This document shows positions 1 through 64,000 of a DNA stretch of 64,000 bases, piece after piece. The translations under genes and the position numbers were made by a program. How positions within the stretch are numbered: position 1 is the stretch's first letter; every line of letters begins with the position of its first letter. This DNA is from Russula earlei (taxonomy: Eukaryota > Basidiomycota > Agaricomycetes > Russulales > Russulaceae). Below the pieces are notes generated by a model, which ran no database searches, was not told the origin of the DNA, and worked only from the letters and a program-made list of their open reading frames with translations. Location of the stretch: positions 1 through 64,000 of the forward strand of contig JAGFNK010000019.1 in assembly GCA_025769875.1 (NCBI GenBank). Direction: 5' to 3'.

Positions 1-755
1 GTTCTCCTCAAGTGTAAGTAGCCGTATGCGAAAGCGAGACGTCCGTCCAAGAAGTCGTGTACAATGGATAAGCAAAATGATCCCTCGTAAGCAGGGCGGT
101 AAATAGCAGGCAAGGTAAGTAGTTTCCTAAACAAAGAAGTATTGAAGATGTATGCGATGCGTCCGAGGGGGAAGTCAGCGTCCGGGGCGTAGATCCCAAC
201 GTTGGAACAGATGCCGAAGGGGGTTAGATTGTACTGGGTGGCAAGGCAGAGTTGGATGGTTCGACCGCAAAAGTGTGGACGATGCGTGCACGAAAGGCGG
301 TGGTGAAGGTGTCTGTGAAGGCGCGACGACTCAACTGGTCTGAGGTAGGGATGCGCCCTAGATAATCTTGGTGGTGAGGTCGTGGAGGGACGCCACTGCT
401 CGCGGGATCGATTAGTAGTGGAAGGACGAAGTACTGGTGAGGGTGGAATCGGAATGCTGTGCAAGAGGGACGGTTGAGGAAGCCTTCAGGCAAGGGAGGA
501 CGGTCCGCTTGCTGTTGCTCGTTCTGTGCTGGAGGGGGGGGGTGCCAACAGGGACAAAGTCGCCTGGGATAGGCTGGGCAGTGGTAGGAGACGATGGGGG
601 AGCCGTTGGGAGTACAAGAGGCTGAGAGGTGAGGACACGTCGACCGGGTCGATGTCTTCAGTGAGGATGCGAAGGGCGGTGTGTGGGGTTAGGTTGCAGA
701 GGAGAAGGGAGGCGCAAGGAGGTGTTAACCAAAGTGGGGGAGTTAGGAGTGGACA
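1..755 (-). pseudogene. Accessory gene ORFx of family A, 5' part, broken
   Basis: This is the homologue of the 307-residue ORFx at 42401-43386, cut by the window edge. Pieces of the protein appear in different minus frames, so there are frameshifts, one of them near the G/C run at 533-542. The predicted leader intron is 756-817; joining its two sides would make ATG-TCC-ACT, as in the complete copy. Visible motifs include the ILTEDIDPVD stretch and the FHPHQ motif. No known protein family is recognised. Confidence 0.75.
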
Positions 756-802
756 CTTGAGCGTTGGCTGGTCAATACAGGGATGATGAGAGACTGTCCA
801 GA

Positions 803-1576
803 TGTCAAGACACGTACTGCTGATCACTAAGGACTCAGGAGCAGGTGGGCAAGGGTCGGAACAGATGGTACGCGGCGAAGGCGGCGTTGAACAGGAGGAC
901 GAGCCAAACGACGAGGAGGTACCAGATGGGGACTGGTAGGTGTTGCAAGAGACAAAGGCGAAGGCTAGATGCCAGTGTAGCGAGGGGCTTTAAACAAGGC
1001 GGTCGTTGAAGAGTACCTTGAAGACGAGGGAAGGCTTTAGACTGAGCAGTCGCAGGGGAGTACCCAGGAAGTGGAGAGTATCACAAATGGACAGTCTGAC
1101 GACTGCCATGCTTCATTGGGGCTTATATACAGTATACAGGGTCGATTACAAAGCACTGGGACTATTCTAGACTCTTTGGTACCATCCAATAGGACGATCA
1201 TTGTGGAGCGATGACATCATTATGATGTCACTGTGGAGCGCTTAGTGAGCCTATGAGGTCACTGTGGAGTCGCTCAGTCAGCCGTGATGTCATTGGAGCC
1301 TTGATGACGTCAGATGATTTATGCAACAGTTTCTAAGAGTTTGTGCCGCTGTTTCGGGTCCATGGTGGCTGAGTGGCCATGTGGCTGCCACGCGATGATT
1401 ACCCGATTAGGAAACTGGTGCCTGGTCGTGTTATAGTGCCTTTGCAATAGCGATATCTTGTACCGCAGGGGGAATAGCCCAGGAAATGGAAGGGAGTCGG
1501 CAATGCAAAGTGAGAGAGGTTCTTCTTGAGTAAAACAGGACAATCTTCAGCCAGGACTTGGCCTTGGTTCGTAACA
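803..1576 (-). repeat. LTR of family A, copy F
   Basis: The LTR runs, on the minus strand, from TGTTACGAACC at 1576 to CTTGACA at 803, about 774 bp. It is slightly shorter than the 824-830 bp LTRs of the complete copy. It keeps the splice donor GTACGT near its 3' end (812-817), preceded by A, as in the complete element. Confidence 0.88.
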
Positions 1577-3454
1577 TCTTGGACCACCCTCACATGTTTT
1601 GATCTAGATGACACCAGCCCGATGTTCCCACAACTACAGAAATTGAATGATACTAGGATCAATCTTCAGAACAATGACATGCCCGTCACCAATCTCCAAT
1701 TCAGTCTCACTCTAATTCAGGCACTACCCAGCTCCTACTCTGGTATTACGCAAGCTATCCTCGGCTCTAATCTTCCAAACAAGCTTTCCCCGAAAGCCAT
1801 TCAGGAACACATTCTCAATGAAGAGAGTCGTTGGGCCAGCTCCTCCACTTCCCTTAACAAAGTTGTTCCAGTCAAGAAACAAGACGATAAGAACAAAATA
1901 AAATGTTATTATTGCAAGAAAGCTGGTCACAAGAGTCCTGAGTGCCGGAAGAAGAAAAAAGATGAGGAGGAGAAGGCGAAGAAAGGGAGAGAGTCTGGTG
2001 CGGACACTAACAGAAAGGTCAACGCGCACATAGTAGAGACTACTGCTACTATTACAGAGATCTTGGATGATGAAAATGACATTCACATTTCCCTTTACTC
2101 GGTGACTAGATTGCGCTGGATGATTGACTCAGGAGCTACCCATCACATCAGTCCATTCCGGACCAACTTCATCACCTACGCTCCAGCCACCAGATCAGTT
2201 AACCTTGGAGGTCATGCTATCATCAAGCAGATTGGGACCAGATCTGTATCCGTCCTACCATCTGGAGGCATTGGGAAGTTTCCATTAACCCTCACAGATG
2301 TCATGCATGTTCCGGAAGCCGACACATGTTACTTCTCAGTCAGCGCATTGCTCCGGAGGGGGGGGACATATCACTTTTACTCAGAACAGATGCCAAATCT
2401 ACTACAAAGATCAGAAAGTTGTGCAAGGATACCTGGAGAATAACCTATTCTATATTGACTTCTCATCTCCAGCCCTACACGCACAAGCGGGGGTGCTACC
2501 GCTTAACATCTGGCATCAGTGCATGGGACATATGTCCTCATGCGCACTAATCAAATACGCTCATTCCGTCAAGGGAATCTCGCTTAGTTCAGCAGATTGT
2601 GATCAGTCACCTTGCCCAGGGTGTGAACTTGGCAAACAGACACGACTTCCTTTCCTGGCTTCGCCTAAGTGATCAGATCGGCATCTACAGATCATGCATA
2701 CTGACTTAGCCGGTCCAATGCAGACCTGGTCTATCCGAGGTGCAACTTATTGGGCAACATTTATTGACGACTACTCCCAGTTATGGGGTAGTGTACTTCC
2801 TCAAAACTAAAGATCAGTGTGCTGATGCATTTAAAAAATATCTCGCGTGGTCAGAAAACCAGACCAACAATAAGATCAAAGCACTACATGGATCACAGAG
2901 GGGAGTACTTGTCCGGTGCCCTCAGATCGGTCTTAGATCAAAAGGGAATTGAGCATAGATTGACAATGCCAGGGTCACAACAGCAGAATGGCGCAGCGGA
3001 GAGATGGAACCAAACCCTCAAAGACAAGATGCATGCTATGCTACATGCTGCCAGTCTTACTCTGGGGTTCTGGGAGCTTGCTACTGACACAGCAGTCCAT
3101 ATCTACAATCGCACTCCTACACACGTTCTCCGTTGGAACACACCTCACTCAATCTGGATGGACGGACAAGTTCTGGACATTTCCTATTTCCACGTCTTTG
3201 GATGTAAGGTGTATGTACACACGCCTGCTAACAAACGGAAGAAGCTCAATCTGAGATTGGTCGAGATGATTTTCGTTGGGTACGAGTCTGGATCTAAGGG
3301 TTACCAACTCTGGAATCAATCCACCCGAAAGCTGTTCTTATCGCGTGATGTCACTTTCGATGAGCGCATACTGCCTGCTAGGGAAGAACTTACTGACACT
3401 CCTCCTCCTGCACAACCCTTGGTCTTCAATCCAAGTCTGCTAAGGCTAAATTGA
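1577..3454 (+). pseudogene. Broken Ty1/copia gag-pol fragment
   Basis: Domains read in order are the end of gag, a CCHC zinc knuckle (CYYCKKAGHKSPEC, near 1902-1943), aspartic protease (MIDSGATHHI, near 2120), a GAG-pre-integrase region and the integrase core (HTDLAGPM near 2700; YMDHRGEYLSG near 2890; integrase C-terminal part to 3450). There is a frameshift at the G run near 2360, a TGA near 2670 and further frame changes around 2800. Reverse transcriptase and RNase H are missing, as are both LTRs. The 5' side is cut by the family A element at 1576. It is not functional. Confidence 0.88.
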
Positions 3455-3670
3455 TTGGGCAAATTAAGTGTATATAATCCCACTGGTGATTTGGGGTGAC
3501 TCATGTTGTATCTTAGGTTACAACAGTTGGGAACTGAGCTGCCCTCTCTTAAGCAATCAACTAAGTTCTAATTGTTTGGGTTGACATATTTACAATAATG
3601 CGATGCATGAGGAGAGGGCAACAAATCAATCAATTGTTTTAAAATAATTTGTAATCTGAGCTGAGTCAAT

Positions 3671-4422
3671 TCAGTGGTCAATACTGTACACCACTGGGAA
3701 CTCGGCAGTTCACTACCATCTCGGCAGTCACAAATGTCACGAAAGTAACATACATGTAACACCCATGCTGAATTAAAGTCTGCCTGGGATGAAATGTTAT
3801 GTACAATGGCAATTCGATTAGGTGGGGACTAGAGAAAACAGGAGTAGCATCTAATTGAGTGGAATCTGGTCCCAATATTGAATCTGGAATGATGGTGTAG
3901 TAGTACTGTATGGTGCAGTACTGTAAGAGTGTTGCAAAGGCAGCTGTGCAAATGGTTGTGCCAGTGAGGGTCCTATTGATGGGGCAAGGGACGATGAGGA
4001 GGGATAGTGATTATTACTACTATGTCATCAGCCGCTGCTCATACATATGGTCTTGTGCTGGCCGGCTGGACTGCCTGTAACATGGCATTGAGAGAGTACC
4101 CAGATCCTCAGAGGCCTCTGAGTCAGCGTACTGTTGGTGATGTGATCACCCAGCTGGAATCAAACTCTGCCCTCTGCCATGACAGCAGTGTGATGCAGGT
4201 GTGATGCAGGTGTGACCCTCAGGCCAAAACATTACTCGAGAACCACTCGATGGACTGCAATTTTTCTTTGCTAGAATGACATTAATGGTACTCAATAGTA
4301 TAACTACAAAGTTTTGAATAGAGTTATTTGAGCAGATACAGGGAAAAATGAAATTGCCAAGATGGTAGTGAACTGCCGAGTTCCCAGTGGCGTACAGTAT
4401 ATTTCACCTTTATTGACCACTG
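3671..4422. mobile_element. Small non-autonomous inverted-repeat element (MITE-like)
   Basis: The two ends are inverted copies: TCAGTGGTCAATACTGTAC followed by a shared CACTGGGAACTCGGCAG stretch on the left, and its reverse complement near 4365-4422. The core has no coding sequence. The 4235-4400 part is homologous, in reverse orientation, to 14206-14440. No clear target duplication was found, and the outermost left end looks eroded. The superfamily is unknown. Confidence 0.6.
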
Positions 4423-4853
4423 AGTTGAGTTTTAGTGGACTGGACTTATCCATTCCTGTCCATCATGACAGTACAAGAGTCACCGATGAATCCCGCCTGA
4501 AACAACTGTCGACATTCTCGAACGCGACCTCGCTATCTACCCTGAAATCGCGCTTCCCCTGGTTCGAGTTAAACGGAGCCAACGGTCGACCTCATTATTG
4601 AAGCGGGTTGCTGCGTTCGTCCGGTGAGAAAGGGTGGCATACGTCTGCAGTCCGAGTAGGTTAGCGTCCCTGGTTCTAATGAGCGGATGATCCTTGTTAA
4701 CCATGGGTGTGGTCATTTCGTGTGCGTCATGCTGGCCGCAATTTTCAAACGTCATGGGGATCGACATCAATCGCTGTGGGCTTATTTGAGGATGCGCTCG
4801 GAGAATCACATACATAAGTAGAACCAATTATGTGCACTGTCTTCTAACTACGT
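4423..4853. other. Spacer without a recognised gene
   Basis: The first 50 bases resemble the end of the palindromic repeat at 10055-10101 (ACTGAGTTGA, then GACTTATCC and CCTG). The rest has short open frames on both strands with no recognisable protein. It probably includes the 3' flank of the Nudix gene. Confidence 0.4.
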
Positions 4854-5708
4854 TTACGTTGAAAGGACGCCAAACCACCATCTAAGCATGTTGTACTTGC
4901 CGGGGGTATCATTAACAAAGTCTGCGCGCCCAACGAAAGGGCGATTCGCAAGGAGGAGTGGCAACCAGTGCACATCATCTGGCCACATGGAGTCGTAGGG
5001 TATAGGACGGAGACTGGGATGAGGTATCTCTGGAATTTCAAGGGGATGGTCGTCGTGGGCAGAAAACCATTCAGGTCGCATCTCTTCGGATCTGAGTAAC
5101 TTCATCAGATGGATGACAACAGCAAACGACAGCACCGAAAAAAAAAAAGACAAACTCGATCAAAGTCCCACTGTATGCATCTGCACGATAGAGCTCGATC
5201 TGAAACGCCCACTCCGGCTCTCCAGTGGTGACAAAAAGGAGAGTTCCGCAGTGGTTGAGTCGGGCTTCAACACCGCATTCCTCCTTTGCGTTGGAAGCAT
5301 CCGTTGAGATAATTTTTGCACTCGGCATTGGGGACTACAGACCTTGAGTTCACGAAGAGCTGCTTGCCCCGGCGATTCCCCGTCCTCTACTTTACCACCG
5401 AAACCATTATACCTGGCAGCGTGTCGATGAAACGCTGACGCGTCACATGGGGAAGCACATCAACTCACAAATGCGCACCAAATCCACGTTTCTTATATCC
5501 AAGCAGAATCTGCGAATCAGGCGTAAGAGACGAGTAGTCGCCTTTCAATTGTTGGGGATACCTTTCGAGGCGGACCTGGGGAGACGATGAACGCGTTTGT
5601 GTACAGTTTCTTCGAGGTAAACGGCAACCAGACGTGATCTCCGCCACTGGAAGTCTCGATGTATTGCACCACGTTTGAGTCGTCGAAGACACCTGGGGGA
5701 GGAGACAT
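4854..5708 (-). CDS. Nudix hydrolase, MTH1/NUDT1-like (oxidised purine nucleotide triphosphatase)
   Basis: Predicted to hydrolyse oxidised purine nucleoside triphosphates such as 8-oxo-dGTP and so clean the nucleotide pool. It has five exons: 5562-5708, 5469-5509, 5343-5412, 5156-5283 and 4854-5091. The introns are 52-64 bp, all GT-AG, and every phase fits, giving 207 residues. The Nudix box runs G69 to V91 (G, five residues, E75, seven residues, then R83-E-L-K-E-E-C-G-V91). MTH1-like motifs are GYKKRGFG before the box and SEEMRPEWF and MWPDDVHWLPLLL after it. The longer open frame starting at 5328 is not the true start, because an intron lies there. It is divergent from BUR1 with 207 bases between starts. 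It is about 50 residues longer than human MTH1, mostly at the N terminus. No stop or frameshift was seen, so it is probably functional. Confidence 0.88.
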
Positions 5709-5915
5709 GGCTGAGCACTGTCAAGTCTTGAAGTGCGGTTAATACATTGATGACATAAGAGTTGTAACACTTTCTGTCGGTCGCTGCTGCTGCTGCTGTT
5801 TCAACCTCTCATCTATCTTTCCTTCTACTCGAGCATTCAAGTCCTCATACAACCCGATCCCCCTCATCTTCAAAAAACAATTACCTTTTCTCTAGACTTG
5901 TCTTACCCGTTCTCC
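5709..5915. promoter_or_regulatory. Shared promoter region of the Nudix and BUR1 genes
   Basis: These are 207 bases between two divergent start codons. The region holds a short GCTGCTGCTGCTGCTG run near 5787 and a CT-rich stretch close to the BUR1 start, typical of fungal leaders. No firm TATA box is seen. A promoter function is inferred from gene orientation only. Confidence 0.55.
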
Positions 5916-8900
5916 ATGCTTCAGAGTTCGGGCAAACGCGTAGCGTTCACTCCTCCATCCGGTGCCGGCACACGTCCGACGAAGAGACAGGAAAGGAGTT
6001 CTTCTCCTGAAGAGGGAGAATTAGATGACGCTGACCCTCCGCGGTCTTCACTCGTTTCCCCTCCGCACCTTCCCTCTGCTTCGGACACACCTCCGCCTAC
6101 GTCAAGATACTCTGTCAAGGTCAAGCTACCCTTCAAAACCAAAGTAAATCCAACAGCAGACCTTGGGGCAGATGCGACTCTTTCTAACAACTTCAAAGGT
6201 GTACCAACGCCTGCTATTTCTGATTATTACACTGTGCCACCGGAACGCCCATTACCAGACAGTTGGCCTTCCGGTCTTGAAGCCAGCCGGAGCTCTCGGG
6301 AGAGTAGGCAAGCCCCTAGCAAGGGCCGGAAAGCTCGTACTCACAACAATGAACTGTCCCACCGTGATCGCGAGTTTCGTGACAGACACCGGGATCGATC
6401 ACATTCGGGATCTTCGCAGGGCTCCCCTGTTGGGGACTACGACCAAGTTGACAGGTCAAAGATTCGCGCCAAGTCACGCTCCAGATCATCTGCGCGTTCT
6501 TCATCTGGCTCCAGGTCTTCGTCGAGGAAACAGACTCACAGGTTACCACCCCACCGCACCCGGAGGTCTCCATCACCAACACTCTGTCGTCGCCGCGACG
6601 GAACGCCCAATTCGCGTGACCTGCGTGACCGTTACAATAATCATCTGCACTCTCGATATTACTCTGCTGGCAATCGGCACCACGATGGTCGTGGCCTGTA
6701 TTGGAGAGACTCTCAGGAGAAGTACTATGCGGGCGAATATTACGATTCCCCGAGACCGCCATATCGTGATTACTACGATCGCGGCCGTGAAAGGGATCCT
6801 TATGGCTCTAGGTATGAGTCTACTCGTGACAGGGCTCCGGCGAACGATTATCATCCAGTGTCCCCACGACAATCCGCTCTAGTTCGACGTGTGCTGTCGC
6901 CATCTCCATGCCCAATCCGAACACCTCCTCAACCTAGGTCTCCCCCGCCACCTACCCCTCCTCGGTCTGACCTTCAAGCATCGCATCCGACGACATCCTT
7001 TCTTCCCCGGAAAGAACTACCTGGACCCGTGGACCTCCCTTCCTTGCCCTCCATGTCTCATCCACCTTCTCGTTCACCGAGTCGCAGAGACGAATCGGAT
7101 GTTTTTCTTCCAGAGAAAAATTCTTCATCGACGAGAGAGGAATCTTACAATTTCCAACACCCGCGCCAACCTTCTAAGCCAATTCGTCCATCCGTCCGTC
7201 GTACACGCGAGGAAGAATACAAAGCATATGGCCGAATTTTCGTGGGCTCTGGCCAACAGGATGATTATGATGCCATGACGAAACTAGGCGAGGGTACCTT
7301 TGGGCACGTCTTCCATTCCTCTACGTATCCCTCATCCTAATGGCATTCTCAGGGAGGTCCATAAAGCGAAGCACCGCCCCACGGGAAAACTCGTTGCGTT
7401 GAAGCGCATCCTGATGCACAACGAAAGGGAAGGAATGCCCGTGACCGCGTTGCGAGAGATAAAAATACTGAAGGCTCTTGAACATCCGAACGTTGTAGAG
7501 CTGCTGGATATGTTTGTCGTTCGTGGTGCGTTATTTGTCCGTGGCGCCTAGAGCCCCGTTGATCAGAAATAGGTAATGGTAAAGATAAGCCATTGTCCGT
7601 GTATATGGTATTTCCATACATGGACCACGATCTTGCTGGTTTATTGGAGAATGATCGCGTTAAACTGCAGCCAAGTCAAATCAAGTTGTATATGAAACAG
7701 CTTCTCGAGGGCACAGAATACATGCATAGAGTGCGTTTCAAATGTACATTTCCTCCTCTATCATTTGGCATAACTCTACTCAGAATCACATTCTACATCG
7801 CGATATGAAGGCAGCGAATCTCTTGATCTCAAATAATGGCTCTCTAAGAATAGCGGACTTCGGTCTGGCGCGATCATACGATCCCAGCACCACAACGAAA
7901 GATGCGATTGCGATGAATTTGCGCAGTAAGGAGCGGCGCTATACAAACTGCGTGGTGACGCGATGGTACCGCCCTCCCGAGTTACTCCTTGGAGCCAGAA
8001 ATTATGGCGGAGAAATTGATATCTGGGGGGTTGGGTATGATCTGAGCCCATCTTATCTTGTGATTGTATGACGCTTCTTCTTAGGTGTGTACTCGGAGAA
8101 ATGTTCTTACGGCATCCTATTCTTCCCGGAAATTCGGATCTGGACCAACTCGAGAAGATATGGCAAATGTGCGGTACCCCTAACCAACATACTTGGCCGA
8201 ATTTCGATACCTTACCGGGCTGTGAGGGCGTAAGGCACCACAACCAACACCCGAAACGACTTAAATCTGTCTTTGAACAGTCAGTGATAGCCAGAAGCGT
8301 AGTTGGTCTTTCAGCTGACAGAATTGTCTGAGATTCGGAGCGGAGACTTGCGATCTCATTGACAGGCTGCTTACATGCAACCCTGGGGAACGCATTACCG
8401 CAACACAGGCGCTTGAACACGATTACTTCTGGACAGATCCACTGCCAGCTGATCCCAAAACGTGGTGTTCTTATCGTCGTTCCCTATTCGCTCTGTTCAT
8501 ATATTCTTCTAAGATTACCTGTTTATGAAGCGTCTCATGAATTCGACAAGCGCGGGCGCCGCCAACAGCCTCCGCAAGCCCCTATTGGCCCCCCACGTCT
8601 CATCACAGAGCCTTTACGCCTCCCACCATCACTTACCAACGGCATGCCCTATCACACTCGCACCCAATCAACGCGGGATAACCTTTGCCCCCCTCCATCC
8701 ACGCGATCCGTTATTCCACCTCCGTCTGGCCATCAGAACTCGTATCCTCATCCATTTGATCATAGAAATGGAGTGCTGATGAATCTCCCTCCTATTCATT
8801 ACCCTGCACAAGGTCCCCCTGAACCATATCAACTTCCGATGCCCGCTGCTCTGCCGCACCAGATTTCCCACTTACCCCCACGACCTTCCATGCCAATGGG

Positions 8901-9003
8901 ACTAGATCGTTCCGCGGAAAGTCGATCGCGTGCGGGAGGGAGGGACAACAATCAGCGCACTCGGGTTGAGCGAGATCGCACTCATGGCGGGTTTAATAGT
9001 TGA
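5916..9003 (+). CDS. BUR1: BUR1/CDK9-type cyclin-dependent kinase with long RS-rich N terminus
   Basis: Predicted nuclear kinase that, with a cyclin, phosphorylates the RNA polymerase II tail and elongation factors. Exons are 5916-7303, 7353-7522, 7573-7730, 7784-8034, 8085-8268, 8322-8461 and 8514-9003; all phases fit, giving 926 residues. Residues 1-445 are disordered and rich in Ser, Arg and Pro. Kinase motifs are the glycine loop LGEGTFG (about 457-463), catalytic K480, the PVTALRE helix (492-498; PITALRE in CDK9), HRD with D579, DFG with D597, and the T-loop Thr at about 626 in [16 protein letters not shown]. The C terminus from about 790 is Pro-rich. The first intron (7304-7352) must be GC-AG, since only that keeps frame. 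The start is the ATG at 5916; the open frame upstream begins at a TTG. The kinase core matches BUR1/CDK9 better than CDK12, whose helix reads PITAIRE. No defect was seen. Confidence 0.9.
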
Positions 9004-9695
9004 ATGCGCTCTTGGAGTTTGCGGTGTCATGTATCGTCCGGCTTTGTGCTGTCCCGTTACTTCTGCGCCGTGACATCCTGAATACAGTGTGATTTTAACT
9101 ATAACCGAGCCATCGAATGTTGCTTTGCTGGATACAGACAGATACCTACAAATAGCTCGCCGAATGAGTCTAATGAGTTGGAGTCATTCATCATTTCTAT
9201 CTCATCACCGACTTTGCTATGGTAGGACCCGTAACGATTGCCAGCGAGGCTTGAACCCAAGTTGCAGCCTCTACAGTCGATCCTTTCGCCTCTACCTGGC
9301 AGAACTCGCAAAGCTATCGGTACGCCCCCAGGAACGTTACAAAGCAGCTCCATAGGCGAACACAACCCCCCCCCCCCCGATAGTAGAATCGATCTCATTC
9401 CTATTGCCAGAAAGTCTGCACTGTTGGAGCTATAGAATGAGAGCTCAGTCTTGTGTATAAAAGACTGTATTGGTTAGTTAATCTAACCTATAGAATGAGA
9501 GCTATGTACAGTATTAGCTATAAAGAGAGCTATAAAGGAATGTTGTACTGACCTCAGTCTTGTGTATAGAAGACTGAGGGAAAACGAACGATAACTAAAT
9601 TCGAATTATTTACACGTACGGTCCGGGTTGTCCGTTCGCGCGGCACTTAGCGGCTGCACGTCCAACATGCACACCCCGATGTAGTCGTCTTCCTA
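9004..9695. other. Spacer downstream of BUR1 with short repeats
   Basis: No gene is recognised. There is a run of C near 9367-9379. At 9430-9585 two short units recur: TATAGAATGAGAGCT (twice) and CAGTCTTGTGTATA followed by AAGACTG (twice). These may be remains of an LTR or other repeat. The open frames on both strands at 9089-9398 resemble nothing known. Confidence 0.4.
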
Positions 9696-10101
9696 CACGA
9701 CGGGCAGGAAGGGATAAGTCGACTCCGCTTATAGTCAACTCAGTGGATAATAAAAGTAAAATATTTCAAGTGCTGAGTAGGCTCTGTTGCGGCCACAAAT
9801 TATATTACATAAGTAATGACCTTAGTTGATCACGAAAAATGTGACAAAAAAGGTTAAATATGGAGAGTCTACTCATTCCGGCACAACTTTTACCCTAGCC
9901 TGGGTAAAAGTTGTGCCGGAATGAGTAGACTCTCCATATTTAACCTTTTTTGTCACATTCTTTGTGATCAACTAAGGTCATTACTTATGTAATATAATTT
10001 GTGGCCGCAACAGAGCCTACTCAGCACTTGAAATATTTTACTTTTATTATCCACTGAGTTGACTATAAGCGGAGTCGACTTATCCCTTCCTGCCCGTCGT
10101 G
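9696..10101. mobile_element. Foldback element: 200-bp arms, almost perfect palindrome
   Basis: Bases 9696-9895 are the reverse complement of 9902-10101 with about two mismatches (in the GATCACGAAAAATG segment), around a 6-base centre (TAGCCT). CTA flanks both sides directly (9693-9695 and 10102-10104), a possible 3-bp target duplication. There is no coding capacity. The arm ends (CACGACGGGCAGG and the TCAACTCAGTGG region) resemble sequence near 4420-4475, so this is a repeat family. A foldback MITE is the best reading; an inverted duplication of one terminal repeat is the alternative. Confidence 0.75.
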
Positions 10102-10454
10102 CTAGTAGTCTGGTGGTTTTTAGATTCTCTCAGCTTGAGCGCCGGCTTAAGCCTACTCCACACAAGAAAGTTAACTTCTCCCGTATCGCTCATTGTCCCA
10201 AGATGATGCCCAAGGATGGGAACCTATTGGGCCGACCCTTAAATAGCAGAGAGCGACGATGATCTAGCTAGACGGATCAAGGCAGCGACAAGCGGGCCTA
10301 AGAGACCTTCTCCTGAGCCAACATAGAGACTGCTTGCTTGATGCTATTGGTATTGTCTCCATAGATGGTCTTATCATGATGTCAGACATCACATGTACTA
10401 CTAGTATATCAGGTACATTCGTCACCCGGTCATTTGTCAGGTACTCTCAGGTCA
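10102..10454. other. Spacer without a recognised gene
   Basis: These bases lie between the palindrome and the LINE. There is a short frame at 10104-10262 with no recognisable product. The sequence continues after the LINE at 13615, since the LINE split it. Confidence 0.4.
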
Positions 10455-10468
10455 CATCAGTCAGTTCC

Positions 10469-12212
10469 ATAGGAAACCACACAAACGAATCAGATGCATG
10501 GGAACCAGTCCTTGACAAAATCTCGAAAACACTTTCCCGGTGGAGCTGCGCACACCCAACTCTACAAGGAAGAGCTTGGATCATTCAGGCAATTGTAGGA
10601 GGTACCACACAATTCCTTACCAAAGCCCAAGGAATGCCCATGCACATCGAAGACACCATAACCAAAATGATCCGTAATTTTATATGGGAGGATGACTCCT
10701 CCCCGAGAATAGCTATGGACACACTATACCGCCCCCTCAACGAGGGCGGCTTAAATCTCCTAGACATCAGATCAAGAAAGGAAGCAATTGACATTATATG
10801 GATCAGAGAACTCCTAAACTTCTCACCAAATCACCCAACCTGGGCATTAATAACAGACCTGTTGATTAACGAAACAGCCCCAACCGCGATCCCTCTCCAT
10901 ACCTGCTCCAACTGCTTCCTACAATCCTGGAAGCCTCCTTGTAAAGGCAAACGTATTGAAACTCTAAACCATGAGATTATCAGGCTACTAAGAACTGCCA
11001 GGAAATACAATACTGCACTATCCGTGATACACCTAGCACCCAACCTAAAATCCCAGCTACCATGCTGGTACCACCCCGACGCGGAAAAGCCAAGACACCC
11101 AAACAGACTGTCCAAATGCCTCCTCGAAAAGCACAACCTACAAATAGTAGGTGACCTCATATGAACCTCAGACCGACTGCGCTGAACAACGACGTGATCC
11201 ACCGCACACTGGAACCAACTTCTGTACATGCCACGACTGTATTAAAGACACACAGGATGGCTGCACCACCCCCCACTACTGCGCGGAAGCAAGCCTCTCA
11301 CAACTTAATCACATAGCCCCTAAGTTTAACCCACTTGACCCCGAAACAATCAACAACAATATGTCACTCACTCCCTCACACAAAGCTAAAAACTTAGAAG
11401 CAAGAATATCTAACGATGTGATAAGATTCGATCCTAGTATGACATGCAACAACTCCCTAACCAATGCTTTCCGAATCTTCACGGACCCTAAGAAAACCAC
11501 CCAACAACCCACGCGAAGATCTCTAATCGGAAACATGCACCTCAGACACGATACTGTCCGAATATTCACAGACGGAGCTTGCTTCAACAATGGAAAAGCT
11601 AATGCCCAGTGTGGCAGTGGAATCTGGTTCACACCAGATGACGAACAAAACTCTGCCATCAAAATCCCTGGCCCCCACCAATCCAACCAAATCAGCAAAA
11701 TAGCAGCCATCATAGCTGCCATTTCCATAATCCCACCCTTCTGCCCTGCCATCTTAATGACAGATTCAAAATATGTAATAGACGGTTTAACCACTCATCT
11801 AAGTACCTGCGAAGACAATGGCTGGATCGGCATTAAAAACGCCCCCTTTTTCAAAAGGGCAGCCTTCTTACTGAAATCCAGATCAGCCACAACAGATTTC
11901 CTATGGGTCAAAGGACACAATGGCACACTAGGGAATGAGGAAAGCGACCGCCTTGCCAAAATAGGAGCCGCAAAAACCAAAGACGATACTTTAACATTAA
12001 CCATCCCTGACAAATTCGACATACAAGGGACAAAACTAACAACGATTACACAAGCTATTGCATACCAAGGAATAAGAAATTGTAAACCTAAGCCCATACG
12101 CACGGCGACAGAAAGAAACCTGCACATTATAAGAACTGCCTTAGAAAATTACAACACCACAGTCGAAACAGATGAATCAATCTGGGATAGCATACGAAAA
12201 AACTCCCTATGA
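10469..12212 (+). pseudogene. LINE ORF2: post-RT region and RNase H domain
   Basis: The first frame (10469 to 11164) matches the region after the RT core of fungal LINEs, with motifs such as LSRWSCAHPTLQGRAWI, NFIWEDD and PLNEGGLNLLD. A frame change near 11160 leads to the RNase H domain: FTDGACFNNG (near 11566), MTDSKYVIDG (near 11758) and KGHNGTLGNEESDRLAK (near 11910). The usual catalytic Glu in the SEIAA motif reads Lys (SKIAA, near 11694), which would disable the nuclease. The reading frame is broken in places, so this is a dead copy. Confidence 0.82.
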
Positions 12213-12255
12213 ACCTGAATCAAACTCTTCCTGTTCAAAGTCATACATGCCACAT

Positions 12256-12830
12256 TGTTAAGATCTGACAGATCTTTAGTACCGACTCTTCTGGTGAAAG
12301 AGTTGCTTGATATAGTTCAAGCACTAGACTTCGAACCCTTTGATATTATCTCAGGAAGATTGAATGTAGAAAAAAGAGGGGCCTCTTTCAGTTAGAGTCT
12401 GCACTACAATTTGTTTAGATCGTTTGACAAAATGGTCGATTTTGTGAAAAGTGTAAGTCGAGCGTAAGGCTCGACTTCTTGGTACCACAGACTATTTATA
12501 CGATATCTCGGTAACTACTGATCCGTTTCGTACGAAACTCGGGATGTAAGTAGCTGAGAACCAGTAGTATCCAAATACAGAAAGCGCAATTCAGAATGTT
12601 GGAAATGACTCACGCGTGAGTCATTCTTTCCTAGTATCAGTCAGCCAATCAGTAAGCAATCACTAAGCAATCAGTCAGCCAATCAGTAAGCAATCACTAA
12701 GCAATCACTAAGCAATCAGTCAGCCAATCAGTAAGCAATCACTAAGCGAGATTGATAAGCAGACACATGAGTAATCACAGACGAGTCAGCAGAAACAGAT
12801 GACGGTTCGAGAATCAAGAGAATCTTAACA
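12256..12830. repeat. Solo LTR inside the LINE, TSD CACAT
   Basis: The LTR is 575 bp with inverted ends TGTTAAGAT and ATCTTAACA. CACAT flanks it on both sides (12251-12255 and 12831-12835). Inside, at about 12640-12752, are tandem copies of a unit built from CAGTCAGCCAATCAGTAAG and CAATCACTAAG. No internal region is left, so it arose by LTR-LTR recombination after insertion into the LINE. It matches no other LTR in this window. Confidence 0.88.
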
Positions 12831-12835
12831 CACAT

Positions 12836-13414
12836 ACAAATTGGTCCTTACTGGATCAACATCCCCAACCATGAACACCGCCAATTTTGCACACTTTGTG
12901 GAGATACGGAAACAATGGACCATATCATAATTCAATGTGAAACCTCTCCATGTAGACTCATATGGTCACTTGCATGAGAAATGTGGCCGCACAGACCTAA
13001 CCTATGGCCCAACATCACCCTTGGCACCATAATGGGATGTGGTGCCCTATCACCTCCAACAACTGAAAACTGCAAGATAACGAATGAAAATACCCCCCCA
13101 CTACACCCCCCTAAAGGAGCCAAGCGCCTCCTACAAATACTAATCTCAGAAGCCGCATACCTCATCTGGGTACTACGATGTGAGAGATCCATACAAGGCC
13201 GAACCCACACCATATGTGAAATGAACACCAGGTGGGAGAAGTCCATAAATAAACGACTAACAAATGACAAAATAACTGCGTTAACAATAACTTGAGACAA
13301 AAACTTCAGAAAACTAGTCGAAAACACCTGGGAAGGGGTCCTACTAAAACAAATGGATCTCCCCTCTGACTGGCTCCAAAATCATGAGGTTTTAGTGGGT
13401 AGGAGGCTAACCTA
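12836..13414 (+). pseudogene. LINE ORF2 C-terminal tail with CCHC-type zinc knuckle
   Basis: This continues the LINE after the solo LTR. It contains FCTLCGDTETMDHIIIQC (near 12887-12940), the C-x2-C-H-C knuckle typical of the C terminus of several LINE clades, then a conserved tail (ILISEAAYLIWVLRCERSIQ near 13138-13197). In-frame stops include TGA near 12976 and 13293. Joining both sides of the solo LTR over one copy of the TSD leaves a one-base frame shift, so the LINE was already decayed or has decayed since. Confidence 0.78.
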
Positions 13415-13614
13415 GGTACCTGAGTCCCACACTGGCCTACCAGACCGTGCGTAAATGCATTTCCCCTCACACCCAGTCCCCGCACCGGCTTCAGCGTGTT
13501 AGATAGGGCTGATCCTTTTTCTCCCACTATCTAACACTTATTCACTGTAATTAATTGCTAATTACGAGAATAAAACGCTCTCCAAAAAAAAAAAAAAAAA
13601 CATCAGTCAGTTCC

Positions 13615-14205
13615 TCCCAAGCCATTTTCAAAGTCCGATTCATCACTGTGAATCCATGATTTGCAAGACAGACGGTTGAGGCCGTGGGCAAAGTTTTTGG
13701 GCTACATACTGTATTTTATTTACCTAAATATCACACTCACAACAATTTAAGTAAAGTATCTATATGGCTCAAAGTCAGTTCAAAGGAGTGTGTGGATTGT
13801 ATGGTGGGTATCCATAGGGAAGATACGGATGCAGAAAAAAACCATGTCACAAACACCAATTACACCATAAGCTCTAGCAGCAGCAGCAGCTAGAGTCTTG
13901 TAGGTTCCATCACTGAGACTGCAAAGGGCCTTTGCAAATGTTGTTCGTAACATGGATCCTGAGAGCAACAAGAGGATTTTGACATACCATCTATAACAAC
14001 AAGGAGTGACTGGCACGTACTAGTAAATACTGACAACTCTTGCATATGGTTTTGACATCATGCACAAAATCCCCCCTCAGAAGGGACTCCTTCAATAATC
14101 AATATGTCATTGTGAAAATGGCTGGACACCTTTAGATATCATATATTAGATGGTGTACACAGTACCAGGTCACTGGAAGGCCTCTGAGGTGAGACAAATG
14201 ACCGG
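13615..14205. other. Spacer without a recognised gene
   Basis: This is continuation of the sequence broken by the LINE. Short frames occur but none resembles a protein. A GCAGCAGCAGC run lies near 13878. Confidence 0.4.
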
Positions 14206-14440
14206 GGTGACTACTGGGTGATCAGGAACTCAGCAGTTGATCACCATCTCAGCAATTTCATTGTAATCTGCTTGAACAATTCAAAACTTTGTAGTATACT
14301 ATTGAGTGCCATTAATGTTGTTCTAGCAAAGAAAACTTGAGGTCCATTGAGTGGTTTTTGAGTAATATTTCGGCTGGGGGTGCCAAGATGGTGATCCACT
14401 GACTGCCGAGTTCCCGATCACCCACAGTAGTATAGGTCGG
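14206..14440. mobile_element. Second copy of the 3671-4422 MITE family
   Basis: The ends are inverted repeats: ACTACTGGGTGATCAGGAAC on the left and, reverse complemented, the same motif at 14385-14433. The middle (CAAAACTTTGTAGTATACTATTGAG and following) matches the reverse complement of 4240-4400. It has no coding capacity. It is much shorter than the first copy, so it is an internal-deletion derivative. Confidence 0.6.
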
Positions 14441-14477
14441 CGCGGAATACAAATTCGGATTTAAAAAAAAAAAAAAA
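14441..14477 (+). mobile_element. Tiny poly(A) retroposon insertion with 15-bp TSD
   Basis: AGTAGTATAGGTCGG occurs at 14426-14440 and again at 14478-14492. Between the copies lie about 21 bases (CGCGGAATACAAATTCGGAT and one or two T) and an A run of about 15-16. This is the signature of target-primed reverse transcription aborted almost at once. The source RNA cannot be told from 21 bases. Confidence 0.75.
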
Positions 14478-14492
14478 AGTAGTATAGGTCGG

Positions 14493-14922
14493 GCGTAGGC
14501 AAACGGCAAACGGCAATTGGCGCCCTGCTATGCCATATTCGTATGGGACCGCCACAACGGCTCTGAGCTGTGACGTGGTGTTTGACCGGCGGTGACACGC
14601 AATCATTATCTCACCAACTGCCAGCTATGATGGAGCGTGGGGGATGGATCAATGACGGCATTAGGTAGAGAAGAGGTAAGGTGCACTGCAAATGGCAGTA
14701 CATGTATCACCAATGGGACGGGACGATTCAGCGATAAGACACCGTCGTGATGACATCACTACCCTTTTTTTTTTCAGATATAAGACCAGGATCTCACTCA
14801 GATTTCAGATACATGCTCTGGAGGATAGCAACTCCCGCCCCCATCCAAACGAACGCTTAGAGTTGCACAACACGTTTCAATATGGTCCAGGGAACGATGA
14901 AGGCTTTGTGGTATAATTCCGT
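14493..14922. other. Spacer upstream of the dehydrogenase gene
   Basis: No gene is recognised. The direct repeat GGCAAACGGCAAACGGCAA lies near 14498. A T-run followed by CAG near 14763-14778 looks like a splice acceptor, but no matching upstream exon is seen. The dehydrogenase promoter presumably lies here. Confidence 0.4.
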
Positions 14923-16375
14923 ATGCCTGAGCAAGCACATCTTCATTTCGTAGGCTCATTCTGTCGTACGCAGCCTCGGAACTTCGTTATCAAGGATGTC
15001 CCAATCCCACAGATCAAGGATGATGAGGTCCTACTTAAAGGTCAGTGACAATGTCGGTTAACCCTTCGTTGACACGCATGTTTACGTCAGTTCTTTTTAG
15101 TCCACAGTTGTGGTCCGTATCATCGCCATGTACCGTGTCATCGGAGCCACTGACCGTCGAGGTCGTATATCATAGGTGTCTGTGGTACCGATGGGCACAT
15201 ACATGATGGTGAATTCACCTCATCATTTCCCGTACGTGGATGTCCTAGGACCGTCTCATTGCCATGGAACCTGTCCATTCACATGTCCACCTTCTCTATT
15301 TCAACAGCTCATACCTGGACACGAAGCTGTTGGCCATATTGTCGAGCTTGGAAAGGACGTAAAAGGCTTCGCCATTGGCGACCGATGCGTGGCCGATGTT
15401 GGTATAACGGTAAAGTATAAACATCATCATCTCGTGATTCGCCTGACTATCATCAGTGCGACAATTGCTTTTACTGTCGCAGGGGCCAGTCTCTCCTATG
15501 TGAAAACTTTCGCGCCCGCGGAGTTAGCTCAGAAGGCGGTTTTGCTGAGTACATTGCCTAGTACGTGTGTAATTAATTTTTGAATTACATAGAGGAATTC
15601 TCATTCTGAAATAGCCCACTGCATAAACTTTATAAGATCCATAACCTCACCGATGAAGAGGCGACGCTTCTCGAACCTGCTGCATGTGCTATTCACGGGC
15701 TTGACAAGTTGAATCCCCCGGTCGGAGTTGACGTTCTCCTCATTGGGGCAGGGCCCACTGGTCTCATCTTGGCCCAACTACTCAAGCTGAATGGAGCAAG
15801 TAAAGTTACACTTGCTGCAAACAAAGGTATAAAAATGGACATTGCCAAGCAGCTCGATGCTGCCGATGAGTACATCGAGCTCGATCGACAAAACCCGGAA
15901 CGCCAATGGGCCAAGCTTAAAGAAGACAGCCCATATGGTTTTGACGTCGTCGTCGAAGCCACAGGAGTTGAAAAGCTAGCTAACGACGCAATCAACTATG
16001 TGCGTCGGGGGGGGACATTGATGATATACGGCGTGTACGAGAATAAGGCACTTGTCCACTGGCCTCCCTCTAAGATTTTGGAGATGAGATAAGGGTGCGT
16101 TTCTCGAGGCCGAATATCTATCTTGGATGTTGAACTATTACTCCGTAGATCATTGGTTCATTCTCGCAGACGTATTGCTTCCCTCGTGCGGTGGCCTACC
16201 TGGAGAGTAAGAAGATCCGAGTCTCTGGCATGGTAAGCGGCCTTATGTGGTAGCCTTTGGTCCTGACACATGGTCACGTCTGCAGGTGACCGATGTATTC
16301 AAACTAGAAGATTACCAACTTGCCTTGGACAAGATGAACAGTAGGGGAGCCGTCAAGATTGCCATCAAGCCATAA
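14923..16375 (+). CDS. Zinc-dependent alcohol/polyol dehydrogenase, one frameshift
   Basis: Medium-chain dehydrogenase that would oxidise a polyol or alcohol with NAD(P). Exons are 14923-15040, 15101-15112, 15176-15231, 15308-15409, 15457-15560, 15615-16094, 16149-16232 and 16286-16375. All introns are GT-AG and 47-76 bp. Catalytic zinc ligands are C46 (CGVCGTD) and H67-E68 (GHEAVG). The structural zinc cysteines are C97, C100, C103 and C111. The Rossmann motif [10 protein letters not shown] lies near 15748. The second exon is only 12 bases. One T is missing from the T run at 16076-16079: the family reads SKIFGDEI, but here the frame reads SKILEMR and stops at 16092. With that base restored the protein would be 348 residues, matching the sorbitol/arabinitol dehydrogenase type. 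Either a recent pseudogene or a sequencing error in the T run. Confidence 0.82.
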
Positions 16376-16902
16376 ACAAATGGCGCTTATGTTTCATGTT
16401 AGCCAGTCTCCCATCGCACGTGATTAGTCCGTAGAATGACAATGTACAAATTTATACTGAACGAACGGCCCCTATGGAGAGTATCCACGTGTTGACTCAG
16501 TCCACCCAGCATCTTCGAATATTGTCGTCGTCTTTCAGCCTTACCCTGGCTTCTCGAGTCAGGTGAAGAATGTTCTACAATAGATCAGAGTGCTACCGTC
16601 AACAAGATCTTCAGAGCACCGCGTTGAATGGCGCAGTGATTAGATTAGACAACTTAGATCATAATAGATCAAATAAAATATCATTCAATTTCTGTAGGAC
16701 AAAACTATGTATTATATTTACCTAATAAAATAACACTACAATGCATAATCAGCTACTGATAAGATTGCAAGATAGCAAGTACTTACTTCAGTTTCTGTAG
16801 GACAAAACTGAAGTATCTACTAGATATATGACACTCTTAAGCATCTGAGAGCATCTCTAATTATAGCATATATAACTACTATCAATTAGTTTTCAGGATC
16901 AC
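16376..16902. other. AT-rich spacer with short repeats
   Basis: No gene is seen. TTTCTGTAGGACAAAACT occurs twice (near 16692 and 16793). The AT-rich stretch 16640-16900 may be an old repeat. It ends where the C1 LTR starts. Confidence 0.4.
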
Positions 16903-17510
16903 TGTTATGGCGTCACAGCTGTAAGAGTGTTAGCTCAAGGTTCAGTGGGGCCAAGTCCCTGTGACTTGGTTCAAGGGTGCAGTGGGGTCCAGTTCAAGGA
17001 GACTGGGTCAAAGGTTTAGCGTCTCAAGGCTGAGTCAGATAATGACTCAGTCTGCAGACAGAGTCGATCTTCTGGTTTCACAGAAGAGGAGAATGATGAG
17101 AGAGAGGCAGAGGAGGAAGAGGAACACAAGGGTTCCTTGAGGTGTGCTAAAGTCAAGCAAGATGAAAGCCAGCACAAGCAAGTTGTGATTGAGAGAGTCT
17201 ACAGGGCAAAGGATGCGACAGGAAATGGGACAAAGCTAAGCTTGGGGCATTCCCCAGCTTCTACAGGTGCTTAAATACTGTATGTAGCGAGGCTGTACAG
17301 TACTATATGCAGAACAATAGATAAAGGTGGGCCAATAGCAAAAGGAACTCGAACAATAGATGAAGCACAACAGGTGAAACAATAGGGGACCATCAGCATC
17401 AAGGGATGAAATGGTAACCAAGGGGACGAGGGTGATGGGAATAGTAGTAAAAGGTAAATACATCAGAAAAGGTTAGTGACGAACCAAACAAGGGGGGGTA
17501 ATTTATGACA
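16903..17510 (-). repeat. 3' LTR of C1
   Basis: On the minus strand it runs from TGTCATAAATTACC at 17510 to GCCATAACA at 16903, about 608 bp. It matches the C2 LTR at 23735-24327. The purine-rich tract GAAGGGGGCATGA lies just outside its start, as expected for a polypurine tract. Confidence 0.82.
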
Positions 17511-17540
17511 TCATGCCCCCTTCATGCTTAGTTCTCTGAA

Positions 17541-19930
17541 CTAATCGGTTTCAGGACCCAACTCATGGAGCTCATCGCCTTCAACTTCTGGCCATGTATT
17601 CTGAGGTCCCATTGCTCTGGGGCAGAAACCTCTGTAACTTCGGTGAGTCCTCCTGAGGATACAATCCAGTTGACCACTGCAGTTGGTGTGGGGTTTGTTA
17701 CAGTCCTTGTTCCAATGTCCCCTGGTGTTACAGTGTTTACAGATGTGTTGTCACTTTTGGAGTTGGTGATGCTGCACCTTGGTCATACATGCAGGGGTGA
17801 GAGGGGTGTCAGGGGTGCTAGCATCATCAGAGAACATTTGGGGGAAATGGGAGGGTGACCCCATGGGGGCATCATTTTGAGATTGGTCAATGACATGAGG
17901 GAGGTATTCAAGAGGGGGGTTAGAGAGAGAGGAGGATGAGTGGGCAGTGGAGGGGAAGGGGGGGCAGATGGTTCCTTCGACTTCTCAATTCTGTTGTAAC
18001 TCCCTGCTAGTGAGTAATACGGTCCAGTGCCATGAGTAAGGCCCCCATCGGACATCATGTTATTGAGTTGATGGCGAACTTGGATGGAGGTGTTGTTGGC
18101 CCAAAGGCGACTGCAAATAGTGGCAGTTTCTTTAGTGTGGGATTGGATTTCATGGAGCCAATCAGTGAGTTGCCCCTGGAGGATGCTGAGGGCTCCTTGA
18201 ATAGAGGCGCACTTACCTTCTAACACCTTCAACTGAAATGAACTAGTGCGGAGGTGGTAGACGTCAGCAAGGGCACCAGGGTCATGGAGGTTCTCGGGTG
18301 CCTGAGCAACATTGAAGTGGAAGGGATGGTCCTCAATTAAGAGGTGGAGGTCAAAGGCAGTGGTGGAAGGATGGGGGGCAGAGACGATGGGCCGGGCAAT
18401 GAGCTTTTCTCCATAGGCGGGTTCTCCTCAACCCATAGTCCCTAAAAGCATGGGTTTGTCATTGTACAAAGCAATGTTACGAACCAAGGCCAGGTCCTGG
18501 CCGTAGATTGTCCTATTTCACTCAAGAGAGACCTCTCTCACTTTGCATTGCCTACTCCCTTCCATTTCCTGGGCTACCCCTCCTGTGGTACAAGATATCG
18601 CTATTGCAAAGGCACTATAACACGACCAGGCACACATTTCCTAATCGGGTAATCATCGCGTGGCAGCCACATGGCCACCCAGCCACCAAGAACCTGAGAC
18701 AGTGGCACAAACTCTTAGAAACTGTTGCATAACTCATCTGATGTCATCAAGACTCCAATGACATCATGGCTGACTGAGCAACTCCACAGTGACCTCATAG
18801 GCTCACTAAACGCCCCACAGTGATGTCATAATGATGTCATCGCTCCACAATGATCAGTAATGTGCTCAGTAAGCCTGAAACTTGACACAAGCGAGTTTAT
18901 GCCTCTGTAGTCCTATTGGATGGTACCAAAGGGTCTAGAATAGTTCCAGTTCTTTGGAATTGACCCTGTACACTGTATATAAGCCCCAATGAAGCATGGC
19001 AGTCGTCAGACTGTCCATTTGTGATATTCTCATCTTCCTGGGTACTCCCCTGCGACTGCTCAGTTTAAAGATTCCCCTCACCTCCAAGGTACTCTTCAAC
19101 GACCGCCTTGTCTAAAGTCCCTTCGCTGCACTGGCCTCCAGTCTTCGCCTCTGCCTCCTGCAACACATACCAGTCCCCATCTGGTACCTTCTAGTCTTTT
19201 GGCTTGTCCTCTTGTTCAACACTGCCTACACCACGTACCATCTGTTCCGACCCTTGCCCACCTGCTCCTGAGTCCTTAGTGATCAGCAGTACGTGTCTTG
19301 ACAAGTGATGTGTAAGTATGGTAGTAGACGTTTCCATCCATTAACGTTAATGTAAAAGGGGGGAATGTGCATGTATGGTTCATAAACAAACCAGGGAGGG
19401 CCAGGGTGAGGGGGGTCCATTTCAGTCGGGGTTGGTGAGGGTGTTCCTTCACAGATGGTGAGTGGGTTGAGGGTGGCGGTGAGGTCCTGGAGCTCGGTTT
19501 CTTCAGGGACATGCACTGGTCAATGATGTGTTGTATGACTTTGGGTGAAAGGGGTTCTTGTTTAACCCTGGGGGAGGGGGTAAGAGTAGGTAAAGGGGAA
19601 GAAGAGGGGGCTGGGGAAGACATGGGAGTCTTGTAGGTTGAGGTAGCGTGTTCGTGGTGCCAAGCTGACCATTCTGAAGGAGTGGGGGTATTTATGGAAG
19701 CTGACCATGTAATATGGTTCCAAACCAAGTCCATAAGTACTGCCCTTCGTATGGACAAATGAAACTCTGAAAAATGGGGGTCTATCATGAGAAGTTGAAA
19801 GCCACAGAAGTTGCCAGGGGAGAGAATTCTGGAAAAGAGTTGTTCCCTGGCAGCTATGTTGAAGATGGTGTGTCCGTGGTTGGGGATAGTAGGATCATTA
19901 ACTGAATAGGAAGGAGGGTTATGTGAGTTA
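17541..19930 (-). pseudogene. C1 post-pol gene (ORF3) with C-terminal zinc knuckle
   Basis: The frame opens directly after the pol stop (19933). It includes a region starting MIDPHFSEFH (19788), a Ser/Pro-rich stretch, a helical segment (SFQLKVLEGKCASIQGAL near 18230) and, just before the stop at 17541, a CCHC knuckle (CKHCNTRGHWNKDC near 17700-17742). A family A solo LTR splits it at 18475-19303, and there are frame changes and stops. The product would be a second nucleic-acid-binding protein besides gag. No homologous family is recognised, and its role is unknown. Confidence 0.65.
18475..19303 (+). repeat. Solo LTR of family A inside C1
   Basis: The LTR is 829 bp from TGTTACGAACC to CTTGACA, in plus orientation, nearly identical to the LTRs at 41593-42416 and 53664-54493. 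It keeps the GTACGT donor near its end. The flanks AGCAA and AGTGA agree at only three of five bases, so no clean target duplication remains. Confidence 0.85.
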
Positions 19931-19932
19931 AT

Positions 19933-22900
19933 TCAGGGGAGTAAGGTACGTTGTTGTATCGTAAGGCCTTGAAACTGATGTTCCAAGTCATCTAGACTTT
20001 CATCCGAGTGATGTGATTCTGCAGGGTCAGGGTTAGTGGTAGACATAGTGTGAAGTTTAGTGGGTTGTTCTAAGTGGAACATGGTGATGGCATCTTGGGC
20101 GTTTTTAAGGTTAGAGAGGGATTCCCATGTGTCTTCAGCTGCAGAGTATCCTTTCCACCGGACTCTGTACTGGAGCTGGTTTCTATAGGTCCACTGGGCG
20201 GTGATCTTCTCAACTTTGTATTCTCCTGAGAGGAGATCAGGTGGTGGTTCAGGGAAGTTTGGTCCATGTTCAGCTGTCTCTGTGACTGGAGATAGGAGGG
20301 AGGTGTGAAACACATCATGGATGCTCCATTGGGGGGGAAGTCGAAGTTGGTAAGCAACATGAGAGATTCTTTTGGTGATGGTAAAAGGGCCAAATTGCTT
20401 AGGACGGAACTTCTGAAACTGATGGGGGGTTTTTAGGTTAGTGCCTTCTAACCAAACCTTCTGTCCTTCTTTGAAACCCTTGAACTTAGTTTCTTTGATC
20501 CAATTGTTTTGCGTCTTCCTCATTGTTTCTTGTGCTGATTCCCTCATGTCTTTTAGCGCTTGGAGTTGTTCTTGGATTCCAGGGAATTTGGACTTGAGTT
20601 GGGTGCCGAGTCCTTGAGGGTTAAAGCCTATGAGGAGCTCGTACAGGGTTTTCTTGGTGGTGGTAGATTTGTAAGCATTAAAATGGTATTGGGCTATGGG
20701 GAGCCAGTGTGCCCATTCTTCTTGTTTTTCCCCTGTGTAGATGTGCAGGTACATTTCCAAGGTTTGATTGGTTCTTTCTGATTTTCTGTCAGTTTGGGGG
20801 TGGTAGGCAGTACTTAGATTTTGATTAATTCCAAGGATTTGGGAAACTTCTTGAAACAAGTTGGAGGTAAAGTGGGAATCATGGTCAGAGATAATTTTGG
20901 AGGGGACTCCGGTCCATGGGAAGGTGTATTGTAAAAACAGTTTAGCCATTTGTAGGGTTCCCATGTCCTTACAGCAAGTTATGAATATAGCTGCTTTAGT
21001 GGAGTCATGGTTGGTAATGGTCATAATGGCATTACTTCCTTCTGACAGTGGGAGGTCAACGATCCAGTCAATGGCCACAGTCTGGAAGGGTTTTTGAAAT
21101 TCTGGGGGAATGGGGTAAACTGGGGGGTGAGTTGGGTGTATGGAAGATTTGTTGGCCTGACAGGTGGCACAGCCTCAAATGTAATCCCAGATGAAGTAGG
21201 CCACTTTTGGCCACCAAAAGGATTCTTGGATTGAGTATAAGGTTTGGGCATTCCCTGTATGTCCGCCAAGGATGCTGTCATGGTAGGTATGTAAAATTTT
21301 TCATAAGAGGGGTTCTTGATATGCTACCACCAATTTCCCATCTTTGAATAACGTGCCTTCTTCTTCTCGAAGGTCATGTTTGACCTTCCACATGAGAAGA
21401 TCTGATTTCTGGTTTCTTTGCTCAGTTAAGACTTGAGTGTAGAGGTTCTCCGTATGAAGCATGCAAATGAAAAGTTTATTGAGGAGTGCTGTGATGTTTT
21501 GATTATCTCCTGACCCATCATTGTGGTCCAGAGGTCGTGAGAGGACATCTGCTCAGTTAGAGACCCCTGGTTTGTGGTGGATTTCAAAGTGGAAATCTGC
21601 AAGCGTGGAGATGTACCCCACGATTCTTTGATTGATTTTGTGTGAAAGTCGGTAGTGAGCGAGGTTGGCGTGGTCTGTAAAAATTTTAATGGGGTGTTTG
21701 GTCCCTACAAGCAAGTATCACCAATGTTGAAGTGCAAGAATTAGGGCAAGGAACTCTCTGTCCCAAACTGGGTAATTCCTTTCTGCTTCATTGAACACGT
21801 GTGACATGTTACCAATCATCTTTCTTTTTTCCCTTGAGTCCTTTTGGAACAGGATCGCTCCAGTGGTGAACTGTGAGGCATCAGTTTCTAATTCATATGG
21901 GAGTTCTGGGTTGGCAGTGTAGAGTTCAGGGTCGTCACAGATTGCAGATATCAGGGTTTCCAGGGTGGTAGTCACTTCTGGGGTCCAGGAAAAGGGGGTT
22001 CCTTTCTTGATTGTGGAAAAAATGGGGCGAGCTATTTTTGCAAAGTCTTGGATGAATGGTTGTTGGTAATTGAGGGCACCCATCATTTGTTGTACCTGTT
22101 TCACATTGTTTGGGGGGTCTTGGCCAGTTTTTGAGGCTGTCCATCTTCATTGGGTCGATTTTGAGCATTCCTTGATTGATTCTAAAGCCCAAGAAATTGA
22201 TCTCCCCTTGTTCAAAGGCACACTTGGATGCTTTCAGGAAATAAGAGTCCCTTTCCAGAAGATCAAGGAATTCATGTGTGATTTGTCGGTGTAGGTGTTC
22301 TTCTCCAGCTCCTGTGGCTATTGCCACATCGTCTAGGTAGTTGCAGGTGTTTTCTGGATACTTGAGGAGCCAAGGTCTGAGGGTGTGGTTCATTGCCCAT
22401 TGAAAGGCTGCCGGTGCGTTGGTAAAGCCAAAGCCCATTACCATGGAGATGAATGTGCCAAATTGAGTTTTGAAGGCCCCCTTGTGCCAGTCCTCTGGGT
22501 GGATCAGGATGTCATTGTAACCAGCTCTGACATCAAATTTGCTAAAGGTGGTCTTGCCCCTTAGATGGTGTAATTGTTCTTCCATGTTGGGTAGGGCATG
22601 ATAATCTGGGATTGTGGCATTATTGAGCTTCCAGTAGTCTACTACCATTCTTGGGGCAGTACCATCCTTCTTTTGGACAAAGAAGACCTGAGACACGAAG
22701 TCTGAGAGGCCATCCTTGATGAACCTTTGGCCAGATCTTCCTGTATCTGTCTTGACAGTTCTTGTTTTTCATTCTGGGGAAGGGGGTAAGTTTGACAATC
22801 AAGGAATTTGGGGGCATCAGGTTTCAGGGTGATTCTGAAGTCAAGTTCTTCTCGACTGGGTGGGAGTCATTTAGCTGCTTCTTCTGAGAAGACTTTCTGA

Positions 22901-23340
22901 TGTTGTGAATATTCAGGGGGAATGATGGTTGTCCTTATCTGTGCCACTTGGATTTTTGGTGGGTTTGTTGGGGATACAGGGGTGAGAAGGACCCCTAAAT
23001 GATTTCTAAGGTGACCAGTGCTCCAGTTGATAAGGGGGTTTATTGCCTTCAAGAAGGGGTAACCAAGGATCATTCTGTCCTATCCTAAATTAGTGACATA
23101 AAAGGTGAGAAGTCGGGTGGTGGGTCCATGTTGTACGGCTATATGGGCATAGTGAGTTAGTGCCCCTCCTTGATTATTGGTGCCGTCTATGTTGATAATG
23201 GGTCTGGGGGTTCTGAGGGCTTGAAGTGGGACTTGTAGCTTTCCCACAATTCCTTGACTGATGAAAAGTTCTGTTGCGCCACTGTCTAAGAGCGCTTGGC
23301 CAGTCTTTCCATTTGTTGTGATCATAAAGGGAACTTTCAT
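19933..23340 (-). pseudogene. C1 pol: protease, RT, RNase H, integrase, chromodomain
   Basis: Domains in order on the minus strand are protease (LLDSGATELFI near 23280), RT (VFFVQKKDG near 22670, FSKFDVRAGYND near 22530, active site NYLDDVAIAT near 22325), RNase H (LETDASQFTTGAIL near 21880), integrase (VAIDWIVDLP near 21070, SDHDSHFTS near 20890, TDRKSERTNQ near 20780) and a chromodomain (YRVRWKGYSAAEDTWE near 20140). Stops include TGA at Arg positions (after LQHW, in SN*ADVLSRP, in DYI*GCATC and near 22870) and one TAG in NLG*DRMILGYPF. It is dead, though the integrase-chromodomain frame of 381 residues is open. Confidence 0.87.
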
Positions 23341-23734
23341 TGAGTTTTCTTTATGTTGAACAATGGTATCTATTTGGGCCTTAGTACTGACTGTTGTACC
23401 TTGGCCTAGAGAAAATCCTCTTTGAGGATAAGGTCCCAGAGTTTGGCTCTATCCTCCGCTGGTAATGCTTTCATGCAAGCTACCATAGTGGAGGCTTCTT
23501 CTTCCTTTGGTGGTTCTGGGGTTGGTTCGGTGATATGGGCTTTGGAAGTAGTGGGGGTCATGTTTCTGGGGCATTCCTTGCTAAGGTGACCTTTTTCTCT
23601 GCAACAGAAGCAGCATCCTTCTTTGGCCAATTGTTTTCTTTCTTCCTTGGTAAGCTTCTAGAAATTGGACTTGGCGGTGTCCACTTGCATTCAGTCAGGA
23701 TGGTGAATTTTGTGTTCAGTGGTGGGGAAGGTTT
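23341..23734 (-). pseudogene. C1 gag, C-terminal fragment with zinc knuckle
   Basis: The CCHC knuckle CCFCCREKGHLSKECP (near 23570-23615) is followed by an acidic tail ending at 23406, then protease in the next frame. The N-terminal part is missing because C2's LTR begins at 23735. Confidence 0.78.
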
Positions 23735-24327
23735 TGTTACGGTGTCGCGGCCATAAGAGCGTTAGCTCAGAGTTCAGTGGGGCCAAGTCCCTGTGACTTG
23801 GTTCAAGGGTTCAGTGGGGGCTGGCTCAAGGAGACTGGTTCAGAGGTTTAGCATCTCAAGACTAAGCCAAGGATGACCTAATCCGCAGACAGAGTTGATC
23901 TCCTGGTTTCACAGAAGAGGAGGACGATGATAGAGCAAGAGAGGAGTAAGAGGAACGTAAGGGTTCCTCCTAGTGTGTTGATGTCAAGCAAGGTAAGAGC
24001 CAGCACAAACAAGTTGTGATTGAGAGAGAATACAGGGCAAAGGGATGTGACAGGAAATGGGACAAAGCTAAGCTTGGGACATTCCCCAGCTTCTACAGGC
24101 ACTTAAATACTGTATCTAGCGAGGCTGTACAGTACCATATGTAGAACAATAGATAAAGGGTGAACCAGTAGCAAAAGAGGCTCTAAACAATAGGTGAAAC
24201 ATAATAGGTGAGACAATAAGGACCATCAAGATCAAGGGATGAAATGGTAACCAAGGGGATGAGGGTGAAAGTAGAGAACAATAAGAAGTGTCTTAGGGAC
24301 GAACCGAAAGAGGGGTAGATCACAACA
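23735..24327 (-). repeat. 3' LTR of gypsy element C2
   Basis: About 593 bp, homologous to 16903-17510. To its right lies the end of the C-type post-pol gene, so it is the 3' LTR of a second minus-strand element inserted into C1's gag. Confidence 0.82.
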
Positions 24328-24912
24328 TCATGCCCCCCTCACACTTAGTTCTCCGAACTAATCGGTTTCAGGGCCTGACTCATGGAGTTCGTCACCTTTG
24401 ACTTCTGGCCATGCGTTCTGGGACCCCATTGCTCTGGGGCAGAACCCTCTGTAACTCCGGTGAGTTCTCCTGAGGATACAGTCTACCTGACCACTACAAT
24501 TGGTATGGGGTTTGTTACAGTCCTTATTCCAGTGACCTCTGGTGTTGCAATGTTTGCAAACATGCTGCTATTTCTGGAGCTGGTGACACTGTGCTTTAGT
24601 CATGCGTGCTGGGGTAAGGGGGGTGTTGGGAGTACTGGCGTCATCAGAGAACATCTGTGGGAAGTGGGAGGGTGACCCTGTGGGGGCGTCATTCTGGGAT
24701 TGGTCGATGACCCTGGGAAGGTACTCGAGCGGGGGGGTCAGGGAGAGAGGGGGACGAGTGGGTAATGGAGGGGAAGAGAGAGTGGATGGTTCTTCTTCCT
24801 CAATTTTGTTGTAGCTCCCTGCCAGCGAGTAGTATGGTCCAGTACTGTGGGTGAGACCCCCATCAGTCATCAGATTGTCGAGTTGGTGATGGACCCGAAC
24901 GGAGGTGTTATT
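24328..24912 (-). pseudogene. C2 post-pol gene (ORF3), C-terminal part
   Basis: Homologous to 17515-18110 of C1, including the zinc-knuckle region and the stop at 24358. Element D interrupts it at 24912, and the rest continues at 34229. Confidence 0.75.
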
Positions 24913-25806
24913 TGTCATGAACCATTCTCCAGAGAGGACCCTTGAAGGACCCTTCCTTATAGGAGGAAACCCAGCCTCTATGGTGTCACCCTGTTCACAC
25001 GAGCAAAAGGGGTGAGTAGAGGTGTCCACAATATTGCGCGTGCATTGTCATGCGAGCGATTCTCGGCACAATCGACATATTTAGGACAACTCTAGGTGCT
25101 CTACAATAGGTACTAACCTAGTATCAAAGACTCTACAATGCGTTATTAGACCAACTCTAATAAGTATAGAATGAAATATAAGGCAATACTAAGGACCTTA
25201 ATAGAAGTATTAGGGTCGACTCTAAGGACCCTAATAGAGCTATATAAGGGCCTTATAAGATAACACTATTCCCTAACCAAACTACAAGTCCTCAAATGAC
25301 CGGCCCTAAACTAACTAACAGAAAATGAATCAGGTGCTCACATGTGCACTAGAACAGCAAACACATGGACAATGAAAGCTCTTACTCATCAGGAAAAGCC
25401 TTCTTACTCAGCAGCTTACTGAGCATGACTGAGCATGCTCAGTAAGCGCACTCTGACTTCTTACTCAGCACTCTATTGTGCTTGATAACAAGGTTATGAC
25501 TTGTTCCATATTCAGCAGTTCTCTTGTAGTATATAAGTGCTCAATAAAGTAGAGGACAGTCCTCAGACTGTCCATTTGTTTACGGCACTCTCCACCCCTG
25601 GGATACTCCTTTAAGAACCATCCCCTTGTGACTATCCTGGCCTCCTCTCTGCATGACTGCTCGACTCTCACAGTAACAGTACCTCTCTGGTATTTGTTAC
25701 TACTCTGGACTCTACTTCTCGCCCATGCCGTCTTAGACGTCTATCGACTTGTCTTTGAGCTAACTCCTCGCTCTTGAACTGGATAGTTCAACAGTGAGTC
25801 TTGACA
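24913..25806 (+). repeat. 5' LTR of D
   Basis: 894 bp from TGTCATGAACC to GTCTTGACA. It contains a TATA box and predicted RNA start (25530-25574). A splice donor GTGAGT (25794) lies 13 bases before its end. Confidence 0.93.
25530..25574 (+). promoter_or_regulatory. D promoter: TATA box and predicted RNA 5' end
   Basis: TATATAA lies at 25530-25536. About 29 bases on, AGACTGTCCA (25565-25574) is the exact complement of the primer binding site, which places the RNA 5' end there. An 8-bp inverted repeat (GGACAGTC, CTCA, GACTGTCC; 25554-25573) straddles this point. Confidence 0.65.
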
Positions 25807-26700
25807 TCTGGACAGTCTCTCACAACCTGCACTGACCAGTCGACTCATCAAGTGTCTGACAATATCCCGACCACTGGTTCTCCGGAGCCTCACACTCCCA
25901 ACATCCAACTACTTTCCCTTCCCCAATCTCTCCCACTGGTTCCGACTCTATCTCTGCCACCTGGGCTTCCCCCCATTGCAGTTCATCCCCTTCCAGGGAC
26001 TTACATAGAGGACTACCCTCCCGATGATCAAGAAAACATTCCCCTGGTCCCACAAGGCTTCTTTAATCCTCTGGACTGCATGGAGTATGCCTTCCACCCC
26101 CACCAGTTTCAAGTTTATCACGTCCGACAGAACGAAGTAGAACACTGGCGCCCTTTGGAAGAGGCAGGATGATGCGACGCCCTTTCCACCATCCCTACTA
26201 TAGGTCACTTGCTCCAGCGACCATCCACCGACATCTTTGTTTCCCAAATCCAGGCCAAAACCGCCCACACTTTTGCGGTACTGCCTACCAACCACGACCT
26301 CGTCAAGCAATTTAACTCAGCAAGCTTCGAGGTGTGTAGTTCTGTAGGGATACACCCTCCGGACATAGACTTCCCCTTTGGTCACCTCCACTATTTGTTT
26401 AATTCATCGATATATCATCATCTAGAGACACTGCCCCCCATTTATTGATTCACGTACCAAGGGTCTTTTATCCTCACTTCTATCCATGACTTCCTTGACG
26501 GCAGAGTTTATTGTTCCTATGCTTACCTAAAGATAGCCGAGGGAGGATATATATCGTTTGAGAACAGCTTCTCAAACTCCTTAGACAACCTCCGTCTTTA
26601 CCCTGCCTTGTCTCGCTTTTGTTTCCTCCCCCATCTCCCTCTGAACCCTCTGCTTACTTTGGACCCTCTTCACCCAAGTGTTATCAACATAGCTACCTAG
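25793..26700 (+). pseudogene. D accessory gene ORFx; start codon made by splicing
   Basis: Predicted exons are a leader ending at A25793 and 25853-26700; the intron 25794-25852 (59 bp) has donor GTGAGT, branch CTGAC and acceptor CATCAAG. Joining gives ATG-TCT-GAC-AAT, and the frame runs 282 codons with TGA stops at 26170 and 26446. No ATG lies near the 5' end of this frame. The protein aligns with ORFx of family A throughout: a Pro-rich N terminus, then FHPHQ, THTFAV, DFPFGHLHYLFN, IHDFLDGR. No known fold or family is recognised. It is called a pseudogene only because of the two TGA codons. Confidence 0.7.
25809..25818 (+). promoter_or_regulatory. Self-primer binding site of D
   Basis: TGGACAGTCT begins two bases after the LTR and is complementary over 10 bases to 25565-25574. 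This is the arrangement used by Tf1/sushi elements, where the RNA 5' end primes its own reverse transcription. It lies inside the predicted leader intron 25794-25852. Confidence 0.7.
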
Positions 26701-26715
26701 TGCATAGTTCTTGAA

Positions 26716-27752
26716 AGTAAGAACTACCCTTGTAACACTAGACCAAAGAAATCAAAGCTTTTTCTGCAGTGCCTCCAAGATTCACAGTTTCCCCCAACCC
26801 AAGCACCGACTCGGAGTACGACTCAGAGGACGACGCAATTCTCCATCAGCATGAGCTCATCGCTAACCACCTTCCCATCCTTCGGGACATTTACTTTCCC
26901 CTGATCTCCATCGTCAACATCTACGACCGGCAACAAAATGAGATCTGGTCTCACAACGCCTACGTCCTCCGAGACTTAGTAGGCCTCCTCCCATTCGGAC
27001 AAATCCTCAACCAAGTACAATACGACTTGTTTGTTGACACTCTTAGTCACCTTGTTGAACCCGCTCACCACCAACTCTTGTTTTGGTACCTCTCCAACTC
27101 TAGAAACTTCGACGGAGAGCCAACTGGTATCCTCACCCTCACAGACAGCGACGAAAAGCTGTGGACTGAAGTTATCCTGCCTCAGCATTACACTCTCGTC
27201 CAAGAACTATTGGAGGGTCAAGCCTCGTATTATCTATCCCTCTTCACTCTCACACATGAGCACATCTCGGTGCAGTATAATTACCTCCGCCTTAACAGAT
27301 CCATGCAAGGAGGACCCGCAACCCTCCAGTTGGCTTATGTAGAAGGCAGAAGGTACATTTACAACTGGAGAGAAGCTACCTGGACCCATGGCATCATTGA
27401 CGCCCCCCAGAACCTCGTGGACCCCGCGGGGCTTTATTCTCTGCCACCAGCAGTTTACACTGGTCCCCCTGTCCCCAAAGAACTCTCCACCATCAGCCGA
27501 CCTCTCACCCCTGTAGTGAGACGAACCCCGACCAGCAGCATCCACACTCATTGGTCTCCTACACCAACTCGCCCCGGCGCCTGCCTCTGCCTCAGAGAAG
27601 TGTGCAACTGCGGCTTCCGACCCGACACGCCCCCCACGCCACCAGGAATAACCCTGTGGACCCCGGGAGATAGACACCTCCCACATCAACCACTCTGGTG
27701 CCCTCTCACAGATGAAGAGGCCGCCACTCTGCTTCTGCAGTTTCAAGAGTAG
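26716..27752 (+). CDS. D accessory gene ORFy; start codon made by splicing
   Basis: Predicted exons end at A26716 and restart at 26770; intron 26717-26769 (53 bp) has donor GTAAGAAC and acceptor TTTTTCTGCAG. Joining gives ATG-CCT-CCA-AGA and an intact 327-residue frame. Without splicing the frame has no ATG until its middle. Visible parts are an acidic N terminus, a middle region with LVGLLPFGQIL and NYLRLNRS, a Pro-rich stretch and a CxCx4CxC cysteine motif (CLCLREVCNC) near residue 276. Family A has the same motif (CNCKTEYCTC). There is no signal peptide or membrane segment, so it does not look like an envelope protein. Function unknown. Confidence 0.72.
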
Positions 27753-28243
27753 AGCGCCCTTTACCATTAACTCCCCCAGTTATCCCAGTCCCACTTCTGT
27801 ATACTGACCATAACTTAACCCCCTTTGCTACCCCCTTAGTAGAGCATTCAAGTAGTAGCCAATCGCCCCCAGGTTCTATAGTTGGCTTATGGTGCTACTT
27901 CCCCAAACTAGCTTACTTAGGATTGGTACTACCCCATAGAACACGTAGGGAGTTATTAGATTTCAAAAACCATTGCAAGGAACTGTGGCATGCACGAACA
28001 CAAGCCTTTGTTCGCATAGACCACCCCATAGAAGAAATCAGTCAATTCGCTCCACACCCCTTAGATTTTGAAGGCTTCCTTTGGAAAGGTCACGTAGCCA
28101 TAACATACTCTGGCATCACCGAAGAGTATTTCCGCATCACCCAAAACCTCCAAACCCAATGAATAGGAACACCTGTACTGCTCCCAGCATACGCTGTCAC
28201 GTATCCGTGGGATGCAACTCATTGGACCGTTGTTCCCCTTTAA
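27716..28243 (+). pseudogene. D accessory gene ORFz, overlapping the end of ORFy
   Basis: Open in another frame from 27716, overlapping ORFy by 37 bases, to a stop at 28243, with a TGA at 28160. It aligns with ORFz of family A: ERPLP, then PHRTRRELLDFKNHC (MRSRRELIEFKSYC in A), EISQFA, FEGFLWK, YPWDATHWT (YPWNNGHWT in A). No start codon is obvious; a frameshift from ORFy or another splice event are possible ways to express it. Family unknown. Confidence 0.6.
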
Positions 28244-28619
28244 AATCCCAAAGGCCACTTACACAGAAGTAGTGAAAGGCGAAGACCTTTACAAACCACA
28301 TGACCACGGAAAGCACATCTTTCACCTCACTAAAGAAGACCAACACCTTTTCGAACTATCATTTTATTGCAAGGATCCCTACTGCTACTGGCACAAAGAT
28401 TGGTATTACACCCGTGTCTGGCACAAGTCTTGGGACCCATAGCCTACCATTCGGCCAGCAACATACGCAGAGGTTGTAAAGGGGGAGAACCTTTACAAAC
28501 CTATACACTTCATCGGGCGTATCTATTATCGTACCCCAGAAGAACACCGCCACTCTCAAGAGCATCCCTACTTCTGTAAGGACCCATATTGTCCATGGCA
28601 CCAAGGTTGGCATCGTTAG
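28212..28619 (+). pseudogene. D-specific gene with two copies of a Cys/His module
   Basis: The frame starts with ATG at 28212 and holds two similar modules in the same frame, separated by a TAG at 28440. Each contains ATY-x-EVVKGE-x-LYKP, then YFCKDPYCPWHQGWH or FYCKDPYCYWHKDWY. The C-x4-C-x2-H spacing suggests metal binding. The modules are about 55 residues each (about 28255-28412 and 28455-28616) and arose by tandem duplication. Family A has no counterpart at this place. Function unknown. Confidence 0.6.
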
Positions 28620-28622
28620 TGA

Positions 28623-30215
28623 ATGAGCCAAAGCCCGGAAGAAGAGACTTCCTGAAGACCCCTTACAGAAAGTGAACAACTGCAAATTCCTGTCTTCTTC
28701 TGCAATGTTGACTATAATATCACTGGAGAATACTATAGCGGTTTCTGTAGAGACCGAGCGGTCACCCAATACGATACCCTTTACAACCCTTGGACCTTGG
28801 ATGCGAGGAAAGACTGGGACAAAGAGGACATTGAACTCACTCAAGAAACTCTTCAAACCCTCATCCTGGAGATCGCCTTTCTTCGCAATTTGGACCTCCT
28901 CACTGGAACTGCGATATTCCAAGGTCGAACAGTTCACTGGAGTAAGAATCTCGAACTATTCACATATCGAAACCACAAGCCAGTCGATTTCTCGACCGCT
29001 CAAGAAGAAGCCGAACAAGCAGAAGTCACCCACACCCTTGAAGCTACAGTAGAAACTGCATCAAGGGTTCTATCACAGGTTACCAGAGCCCTCACCCCGG
29101 CATGAGGGAACACTCCAACACCAGGCCCATCTAGAGTACCAGGAGGATTTGACTCCCCAGAACCAAGTCATCTTCCCACTCCTGTAACAGTAGGACAACG
29201 CACAGTAGCAGCGCCCCCGCCACCACCTCTGTCTCCTACACGAACAACACAAGCTCCTGCTCTTTCAGTCAGAACCCGAACACCACCAGCACCACCACCG
29301 GTAGCACCTGTACAAGCAGCACCACCAGCACCCCTTGCACCACCAGTGCCAGTGCCGCCACCACCTCCCGTACAACCCGCTCCAATGGCGGCACCAGCTC
29401 CTGTCCAGGTACAACAGACTCGTATCATCGGGACTGCCCCAGAAGCCTTTGATGGCAAAGCAGAGAATGCGGAGACATTCTGGGCTGCCTTAGACAACTA
29501 CTACTACATCAACCTGGACTCATTCCCGGATGAAGGGAAAAGAGTTGCAGCGGCCCTTACTCACTTCAAGATAGGTACCCCAGCAGGGACATGGGCCCGA
29601 GAACTAACAACGAAGGCTCAGGCCTTACAACCAATCAACTATGGCTCCTGGCAAGACTTTAAGACAATATTTGCCGATCACTTCATTCCAGCAGACGCGC
29701 GACTGGAATCAAATGCCTTAATGCACTCCCTGCGACAAGGCAACACCCCGTTCAATGAATGATACCAAAAGTGGTCCCATCATGCGACCTGCTCCCAAGC
29801 AGACGAGAACACTAAGATGTTTGCTTTCTGCCGTAACATAAATCAAGGAATCCACACCAAGATATTGGGTATGACGCCTGCACCTACCACCTTGGCAGCA
29901 CTAGTCAAGAAGGCACGCGAATTCGATCAAGTGTATCACATGTGGATGTCACCGTCATTCCGTACAGGAAAACTGCCTGTACGAACAAGGGGTCTAGGTA
30001 CTAATGACCCAGATACTCCATTAGAGATCAATCTCTATCAGGGGGAACCGGGTGAACAATGCTGGAACAACAATGCCCCATGCAACACTCTCACAAAAGC
30101 TGAGAAACAACGACGCACAGAGTTGAAGCTGTGCTACTACTGTGGCAAACCTAACCACATGGCCAAAGACTGCAGGGAACCATCATTCAAACATGTAGCA
30201 GCGTTAATATTTTGA
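28623..30215 (+). pseudogene. D gag with zinc knuckle
   Basis: Begins at ATG 28623 (MSQSPEEETS) and aligns with the family A gag. It has a Pro-rich centre (29103-29420), a conserved capsid-like part (GTAPEAFDGKAENAETFWAAL near 29434, then DFKTIFADHFIP) and a CCHC knuckle (CYYCGKPNHMAKDC near 30132). TGA interrupts it at 28653, about 29103 and 29760, and the frame ends at a TGA at 30213. The TGA in FNE*YQKW stands where family A has Trp. Gag would form the particle shell. Confidence 0.82.
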
Positions 30216-33200
30216 GACACTCTGAACAAGGAGGAACCCCTTGTCGACCAACACATTCATAATGCCTTCCAACACCACCCATTACGAATCCAGGCAAAGA
30301 GTACAACATATACCAAGTTGGCAAAGGACAATCAGCCAACACAGCCCCTCGAGAAACTAATCCCGACTGACTTTAAGATCTGGCAAAATGTATTTGACGA
30401 ACAAGCCTCCCAACGTCTCCCTGCTCATGCACCATGGGATCACGCCATCAACCTCAAACCAGAAGCCTCGCGTAGGGACTGTGGCATCTATAGGCTCACT
30501 CCAAAGGAATTAGTGGCCTTGAAGGAGTATCTAGATGAACACCTCAAACGGGGGACTATCCGCCCTTCCAAAGCACCAATAGCTAGCCCATTCTTCTTTG
30601 TAGAAAAGAAAGGAGGTACCCTTCGCCCAGTACAAGACTATCGAGGACTTAACGCCACTACTATCAAAGATGCCTACCCCCTACCATTAATCCCAGACCT
30701 TATTGACAAATTACAAGGGGCACAATACTTCACAAAGTTCGACGTATGATGGGGATATAACAACATCCACCTTCGAGAAGGTGATGAACACCTTGCAGCC
30801 TTTAAGACACCCTTAGGCCTCTTCAAACCACTTATCATGACCTTCAGCCTTTGTAATGCACCAGCCATGTTCCAACGATTCATGAACAATATCTTAGCAC
30901 CACTGATCACAACAGGACACGTTGTGGTATATCTAGACGATATACTAATCCTTGCAAACACCATTCATGACTTAGATCAATGGACACATAAAGTCCTTAA
31001 AATCCTACAAGAACATGACTTATACCTAAAGCCAGAAAAGTGCGCTTTCCGTCAAACGTCCATCAGCTATCTAGGCATACACATTTCACAAGGACGCATA
31101 TCAATGGACTTGGATAAACTCATAGGCATCACACAATGGCCAACTCCTAGTAATATCACCGAAGTTCAAGCCTTCTTAGGCTTTTGTAACTTCTACAGAC
31201 GTTTCATACACCAATATTCCCATCTGGCCTGACCATTGTTCAACCTAACCAAGAAGGACCACCCATTTCATTGGGGGTCCGAGGAGGAAAAAGCCTTCCA
31301 CATCCTTATCGAAGCATTTATGAAAGCACCTGTCTTAGCGCTCCCTGACCATTCACGACCATTCCGCTTGATCTGCGATGCAAGCAACTTTGCAGTCGGC
31401 TCCATTTTAGAACAACCGGATGAACTAAACCAGTACCACCCAGTGGCGTACTTCTCCAAATCATTAGACCCTGCTCAGAGAAACTATATGATCTATGACA
31501 AAGAGCTTCTGGCTATAGTTTCCTTTGCTTTGGCATTTCCGACATTACTTAGAAGGTGCTAAACACCCCATAGAGTTGTGGACAGACCACAACAACCTCA
31601 CATACTTCATGACGAAGCAGAAACTCACTTGATGACAAGCTTGGTGGGCTTTGCTGCTTAGCACATTCAATTTCCACATTATACACCACCCAGGAACCCA
31701 GAACAAAGCTGACGGTCTGTCCAGGCAGCCAGACTATAAAGAGGGGATGCATGAAAATGATGCAAAGGTCCTGCTGGACCAACAATTTTTTAAAATTAGA
31801 GCAACCTGATCATCCACAACGGAACCCATAGGAGACTTTGAACTAAGAAAACAACTACGTACCAGCAAAGACTATGACCCAGAGGTCAAAGGGGCCTTAG
31901 AAACCATCCTGAAGAATGGCCCCCATCACCTTACAAAAGGCTTGCAGGACTGGAACTTAGAAGATGGACTGATTCTCTTCAAAGGAAAAGTCTATGTCCC
32001 AAGATCGGACGCACTAAGGTGTACAGTCCTCAAAGTACACCATGGCTCCTTAGCCACTGGCCACCCGGGTCAATGGAAGACCTACAAACTAATAAGCCAT
32101 AACTATTGGTTGCCAGGAATGCTAACATTTGTCAAGAGCTATGTAGATGGTTGTGCTATATGTCAAAGCACAAAGAATCGCCCAACAACGACCGTACCCC
32201 TAGTCCCTATCACCCCTGTGGGCAAGATCTGGGACAGTATCACCATGGACTTCATTGTCAATCTACCCCTTTCTCAAGGGTATGACAGCCTACTAGTAGT
32301 GGTGGACCGCTTCAGCAAAGCTGCCATCATCTCCCTGTGTCACAAGACCATCAATGCAGAAGATACTGCCTCTCTAATCATGAACAATGTGTGGAGACGA
32401 GTAGGGTTGCCAACTCAAATCATCTCCGACCGAGGTCCCCAGTTCGCAGCCAAAGTTACCCAAGAACTATGGAGGAAACTAAATGTTAAGTCCTCCCTTA
32501 GCACGGCATACCACCCCCAATCAGATGGGGAAACAGAAAGAGTCAACCAGGAACTAGAACAGTATTTGAGGATCTTCTGTAACCACCAACAGGATAACTG
32601 GGTTGAACTAGTCCCATTCATGGAGTTTGCTCATAATGCACGCACCCATAGCGCAACCCACAAAGCCCCCTTTGAAATATGGTACGGCTTCAATCCAGAG
32701 TTTGCCCCCCCTTTTAGTTTCAATACCAAGTTCCCTTCCGTCCTGGAACGTCTGCAACAGCTAGATCTACTTAGAGAGGAGGTCGCAGCCTCCCTCCGGA
32801 ATGCCACAGCACTGATGGGACAGCCCAGCTCCCACTTCCCCAAGTACCAGTTTAAGACAGGAGACTTAGTCTGGCTAGAAGCCACTAATCTGAGGACAAC
32901 ACACCCAAAAGCCAAGATAGCCCCTCGACAATATGGACCCTTCAAGGTTGTCACCTCATACCCAGTCAACGTACACCTAGAACTACCAAAGACATGGAAG
33001 ATACACCCAGTCTTTCATAACTCCCTGATCAAACCATACAAAGAGACCACTGCCCATGGTCCTAACTTCAAACAACCCCCCCCTACTATAGTGGAAGGGG
33101 AGGAACAGTATGAAGTGGACAAAGTCCTAGCATCCAGACATTCCCCTAACCGTAGAGGCATTCAATACCTAGTACAATGGAAAGGGTACCCCACAGCAGA

Positions 33201-33321
33201 GAACACTTGGGAGCCCGCGTCCAACCTGATCAAAGCCAGAGAGGCTGTAAAGGCCTTTCACCAACAATACCCAACAATGCCCAAGCCTAATAACATAGTT
33301 GCAGGAGCAACTAAGTCATAA
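30216..33321 (+). pseudogene. D pol without protease: RT, RNase H, integrase, chromodomain
   Basis: RT starts near 30318 ([18 protein letters not shown]; active site VVYLDDILIL near 30931), followed by RNase H (LICDASNFAVGSIL near 31370) and integrase (H2C2 part near 32050-32170; SITMDFIVNLP, SDRGPQFAAK, SDGETERVNQ for D, D, E). The chromodomain is YLVQWKGYPTAENTWE near 33165. A 459-residue integrase frame (31942-33321) is intact. Stops at 30213, 30747, 31230, about 31630 and 31807 are all TGA, and there is a frameshift near 31530. Family A has about 0.7 kb of protease between the knuckle and AALIF; here CREPSFKH joins directly to VAALIF, so protease was deleted. Confidence 0.9.
31736..31748 (+). 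promoter_or_regulatory. Internal (central) polypurine tract of D
   Basis: ATAAAGAGGGGAT is identical over 13 bases to the 3' polypurine tract at 33318-33330. It lies between RNase H and integrase. It also encodes Lys-Glu-Gly, so a coding explanation is possible. Confidence 0.5.
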
Positions 33322-33333
33322 AGAGGGGATGAA
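33318..33333 (+). promoter_or_regulatory. 3' polypurine tract of D
   Basis: ATAAAGAGGGGATGAA abuts the 3' LTR (33334) and would prime plus-strand DNA. It overlaps the pol stop TAA. Confidence 0.8.
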
Positions 33334-34228
33334 TGTCATGAACCATTCTCTGGAGAGGACCCTTGAAGGACCCTTCCTTATAGGAGGAAACCCAGCCTCT
33401 ATGGTGTCACCCTGTTCACACGAGCAAAAGGGGTGAGTAGAGGTGTCCACAATAACGCGTGTGCATTGTCGCGCAAGCGATTCTCGGCACAATCGACATA
33501 CTTTAGGACAACTCTAGGTGCTCTACAATAGGTACTAACCTAGTATCAAAGACTCTACAATGCGTTATTAGACCAACTCTAATAACTATAGAATGAACTA
33601 TAAGGCAATACTAAGGACCTTAATAGAAGTATTAGGGTCAACTCTAAGGACCCTAATAGAGCTATATAAGGGCCTTATAAGATAACACTATTCCCTAACC
33701 AAACTACAAGTCTTCAAATGACTGGCCCTAAACTAACTAACAGAAAATGAATCAGGTGCTCACATGTGCACTAGAACAGCAAACACATGGACAATGAAAG
33801 CTCTTACTCATCAGGAAAAGCCTTCTTACTCAGCAGCTTACTGAGCATGACTGAGCATGCTCAGTAAGCGCACTCTGACTTCTTACTCAGCACTCTATTG
33901 TGCTTGATAACAAGGTTATGACTTGTTCCATATTCAGCAGTTCTCTTGTAGTATATAAGTGCTCAATAAAGTAGCAGACAGTCCTCAGACTGTCCATTTG
34001 TTTATGGCACTCTCCACCCCTAGGATACTCCTTTAAAGACTGTCCCCTTGTGACTATCCTGGCCTCCTCTCTGTGTGACTGCTCGACTCTCACAGTAACA
34101 GTACCTCTCTGGTATTTGTTACTACTCTGGACTCTACTTCTTGCCCACGCTGTCTTAGATGTCTATCGACTTGTCTTCAAGCTAACTCCTCGCTCTTGAA
34201 CTGGATAGTTCAACAGTGAGTCTTGACA
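33334..34228 (+). repeat. 3' LTR of D
   Basis: 895 bp, the same ends as the 5' LTR, followed directly by the TTATT duplication. The TATA box is at 33952-33958. Confidence 0.93.
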
Positions 34229-34569
34229 TTATTAGCTTGAAGGCAGCTGCAGATGGCAGCAGTTTCTTTAGTGTGGGACTGGATCTCGTGGAGGCGATCA
34301 GCAAGTTGTCCTTGAAGGATGCTTAGGGCCCCTTGGATGGAGACATGCTTGCCCTCTAAAACTTTTAACTGAAAAGAGCTGATGTGGAGGCAGTAGATGT
34401 CAGCAAGGGCAGCAGGGTCGTGGAGGTTCTTGAGAGCCTGAGTGACATCAAAGTGAAACGGGTGATCCTCAATTAAGAGGTGGAGGTCAGAGGCAGTGGT
34501 GGCAGGGTGGGGGGCGGAGACAACAGGTTGGGCTATGAGCTTTTCTCCATAAGCGGGTTCTCCTCAACC
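34229..34569 (-). pseudogene. C2 post-pol gene (ORF3), middle part
   Basis: Continues the C2 gene broken by D and matches 18100-18440 of C1. Element E interrupts it at 34570. The rest of C2 is not found in the window. Confidence 0.72.
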
Positions 34570-35451
34570 TGTTACACCATTTTCCTTTTATGTTTACCGC
34601 TTACCTTTTGCTATGGACTGCTTGCTTTCGTACGTCCCTTTACTTACTGGTCTCATGATCTCTTACGTCTTGTGATCCCTTCTGTGTTATCATGTGATCC
34701 ATACACATCCAGGTAACACTGGATTGCTGTTACTTTCCCTTTGTTTGGTTCTCTTTCCATTTATATTCACTTCTTAGTTTTGACTGTGCAATGCTGCACA
34801 CCTACTGTGCAGCACAGCTACTTGGTTCTGACTCATTCGTGGCCTCCTTCCTATGACTCATACTTATCATGACTCCTACTATACTAGTAGCACAGTCAAA
34901 GCGCAGCTATTGCTGCGCTTCTCCTGTATATATAAGCTCAGTACTTTGTGACCAAAGCCCTAAGCTTGGTCTCTTGTAGAATCCAACCTACTCTTGTCCA
35001 ACATATTCTCCTGCAACCCACTTCACTCTCACAAACTTAAACCACAACTACCTCTCCATTTCATCAACTCTCAACACACCATCCACCATCTACTCTTTGC
35101 CTTTCCCTTCCTTCCCTAAGAGTCTCTCTTCACTCCCCTGAGAAGAGCTCTCCTCCTTTAAGACCTACCTTCCTCTACTCTCTCTGCATTGTTCAAGGTC
35201 CCCGATGGACTTGAACGCATATAGCTAGTGGAACCAGCCCTAGTCTATCCCATTATAAACTTACCCTAGCTTCTCAATGGACCAAGTCGTACTAGGAAGT
35301 GTCTATTGGCCATAACCTGTTTAGCATAAAACACTTCGACCGCTGCAGGGATCCTTACTCATTATACACGGGAACCAGCCCGTTTCTTGAACACCTCTCT
35401 ATCATCAACTTGTTTTCCGCTTGTGAACTGACACGGCTAGTTACCGTGACA
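34570..35451 (+). repeat. LTR of E, with TATA box and self-priming site
   Basis: 882 bp from TGTTACACC to ACCGTGACA. TATATATAA lies at 34927-34935. AAGCTTGGTCT at 34962-34972, about 26 bases on, is the exact complement of AGACCAAGCTT at 35454-35464, two bases after the LTR. This fits Tf1-type self-priming with a different sequence from A and D. Confidence 0.8.
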
Positions 35452-35464
35452 TCAGACCAAGCTT

Positions 35465-36105
35465 AACGTTTCACCACGGCTTCTACCTCGAATACTCTTG
35501 CTATCCCCAAACCCTCTATTGAACGAGTTTCCTCATCTAACCCTCTTCAACACTGAACCGTCACTCGACGTAATCAAGACAACCTACCCGAACGTATCAC
35601 TGGTAAAGCCTTTTGGCACCCCACTGAATGCGAAGTAGGATATTACCTCCGCATCGAAAACCTTTACCACCCTATTGAATTTGTCAACGGATGTTGGTAT
35701 AAACTTAATAGATGAGAAGTCGGACTTCACCTTGAATACGCCACTCATGAAGGCCTTGTTCTCGACAACAAAGAACACGGTTTAGGAACTTGGGATCAAT
35801 CAGACCCCCAGTATCAACTCTTTCAATATCAACCTTCACCTTCGCTTGGAAGACATCGTTTATCATCGGCAGAAGAATCCCAATGACCTTCCTCTCAACC
35901 TCGAACCAGACAACCTTCACCTGGGTTATCTCCTATACATCTAGCAGTAGAAGCCACGCCAGCACCTGAACCACTTCCTGTACCACAAAGGATCTTTGGT
36001 ATCTCTTGTGTACCCACTCCTAGACCTCCTACCCCTCCTACTCCATCTTCACCTCCTACTCCACCTCCTCCAGCTATGGCTGTCATAGTCCCAATCCCTT
36101 CTCCT
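35465..36105 (+). pseudogene. E gag, N-terminal part
   Basis: One frame runs from about 35487 through motifs such as SIERVSSSNP, GKAFWHPTECEVGYYLR and PQRIFGIS, with three internal stops, all TGA (about 35556, 35713 and 35885). The likely start reads ACG-GCT-TCT instead of ATG. The C-terminal half is missing. No counterpart in this window matches it well. Confidence 0.6.
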
Positions 36106-38524
36106 GTTCCATCAATTGTTTTGTTGCAGGGAATAAATCTCATTGCTTTGGAACATCCCTGATTGATGATAGAAAGGACACTGTTGAATCCATCTGATTT
36201 AGGTAAGTCTGTGATGAGGTCCATCAATCCATCAATATGTATTGAAAGGGGCCTTGTTCAACATGTGTATCAATTGGAAAGGTTGTGGCTTTCTTCCTAG
36301 GTATGTTGGTTTTGGACTCCTGACATTTAGCGCAACCTTTGATGTATTGTTCCATGAATCGTTGTAGTCTAGGCCCTTCATAGTGTTGTTTGACTAAGTC
36401 CCAGGTGTTGGCTATCCCAGGGTGTCCTGCAGATGGGGTGTCATGGAATTGTTGTAGAATTTCTCATCATTTGTCTAGTTTGTTGGGTAGGTAAATTTTC
36501 CATGTGAAAATTTCAGATGGGAGAAGAGTGGTTTTTTGTTCTTCTACCCCCTTGTTAAGGTCTTTTCGATGAGAAAGGGTATCAGCAATGGTGTGAGTGT
36601 ATCCTGGGATGTGTTCCATGGTTACATTGAAGTCTTGCATATATTGCATCCATCTTGCTTGTTGTCCAGTCAATTTTTGTGGTTCTTTGAAATATGTAAG
36701 GTTTTTGTGATTGGTCCATATTCTTACTAGTTTTTCTGCCCCAAGGAAGAATGGTTGGCCACTTTTTAGGCCAAAGATGATGGCTGCTAGTTCTTTGTCA
36801 TGTGCATCATAGTTCCTTTCTGCATCTAACAGTGTTCTTGAGTAAAATGCTATTGGGTGGAGTCCATCTTTGTGCTCCTGGGAGATGACTGCTCCTATGG
36901 TGAATCTGGATGCATCTGTATCAAGGATGAATTGTTTGGTCCAATCTGGCATTCATAAGACTGGGTAAGATATGCATGTTTCTTTTAATGCTTAAAACAC
37001 CTGTTCTTCCTTGGGTGTCCATTCCCATTGTTTATTTTTCTTTGTCAGATCATTAAGTGGTCTGGCTTTCAGTGAAAAGTTTGGGATAACATTGTGATAG
37101 AAATTGCAGAATCCTAAAAAACTTCAAATTTCTATCAATGTTTTCAGTGTAGGCCAATCTTTGATTCCTTTGACTTTGATTGGGTCCATGGTTATTTTTC
37201 CTTCATGGATGATTACTCCTAGGTATTCAACCTTTCTTTTATGGAATTGACATTTTTCCAGTTTGAGGTATAGGTCATGTTGTTTTAATTTAGATAGGAT
37301 GTGTTTGACTTTAGACTGGTGTTCCATCTCATCATTTTGTGTAGCAATAATGATGTCATCCATGTAGATTTTCAGCCATCCTTGAGCAAGTTCTTCTTGA
37401 AAGATGTTGTCCATCATGGTTTGGAAGGTTGCTGGGGAGTTGGTTAATCCAAAGAACATCATTGTCAGTTCGAATAGTCCATCACTTGTTTTAATGGTGG
37501 CCTTCCATTTGTCTCCTTCTTTGATTCAAATGTTGTTGTAGCCCCATCTGATGTCAAATTTAGTAAAAAGTTCTTTGCCTGCTAGGGTGTGTATTAATTC
37601 AGGAATCAGAGGGAGTGGGTAGACATTAGGTATCATCCATTTATTGAGATTTCTATAATCTTGTACTGGTCGGAATTTGCCATCCTTTTTTTTGATTAAG
37701 AAGAAACTGCTTGCATATGGCAAATTGGATCTTCTAATCTGCTTCAGTCATAGGTTTTGTTCAAGGGATTTTCCTTGTTCTTCCTTTTCTTTGGGTGACA
37801 GGGGGTAAACCCTACAATTGATTGTAGTTGGGATGTCTGGTTTAAGGTTGATAGCATGATCCCATTTCCTTGGTCCAGAAAATCTTTCTGATTCTTGTTC
37901 CATGAAGACTTGGCCATATGTATGGTATCAAGAGGGAACTATTTGTTGCCAGGTTAACTGCCTTGTGTCTGCTTGTGATTCTGCTAGTTGTTGGGCAATT
38001 GTAGTCTTTCGTAGTTGGGTTTGTATCCGAAGTTCATTGCCTTCTTCCCAGTCAGCAAGACTTTTTATCCAGTCTGGTTTTTCTTGATCTCCAGATAGGG
38101 TTATCCTTCCCATTTGTGTTCCTTTAGACCAGTTTATTTTGGGATTTGTTGATTCAAGGAAGGGGTATCCTAAGATCAAGTTGTCTTGCCCAATATCTGC
38201 TACAAGGAATTGATGTCTGTTTCTCTGCCCTAGTAACTTTAGTTCTAGGTCTACAGCTTGAGTAATCTTTCCTAGACAGTTGGGGGTGTTATTGATGTTT
38301 TTAACTATCCTTGGTGTAGATAGTTTTTGTATCTTCAGTTGGAGTTCCTTGGTTAGCTTCAGGGATATGAAACATTCAGTTGCTCCACTGTCGATGAGTG
38401 CAGTCTTCTTTTTGGCTTTTGTGGTTCCAATGTATATTGTCAAATTGACCTGCATTGACTTCTTAATAGTACTGTATACATTGGTAACACATAATGACTG
38501 AGCAATCGTGTTATGCTCATGCAT
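36106..38524 (-). pseudogene. B2 pol: protease, RT, RNase H, start of integrase
   Basis: Protease ALIDSGATECFISLKL (near 38395), RT (FFLIKKKDGKFRPVQDYRN near 37690, FTKFDIRWGYNNI near 37545, active site IYMDDIIIAT near 37360), RNase H (ILDTDASRFTIGAVIS near 36920) and the integrase start (QYI-x-MD, FIPCNKTIDGTG near 36130). Stops are mostly TGA at Arg or Trp positions: after YNNI (37526), in IEI*SFLGFCNFY, before MPDWTKQF and two in a row after NKLDK (near 36465). One TAA follows EEQVF. Confidence 0.82.
36546..36558 (-). promoter_or_regulatory. Internal polypurine tract of B2
   Basis: The minus strand reads TTAACAAGGGGGT, identical over 13 bases to the B 3' polypurine tract at 41256-41268. 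It lies between RNase H and integrase. Confidence 0.45.
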
Positions 38525-40660
38525 TCAAAAAATCCTCTTCCTCTTCCTCTTCAGCCTCCTCAGTTAGCATTTTGATAAATTCTTCTCTTTCTTTCTTAGA
38601 AAGAGCCTTTGCAGCTTTCATGGCTTTGATGGTCATGTTTTCCTCGACAATCTCAAAGATGGAAGACTTGGATGTAGTGGTTGTCGCCTCCACTGTGTGT
38701 GCTCGTGTCATTTCGCGCTTTGGTTTCATTGGACAATCCCTGGTGAGATGTCCTTGTTTTTAGCAGTGGAAACACCTACCTTTGGCATGGCGCTTTTCTT
38801 TATTGGCTTCAGTGATGGCTTTATGTGTGGCGCCAGCACTGGTGTCCATCATGTTTGGGTTGTGAGGCAGAAGGCAAGTGATGGTGGGGTGGCATTATTG
38901 GTGGTGTTGTCACATGTGCCCCAGGTGGAAAGATGGGCCCAGGGGCAATTCGAGCTAGTGTTGTGGTTATGTGCATTGTCGTTGAAGTGCATCTGGTGAC
39001 GTGCGAGTGAGAATGTGGGACAGTCAAGACCAGAGGGAGAGGAATGTTGAAGAGCAAGGAACCCTTCCAGCTCATGGACAAGATGCTACTTGAGGGATGA
39101 GATCAGGGCTGATAAGGCGTTGAGATGGAGCCATGGAGGGTAGGATTCAAGAGAGAGAGAGATGATGAAGGTGAGAAGTCAAGAAGGAAATGAGAAATAG
39201 AGGAGTTGAACGTGTTGGTTTTGCTTTGAGAGTTGCAGTGGCACACAAAAGGGAGATTTTTTTCGAAATCAAGGGACTGTTATTCCAAGACATAACTAGT
39301 GTCCTTTTATACAAAGTGAGAACTATGAGAGGGAGGAACATTTGGGGGAGTGGGAGTATGAGAGATGCGAACAGTGAGTAGAAGAAATGAGAACAAAAAA
39401 TGAGGTCTGTGTGAGGAATCCAAAACACATACAGTAAATGAGATCGATCAGTAGCAAATGAGCCAAAGAGAACAAAGGGAGTCGGAGAATTTATAGTGAA
39501 ACAGAGACGGAAAGGCAGCATACGAATTATCAACCACAATAGTCAAGCATCATAAGGGCAGTGGTGAGAGAGGGTGGTGGCATGTGGGGCAGCTTGCATG
39601 GGGGTGGCATTTGTTGTCTTGCAGTGGCAGTGGCAAGGTTGTCTCCACTGCAGGTGGTGGCAGCAGATGTGGGCAGTGATGCGTGAGTGGACAGGGAGGC
39701 AATGTGGGAGGTGGTGTGCAGCATGATGTTGGCATTGGTGGTGGCTTGTCCTGTGTGACAGTGGGGTTTGATCATTCTGTGGGGCAGCATTGTGGCATAT
39801 GCTTCTGAGGTGGTGGCATGCTCTTTGTTTTCTAGTTATCTGTGCGTTCTTTCTCTATTTGTTCCTCATTAACATCTTTTATGAGGTGTGGCAGCGAGAT
39901 GGTGATTGGTGGATATGAGATGGCAGCATGGTCAGGAAGCAGGGGCGTGGGCGGCAAGCACAAGTTCATAGGCATAAGCATAGGGGTGACTGCAGAGATG
40001 GATGGAGTGGGGGCAACAACAGAGGGTGCAGCAGTTGACAGAGAGGGAACGGCAGTGGGTGACATGGGCATTGGTGCGGAGATGACAAATGGCAAGGGTG
40101 TGACTGAGGCTGTGACAGTGATGATGGTGGGCGAAGCAGGGGCTGTGATGATGGTGGACAAGGTGAAGACAGCAGTTGTGTGTGGAGCTGAGGCAATGGC
40201 CACAACAGGTGACACCAAGGGCACAGGAGCTGGCAGGGCAGAGATGAGGGGGTGTAGAGGCGGCGGTGGACATGGCAGAGAAGGCTGGGGCATGTACAGA
40301 TGTGGGAACAGATGCAACTGGGAGTGAGATGGCTGTGGTTGGCAAAATGGGATCAATGATGGCAGGTGGGACAAAGGCAAAGGTGACTGGAGGAGGGGCA
40401 TGAGCAGGCAACATGGAGGCAATGGTGGTAACATCATTGGAGGCAGAGGAGAGGGAGTGTGCATCAAAGATGAGAGGCAGAGAGCATGGAGGCATTTGCG
40501 TGTGTGACAGGGTGGTGGGAGAGAGGGAGTTGTGGGGCACGCATGTCAGGCATTCAGTGGCTGGCCATGTTCTTGCAGCAGAAGGGAAGTGGAAGGGAGA
40601 GACAGAGAGAATTGAGACAAGAGAGGGAGGGATGTGAATGCAACGTGAACAGGAGAGATG
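38517..40660 (-). pseudogene. B2 gag region, degraded and low complexity
   Basis: The C-terminal end has a zinc knuckle with an in-frame TAA (CFHC*KQGHLTRDC, near 38735-38780), then an acidic Glu-rich tail ending at 38517. Upstream, 38780-39110 still shows the linker (THKAITEANKEKRHAKGRC). The part from 39830 to 40640 is a biased Pro/Thr/Ser/Ala/His stretch open in several frames, probably the gag N terminus rather than a separate gene. There are many frame changes. Confidence 0.5.
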
Positions 40661-40761
40661 GCGGCAGGTGGGTGTGCAAGACAGCAGGGGGTGACATGAC
40701 TTACCTGGTCAAGAACTGGTTTCAACCAGTCATCTTCCAGTTTCAGTTGAGACTGGTCTGA

Positions 40762-41253
40762 TGTCACCAACTGGGGGTGGTGTCACTGACAAATCATTTC
40801 ACATGTGAGTCATGCACACTGAGTCAAGCGAGATGACAAGTTCTTGTGAGGTTCAGGGTTCTTGGTGACAACACAGCGAAGGCTAGTGTGTACTGTGGAG
40901 AGGAAATATAATGAAGAAGTCTTCGCGTTTGAAGACTTAGAGAGATGGAAGAGTTTTCGAGACGATTGCTTGATTCCCTGCAAGCCTACAGTTCTGAAGC
41001 TGAAATCCAGTGATATTCACAAGAGAACAAGCTTAGGGCTTGTTCTCCTCTACTTGACAGGTTTATATAGACAGATACTACCTATATCAAATGGTAGACA
41101 CGAAGTAACAATGAGACAATTGAACTGGAACACGCTGGAAGGTGGTGGTACATGCAAGGCAGGTGAGTCATGAGAATGCGCGAGAATTGTGAGGCTTGTC
41201 CAGGTAGGCTTGTCTGGTTGCCAGTCCAGTCCAAGGTACTGGTACTTGTGACA
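40762..41253 (-). repeat. B-family LTR shared by two elements
   Basis: 492 bp; the minus strand reads from TGTCACAAG (41253) to GGTGACA (40762). TATATAAA lies at 41062-41069. A 10-bp inverted repeat, GAGAACAAGC with GCTTGTTCTC, lies where RNA should start. The right flank is B's polypurine tract and post-pol gene; the left flank is B2's leader. The LTR therefore serves as the 3' end of one copy and the 5' end of the other. Confidence 0.78.
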
Positions 41254-41255
41254 TC

Positions 41256-41268
41256 ACCCCCTTGTTAA
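41256..41268 (-). promoter_or_regulatory. 3' polypurine tract of B
   Basis: The minus strand reads TTAACAAGGGGGT, two bases from the LTR. Internal copies of the same 13 bases occur in B (56819-56831) and B2 (36546-36558). Confidence 0.7.
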
Positions 41269-41271
41269 TGT

Positions 41272-41592
41272 CTAAGTGACGTAAGGAATGAGGGTGGAAT
41301 GGCAGCAATGGGTGTGGAAGTGTAACTGGTCACGGGGAACTCGACACATTCTGTTGGTTTTGCATTGTCGATGTGGATTCCTACACTGGTCAGCTATATG
41401 TCCATGGCAATTGCAGAGGACACAAATGGCAATCTTGGGACATTCAAAAGTATCGTGTCCTCCGTCATGACACCAGGCGCACTTGTTGGAGAGTCGAGGG
41501 GAGAATTGATACCATGGGTCCATTAAAGCCTCCTTGGCATCTTTGTGTTCTTGATCAGTGAGTTGGGGCATGGTCCCGAACAAGACCTGTGG
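41272..41592 (-). pseudogene. B post-pol gene (ORF3), C-terminal part with two zinc knuckles
   Basis: The reading frame continues from 54494 across the family A insertion. It has two CCHC knuckles, CAWCHDGGHDTFEC and CVLCNCHGHIADQC, and ends at 41272, just before the polypurine tract. It was split by the 12.9-kb element A; removing A and one copy of its 5-bp duplication restores an open frame. Confidence 0.75.
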
Positions 41593-42416
41593 TGTTACAA
41601 ACCAAGGCCAGGTCCTGGCCGTAGATTGTCCTATTTCACTCAAGAGAAACCTCTCTCACTTTGCATTGCCAACTCCCTTCCATTTTCTGGGCTATCCCTC
41701 CTGCGGTACAAGATATCACTATTGCAAAGGCACTATAACACGACCAGGCACCCATTTCCTAATCGGGTAATCATCGCGTGGCAGCCACATGGCCACCCAG
41801 CCACCAAGGACCTGAAACAGTGGCACAAACTCTTAGAAACTGTTGCATAAATCATCTGACATCATCAAGGCTCCAATGACATCATGGCTGACTGAGCGAC
41901 TCCACAGTGACCTCATAGGCTCACTAAGCGCTCCACAGTGACATCATAATGATGTCATCGCTCCACAATGATCAGTAATGTGCTCAGTAAGCCTGAAACT
42001 TGACACAAGCAAGTTTATGCCTCTGTAGTCCTATTGGATGGTACCAAAGGGTCTAGAATAGTCCCAGTTCTTTGTAATCGACCCTGTACACTGTACATAA
42101 GCCCCAATGAAGCATGGCAGTCATCAGACTGTCCATTTGTGATACTCTCATCTTCCTGGGTACTCCCCTGCGACCGCTTAAAGATTCCCCTCACCTCCAA
42201 GGTACTCTTCAACGACCGCCTTGTTTAAAGCCCCCTCGCTACACTGGCCTCTAGCCTTCGCCTCTGTCTCTTGCAACACCTACCAGTCCCCATCTGGTAC
42301 CTCCTCGTCGTTTGGCTCGTCCTCCTGTTCAACGCCACTTACGCTGTGTATCATCTGTTCCAACCCTTGCCCACCTGCTCCTGAGTCCTTAGTGATCAGC
42401 AGTACGTGTCTTGACA
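41593..42416 (+). repeat. 5' LTR of A
   Basis: Runs from TGTTACAAACC to CTTGACA. The TATA box has decayed to TACATAA. AGACTGTCCA at 42126-42135 marks the predicted RNA start, and the splice donor GTACGT begins at 42402, 15 bases before the LTR end. Confidence 0.92.
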
Positions 42417-43386
42417 TCTGGACAGTCTCTCATCATCCCTGTATTGACCAGCCAATGCTCAAGTGTCCACTCCTAACTCCACCACTTTGGTTAACACCTC
42501 CTTGCGCCTCCCTTCTCCTCTGCAACCTACCCCACGCACTGCCCTTTGCATCCTCACTGAAGACATCGACCCGGTCGACACATCCTCGCCCCTCAGCATC
42601 TTTTACTCCCCAACAGCCCCACCATCGTCTCCTACCATCGCCCAGCCTATTCCAGGTGACTTTGTCCCTATTGGCACTCCCCCTCCAGCACAGAACGAGC
42701 AACAGCAAGTGGACCGACCTCCCTTGCCTGAAGGCTTCCTTGATCGCCCTCCTTGCACAGCATTCCGGTTCCACCCCCATCAGTACTTTGTCCTTCCCAC
42801 CACCAATCATTCCCATGAGCAGTGGCGTCCCCTCCACGACTTAAACCACCAAGACTACCTGGGACGCATCCCTACCTCAGAACAGTTGAGTCGTCGCGCC
42901 TTCACAGACACCTACACAACTGCATTTCATGCACGCATCGTCCACACTTTTGCTGTGGAACCCTCCAATGCTGCCCTTGCCACCGAGTACAATTTAACCC
43001 CCTTCGGCATCTGTTCCAACGTCAGGATATATGCCCCAGATGCTGACTTCCCCCTTGGACGTATCGCTTACATTTTTAATACGTCGTTGTTTAGGAAGCT
43101 CCTTACCTTACCTGCCATTTACCGTCCTGCTTACGAAGGGTCCTTCTGCCTATCTATTGTACACGATTTCCTGGATGGACGCCTAGCTTTTGCGTATGGT
43201 TACTTACACTTTGAAGAGAACAGTAACTGTGTCTCCTTGCATCACTACTCGACTTATACCGTCGACACCATCCATTTCAACCCCCAGTTACTTCGCTTCT
43301 GTTTCACGCCTCGTATCCCTCCTAACCCTCTCGAAATAATCGAGAGGTACCATCTCGAAACCATAGATCTTGCGCACGGTTCTTAA
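42401..43386 (+). CDS. A accessory gene ORFx; start codon made by splicing
   Basis: Predicted exons end at A42401 (inside the LTR) and restart at 42464; intron 42402-42463 (62 bp) has donor GTACGT, branch TTGAC and acceptor CTCAAG. The join gives ATG-TCC-ACT-CCT and an intact frame of 307 residues. That frame contains no other Met, so an ATG must come from outside the exon. Order of parts: Pro-rich N terminus, ILTEDIDPVD, FRFHPHQYF, VHTFAVEPSN, DFPLGRIAYIFNTS, IVHDFLDGR. It is homologous to ORFx of D. No signal peptide, membrane segment or known family is seen. Confidence 0.75.
42419..42428 (+). promoter_or_regulatory. Self-primer binding site of A
   Basis: TGGACAGTCT begins two bases after the LTR and is complementary over 10 bases to 42126-42135 in the same LTR, as in Tf1-type self-priming. 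It lies inside the predicted leader intron 42402-42463. Confidence 0.7.
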
Positions 43387-43711
43387 AAAGTAAGAACCAT
43401 CCTTGTAACGCTTCAATAAAGATCGAATAAACCTTTCTTCTTTGCCTTAACTAAAGTGCCTCGAGAATACACCTTAGAAGAAGACGAAGAAGAAGATGCT
43501 ATCACCAGACACGTCTTGAGCCTAAATCATTATCGAACTTGGGCCTCCACCGCATTCCCTGTCACCACCTTAACCAACCTACATGACGTACCAGGGATAG
43601 AACCACCCCACGAAGACTTTCCTCATCTCATTGTCAAAGAATTCCTTGAAGTCTTACCATTTGGACAACTCCTAAGCCACGACAAACACACATTATATCT
43701 TGAAACCCTTA

Positions 43712-43871
43712 GGCCCCATACAGCAACCAAGATTTCTTGAAACTTGAACTTGGAACTTGAATTTTGGGATTAGCCGGGAGTGACAGGTGTGACAGGTGTG
43801 ATGACAGTGACATGTCATATGATTAACTAATATCAGTTGTTTTTGTCTGTTAACTGTAATTCACATATTTG
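43712..43871. repeat. Left 160-bp inverted repeat of Harbinger
   Basis: Starts GGCCCCATACAG and is repeated inverted at 46780-46939. It contains the sub-repeat GACAGGTGTGACAGGTGTGA and a short palindrome around ACATGTCATATGA. Confidence 0.92.
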
Positions 43872-43979
43872 TTGTTGTAATGACTGATGCAGCCCAAAAA
43901 CTTTTTATGCCCCTCCGAGTCATGGCCAATTTTTTACCCCCCGATTTCAAGTTGTCACTGTCCGTCCCTGGTCAATGCT

Positions 43980-45328
43980 ATGGCTGATTACCTTGATCAG
44001 GAGAGGCTGTATCTGCAGCAGGTACAACGGCGATGCCAACAACTTCTAATGATTTTATATTTTACAGGTTATGCCCTTTATGGCTTCCAGGCCATACTGT
44101 CAATACTTAAACCCCGTTCTCCTCCTATTCCATATCACACCTCCGCCCTCACTGGTCTTGCCTGGGTCCATGAACTACTCACCGGCCACCCAGAACGCAT
44201 CCGGAATGAACTTGGGGTCCATAAACATGTGTTTCACAAGCTCCAGCAGACTCTCCACAACTTTGGTGTTGTGTCATCTCGGCATGTCCGAATTGAAGAA
44301 CAGGTTGCCATATTTCTCTATGCCGCTTCCACCGGGCTGTCAACAACAAATATTGGAGAGCGTTTTCAGCGGTCACCAAGCACGGTCTCAAAGTACGTAT
44401 CCCATGGTTTCCTTCTATATATCTTCTGATGGATATCCAGATATTTTAAAAAGATACTTGGAGTTCTCACAACCCCCCCTTTCTACACCACCTTTGTACA
44501 GCTTCCTGATGCCAATTCCCCTCCTCACTCCTTTATCCAAGGGAATCCCAAATTTTTTCCCTTTTTCAAGGATGCCCTGGGTGCTATCAACGGCACCCAC
44601 ATCAGTTGTTACTCCACTGCCGCAGAGCGCGATGCAACAAGAGACCGCAATGGCGTTCTCTCACAGAACTGCCTTGCTGCTTGTTCATTTGACCTCCGCT
44701 TTACATATCTTTTGACTGGTTGGGAGGGCTCCACCGCCAACTCAACTCTTTTCCACGATGCCCATCATTCCGATTTCCCCATCCCAAGAGGGAAATACTA
44801 TCTCGCTGATGCAGGCTTTGCCTCATCAAACACACTGCTTGTTCCTTATCGAGGTGTACAATATCATCTATCTGAGTGGGGTCATGCTGGCATACGGTGC
44901 ATTCTCTCTTTCTTTCCCATCTTCTCACTAATTTTTACGCTTGTCCTAGGCCACGCACACCCCAGGAATTATTCAATCTGCGCCATGCTCAAGCTCGCAA
45001 CGTCATAGAGTGTATGTTTGGGATTCTCAAGCAGCGTTTCAAAATCCTTCGGTACCCCCCTGAGTATAACATGGACATTCAAGCGCACATCCCATCAGCA
45101 CTTGCAGCCCTTCACAATTTTATTCGCCATTATGATCACAGTGAGATTGATGTATTTGATGACAGGGTAGACCCTCAGATGGGTCATTGTGAAGCGGCTG
45201 GTGAACTGGGAAGAGGGGTAGTGACGCGCTATGAGAGGGAGCAAGCAAATATCAGGCGAGACAGGATTGCAGGTGAGATGTGGGAGCAGTATCAGAAAAC
45301 ACTTGAGGATCGTGCAGCAGGTATTTAG
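43980..45328 (+). CDS. PIF-Harbinger DDE transposase, two catalytic Asp changed
   Basis: Exons 43980-44392, 44441-44896 and 44950-45328 (introns 48 and 53 bp, GT-AG) keep frame and give 415 residues. The N-terminal helical part ends in FQRSPSTVSKYFKKIL. The nuclease part has GAINGTHI, where the family has GAIDGTHI, then GWEGSTANSTLF, where Asp is expected at the second Asn, then RNVIECMFGILKQRF with the Glu kept. Both changes are GAC to AAC. The frame is otherwise intact, but the enzyme is probably inactive. The fold would be RNase H-like; the partner is the Myb-like protein next door. Confidence 0.88.
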
Positions 45329-45437
45329 TTCAGACACATGTCCACATGTTTTCAGAAAATGAAAGAACACTTCATGGCATTCAACAAATTATGATACATG
45401 CATGTGATGGGTGACTACTGTAGAAGTACAACTACAG

Positions 45438-46771
45438 TCAGGACGTCCTGGCCTTCTCCAACAGATCCTTGATGTAGTTGCGTGCAATCTCGCGCGACAA
45501 CACTGACCCATTAGTCATAAGCACAATATAACTGTCTATGTGCACGATGTCACAAGATCCCAAGATATTGATCACAGGGACAACATCATCCATGGAGAGC
45601 CATTCACCATTCAGTTCAATATCCTGGGTAAGATGTTGAATTGCCAGTGACCGACGGGTGGTCTCGGGAAGTGCCGAGATAGTTATGATGTCATTTGAAG
45701 GCGGCATATGCATGGCCGGAGGTGGGGCTGGGGCTGGGTTTGAGGGGAGTGCCAGCGGCATTGGGAGTGGGGGGAGTGCCAGCGACATTGGGGGTGGGGA
45801 CGAAGCAATGAATGCATGCATGGTTGAGTTGAAGTTATCGGCAAACCTCTCCATGGTTGACTGCATGCCGTGGACAGCAACTGCCGTGGAATCAGACTTG
45901 AGTTTTTTGGTAAATGAGGAAGATGTTTCGGAGGCGACATCCTTGACCTGAGATACTTTGCGTTTGGAATGAAGGACACTGGATGAGGAGGAAGAGCGAT
46001 CTGGCGCCAGAGATGACAAGGAGTCCCCACTTTGACATTCAAACAAATTGGGATTGGGGGACAGCAATGCAGATGACTGAGGGGGAGTAAAATGGGCTGT
46101 TGACTGCGTGCCCCGATATGAATGGTGGCCTCTTGCACTTGATGGCATCAGAGATTTCATGATGCTGCGATGCGGCCAGCCTTTATCCCTGTACTTCTTG
46201 TATTCTTGATTTTTCTACTAATGATCAGATGGCATTGACAAATTAGATGTTATGTACGCACCTTGACTAGATCACTCCACACCGATTCCATTTCAGGTGG
46301 AACAACAATTCCATTCTCATCGGTCCATAGGTGCCCAACCCTGGACTCATTCCTGAGAGCAGCGATTAGCAAGTACTCCTTCTTCATCTAGTAGTAGACG
46401 ATGTTAGCTGCGTGATATGGCAAAGCAAAAAAATTTCGTACCCTTTGCCATTTTGATTTGCACATAGGTCCAGTCTTGATAGGACCCTTCTCATGCATGG
46501 GCTTAATAGAATTGGCTGCTTGGTTGAAGGTAAGGTCCTTGAACATGGCGTTGGAGGTCATGTTTCCTTCTTGTTTCCGCTCGACAAGGAACAGTAGAAA
46601 TGCAGCTTCCTCTTCAGTTGTCCATATAGCCTTGTTACTTTCTGAAATTAGACTTCCTTCCATGGAATCTGGACTTATTGATGAGTGGGTCTGCATCATA
46701 TGGGGTGGTGGAGGTGGGGGTAGAAAGATTGACGCGCCAATCGTTCCCGAGCCCAAGTCATTACACGACAT
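45438..46771 (-). CDS. Harbinger second gene: Myb/SANT-like DNA-binding protein
   Basis: Exons 46442-46771, 46262-46387 and 45438-46196 (introns 54 and 65 bp) keep frame and give 404 residues. The N-terminal Myb/SANT-like domain contains KAIWTTEEEAAFLLFLVE and CKSKWQR; the middle has WTDENGIVVPPEMESVW, common in fungal transposon-linked Myb proteins. The C-terminal half is Ser/Pro-rich with a predicted helical end. In known Harbinger elements this protein brings the transposase to the nucleus and ends. The ATG at 46771 is taken as start; the GTG just before it is not. No stop was seen. Confidence 0.82.
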
Positions 46772-46779
46772 CACATATG

Positions 46780-46939
46780 CAAATATGTGAATTATAGTTA
46801 ACAGACAAAAACAACTGATATTAGTTAATCATATGACATGTCACTGTCATCACACCTGTCACACCTGTCACTCCCGGCTAATCCCGAAATTCAAGTTCCA
46901 AGTTCAAGTTTCAAGAAATCTCGGTTGCTGTATGGGGCC
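46780..46939. repeat. Right 160-bp inverted repeat of Harbinger
   Basis: Reverse complement of 43712-43871 with about three differences. It abuts the TTA duplication at 46940. Confidence 0.92.
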
Positions 46940-47600
46940 TTAGTTGACTCCTGCCACCAGCACGACAACAACTATTATATTGGCAACTTGCTCAAGCAAA
47001 GAACATCCAAGGACAACCAGTTGATTATCAATCCCTGCACTCCAGCAAATTGAACCTTTGGACCAGGATCATCCAGCCATGTCACCATCTCATTGTTAAC
47101 TCTTTAAGGACAGGGTATCGCCTGTTTTACCTGGCTTGGACATACATCAGCTACTATCGTCTCACTGTCCAGTTCTATCACCTACGCCTCAACAGAATAC
47201 AAAGGGAAAATCAATCTTACATCCAACTTGCTGTTGTACCAGGAATACACAACACCTTTGACTGGGAAACTAACTCTTGGCTATACGATGCAGACTACAA
47301 TCAACCTTGGGCAATTACCAGCCCAGACGCCTCATATACTGGTCCCCCTGCATACTATTCTGTCCCAGCAATCCTAGAAGCCTCGAGTCTTGCCCCTCAA
47401 CCCCTCACACCGATTCAAACCACTGTCCCAACTAGCCAAGAACGTTGGTCTGCCAGCACAGAAGATACTGAGTCAAATCCGTGGACAGCAAGGTGTAACT
47501 GCAAAACAGAGTATTGCACGTGCAACTTCTGACCAGATACACCTCCTACTCCTGACGGAATCACCTTGTGGACGCCAGGCGATTACCACCTCCCCATTAG

Positions 47601-48188
47601 ATAAATCTGGCCCCTCGACACAGAAGACGCGTGTCATCCCAACGACCCCCTGAGAGAGAAACAATCCCCAACACAAGAGGATTTCTTGTCGAAAGACCAT
47701 TGCCTCCTACCCCTCCTGACGCCTACGTACCCTTGTTTACCAATCGTATTCCTACCCCTGTTGTACCTACCCAACCCTTTGCATCACCCCTTGTTGAATC
47801 CCCTGATAGTGCCGATCTTAGGAATACTGATTTACACTGCTATTTACCAGAACAATCCTTCTTAGCATTAAACCTACCTATGCGTTCAAGGAGAGAGTTA
47901 ATTGAATTCAAGAGTTATTGCACTCAAGCTTGGCATCAATGACTGACACACTTTATAGTTTACAAACACCCCACCAAGGAAATAAGTGACTTTGCCATCT
48001 CCCCAGCGGAATTCGAAGGATATCTGTGGAAGACCCGAGTAGTTCTGACACAAAGCAGCATCACTGAAGAATATTCCCAAATCCAATTAAGAAGACACCA
48101 AGGAAGACCCGATACCATTCGACTAAAACCAGCCTACACCATTGTATATCCTTGGAACAATGGCCATTGGACTATAACAGTCGTCTAG
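47601..48188 (+). pseudogene. A accessory gene ORFz
   Basis: Open from 47601 to a stop at 48188, with one TGA at 47940. It aligns with ORFz of D: VERPLPPTPP, MRSRRELIEFKSYC, FEGYLWK, YPWNNGHWT. No clear start codon is seen, and no A-plus-TG splice acceptor was found for it. It ends four bases before the gag ATG. Confidence 0.6.
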
Positions 48189-48192
48189 ACCT

Positions 48193-49701
48193 ATGAGCAC
48201 TAGGAGAGACATCACTGACGATGAAGAAAATCTAATCCCACTCCTATTTGAAGGCCTCAGTTACGACACTCAAGATCACTGTTACCGAGGGAAATTCACG
48301 GGTGTATCTATTATCAACCATGGAAATCTTTCTGACACTTGGTTATATGAAGACGACAACGATGAAGTTACCACTGAGCAACTTAAAGCAGCAGCCCCAG
48401 GAGTGGAAAACGTTCAAGAATTCAACCCCTACAATTTCACAGGTCTCTTTCTAGATAAACCAGTCAAGTGGAGTCGTTCTAGAAGATATTGGGTTTACTA
48501 CAACAACAAAGAAGTCAATTTCACAGCTAGAGCAACACAAGAAGTTACCGCTGTTCTAGGCACTGCACCAAGCATTCGAAGCGCTACTCCAGGACCCTCT
48601 ACCCGTCGAAATACTCAACAACCCACTCTGCATACAGTTAGCAGCGTACCACAAACAATTCCCCGAACACTCACTCCAACTAGAATCCAGTTACAAGGTC
48701 CAGCTCCACCAATTGTTACAGTCGCAACAACTCAGAACCCTACAATGTCAAGCAATCCACGTCTTGTCGGAACTGCACCAGAACCCTTTGATGGAAAGGC
48801 TGATAATGCAGAAGCCTTTTGGGCAGCTTTGGCCAATTATTACTACATCAATGGCGACTCCTTTACAGATGAAAGCAAGAAAGTCGCCGCTGCACTAACC
48901 CACTTTAAAGTAGGAACACCTGCCGGAGCATGGGCCAGAGAACAGACCACTAAGGCTATGGCTCGTACAATAGCAGACTATGGATCATGGGACGATTTTA
49001 AGAAAGCCTTTGCCGATCACTTTATCCCTGCAGAAGCAGAATTAGCCTCCGCTAACACCATGCACACCTATTACCAAGGGAAACTACCATTTAATGAATG
49101 GTATCAGAAATGGTCACACCACGCATCATGAGCTACCACCGACGAAAGAACAAAGATGTACGCATTCAGGAAGAACATTAACCCGGCCCTACATCAGAAA
49201 ATACTAGGGATCACGCCGACACCAACTACACTTGCAGCCCTTGTCAAAGCAGCAAGAGAATTTGACAACCTTTTCCACCTTTACAACTCCACTGCTTTTC
49301 GAGGAGGACGCTCTGTGCGTGCCCGAGGATTAAACACTCAAGGATCGGACAATCCATTGGAAATTAACTTGTACCAAGGAGAACCTAACGAACGACCCTG
49401 GGAATCTAGAAGTGAAAGAAAACACCTCACAGATGCAGAGAAAGAATTTCAATGGAAGAACAACCTCTGTTACTACTGTGGAAATAAGAACCATATGGCA
49501 AATCAATGTAGAGCAAAGAAAGCAGCCCAAGGACGTCAACGACAAGGATCTCGCCCCCAAACAGTCAGAGCTACAGCCATCCAGGATGAAAACATCGAAC
49601 CTGCACAAGAAGAACCTATTCCTGTTGCATCATTGACAACTTGGAGAGAAACACTTGCGGACTCAATCCTCCGCCCAAGATCTGCTCCTATGGATTTTTA
49701 A
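48193..49701 (+). pseudogene. A gag with zinc knuckle
   Basis: Starts at ATG 48193 (MSTRRDITDDEEN). It contains the capsid-like part (GTAPEPFDGKADNAEAFWAAL near 48769, DDFKKAFADHFIP) and a CCHC knuckle (CYYCGNKNHMANQC near 49468). A TGA at 49129 and the end at TAA 49699 interrupt it; protease follows in another frame. D has Trp and A has TGA, and the reverse, at different sites. Confidence 0.83.
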
Positions 49702-52700
49702 TTGGACCCCCCTCTGCACCGAGAAGGGACATGGTCCAAATCAGTACGATACAAAGAGAAATCAATTACCCCAAGGTTTTTACCAAGAATATTTGTTCCC
49801 CATCCATTGCCTTAAAAGTTACTCTTGTGGGGAAGACAAGCGGCAAAGAAATCGGTGCAAGAGCCCTGCTTGACAGTGGAGCAGAAGGAATGATAATCCA
49901 CGAACGATTCGCACAAAGACACCACCTGCACCTCTGAACTATGACCAAACCCTTGCCAGCACAAAATGTAGATGGAACACAAAATGCCAATGGACTAATA
50001 CACTTTAGCACCATCCAAAGACTTCGCATACAAGCGCACACAGGCGCTACTCATGATGAACAAGCAGAATTCCTTGTCACTAACATTGGAGATCACGACA
50101 TTATCTTAGGAACAGATTGGCTACGACACCACAACCCAGATATCGATTGGGCAAATGATACAATCACACTAAGGAACTGCCCACGAACCTGCCTTACCAC
50201 CCACCCAAGCATAACCATTGCATCTGCATCTGGAATGCGGAATTACCAAATACAAGCACTCACTTTCCCTGAAGAAGAAGAACCCGAGTTTGCAAACATT
50301 GCCGCACTAATCTTCCCAGATACTGAAGGGCTATTGAACCCATGTGTTGACAAACAAATCCACGATGCATTTAGACCAATAACAATCAGCATAAGAGCCA
50401 AGTCAACCACAGCTACAAGCTAGCCAATGCAGAAACACCCCCCAAGACATTAGATGAACTTATCCCTGCCCAATTCTTGAAATGGCGAAAGGTTTTCGAT
50501 GAACAAGCCTCTCAATGCCTTCCTGCTCACCATTTATGGGACCATGCAATCAACCTCAAACCAGGGGTCGCCCAATGCGATTCTGGTATCTATTGACTTA
50601 CTCCTAAAGAACTGCAAGCCCTAAAGGAATACCTCGATGAACACTTGAAAAGAGGTACTATCCGACCATCAAAGGCAGCTATTGCCAGTCCATTCTTCTT
50701 TGTAGAAAAGAAAGGAGGAAGCCTACGACCAGTACAAGACTACAGAGCCCTGAATACAGCAACTGTCAAAGATGCCTATCCACTACCTTTGATTCCTGAA
50801 CTAATTGACAAACTCCAAGGAGCCCAATACTTTACCAAGTTTGACGTATGATGGGGATACAACAATATCTGCCTAAGAGAGGGCGACAAACACCTTGCAG
50901 CATTCAAAACACCTTAAGGACTCTTCGAACCTTTGATAATGACATTTGGTCTTTGCAATGCCCCAGCCACTTTCCAACACTTTATGAACACCATCCTAGC
51001 GAAATACATTGCCACTGAACAAGTGGTCGTTTATCTAGACGATATACTAATCATGGCGCAAACCCTGAACAAACTGGATGACTGGACACACAAGGTCCTA
51101 AAGACACTCCAAGACCACGATTTGTACTTGAAACCAGAGAAGTGTGCTTTTTGACAAACCTCTATTAGTTACCTAGGCATCAATATATCCCAAGGGCGAA
51201 TATCTATGGACCGAGACAAGTTAATAGGCATTACAAAGTGGCCTACTCCAACCAATGTTATGGAAATCCAAGCATTTTTAGGATTTTGCAACTTCTATCG
51301 ACAATTTATCCACCAATACTCACAAATGGCACGACCCTTGTTTAATCTAACAAAGAAAGAACACCCCTTTAAATGGGAAGACGATGAAGAACAAGCATTT
51401 AGAAAATTAATCCAGGCATTCACAACAGCCCCAGTCCTCATGTTACCTGATCATACTAAACCCTTTCGGCTCATCTGCGATGCAAGCGACTTTGCAGTCA
51501 GCGCAATCTTGGAACAACCTGATGAATTTAACAGATATCACCCAATAGCCTATTTTTCAAAATCCTTGGACCCCGCACAAAGGAATTACATGATCTATGA
51601 TAAAGAGCTCCTGGCCATCGTCTCATCCCTCTGGCACTTCCAACACTACCTTGAAGGCGCTACACACCCGATTGCTCTATGGATGGACCACAATAATTTG
51701 ACATACTTCATGACAAAACAAAAACTCACATGACGACAAGCCCAATGGGCACTTCTTCTCAGCAATTTTGACTTCACCATCACCCATCACCCAGGAGCTA
51801 TGAACAAAGCAGATGGTCTGTCCAGGCGGCCAGACTTTAAAGAGGGGATACAAAATGAAAATGATGGAAAGGTGCTCCTAGATGACAAATATTTTAAAAT
51901 TAGAGCAACACGCACATCTGCTACAAAACCAATTGGTGACCAAGAATTTCGACAACAACTGCAATCTAGCAAAGACTATGACCCAGAAGTATCTAACGCG
52001 TTAGCAATCATTATAAAGAATGGACCAAGACAATTATCCAAAGGCTTACAAGACCGGAACCTCGAAGATGGACTAATACTATTCAAAGGAAAAGTCTACA
52101 TCCCAAACAATGACACCCTACAAAAGAAAATTCTGAAACTACATCATGACTCCCTCGCCACCAGACATCCTGGCCAATGGAAAACTTATGAACTAATCAG
52201 CCAAAACTATTGGTGGCTAGGAATGCTAACCTATGTCAAAGGTTATGTAGATGGTTGCACAATTTGCCAAAGTACAAAGAACCACCCAAAGACAGAAACA
52301 CCCCTCGTACCAATTACACCAGCTGGAGAAGTATGGAAGAGCATTACTATGGACTTTATCAAGGACCTACCGATTTCACAAGGCTTTGACAGCCTCCTAG
52401 TCGTGGTAGATCGATTCAGCAAAGCAATAATCATTACCCCCTGCCGCAAGACAATCACAGTGGATGACACAGCAACACTAATCATGAATAATGTCTGGAG
52501 GAGAGTAGGCCTCCCAACACAAATAATATCAGACAGAGGCCCTCAATTCGCAGCAAAAGTCACTCAAGAACTATGGAAGAAATTAAATGTCAAGGTATCA
52601 TTGAGCACAGCATATCACCCTCAGACAGATGGAGAAACAGAACGAGTTAACCAAGAACTAGAACAATACCTACGAATATTTTGCAACCACCAAGCGGACA

Positions 52701-53415
52701 ATTGGGCAGAACTAATTCCCTTTATGGAGTTTGCACATAATGCCAGACAACACAGTGCTACAAACAAACCCCCTTTCAAGGTCTGGTATGGCTTTAACCC
52801 AACATTTGCTCCACCCCTTGCTTTTGCATCAAAGTTCCCTTCAATCCAAGAAAGACTAACAAGACTAGACCAACTCAGAGAAGAAGTAGCTACCTCCCTG
52901 AACCGAGCAGCTGAGATCATGAAGCAATCAGGACCCCAAACCTCCACATTTCGTTTTAAAGAAGGGGATCAAGTATGGTTGGAAGCCACAAACCTACGAA
53001 CCACTCACCCAAAAGCAAAACTAGCCCCTCGACGCTATGGACCATTCAAAGTCATCACTGCCTATCCAGTAAATGTTCGCCTCGAGCTACCAAAGTCCTG
53101 GAAGATACACCCAGTCTTTCACCATTCCCTGATTAAACCTTACAAAGAAACCACTGCCCATGGTCTTAACTTCTCAAACCTGCCACCGATACTAGTTGAA
53201 GGAGAAGAACAATATGAAGTAGAACAGATCTTAAACTCTCAGCTCTCCCCAAACCGCCAAGGGATCTAATACCTAGTTAAATGGAAAGGTTATAATGCCG
53301 CAGAAAACACTTGGGAACCAGCATCTAACCTATCAAAAGCACAATTACTTGTTAAAGACTTCCATCGGAAATATCCGAAGGCGCTTAAAATGATTCCCAC
53401 CAGGAGTGACCCCTA
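49641..53415 (+). pseudogene. A pol: protease, RT, RNase H, integrase, chromodomain
   Basis: Protease (ALLDSGAEGMIIHERF near 49865; DIILGTDWLRHHNP near 50098), RT ([18 protein letters not shown] near 50695, FTKFDV followed by TGA then WGYNNI, VVYLDDILIM near 51028), RNase H (LICDASDFAVSAIL near 51474), integrase (MDFIKDLP, SDRGPQFAAK, TDGETERVNQ) and a chromodomain ([16 protein letters not shown] near 53270). Stops: TGA at 49935, 50597, 50849, 51152 and 51731; TAA at 50916 and 53267. A 489-residue integrase frame (51800-53269) is open. Confidence 0.9.
51838..51849 (+). promoter_or_regulatory. Internal (central) polypurine tract of A
   Basis: TAAAGAGGGGAT is identical to the 3' tract at 53649-53660 and sits at the same place as the internal tract of D, between RNase H and integrase. 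Confidence 0.5.
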
Positions 53416-53648
53416 AACCAACAACTCTCATCATGACGTCCGTCGACGACTATCTTTATCCTTGTTACCAACGAACTTTTCAGAGAACCCCTGCAATCAC
53501 ATGCACTCAATCAACTACAGCCATCCCCAAAGCAATCCATAGAACAAGAAAGAACTCCCCACAAACGAACAGACTTCGACTTTTCATATGCAAACTACTC
53601 CACCTTCCAAAGAAACAAGTTCCTACCGTTGCAGGAGCAACAAGTCTA

Positions 53649-53663
53649 TAAAGAGGGGATGAA
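53649..53663 (+). promoter_or_regulatory. 3' polypurine tract of A
   Basis: TAAAGAGGGGATGAA abuts the 3' LTR at 53664. Confidence 0.8.
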
Positions 53664-54493
53664 TGTTATGAACCAAGGCCAGGTCCTGGCCGTAGATTGT
53701 CCTATTTCACTCAAGAGAAACCTCTCTCACTTTGCATTGCCGACTCCCTTCCATTTTCTGGGCTATCCCTCCTGCGGTACAAGATATCACTATTGCAAAG
53801 GCACTATAACACGACCAGGCACCCGTTTCCTAATTGGGTAATCATCGCGTGGCAGCCACATGGCCACCCAGCCACCAAGGACCCGAAACAGTGGCACAAA
53901 CTCTTAGAAACTGTTGCATAAATCATCTGACATCATCAAGGCTCCAATGACATCATGGCTGACTGAGCGACTCCACAGTGACCTCATAGGCTCACTAAGC
54001 GCTCCACAGTGACATCATAATGATGTCATTGCTCCACAATGATCAGCAATGCGCTCAGTAAGCCTGAAACTTGACACAAGCAAGTTTATGCCTCTGTAGT
54101 CCTATTGGATGGTACCAAAGAGTCTAGAATAGTCCCAGTTCTTTGTAATCGACCCTGTACACTGTATATAAGCCCCAATGAAGCATGGCAGTCGTCAGAC
54201 TGTCCATTTGTGATACTCTCATCTTCCTGGGTACTCCCCTGTGACCGCTCAGTTTAAAGATTCCCCTCGCCTCCAAGGTACTCTTCAACAACCGCCTTGT
54301 TTAAAGCCCCCTCGCTACACTGGCCTCTAGCCTTCGCCTCTGTCTCTTGCAACACCTACCAGTCCCCATCTGGTACCTCCTCATCGTTTGGCTCGTCCTC
54401 CTGTTCAATGCCGCTTACGCTGCGTATCATCTGTTCCGACCCTTGCCCACCTGCTCCTGAGTCCTTAGTGATCAGCAGTACAGTGTCTTGACA
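53664..54493 (+). repeat. 3' LTR of A
   Basis: 830 bp from TGTTATGAACC to CTTGACA, TATA box TATATAA at 54165-54171. The splice donor of the 5' LTR reads GTACAG here, but this copy would not be used as donor. Followed by CGTGG, the target duplication. Confidence 0.92.
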
Positions 54494-55422
54494 CGTGGTT
54501 TGAGGCGAGCTTTGGCGTTAGCCTTGGCTAGTTTGACTTCTGAGTCCCTAACTTCCCACACCATGTCGTGGTATCTTTCTCGAGCAGTGACGAGGCTGTT
54601 TGCCATCTGTCGTACCTTTTTGATGGCGAACCGATAGCAACGTACTTCGGCTTCCAGAGATAGGTCTTGCTCAAACCTAAGTGCCTCGTTTATCACTGTG
54701 GTGTGTTTAAGGCCTTCTTTGAATAGGAAGGCGTCTTTTTGTGTGAGAAGAGGGCGAGGGTAGGGGTCAGCTCGCACTTGAATAGGTATGTGATGAGTGG
54801 GGCATCCAGGACCATAAGTGGCTAACAGAGAGGGGAAGCCATGTGTGAGGTCAGGGAGGACAAAGCGAGGGGGGAGTGTGTCGTCTTTGTTGCCTGGGTC
54901 TGGGATGAGTAAGTCTAGTCCTAGGTCTCCTTCTTCCCATCCTTCTCCGAGTTCCTCTAGTTCTGAAGGTTGATTGTTAGTAGGTGGTTCATAGACAGGG
55001 GGTGGCGTCCTTCTATGATTTGCCAGGGCGAAGTTTTCGTCGAGCATGACGACACATTCTATCTGTTTGAAGGTGGGGGTGTTTATGCATGGGGGAATTG
55101 GAATGGGATCAGGTGATGGGGAGCAAACGTGATAGGAGGATTCATGGGTTCTGATGGGGGAGTTGGTTCCTAGTGTGGGAGATCGATTGCCAAAGGCACG
55201 TAGTATGGTGGTGAGAGAGTCGTCCTCCCATAATTTGTGTGCTTGTACAATCATAGCTGCATGTTGTGTGGCACATCGAACAAGCAGTCTGGTGTTAATG
55301 GTTGCTGCTGTCAATGGGGACGGTTCCCTAGACAGTGGTAGATGGATGAGTGTAGGAGAGTAAGGTGGAGTGGGTATAAGGGTAGCAGTGGAAGTGGTGG
55401 GGGAGTTCTGTGTGGAGGACAT
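54494..55422 (-). pseudogene. B post-pol gene (ORF3), N-terminal part
   Basis: Starts at ATG 55422, 54 bases after the pol stop, and runs about 309 residues to the A insertion. Parts: Ser/Thr/Pro-rich N terminus, an acidic centre (ELEELGEGWEEGD), a conserved-looking middle (RADPYPRPLLTQKDAFLFKE) and a helical end (KKVRQMANSLVTARERYHDM). With 41272-41592 it makes a protein of about 415 residues ending in two zinc knuckles. No family is recognised. Confidence 0.75.
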
Positions 55423-55476
55423 GTTGTAGTATTTGGGGATGAAGCGGTGGGGAATGGTTGTTTGTAGACAAGGTTT

Positions 55477-57628
55477 TTATACTTTAGGTCGTCCAGCCAA
55501 AGTGGAGTAGTATTCTTTTAGAAGTTCTGGGGTGTTGAGGTCGTGGTGATCGACCCAGGAGTCATCTGATGCAGGGTAACCCTTCCAATGCACAAGGTAT
55601 TGAAGTTTACATGTTCATCCAAACCTTCTGGTGTCTAGAATCACTTCAATCTCGTATTCTTCCTCGTTTTCAATGATCGGTGGGGGGCATGTAAATGGCG
55701 TGCCGTATTCTTCCATTTCTTTGTAAGGGAGGAGTAAGTTGACGTGGAAGACGTTGTGTATTTTCATTGATGGTGGGAGTTGTAATTGATAAGCGAACTT
55801 TGGAAATTCTTTTTGTGATAGGGAATGGGCCGTATCTCTTGGGCATCAACTTGCGTGTTCCTCATGTTTTGAGGTTCCTTGCTTCTAGCCAAACAAGCAT
55901 TCCTTCTTCCATTTCCTTGATGTCAGGTTTTAGGGGTTGTTGTTTGCGTTCTAGAAGTTGTTGTGCATCTTGTCTTGCTTCTTCTAATTGTTTTAGGTGA
56001 TCGATAGATGAGGGTACATTGTTATCTTCTAGACTAATGTTGATTTGGGGTTTGAATCCCATGAGGAGTTCGTGCAGTGATTTTTGTGATGTTTCATGTT
56101 TCCATGAGTTATGCGCACGTATTCCGCTAGGGGGAGCATTTTTGCCCAGGAATGAGGATGAGTCATGGTCCAGGGTCTTAGGTATTGTTCCAGCCATGCG
56201 TTCATTCTCTCTGTTTGTCTGTTGGTTTGGCGGTGGAATGCGGTGGACATGTTTTGTTTGATGCCTAGATTCTTACATATGGCTCTAGAGAAGTTTGATG
56301 CAAATCAAGGGTCTCTGTCGGAGATGATTCTTTTAGGGATGCCAAACCAGGGCATGAGGTGTTTCAAGTGTTCGTGTGCGATGCCTGTTCCATTGATTGT
56401 CTTGTTGCATGGAATGAATTTCGTTGCTTTGGAACATCCTTGATCAACGATGGTGAGAATGCTGTTGAATCCTTCTGATTTAGGTAGGTCAGTGATGAGA
56501 TCCATTGATATGTATTGAAAGGGGCCTTGTTCAATGTGTGTGTCAAGTGGAAAAGTCATGGCTTTCTTTCTGGGTATATTGGTCTTGGATTCTTGACATT
56601 TGGCACAACCTTTGACATATTGTTCTATGAACTGTCGCAGTCTAGGTCCTTCATAATGTTGTTTGACTAAATCCCAGGTGTTGGCTATCCCTGGGTGTCC
56701 TGTGAAGGGGGTGTCATGAAATTGTCTTAAAATTTCTCATCATTTGTCGGGTTTATCTGGTAGGTAGGTTTTTCATACAAAGATTTCGAGTGGTAATAGT
56801 GTAGTTTTTTGTTCTTCTACCCCCTTGTTAAGGTCTTTGCAATGAGAAAGTGTGTCAGCTATTGTGTGTGTGTGTCCAGGGACATCTTCCATGGTGATGT
56901 TAAAATCTTGCATATATTGCATCCATCTGGCTTGCTGTCCTGTTAATTTTTGTGGTTCTTTGATTTTGTGGTCTGTTCTTATTCTAACTGGTTTATCAGC
57001 TCCTAGGAAAAATGGTCGTCCACTCTTCAGTTTGAAGATTACCACTGCTAGTTCTTTGTCATGTGCATCGTAATTTCTTTCCGCATCTAGTAGCGTTCTA
57101 GAGTAGTACGCTATTGGATGTAGACCATCTTTGTATTCCTGAGATATAACTGCTCCGACAGCAAATCCTGATGTGTCAGTGTCTAGAATAAATTGTTTTG
57201 TCCAATCTGGAGTGCGGAGTACTGGGTAGGATACGCAGGTTTCTTTCAAAGTTTGAAATGCCTGTTCTTCTTTTGTCGTCCATTCCCATTGTTTGTTCTT
57301 TTTTGTCAGATTGTTCAGTGGTCTGGCCTTAATGGAGAAGTTTGGTATGAAATTGTGGTAGAAGTTACAGAATCCTAGGAAGCTTCTAACTTCCTTCAGT
57401 GTAGTAGGGGTAGGCCAATCTCTGATTCCTTTGACTTTGACTGGATCCATAGTTATTTTTCCTTCTCCTATAATTATGCTGAGGTATTCGACTTTATTCT
57501 TGTGGAATTGGCATTTCTCAGGTTTAAGGTAAAGATCGTGTAGTCTCAATTTCGATAGAATGTGGTTGACTTTTTGTGTGTGTGTCGTCTCATTGTTTTC
57601 TGTGGCAATGATGATATCGTCCATGTAG
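55477..57628 (-). pseudogene. B pol, from RT active site to chromodomain
   Basis: Starts at the RT motif YMDDIIIATEN (near 57625), where the putative hAT element cuts it. Then RNase H (ILDTDTSGFAVGAVIS near 57180), integrase (YISMDLITDLPKSEG near 56500, SDRDP then TGA then FAS, RQTNRQTERMN) and a chromodomain end (HWKGYPASDDSWVDHH near 55560). Stops are TGA at Arg or Trp sites, including the same double TGA before EIL as in B2. Confidence 0.83.
56819..56831 (-). promoter_or_regulatory. Internal polypurine tract of B
   Basis: The minus strand reads TTAACAAGGGGGT, identical to B's 3' tract at 41256-41268, between RNase H and integrase. Confidence 0.45.
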
Positions 57629-57725
57629 TGCTGTCACGGCTCGGCTCGGCTCGGCTCGGTTCGGCTCAGTAATGGCTTGGCCAGATTGGGTGAGCCAGAC
57701 CGAGCCAAGCCACGGCTTGCGGCTT

Positions 57726-57900
57726 GAGCCGATTCGAGCCGTCCCATTTGAGCCATTTCTACTTTTGGATCTACTTTCCATTTTGAGAACGCTCTCGACG
57801 CCTCTCATTGGCTGAGCCAATTCAAGCCATCCCATTTGGGCCATTTCTACTTTTGGATCTACGACTACAGTATCGACTTTCCATTTTGAGAATGCTCTCG
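57726..57900. repeat. Two-copy direct repeat in the hAT 5' region
   Basis: 57726-57797 and 57814-57900 are direct copies (GAGCC, ATTC, AGCC, TCCCATTTG, ATTTCTACTTTTGGATCTAC, TTTCCATTTTGAGAA, GCTCTCG). The second has an extra 14-15 bases (about GACTACAGTATCGA). Such subterminal repeats often bind hAT transposase; that role is only a suggestion. Confidence 0.75.
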
Positions 57901-58139
57901 CGACGACTGAGGCATCAATGCAAGCACACGTCCACTCGCCGTCTGCACACCCGTAAGCCTGCCCGGGCCTGTGTTCTTGAAGGAAAAGAGGAAGATCTTG
58001 AGGGAGTCAAAGTGTTCTTCAGGCAGACAAGAGGGCCAACGCGAATACTAGAAAGCTGTTCATTTGATCCATTAGCTACTGTACAAAATGGTGGCTACTG
58101 ATCTTAAATACAAAAGTGCTACTGTAGTGCTACTCCAAG

Positions 58140-58540
58140 TCCGAGAGCGCGAGGCAGCGAGGTGATGACATCGGGGGCGAGACGCTATGGGCAGTGAGTC
58201 CTCGCGTAGGGCGGTGATGACGTCGCGCGTGCGTCATGGTGTCTGCGCGTAGACGTGTGGCGGGCGAGCGAGGCATTGGCAGCGAGGCATTGAGGGCGAG
58301 GCGTTGAAGGCAAGGCGCATGACGTCGAAGGCGATCGGACTGGGGTGTTGTCGCAGTTCCTGGGCGCAGAGTTGGGGATGACATCGAAAGGCGAGTGCGC
58401 GAGAGAGAAGGAAAGGAAGGAGGATAGGAAGGAGGACGCGTGAGCGAGGGACGAATGAAGGAGACGCGCGGCACGCAAGGGGCCTGGTACAGGTCATGTG
58501 AGTTTCCCTGGCCAGATACCTTACAGTGGACATGGAAAAC
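58140..58540. other. GC-rich, repetitive spacer
   Basis: Rich in GCGAGGC and GCGAGAC words (for example GGCAGCGAGGCATTGAGGG near 58277). Open frames exist on all strands because of the base bias; none looks like a protein. Confidence 0.45.
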
Positions 58541-58695
58541 ATTGCTAATTTTTACTTCTTTTCTTCCGAGGGCAGGAGATGAGCGCCGACGCCAGGTCCT
58601 GTGTGCTCATGGGTGTCGTGACCTCGGAGCTTATGCTGTTATCCAGACACCATTTCACTACATGGAACAATGGGTCAGCAGCTAGTGTCATATGA

Positions 58696-59985
58696 TAGGC
58701 AATGTTACGTACAGTTCAAACAAGGAAGGCTTTGATGAAACTCGTCAGATCAGCACAGGGTAGACAGATATCACGGATTGTGGGGAGCACCGGTGCTAAT
58801 AAGACGATGGGTATGTACCGCAAATGCTCATACTCACGGATCGTCTCGGTCTGCCGTACATCGTCCGTAAAACACGATATTGAAACTTACCACGTTGAGC
58901 GAATCGACGGCGATAGTATCGATGTGTGGGGGGGCATGTAGCCTTATCTGCGACTTCGAGAGGATCGTGAATCATGTAAGGCCTGAGTCCGAGTTCCTGT
59001 ATCCAATCCACCACCGCAATGTTGTCGTATAGCATATCAACGAATAAAATAGTTCCCAAATGGCGCCATCTTGGCAAGCGTCGCGTCCATGGACAGCTGG
59101 CCAATTTGGGACGTGATGGTGAAGAACTTACTACCCTTGCCAATCTCACTTTCGACCCGCATACTTCCAGCCATAAGAGCAACGAGGCGTTTCGAAATCG
59201 ACAGCCCTATTCCGTTCCTCTGTATTCCTTCTGAGAAAAGCTGGCGTGTCAAGAAAAAAATGCAGAAAGGTAAAACAGCACGCACCCTTGTCGTAGAACC
59301 GTCCGCCTGTGCAAAAGTGTCAAAGTTAAAATTCAGCTTGTCCTTGGCAATACCAATGCCGGTGTCCAAGACGCAGAACTCGAGGGTCACACTAGAATCG
59401 TCAAGGGCGAGTAGACGGCAACTGAGTGCGACGTGACCCTTCTTGGAGACTTTAGATGGTGTGAACTTGATCGCGTTGCCCACTAGGTCTGCGATAACTT
59501 GCCGGAGGCGGAGGGAATCACCAATGAGCTGGTCTGGAATGTCAGGATCTAGTAAGTGAGGTCCAAGTTGTTCTGTGATGCGCGGACGATGAGGGTTGGA
59601 TTCCTAAAATAGTCTGCCGGAGCGAGAAGGAGACTTGCTCTATGGTCATCCGACCAGCTTCGACTGATCGTTATGTTAGTTAACATACTTGTGCTCAATA
59701 ATTAGTTCCGTGGCACTCGCTTTTCGAGATATCCAATCCACCAGGCCAACCTTATCTCGTGGGACATGTTGGCCAGGAACTCGGATTTACTACAGTTGGC
59801 GAGTTCGGCGGCTTCCCTAGCGGCGGTGTTCTTCTGGATGCTGTCGCGCACTTGTCAAATTCATGACCATCAAATTTACATTGATGGTCAAAACCTGGAT
59901 GCCCGATGAGCGCGCTGCTTGTGAGGTGGTGCACAATCATCCGACTGACCTTCCACATGCCCTGCACGTCCGATTCCGCCTCGGG
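58696..59985 (-). pseudogene. Nik1-type (group III) hybrid histidine kinase fragment
   Basis: Pieces in order on the minus strand: a HAMP remnant (VQGMWK, intron, [11 protein letters not shown]), the H box ([13 protein letters not shown] near 59790), then a gap, the ATP-binding part (DSLRLRQVIADLVGNAIKFTPS near 59470, CVLDTGIGIAKDKL, GIGLSISKRLVALMAG, GKGSKFFTI) and the linker (WIQELGLRPYMIHD, SLNV, intron, TETIREYEHLRYIPIVL). The sequence right after the H box (TPMNGII in the family) is missing, and there are frameshifts (extra C near 58934, one near 59050). The HAMP array and receiver domain are absent. In intact fungi this kinase senses osmotic stress and is the target of phenylpyrrole fungicides. 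Here it is only a fragment, introns included. Confidence 0.8.
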
Positions 59986-60972
59986 GTGCACGCTCATCAC
60001 GATGGCCTGCATAATCATCTCTTCCTCCATCAGATCCTCTTCCCTCTCATGTTCCTCGGTCATCTCGACGTCGGGCATGGTGCGACCTTTTGGAGAGTGT
60101 GAGCGTCTGCAAATCCGCCTCTTCACCTTCATCAGTGGCAGCCACCGGGTGAGAAGGTTGCGTGGGCGCACCGTCTGGACCAGCCGCTGCTGGCGCAGCT
60201 GCACCCGGTGGCGGTTGGGGCGGGGCGTTGGCAGCCACCTGCCGTGCGGCCTCTTCCATGGACATCCGCAGAACCTGTTTTTTTGTTTTGTTTTGTTTTT
60301 GGTTTGTATGCTGAGTTTCGTTGTCGGAGGACGGAGGACGTACCATGGCCAACTCGGGGTCGAGGCTGGGGTCAATGCCAGACGAAAAATGCGACACGCC
60401 ACCGGTGCCGGCAGCGCCGCCCACACAGCCGGGAACGGCGACAAGCTCGTCTGGGATGCCGCGGTTGCCGGCCAGGATCGGGGAGTTGAAGATGATGGAG
60501 GAGAGGTGTGAGACGGGAGGGACGGCGAGGTAATGTCTGGAGGACGAGTGACTGAGAAAACACAAGTGGTCTGGATTCGTAAGCAGGCTACAGAAATTTA
60601 AGGGGGGGACATTACAAGTTGTCGGAAGAGGCGGTCTCGACAAAGGCATGGAGGATGCTGTGGCCACCCTCGCCGGCGTCCTCGATGCCGTCACCAAAGG
60701 CAACAATGTTGAGTGCAACGTTGTCCTTCTGGGGCTTCTTGGCAAGGTGGACCAGGGCATGTTCAGTGTCGGGTGAGGCGTCCTCGAGCAGGGAGCCGAC
60801 AAAGACAACGATGCACTGGTGGAGGTTCTTGTTCTACCAGTGCTTGAGCGCGAGCTGCGTGATCGTGATCATGGTTGGGATGGACGCCATCCGGCCGAGG
60901 TTGGTAGATGTCTGGTGCACAGCTGCAAGGATCTGGCCGAGCTCTTTGGTGTGCGTGATGAGCACCTCCAGG
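59986..60972 (-). pseudogene. RPN10: RPN10 (26S proteasome ubiquitin receptor) fragment
   Basis: Exons 60616-60972, 60344-60536 and about 59986-60274. The first has the VWA domain end (SLEVLITHTKELGQILAAVH, ITITQLALKHW, then TAG at 60834 in place of a Gln codon, CIVVFVGSLLEDASPD, NIVAFGDGIEDAGEGG). The second has NSPILAG and GIDPSLDPELAM, the third the ubiquitin-interacting motifs VLRMSMEEAARQ and EEEMIMQAIVMSV. The N terminus is missing, and there is an extra base near SLSK (about 60095). It runs straight into the histidine-kinase fragment on the same strand. Confidence 0.82.
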
Positions 60973-61326
60973 CTAAGAGGGACGAGCGTTCGGTGGGGGT
61001 TTTGTTTCGGGAGAATCTCATGGCGCGGCATCACATTTCCGATGTCAATTGTCACAGTACTTGGCCAAGAGGTGGGGAACCTGGATGAGGAGGGGAATGG
61101 AGGAATGGAGTGAGCAAGTGACAAGGACTTGACATGGGAGGGGGAGGAGAGAAATCGGAGGCAGCAGGCAATGGTCAATGCCCGTGACGGAGAGGTGTAA
61201 GCCCTTTGCAAGCTGCTGCATGCAAGTTGAGTAACGCACAACTCTTATCTTGCAGGCCATCATCGACACTCCTCAGTGCTCCTTTGGCATCTTGGCAACA
61301 TCTTCACTCTCAGAATTGCTTATAGA
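60973..61326. other. Spacer between the RPN10 fragment and the hAT transposase
   Basis: Bases next to 60972 look like the RPN10 intron ending CTCTTAG. Further right no protein is recognised. The transposase promoter may be here. Confidence 0.4.
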
Positions 61327-64000
61327 ATGGCTAGGGGAAAGAGACGGAACCCTGTGACACCATCACCTAGGAGGAGGTCAACAAAGCGGGCTCGTGCAAC
61401 AGGTCAGGATCAGGCAACAGAAGATGTTCATCTTCCTGGTGGTATACTCCAAACAACATTTTCTGTTCAACGTATGTGGCTTTCAAAACTGTGTGGTGTT
61501 ACCAGCACTAACATTTCTGGTAATAATCATTAGTCACACCAACTGCGGCCGCAACAACAGCAGCATCGGCCTTGTCAACTCCAAGACGACATCCTCATCG
61601 TGTTACATTTGACCCTATTGTGACTACAGCTAGTGGCAGTACATTACAGCTCAATCAGGCTCAGGGATCTGGTCTCGATGATCCTTTCATCAGCTCTGGA
61701 CCTTCTACAGCTCATGGATCTCAATTTTCGGCTGGAACACCTGCATGTATATTTGATTATATAATCAACAAAAACTAATTTCAACTTTGGACAGAATATT
61801 CTTTCACACGCTGCTGTGGATGATGAAGACTTCAACCTCAGCACATCCTCCATCTCCTCAGATGCTGAAGATGCTGGGACTGAGGATGTTACTGTACCAT
61901 CTGGCCATAGACAGCAGCAGGCAGAAATTCGAACTGGGCCAGCAAGCAGCAGAAAAACTAATATTGCTGCTGATACCTTTGCTTTCTTTAAGGCTGATGG
62001 TGACAAAAGACGATGTTCATTCTGCTTGTAAGTGATCAAAATTTCTTGTATTTTTCAATGGAATCAATAGTTGCTAGATCTTTTGATCAAAGTAATGGTA
62101 CACATACAGTTCGAGGATATGGTAAATCAACTGCAACAGGCACCCTACGGAAGCATCTGTATACATATCACATAAAGGACTGGATTTCTGAGTGTGAGAA
62201 GCTTCAGCTTACAGTTAGGGCCAAGGATGCTTTGGAGGCAATTGCAGCCTTTCAAGGCACAAATATTGTGTCTCCAACTCAGCAAAGGCCAAACTTTACT
62301 CAGGATCTCTTTATTAATGCTATTGCAGAGATGATCATTGCTACTGATCAGGTGTGTTTCATGCTTATTATTTTATTTTTATCTTATTGATTATTATTGT
62401 TTGTAGCCAATCAGTATTGTGGAGGCTAAGGAGTTTAGAAGTCTCCTTCTTTTACTGAGGGGTAATCTTCAAGACCAAGATATACCTCATAGAACCACAA
62501 TAAGAAAGCGCATTTTAGAGCTTCAGCAGGAACAAGCAAAACATTTGTCAGATGATATGCTAGTAAGTTTATTAATTTATTGCTTATATATGACTAATTT
62601 CTTTTTAGAACAAATCTATGGGAAAGATTTCTTTTACCATGGATCTTTGGACAGATTTTGATCAGAAGCCTTATATGGCTGTTACTGCACACTGGCTGGA
62701 GAAGATACAGCAAAAAGTTAACCTTCGCACAGATCTTATTGGTTTTGTGCATATTCCTGGTTCTCATACTGGAGAGCGCTTGGCAGAAGTATTTCTCTTC
62801 ATTTTAGATCGCCTTAAACTTGCTAGCAAGGTATGTTTTTTTTTTTTTTTAATTTAAGGTAAAACTTATTTATTTAATAGATTGGATGGATTACCATGGA
62901 CAATGCATCCAATAATGATGCATTTGTATCAATTCTACAAAGGTCTTTAATATCACGTGGGATCAGCTTTTCTGGCTCTAAGCAGCGCATACGGTATGCA
63001 AGGTGTTTACTTTTATCTCAATCTAACTTTATTTTTTTGTAGTTGTTTTCCTCATATTGTTAACTTGGCTTGTAAAGCCATGTTAAACAATATGAGTGGA
63101 TTGATCTCTGATGAAGATTCTCTCAAAAAACTACGTGGTGTAATTCAAAGTGTGAGTGTTTAGGTAATATGTAAGAATACAGCTAAAAATCATTATAGAT
63201 TCGTGCCTCCTCCTTGCGACGTCATCACTTTGCTCAAATTTTAGAAGCCTTGAGCTTATCATCTCTTCAATTGATTCGTGATGTTGACTCAAGGTGGTCA
63301 TCAACTTTTTTGATGATTGAAAGAGCCTTAAAGCTCAAAGATGTAAGCCATGCATTTTATTGAATAGATATACTAACAGTTTACCACTTAGGCTATTAAC
63401 CAATATTTGAGTGAAAATGACTCAAATAATCAGCTTCAAAGTGCTGATTGGGATAAATTGTCTTGAATGAAGGAAATACTTGAGGTATGTATATTTTAGA
63501 CTTTAATTTAGATATAATATATAATATCTCTTTTTAGCTGCCTCATTCATATCAGCAACTCTTATCTGCTGAAAAATGTCCTACACTCTATGGTACCCTT
63601 CCTGCATTTGAAGGCCTTATTTCAAAACTTAAACAGCATCAAAATGAACATGAAGAGGTTGATTATATCATTGAAGATGGTATAGACAAGCTAGAGGAAT
63701 ATCAACAGGAAATTGCCAATGTTCCAGCTTATACATTATCTATCAGTCAGTAACCTTATTTTAATATAAGCTTTTCTAATTCTTTTTTAGTTCTAAACCC
63801 AAGATTCAAGTTACAGTGGTTTAGAAAGCAAGGATCTTTGGCTACAGAGACAGCAAGATTGACTCTTCTTGAAGCTGTAAGTTTTTTATTTTACTTTTTT
63901 CACATTATTTTTGTTTATGATCAAGCACTTTAGCTTGAGGATTATTATGTACATCCAGAGCAAAGTGAACAACCTCAATTTCAAGCTACTAGATTGCCAG
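61327..64000 (+). CDS. hAT transposase, N-terminal and central part (partial)
   Basis: Starts at ATG 61327 (MARGKRRNPVTPSP). Many short introns are predicted. A BED zinc finger follows (DTFAFFKADGDKRRCSFC, intron, GTLRKHLYTYH). The RNase H-like core has FTMDLWTDFDQKPYMAVTAH (first Asp, near 62650), GWITMDNASNNDAF (second Asp, near 62883), CFPHIVNLACKAML and DVDSRWSSTFLMIERAL. LNPRFKLQWF (near 63795) leads towards the C-terminal dimerisation domain, which lies beyond the window. One TGA interrupts the frame in KLS*MKEIL near 63464. The donor after GTP near 61742 seems to be GC. The element may be recently inactivated, or TGA may fall in a mis-drawn exon. Confidence 0.82.

Follow-up and report, generated by a model that had tools for sequence, protein, structure and literature searches.

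Start codons probably made by splicing in two families of Ty3/gypsy-type retrotransposons of Russula earlei

Between the 5' LTR and gag of two LTR retrotransposons of Russula earlei, A and D, lie two open reading frames, ORFx and ORFy, and it is not obvious how their translation could begin. Both elements are found in the window, a stretch of 64,000 nucleotides from one contig (JAGFNK010000019.1). An earlier note on this DNA held that neither frame has a usable genomic ATG, and a reading of A and D bears this out: no in-frame ATG lies upstream of ORFx (counted from the predicted RNA start) or of ORFy (counted from the last stop) in either element. The answer that we favor, with a probability of roughly 0.86, is that splicing makes both start codons and that splicing of the first of two introns divides messenger from genome RNA, the use of this first intron being deduced from the letters of the DNA.

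In both A and D, paired LTRs (TG..CA) flank gag-pol (Table 1). Comparison with Pfam gives a domain set of Ty3/gypsy type (gag, protease, RT, RNase H, and integrase), in which integrase comes last. Matches are strong for RNase H in A and for integrase in both elements, and they fall below the Pfam cut-off for gag and protease (in A) and for RT (in D). The integrase contains H2C2, core, and SH3_Tf2-1-like domains. D also has a chromodomain (PF00385, E 2.7e-16); no chromodomain match was obtained in the A stretch searched, which stops at the end of that copy's frame. The two elements are probably LTR retrotransposons of Ty3/gypsy type that prime their own reverse transcription and carry two added genes before gag. 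Judged by the identity of their proteins (39-41% for ORFx and 37% for ORFy), they are homologous. Matches listed in the 66.6 Mb genome number at least 127 for ORFx and at least 124 for ORFy.

The copies in the window are partly damaged: ORFx of D has TGA stops, and ORFy of A is interrupted by a DNA transposon, which carries a second ORF on the strand opposite to its transposase. Premature stops in the D-family copies of ORFy are mostly TGA, which is the outcome expected when CGA codons undergo C-to-T changes in RIP-like or methylation-driven decay. A third open frame, ORFz, follows ORFy at ~47555-48188 in A and ~27674-28243 in D. It is homologous between the two, has no ATG near its start, and lies in the -1 frame relative to ORFy; possibly it is a frameshift product. 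ORFz of A stops a mere few bases before the gag ATG, whereas in D a repeated module (ATYxEVVKGExLYKP..CKDPYC.WH, 28240-28620) separates ORFz from gag. Elsewhere in the window is a 200-nt inverted repeat (9696-10101), with arms that are 99% complementary and a 6 nt spacer.

Table 1. Positions in the window of the features of elements A, D, and F; introns, RNA ends, and primer-binding sites are predictions (a slash marks a splice site)
Feature	Position	Strand	Remarks
Element A, whole	41593-54493
5' LTR of A (TG..CA)	41593..42416	+	97% identical to 53664-54493; ends read
AGACTGTCCA in A LTR, predicted RNA 5' end	42126..42135	+	complementary to primer-binding site; TATA-like TACATAAG begins 32 nt upstream
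Intron 1 of A, A/GTACGT...CAAG/TG	42402..42463	+	62 nt; would make ORFx ATG; spans LTR end and primer-binding site
Predicted primer-binding site TGGACAGTCT of A	42419..42428	+	within intron 1
ORFx exon of A	42464..43386	+	307 codons including spliced ATG (MSTPNS..); stop TAA 43384-43386
Hairpin of A, GGTTCTT-AAAAAGT-AAGAACC	43378..43398	+	encloses intron 2 donor and part of ORFx stop codon
Intron 2 of A, A/GTAAGA...TAAAG/TG	43390..43456	+	67 nt; would make ORFy ATG
ORFy of A, first part (MPREYT..)	43457..43707	+	broken by transposon 43708-46943
Nested DNA transposon splitting ORFy of A	43708-46943		inverted ends ~175 bp; DDE_Tnp_4 transposase
ORFy of A, second part	46944..47604	+	TGA at 47530-47532 in this copy
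gag start of A	48193..49131	+	ordinary genomic ATG
3' LTR of A	53664..54493	+
Element D, whole	24913-34228
5' LTR of D	24913..25806	+
AGACTGTCCA in D LTR, predicted RNA 5' end	25565..25574	+	TATA-like TATATAAG begins 35 nt upstream
Intron 1 of D, A/GTGAGT...CAAG/TG	25794..25852	+	59 nt; would make ORFx ATG; holds predicted primer-binding site 25809-25818
ORFx exon of D (MSDNIP..)	25853..26700	+	TGA stops in this copy
Hairpin of D, AGTTCTT-GAAAGT-AAGAACT	26706..26725	+	around intron 2 donor
Intron 2 of D, A/GTAAGA...GCAG/TG	26717..26769	+	53 nt; would make ORFy ATG
ORFy exon of D (MPPRFT..)	26770..27752	+	327 codons including spliced ATG
3' LTR of D	33334..34228	+
Intron 1 of partial copy F	756..817	-	62 nt

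The introns that had been proposed ahead of ORFx and ORFy are all present in the sequence of A and D, and each would bring the last letter of one exon, A, up against the TG of the next and so open the frame that follows. The partial copy F likewise has intron 1, with A joined to TG. At each start the genome reads GTG, and a purine is found at -3 of the junction ATG in 4/4 cases. The predicted leader of A (42126-42401) contains no ATG, and the junction ATG is the first AUG of its predicted spliced RNA; in D, two earlier ATGs (25653 and 25725) lie in the leader, neither in the ORFx frame. The complete lack of Met claimed for the ORFx frame of A holds for the copy in the window, while other A copies, for example L005, have further Met codons. 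Dinucleotide shuffling produced a strong in-frame donor-acceptor pair near the same place only 37 (ORFx of A), 8 (ORFy of A), 24 (ORFx of D), and 28 (ORFy of D) times, each in 20,000 shuffles. The earlier note had argued that four independent matches of this kind are improbable; the chance per site is indeed low, but the four cases are not independent, because A and D are homologous.

The splice sites are largely kept when more copies of either family are aligned. Counts were made with identical sequences entered once and with loci lacking the stretch dropped; the A sample consists of the best 20 of 126 other listed ORFx copies, which leans to window-like copies, plus loci from searches. For intron 1, the donor A/GT and the acceptor AG/TG are present in 16/16 and 15/16 distinct sequences of A and in 23/23 and 23/23 of D. 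For intron 2, donor and acceptor are each present in 20/20 intron-bearing rows of A (four intron-less rows left out), and in D the donor GT is kept in 24/28 and the acceptor in 28/28 distinct sequences, the lost donors being GT to TT changes in L018, L028, L031, and L033. Across the genome the start of intron 2 is matched 391 times (at most 1 mismatch) and the acceptor of A intron 1 is matched 356 times, against 0 for the same patterns reversed. The splice sites of intron 1 are scarcely more conserved than the remainder of that intron. Its donor differs in letters between the families (GTACGT in A, GTGAGT in D) and is strong in both, and a branch-like (T/C)TGAC precedes its acceptor in 15/16 A and 22/23 D sequences. 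No intact copy with an upstream in-frame genomic ATG, which would have spoken against starts made by splicing, was seen among the copies examined; where ORFy has a genomic ATG, that ATG is the intron-less junction itself. The arrangement does not extend to the neighboring frames. A splicing-made start was not found for gag, which has a genomic ATG and near which the AG/TG acceptors give no shared in-frame start (that at 48404 in A does lie in the gag frame), or for ORFz, where inspection by eye of the copies read revealed no in-frame AG/TG.

Near-direct evidence for use of the intron 2 junction comes from genomic copies in which the intron is already gone. Five copies, C465, C95, C839 (cut by a contig end), and C1152 of family A and the D-like C337 (also L084), precisely lack intron 2 and have A joined to TG. 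In a joined-ends search for A intron 2, which favors joined copies, 4 of 40 scored from 350 candidates were uninterrupted. At the A junction the removal is exact from GT to AG and leaves ..TTCTTAAAA(A)TGCC. C337 was added by a genome-wide junction pattern and shows the same exact join. That pattern gave 65 matches (reversed control 16), of which five are element junctions; 12 others, taken as loci, were rejected as having no ORFy protein match, and the remaining 48 were judged by letters alone.

How many events lie behind these copies can be approached through trees. On an ORFx tree of 25 sequences, three changes are required to explain the four A cases, a number that stays the same when the count is confined to well-supported branches, and placing them in a single clade is rejected (cost 106 log-likelihood units, p-AU 1.7e-84). 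By tree, then, there would be four events when C337 is included, in a reconstruction that cannot by itself separate intron gain from loss. C1152, C95, and C839 fall into a single supported set of five rows, the other two of which bear the intron, so that the count could drop to three if copies have recombined. Separate events are favored by the ORFy tree, in which C1152 stands beside L050, C95 beside L064, and C465 also next to a different intron-bearing copy. C95 differs from the intron-bearing L064 by 0.3-0.4% in both ORFx and ORFy. Five genomic copies, not all of one origin, record the splicing claimed for the ORFy junction exactly, as A/GT..AG/TG, and from them we infer that intron 2 is almost certainly spliced and makes the ORFy AUG. 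Intron-less copies are few, five found compared with 391 intron 2 starts, a scarcity suggesting that the element benefits from intron 2.

Intron 1 is retained from donor to acceptor in 5/5 of the copies that lack intron 2, and its position offers a reason. The LTR ends inside intron 1 (at 42416 in A and 25806 in D), and the next bases are TC followed by TGGACAGTCT, which is complementary to AGACTGTCCA over 10 nt in both elements. Of the distinct sequences that the search pattern matched, 11/11 of A and 15/19 of D have both partners; in the other four D rows the LTR partner was not found. The predicted pairing is probably self-priming of the Tf1 type. Since intron 1 holds the predicted primer-binding site, an RNA from which it has been spliced should not be copyable, and a lack of intron-1-less copies is to be expected. 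Such copies numbered 0 among 40 scored of 1262 candidates. The junction pattern for A intron 1 had no exact match and 13 matches at 1-2 mismatches (reversed control 2); that for D had no exact match and 4 at 2 mismatches (reversed control 10). Five of the A near-matches were taken as loci. None of these is a junction: four have no ORFx protein match, and the fifth (C134, L083) lies upstream of an ORFx copy that keeps the intron 1 acceptor, and by its letters it resembles the LTR primer complement. The absence of intron-1-less copies among those examined agrees with the model and is not proof that intron 1 is spliced. What speaks for splicing at ORFx is the design of intron 1, which is the same as that of intron 2 and is conserved in A and D. 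On these grounds intron 1 is very probably spliced, making the ORFx AUG, and it is likely, with somewhat less assurance, that its splicing separates messenger from genome RNA.

The donor of intron 2 has a further feature. In both A and D its GT lies in the loop of a hairpin, the stem of which starts with a G-C pair in A and with an A-U pair in D. The stem is matched in 7 A and 20 D rows, each compared with its own family, and is broken in the D row L024. The hairpin probably keeps splicing of intron 2 partial. Two AATAAA sequences are present inside A intron 2 (43390-43456) in 20/20 sequences, and none in 28/28 of D; with this intron retained, polyadenylation might occur early and give a messenger for ORFx alone.

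Taken together, these features suggest the following course of events. Unspliced RNA would contain no start codon for either ORFx or ORFy. Removal of intron 1 would join the LTR leader to ORFx, and removal of intron 2 would join the region directly after ORFx to ORFy, each splice uniting an exon-final A with TG to give AUG. RNA spliced at intron 1 would serve as messenger and could not be copied into DNA; the genome would be RNA that still has intron 1. Genome RNA could be without intron 2, which would explain the intron-2-less copies. In the predicted doubly spliced RNA, the ORFy AUG lies 2 bases past the ORFx stop in A and 15 bases past it in D, and ribosomes could get to ORFy by reinitiating there or by way of an RNA in which the leader is spliced directly to it. 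A more general version can be put forward tentatively, at a little under even odds: the starts would be modular, such that any donor-acceptor pair, including one leading from the leader straight to ORFy, yields an AUG; intron 1 splicing would be an irreversible switch between messenger and genome; and the hairpin would tune ORFy. The two upstream ATGs of the D leader, as well as the loss of 4/28 D intron 2 donors and 1/16 A intron 1 acceptors, weigh against the main reading.

Both frames are genuine genes. dN/dS is 0.093 for ORFx (A copies; 25 sequences, 300 pairs), and for ORFy it is 0.09 in the first 82 codons (21 A sequences) and 0.077 in the rest (17 sequences), where the same computation gives 1.2 and 2.4 for the other two frames. 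These values mean that strong purifying selection acts on both proteins. No stop occurs within the match in 107 of 127 listed ORFx matches. Homologues among 5.8 billion proteins comprise two R. earlei models and five JGI/ENA proteins, the latter at 25-34% identity. The R. earlei model P0001 reads through the acceptor. The ORFx homologues P0003, P0004, and P0006 start with V-S and P0007 with M-S, these starts being aligned together, and the ORFy homologue P0005 starts with V-T. A V at these starts may reflect a gene finder's reading of AG/TG, an indication that is suggestive only, as these are predicted proteins and not DNA. Longer N-termini of P0003 and P0004 align upstream of the A and D starts, and the initial M of P0007 may be a genomic ATG. 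ORFy has a conserved CxC..CxC that adjoins a RPDTPPTPPGITLWTPGDRHLP-like region. Neither protein had a match in Pfam or a convincing one among PDB sequences, and Foldseek comparison with the PDB gave no match at E <= 0.001 for low-confidence AlphaFold models (mean pLDDT 52.5 for ORFx and 46.6 for ORFy). No relatives were obtained in scans of viral_contigs (with P0003, P0005, and alignments A3 and A2) or in one scan of genome_contigs (A3).

Other explanations need to be weighed against starts made by splicing. Translation might begin on unspliced RNA at the GTG, or another near-cognate codon, that spans the acceptor, the introns being there by chance. The presence of GTG at every genomic start fits this idea, as do the V residues at the predicted starts of three distant homologues of ORFx and one homologue of ORFy. 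However, GTG is a necessary by-product of AG/TG and a poor start codon in eukaryotes, the arrangement arises by chance in only 8-37 of 20,000 shuffles per site, and intron 2 has been removed exactly in five copies, all of which makes a GTG start quite improbable. It might also be argued that intron 1 is not a messenger intron, that intron 2 alone is spliced, and that ORFx is reached in another way, such as by splicing from outside the element. This would account for the failure to see an intron-1-less copy among those examined, but that absence is expected from the predicted primer-binding site. Moreover, the intron 1 donors remain strong while differing in letters between the families, and the branch-like motif is kept, so that this reading seems unlikely.

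The intron-2-less copies themselves could have arisen through ordinary deletion, or could represent the ancestral form, and not be copied from spliced RNA. AAAGT occurs at both ends of A intron 2 and is a possible substrate for microhomology, the changes on the tree do not separate gain of the intron from its loss, and one five-row set takes in three of the four A copies that lack it. Yet deletion between the repeats would leave GTG, and all five copies have ATG, with the G gone, which argues for splicing and not repeat-mediated deletion. In addition, copies without the intron are found in both families and are not grouped as one clade; C465, C1152, and C95 stand beside different intron-bearing copies in the ORFy tree, and C95 is nearly identical to one of these. 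Ordinary deletion or an ancestral state is therefore very improbable. Finally, the start codons would be irrelevant if ORFx and ORFy were decayed or non-coding, as the damage in both window copies and the lack of anything convincing in the Pfam, PDB sequence, and PDB fold comparisons might suggest. Given dN/dS values of ~0.08-0.09 in A copies, the predominance of ORFx matches without an internal stop, and the existence of distant homologues from other sources, this is the sort of possibility to which we attach hardly any weight. Creation of the two AUGs by splicing is the reading that we retain.

Parts of this design are familiar from other retroelements. In deltaretroviruses and foamy viruses the major donor lies in the R region of the LTR, upstream of the primer-binding site, and spliced messengers consequently have no primer site. 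A and D would resemble them in this respect, although the lineage is different, and these viruses are tRNA primed and have start codons that are mostly genomic. Start codons produced by splicing also occur in some animal retroelements and retroviruses. In Drosophila errantiviruses, the messenger for env is spliced, and the junction may supply its start codon in some elements; this concerns one gene at the 3' end, whereas A and D have two at the 5' end. ORFx and ORFy precede gag, while env of endogenous retroviruses is the third ORF, after pol. Plant Ogre elements have an extra ORF before gag, and we know of no start codon made by their splicing. They are described as Ty3/gypsy elements with splicing between ORFs (PMC3735527), and are likened to A and D by that description, not by homology.

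Among chromovirus-like elements of the Tf1/Tcn1 type, self-priming is described for Tf1 and proposed for Tcn1 (PMC7175516). A and D have in common with this type the integrase with H2C2, core, and SH3_Tf2-1-like domain, the chromodomain (in D), and a primer-binding site complementary to the RNA 5' end (predicted in A and D). They differ in having two added genes before gag with splicing-made start codons, 10 complementary bases and not 11, and a primer site that lies within an intron. BARE1/copia elements produce spliced gag RNAs by partial splicing that separates RNA roles, with messenger and genome pools that differ (PMC3735527), and in such a division of roles they resemble A and D. In BARE1, splicing creates a stop codon after gag, and DNA copies of the spliced RNA were not amplifiable (PMC3735527); by comparison, the junctions of A and D would create start codons, and intron-2-less copies exist in the genome. 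In the open-access literature, a scope outside which most subscription papers fall and which thereby does not establish novelty, we recognised no description of a fungal retrotransposon whose start codons are made by splicing.

A retroelement has a single transcript to share out between the roles of messenger and genome, and in A and D one splicing step appears to do this: this single step would both create a start codon and remove the primer-binding site. Gene finders that require a genomic ATG miss such genes or start them wrongly, as in the R. earlei model P0001. The intron-less copies, for their part, appear to be a natural record of splicing in a fungus, obtained from DNA alone, and the same fossil test can be applied to other elements.
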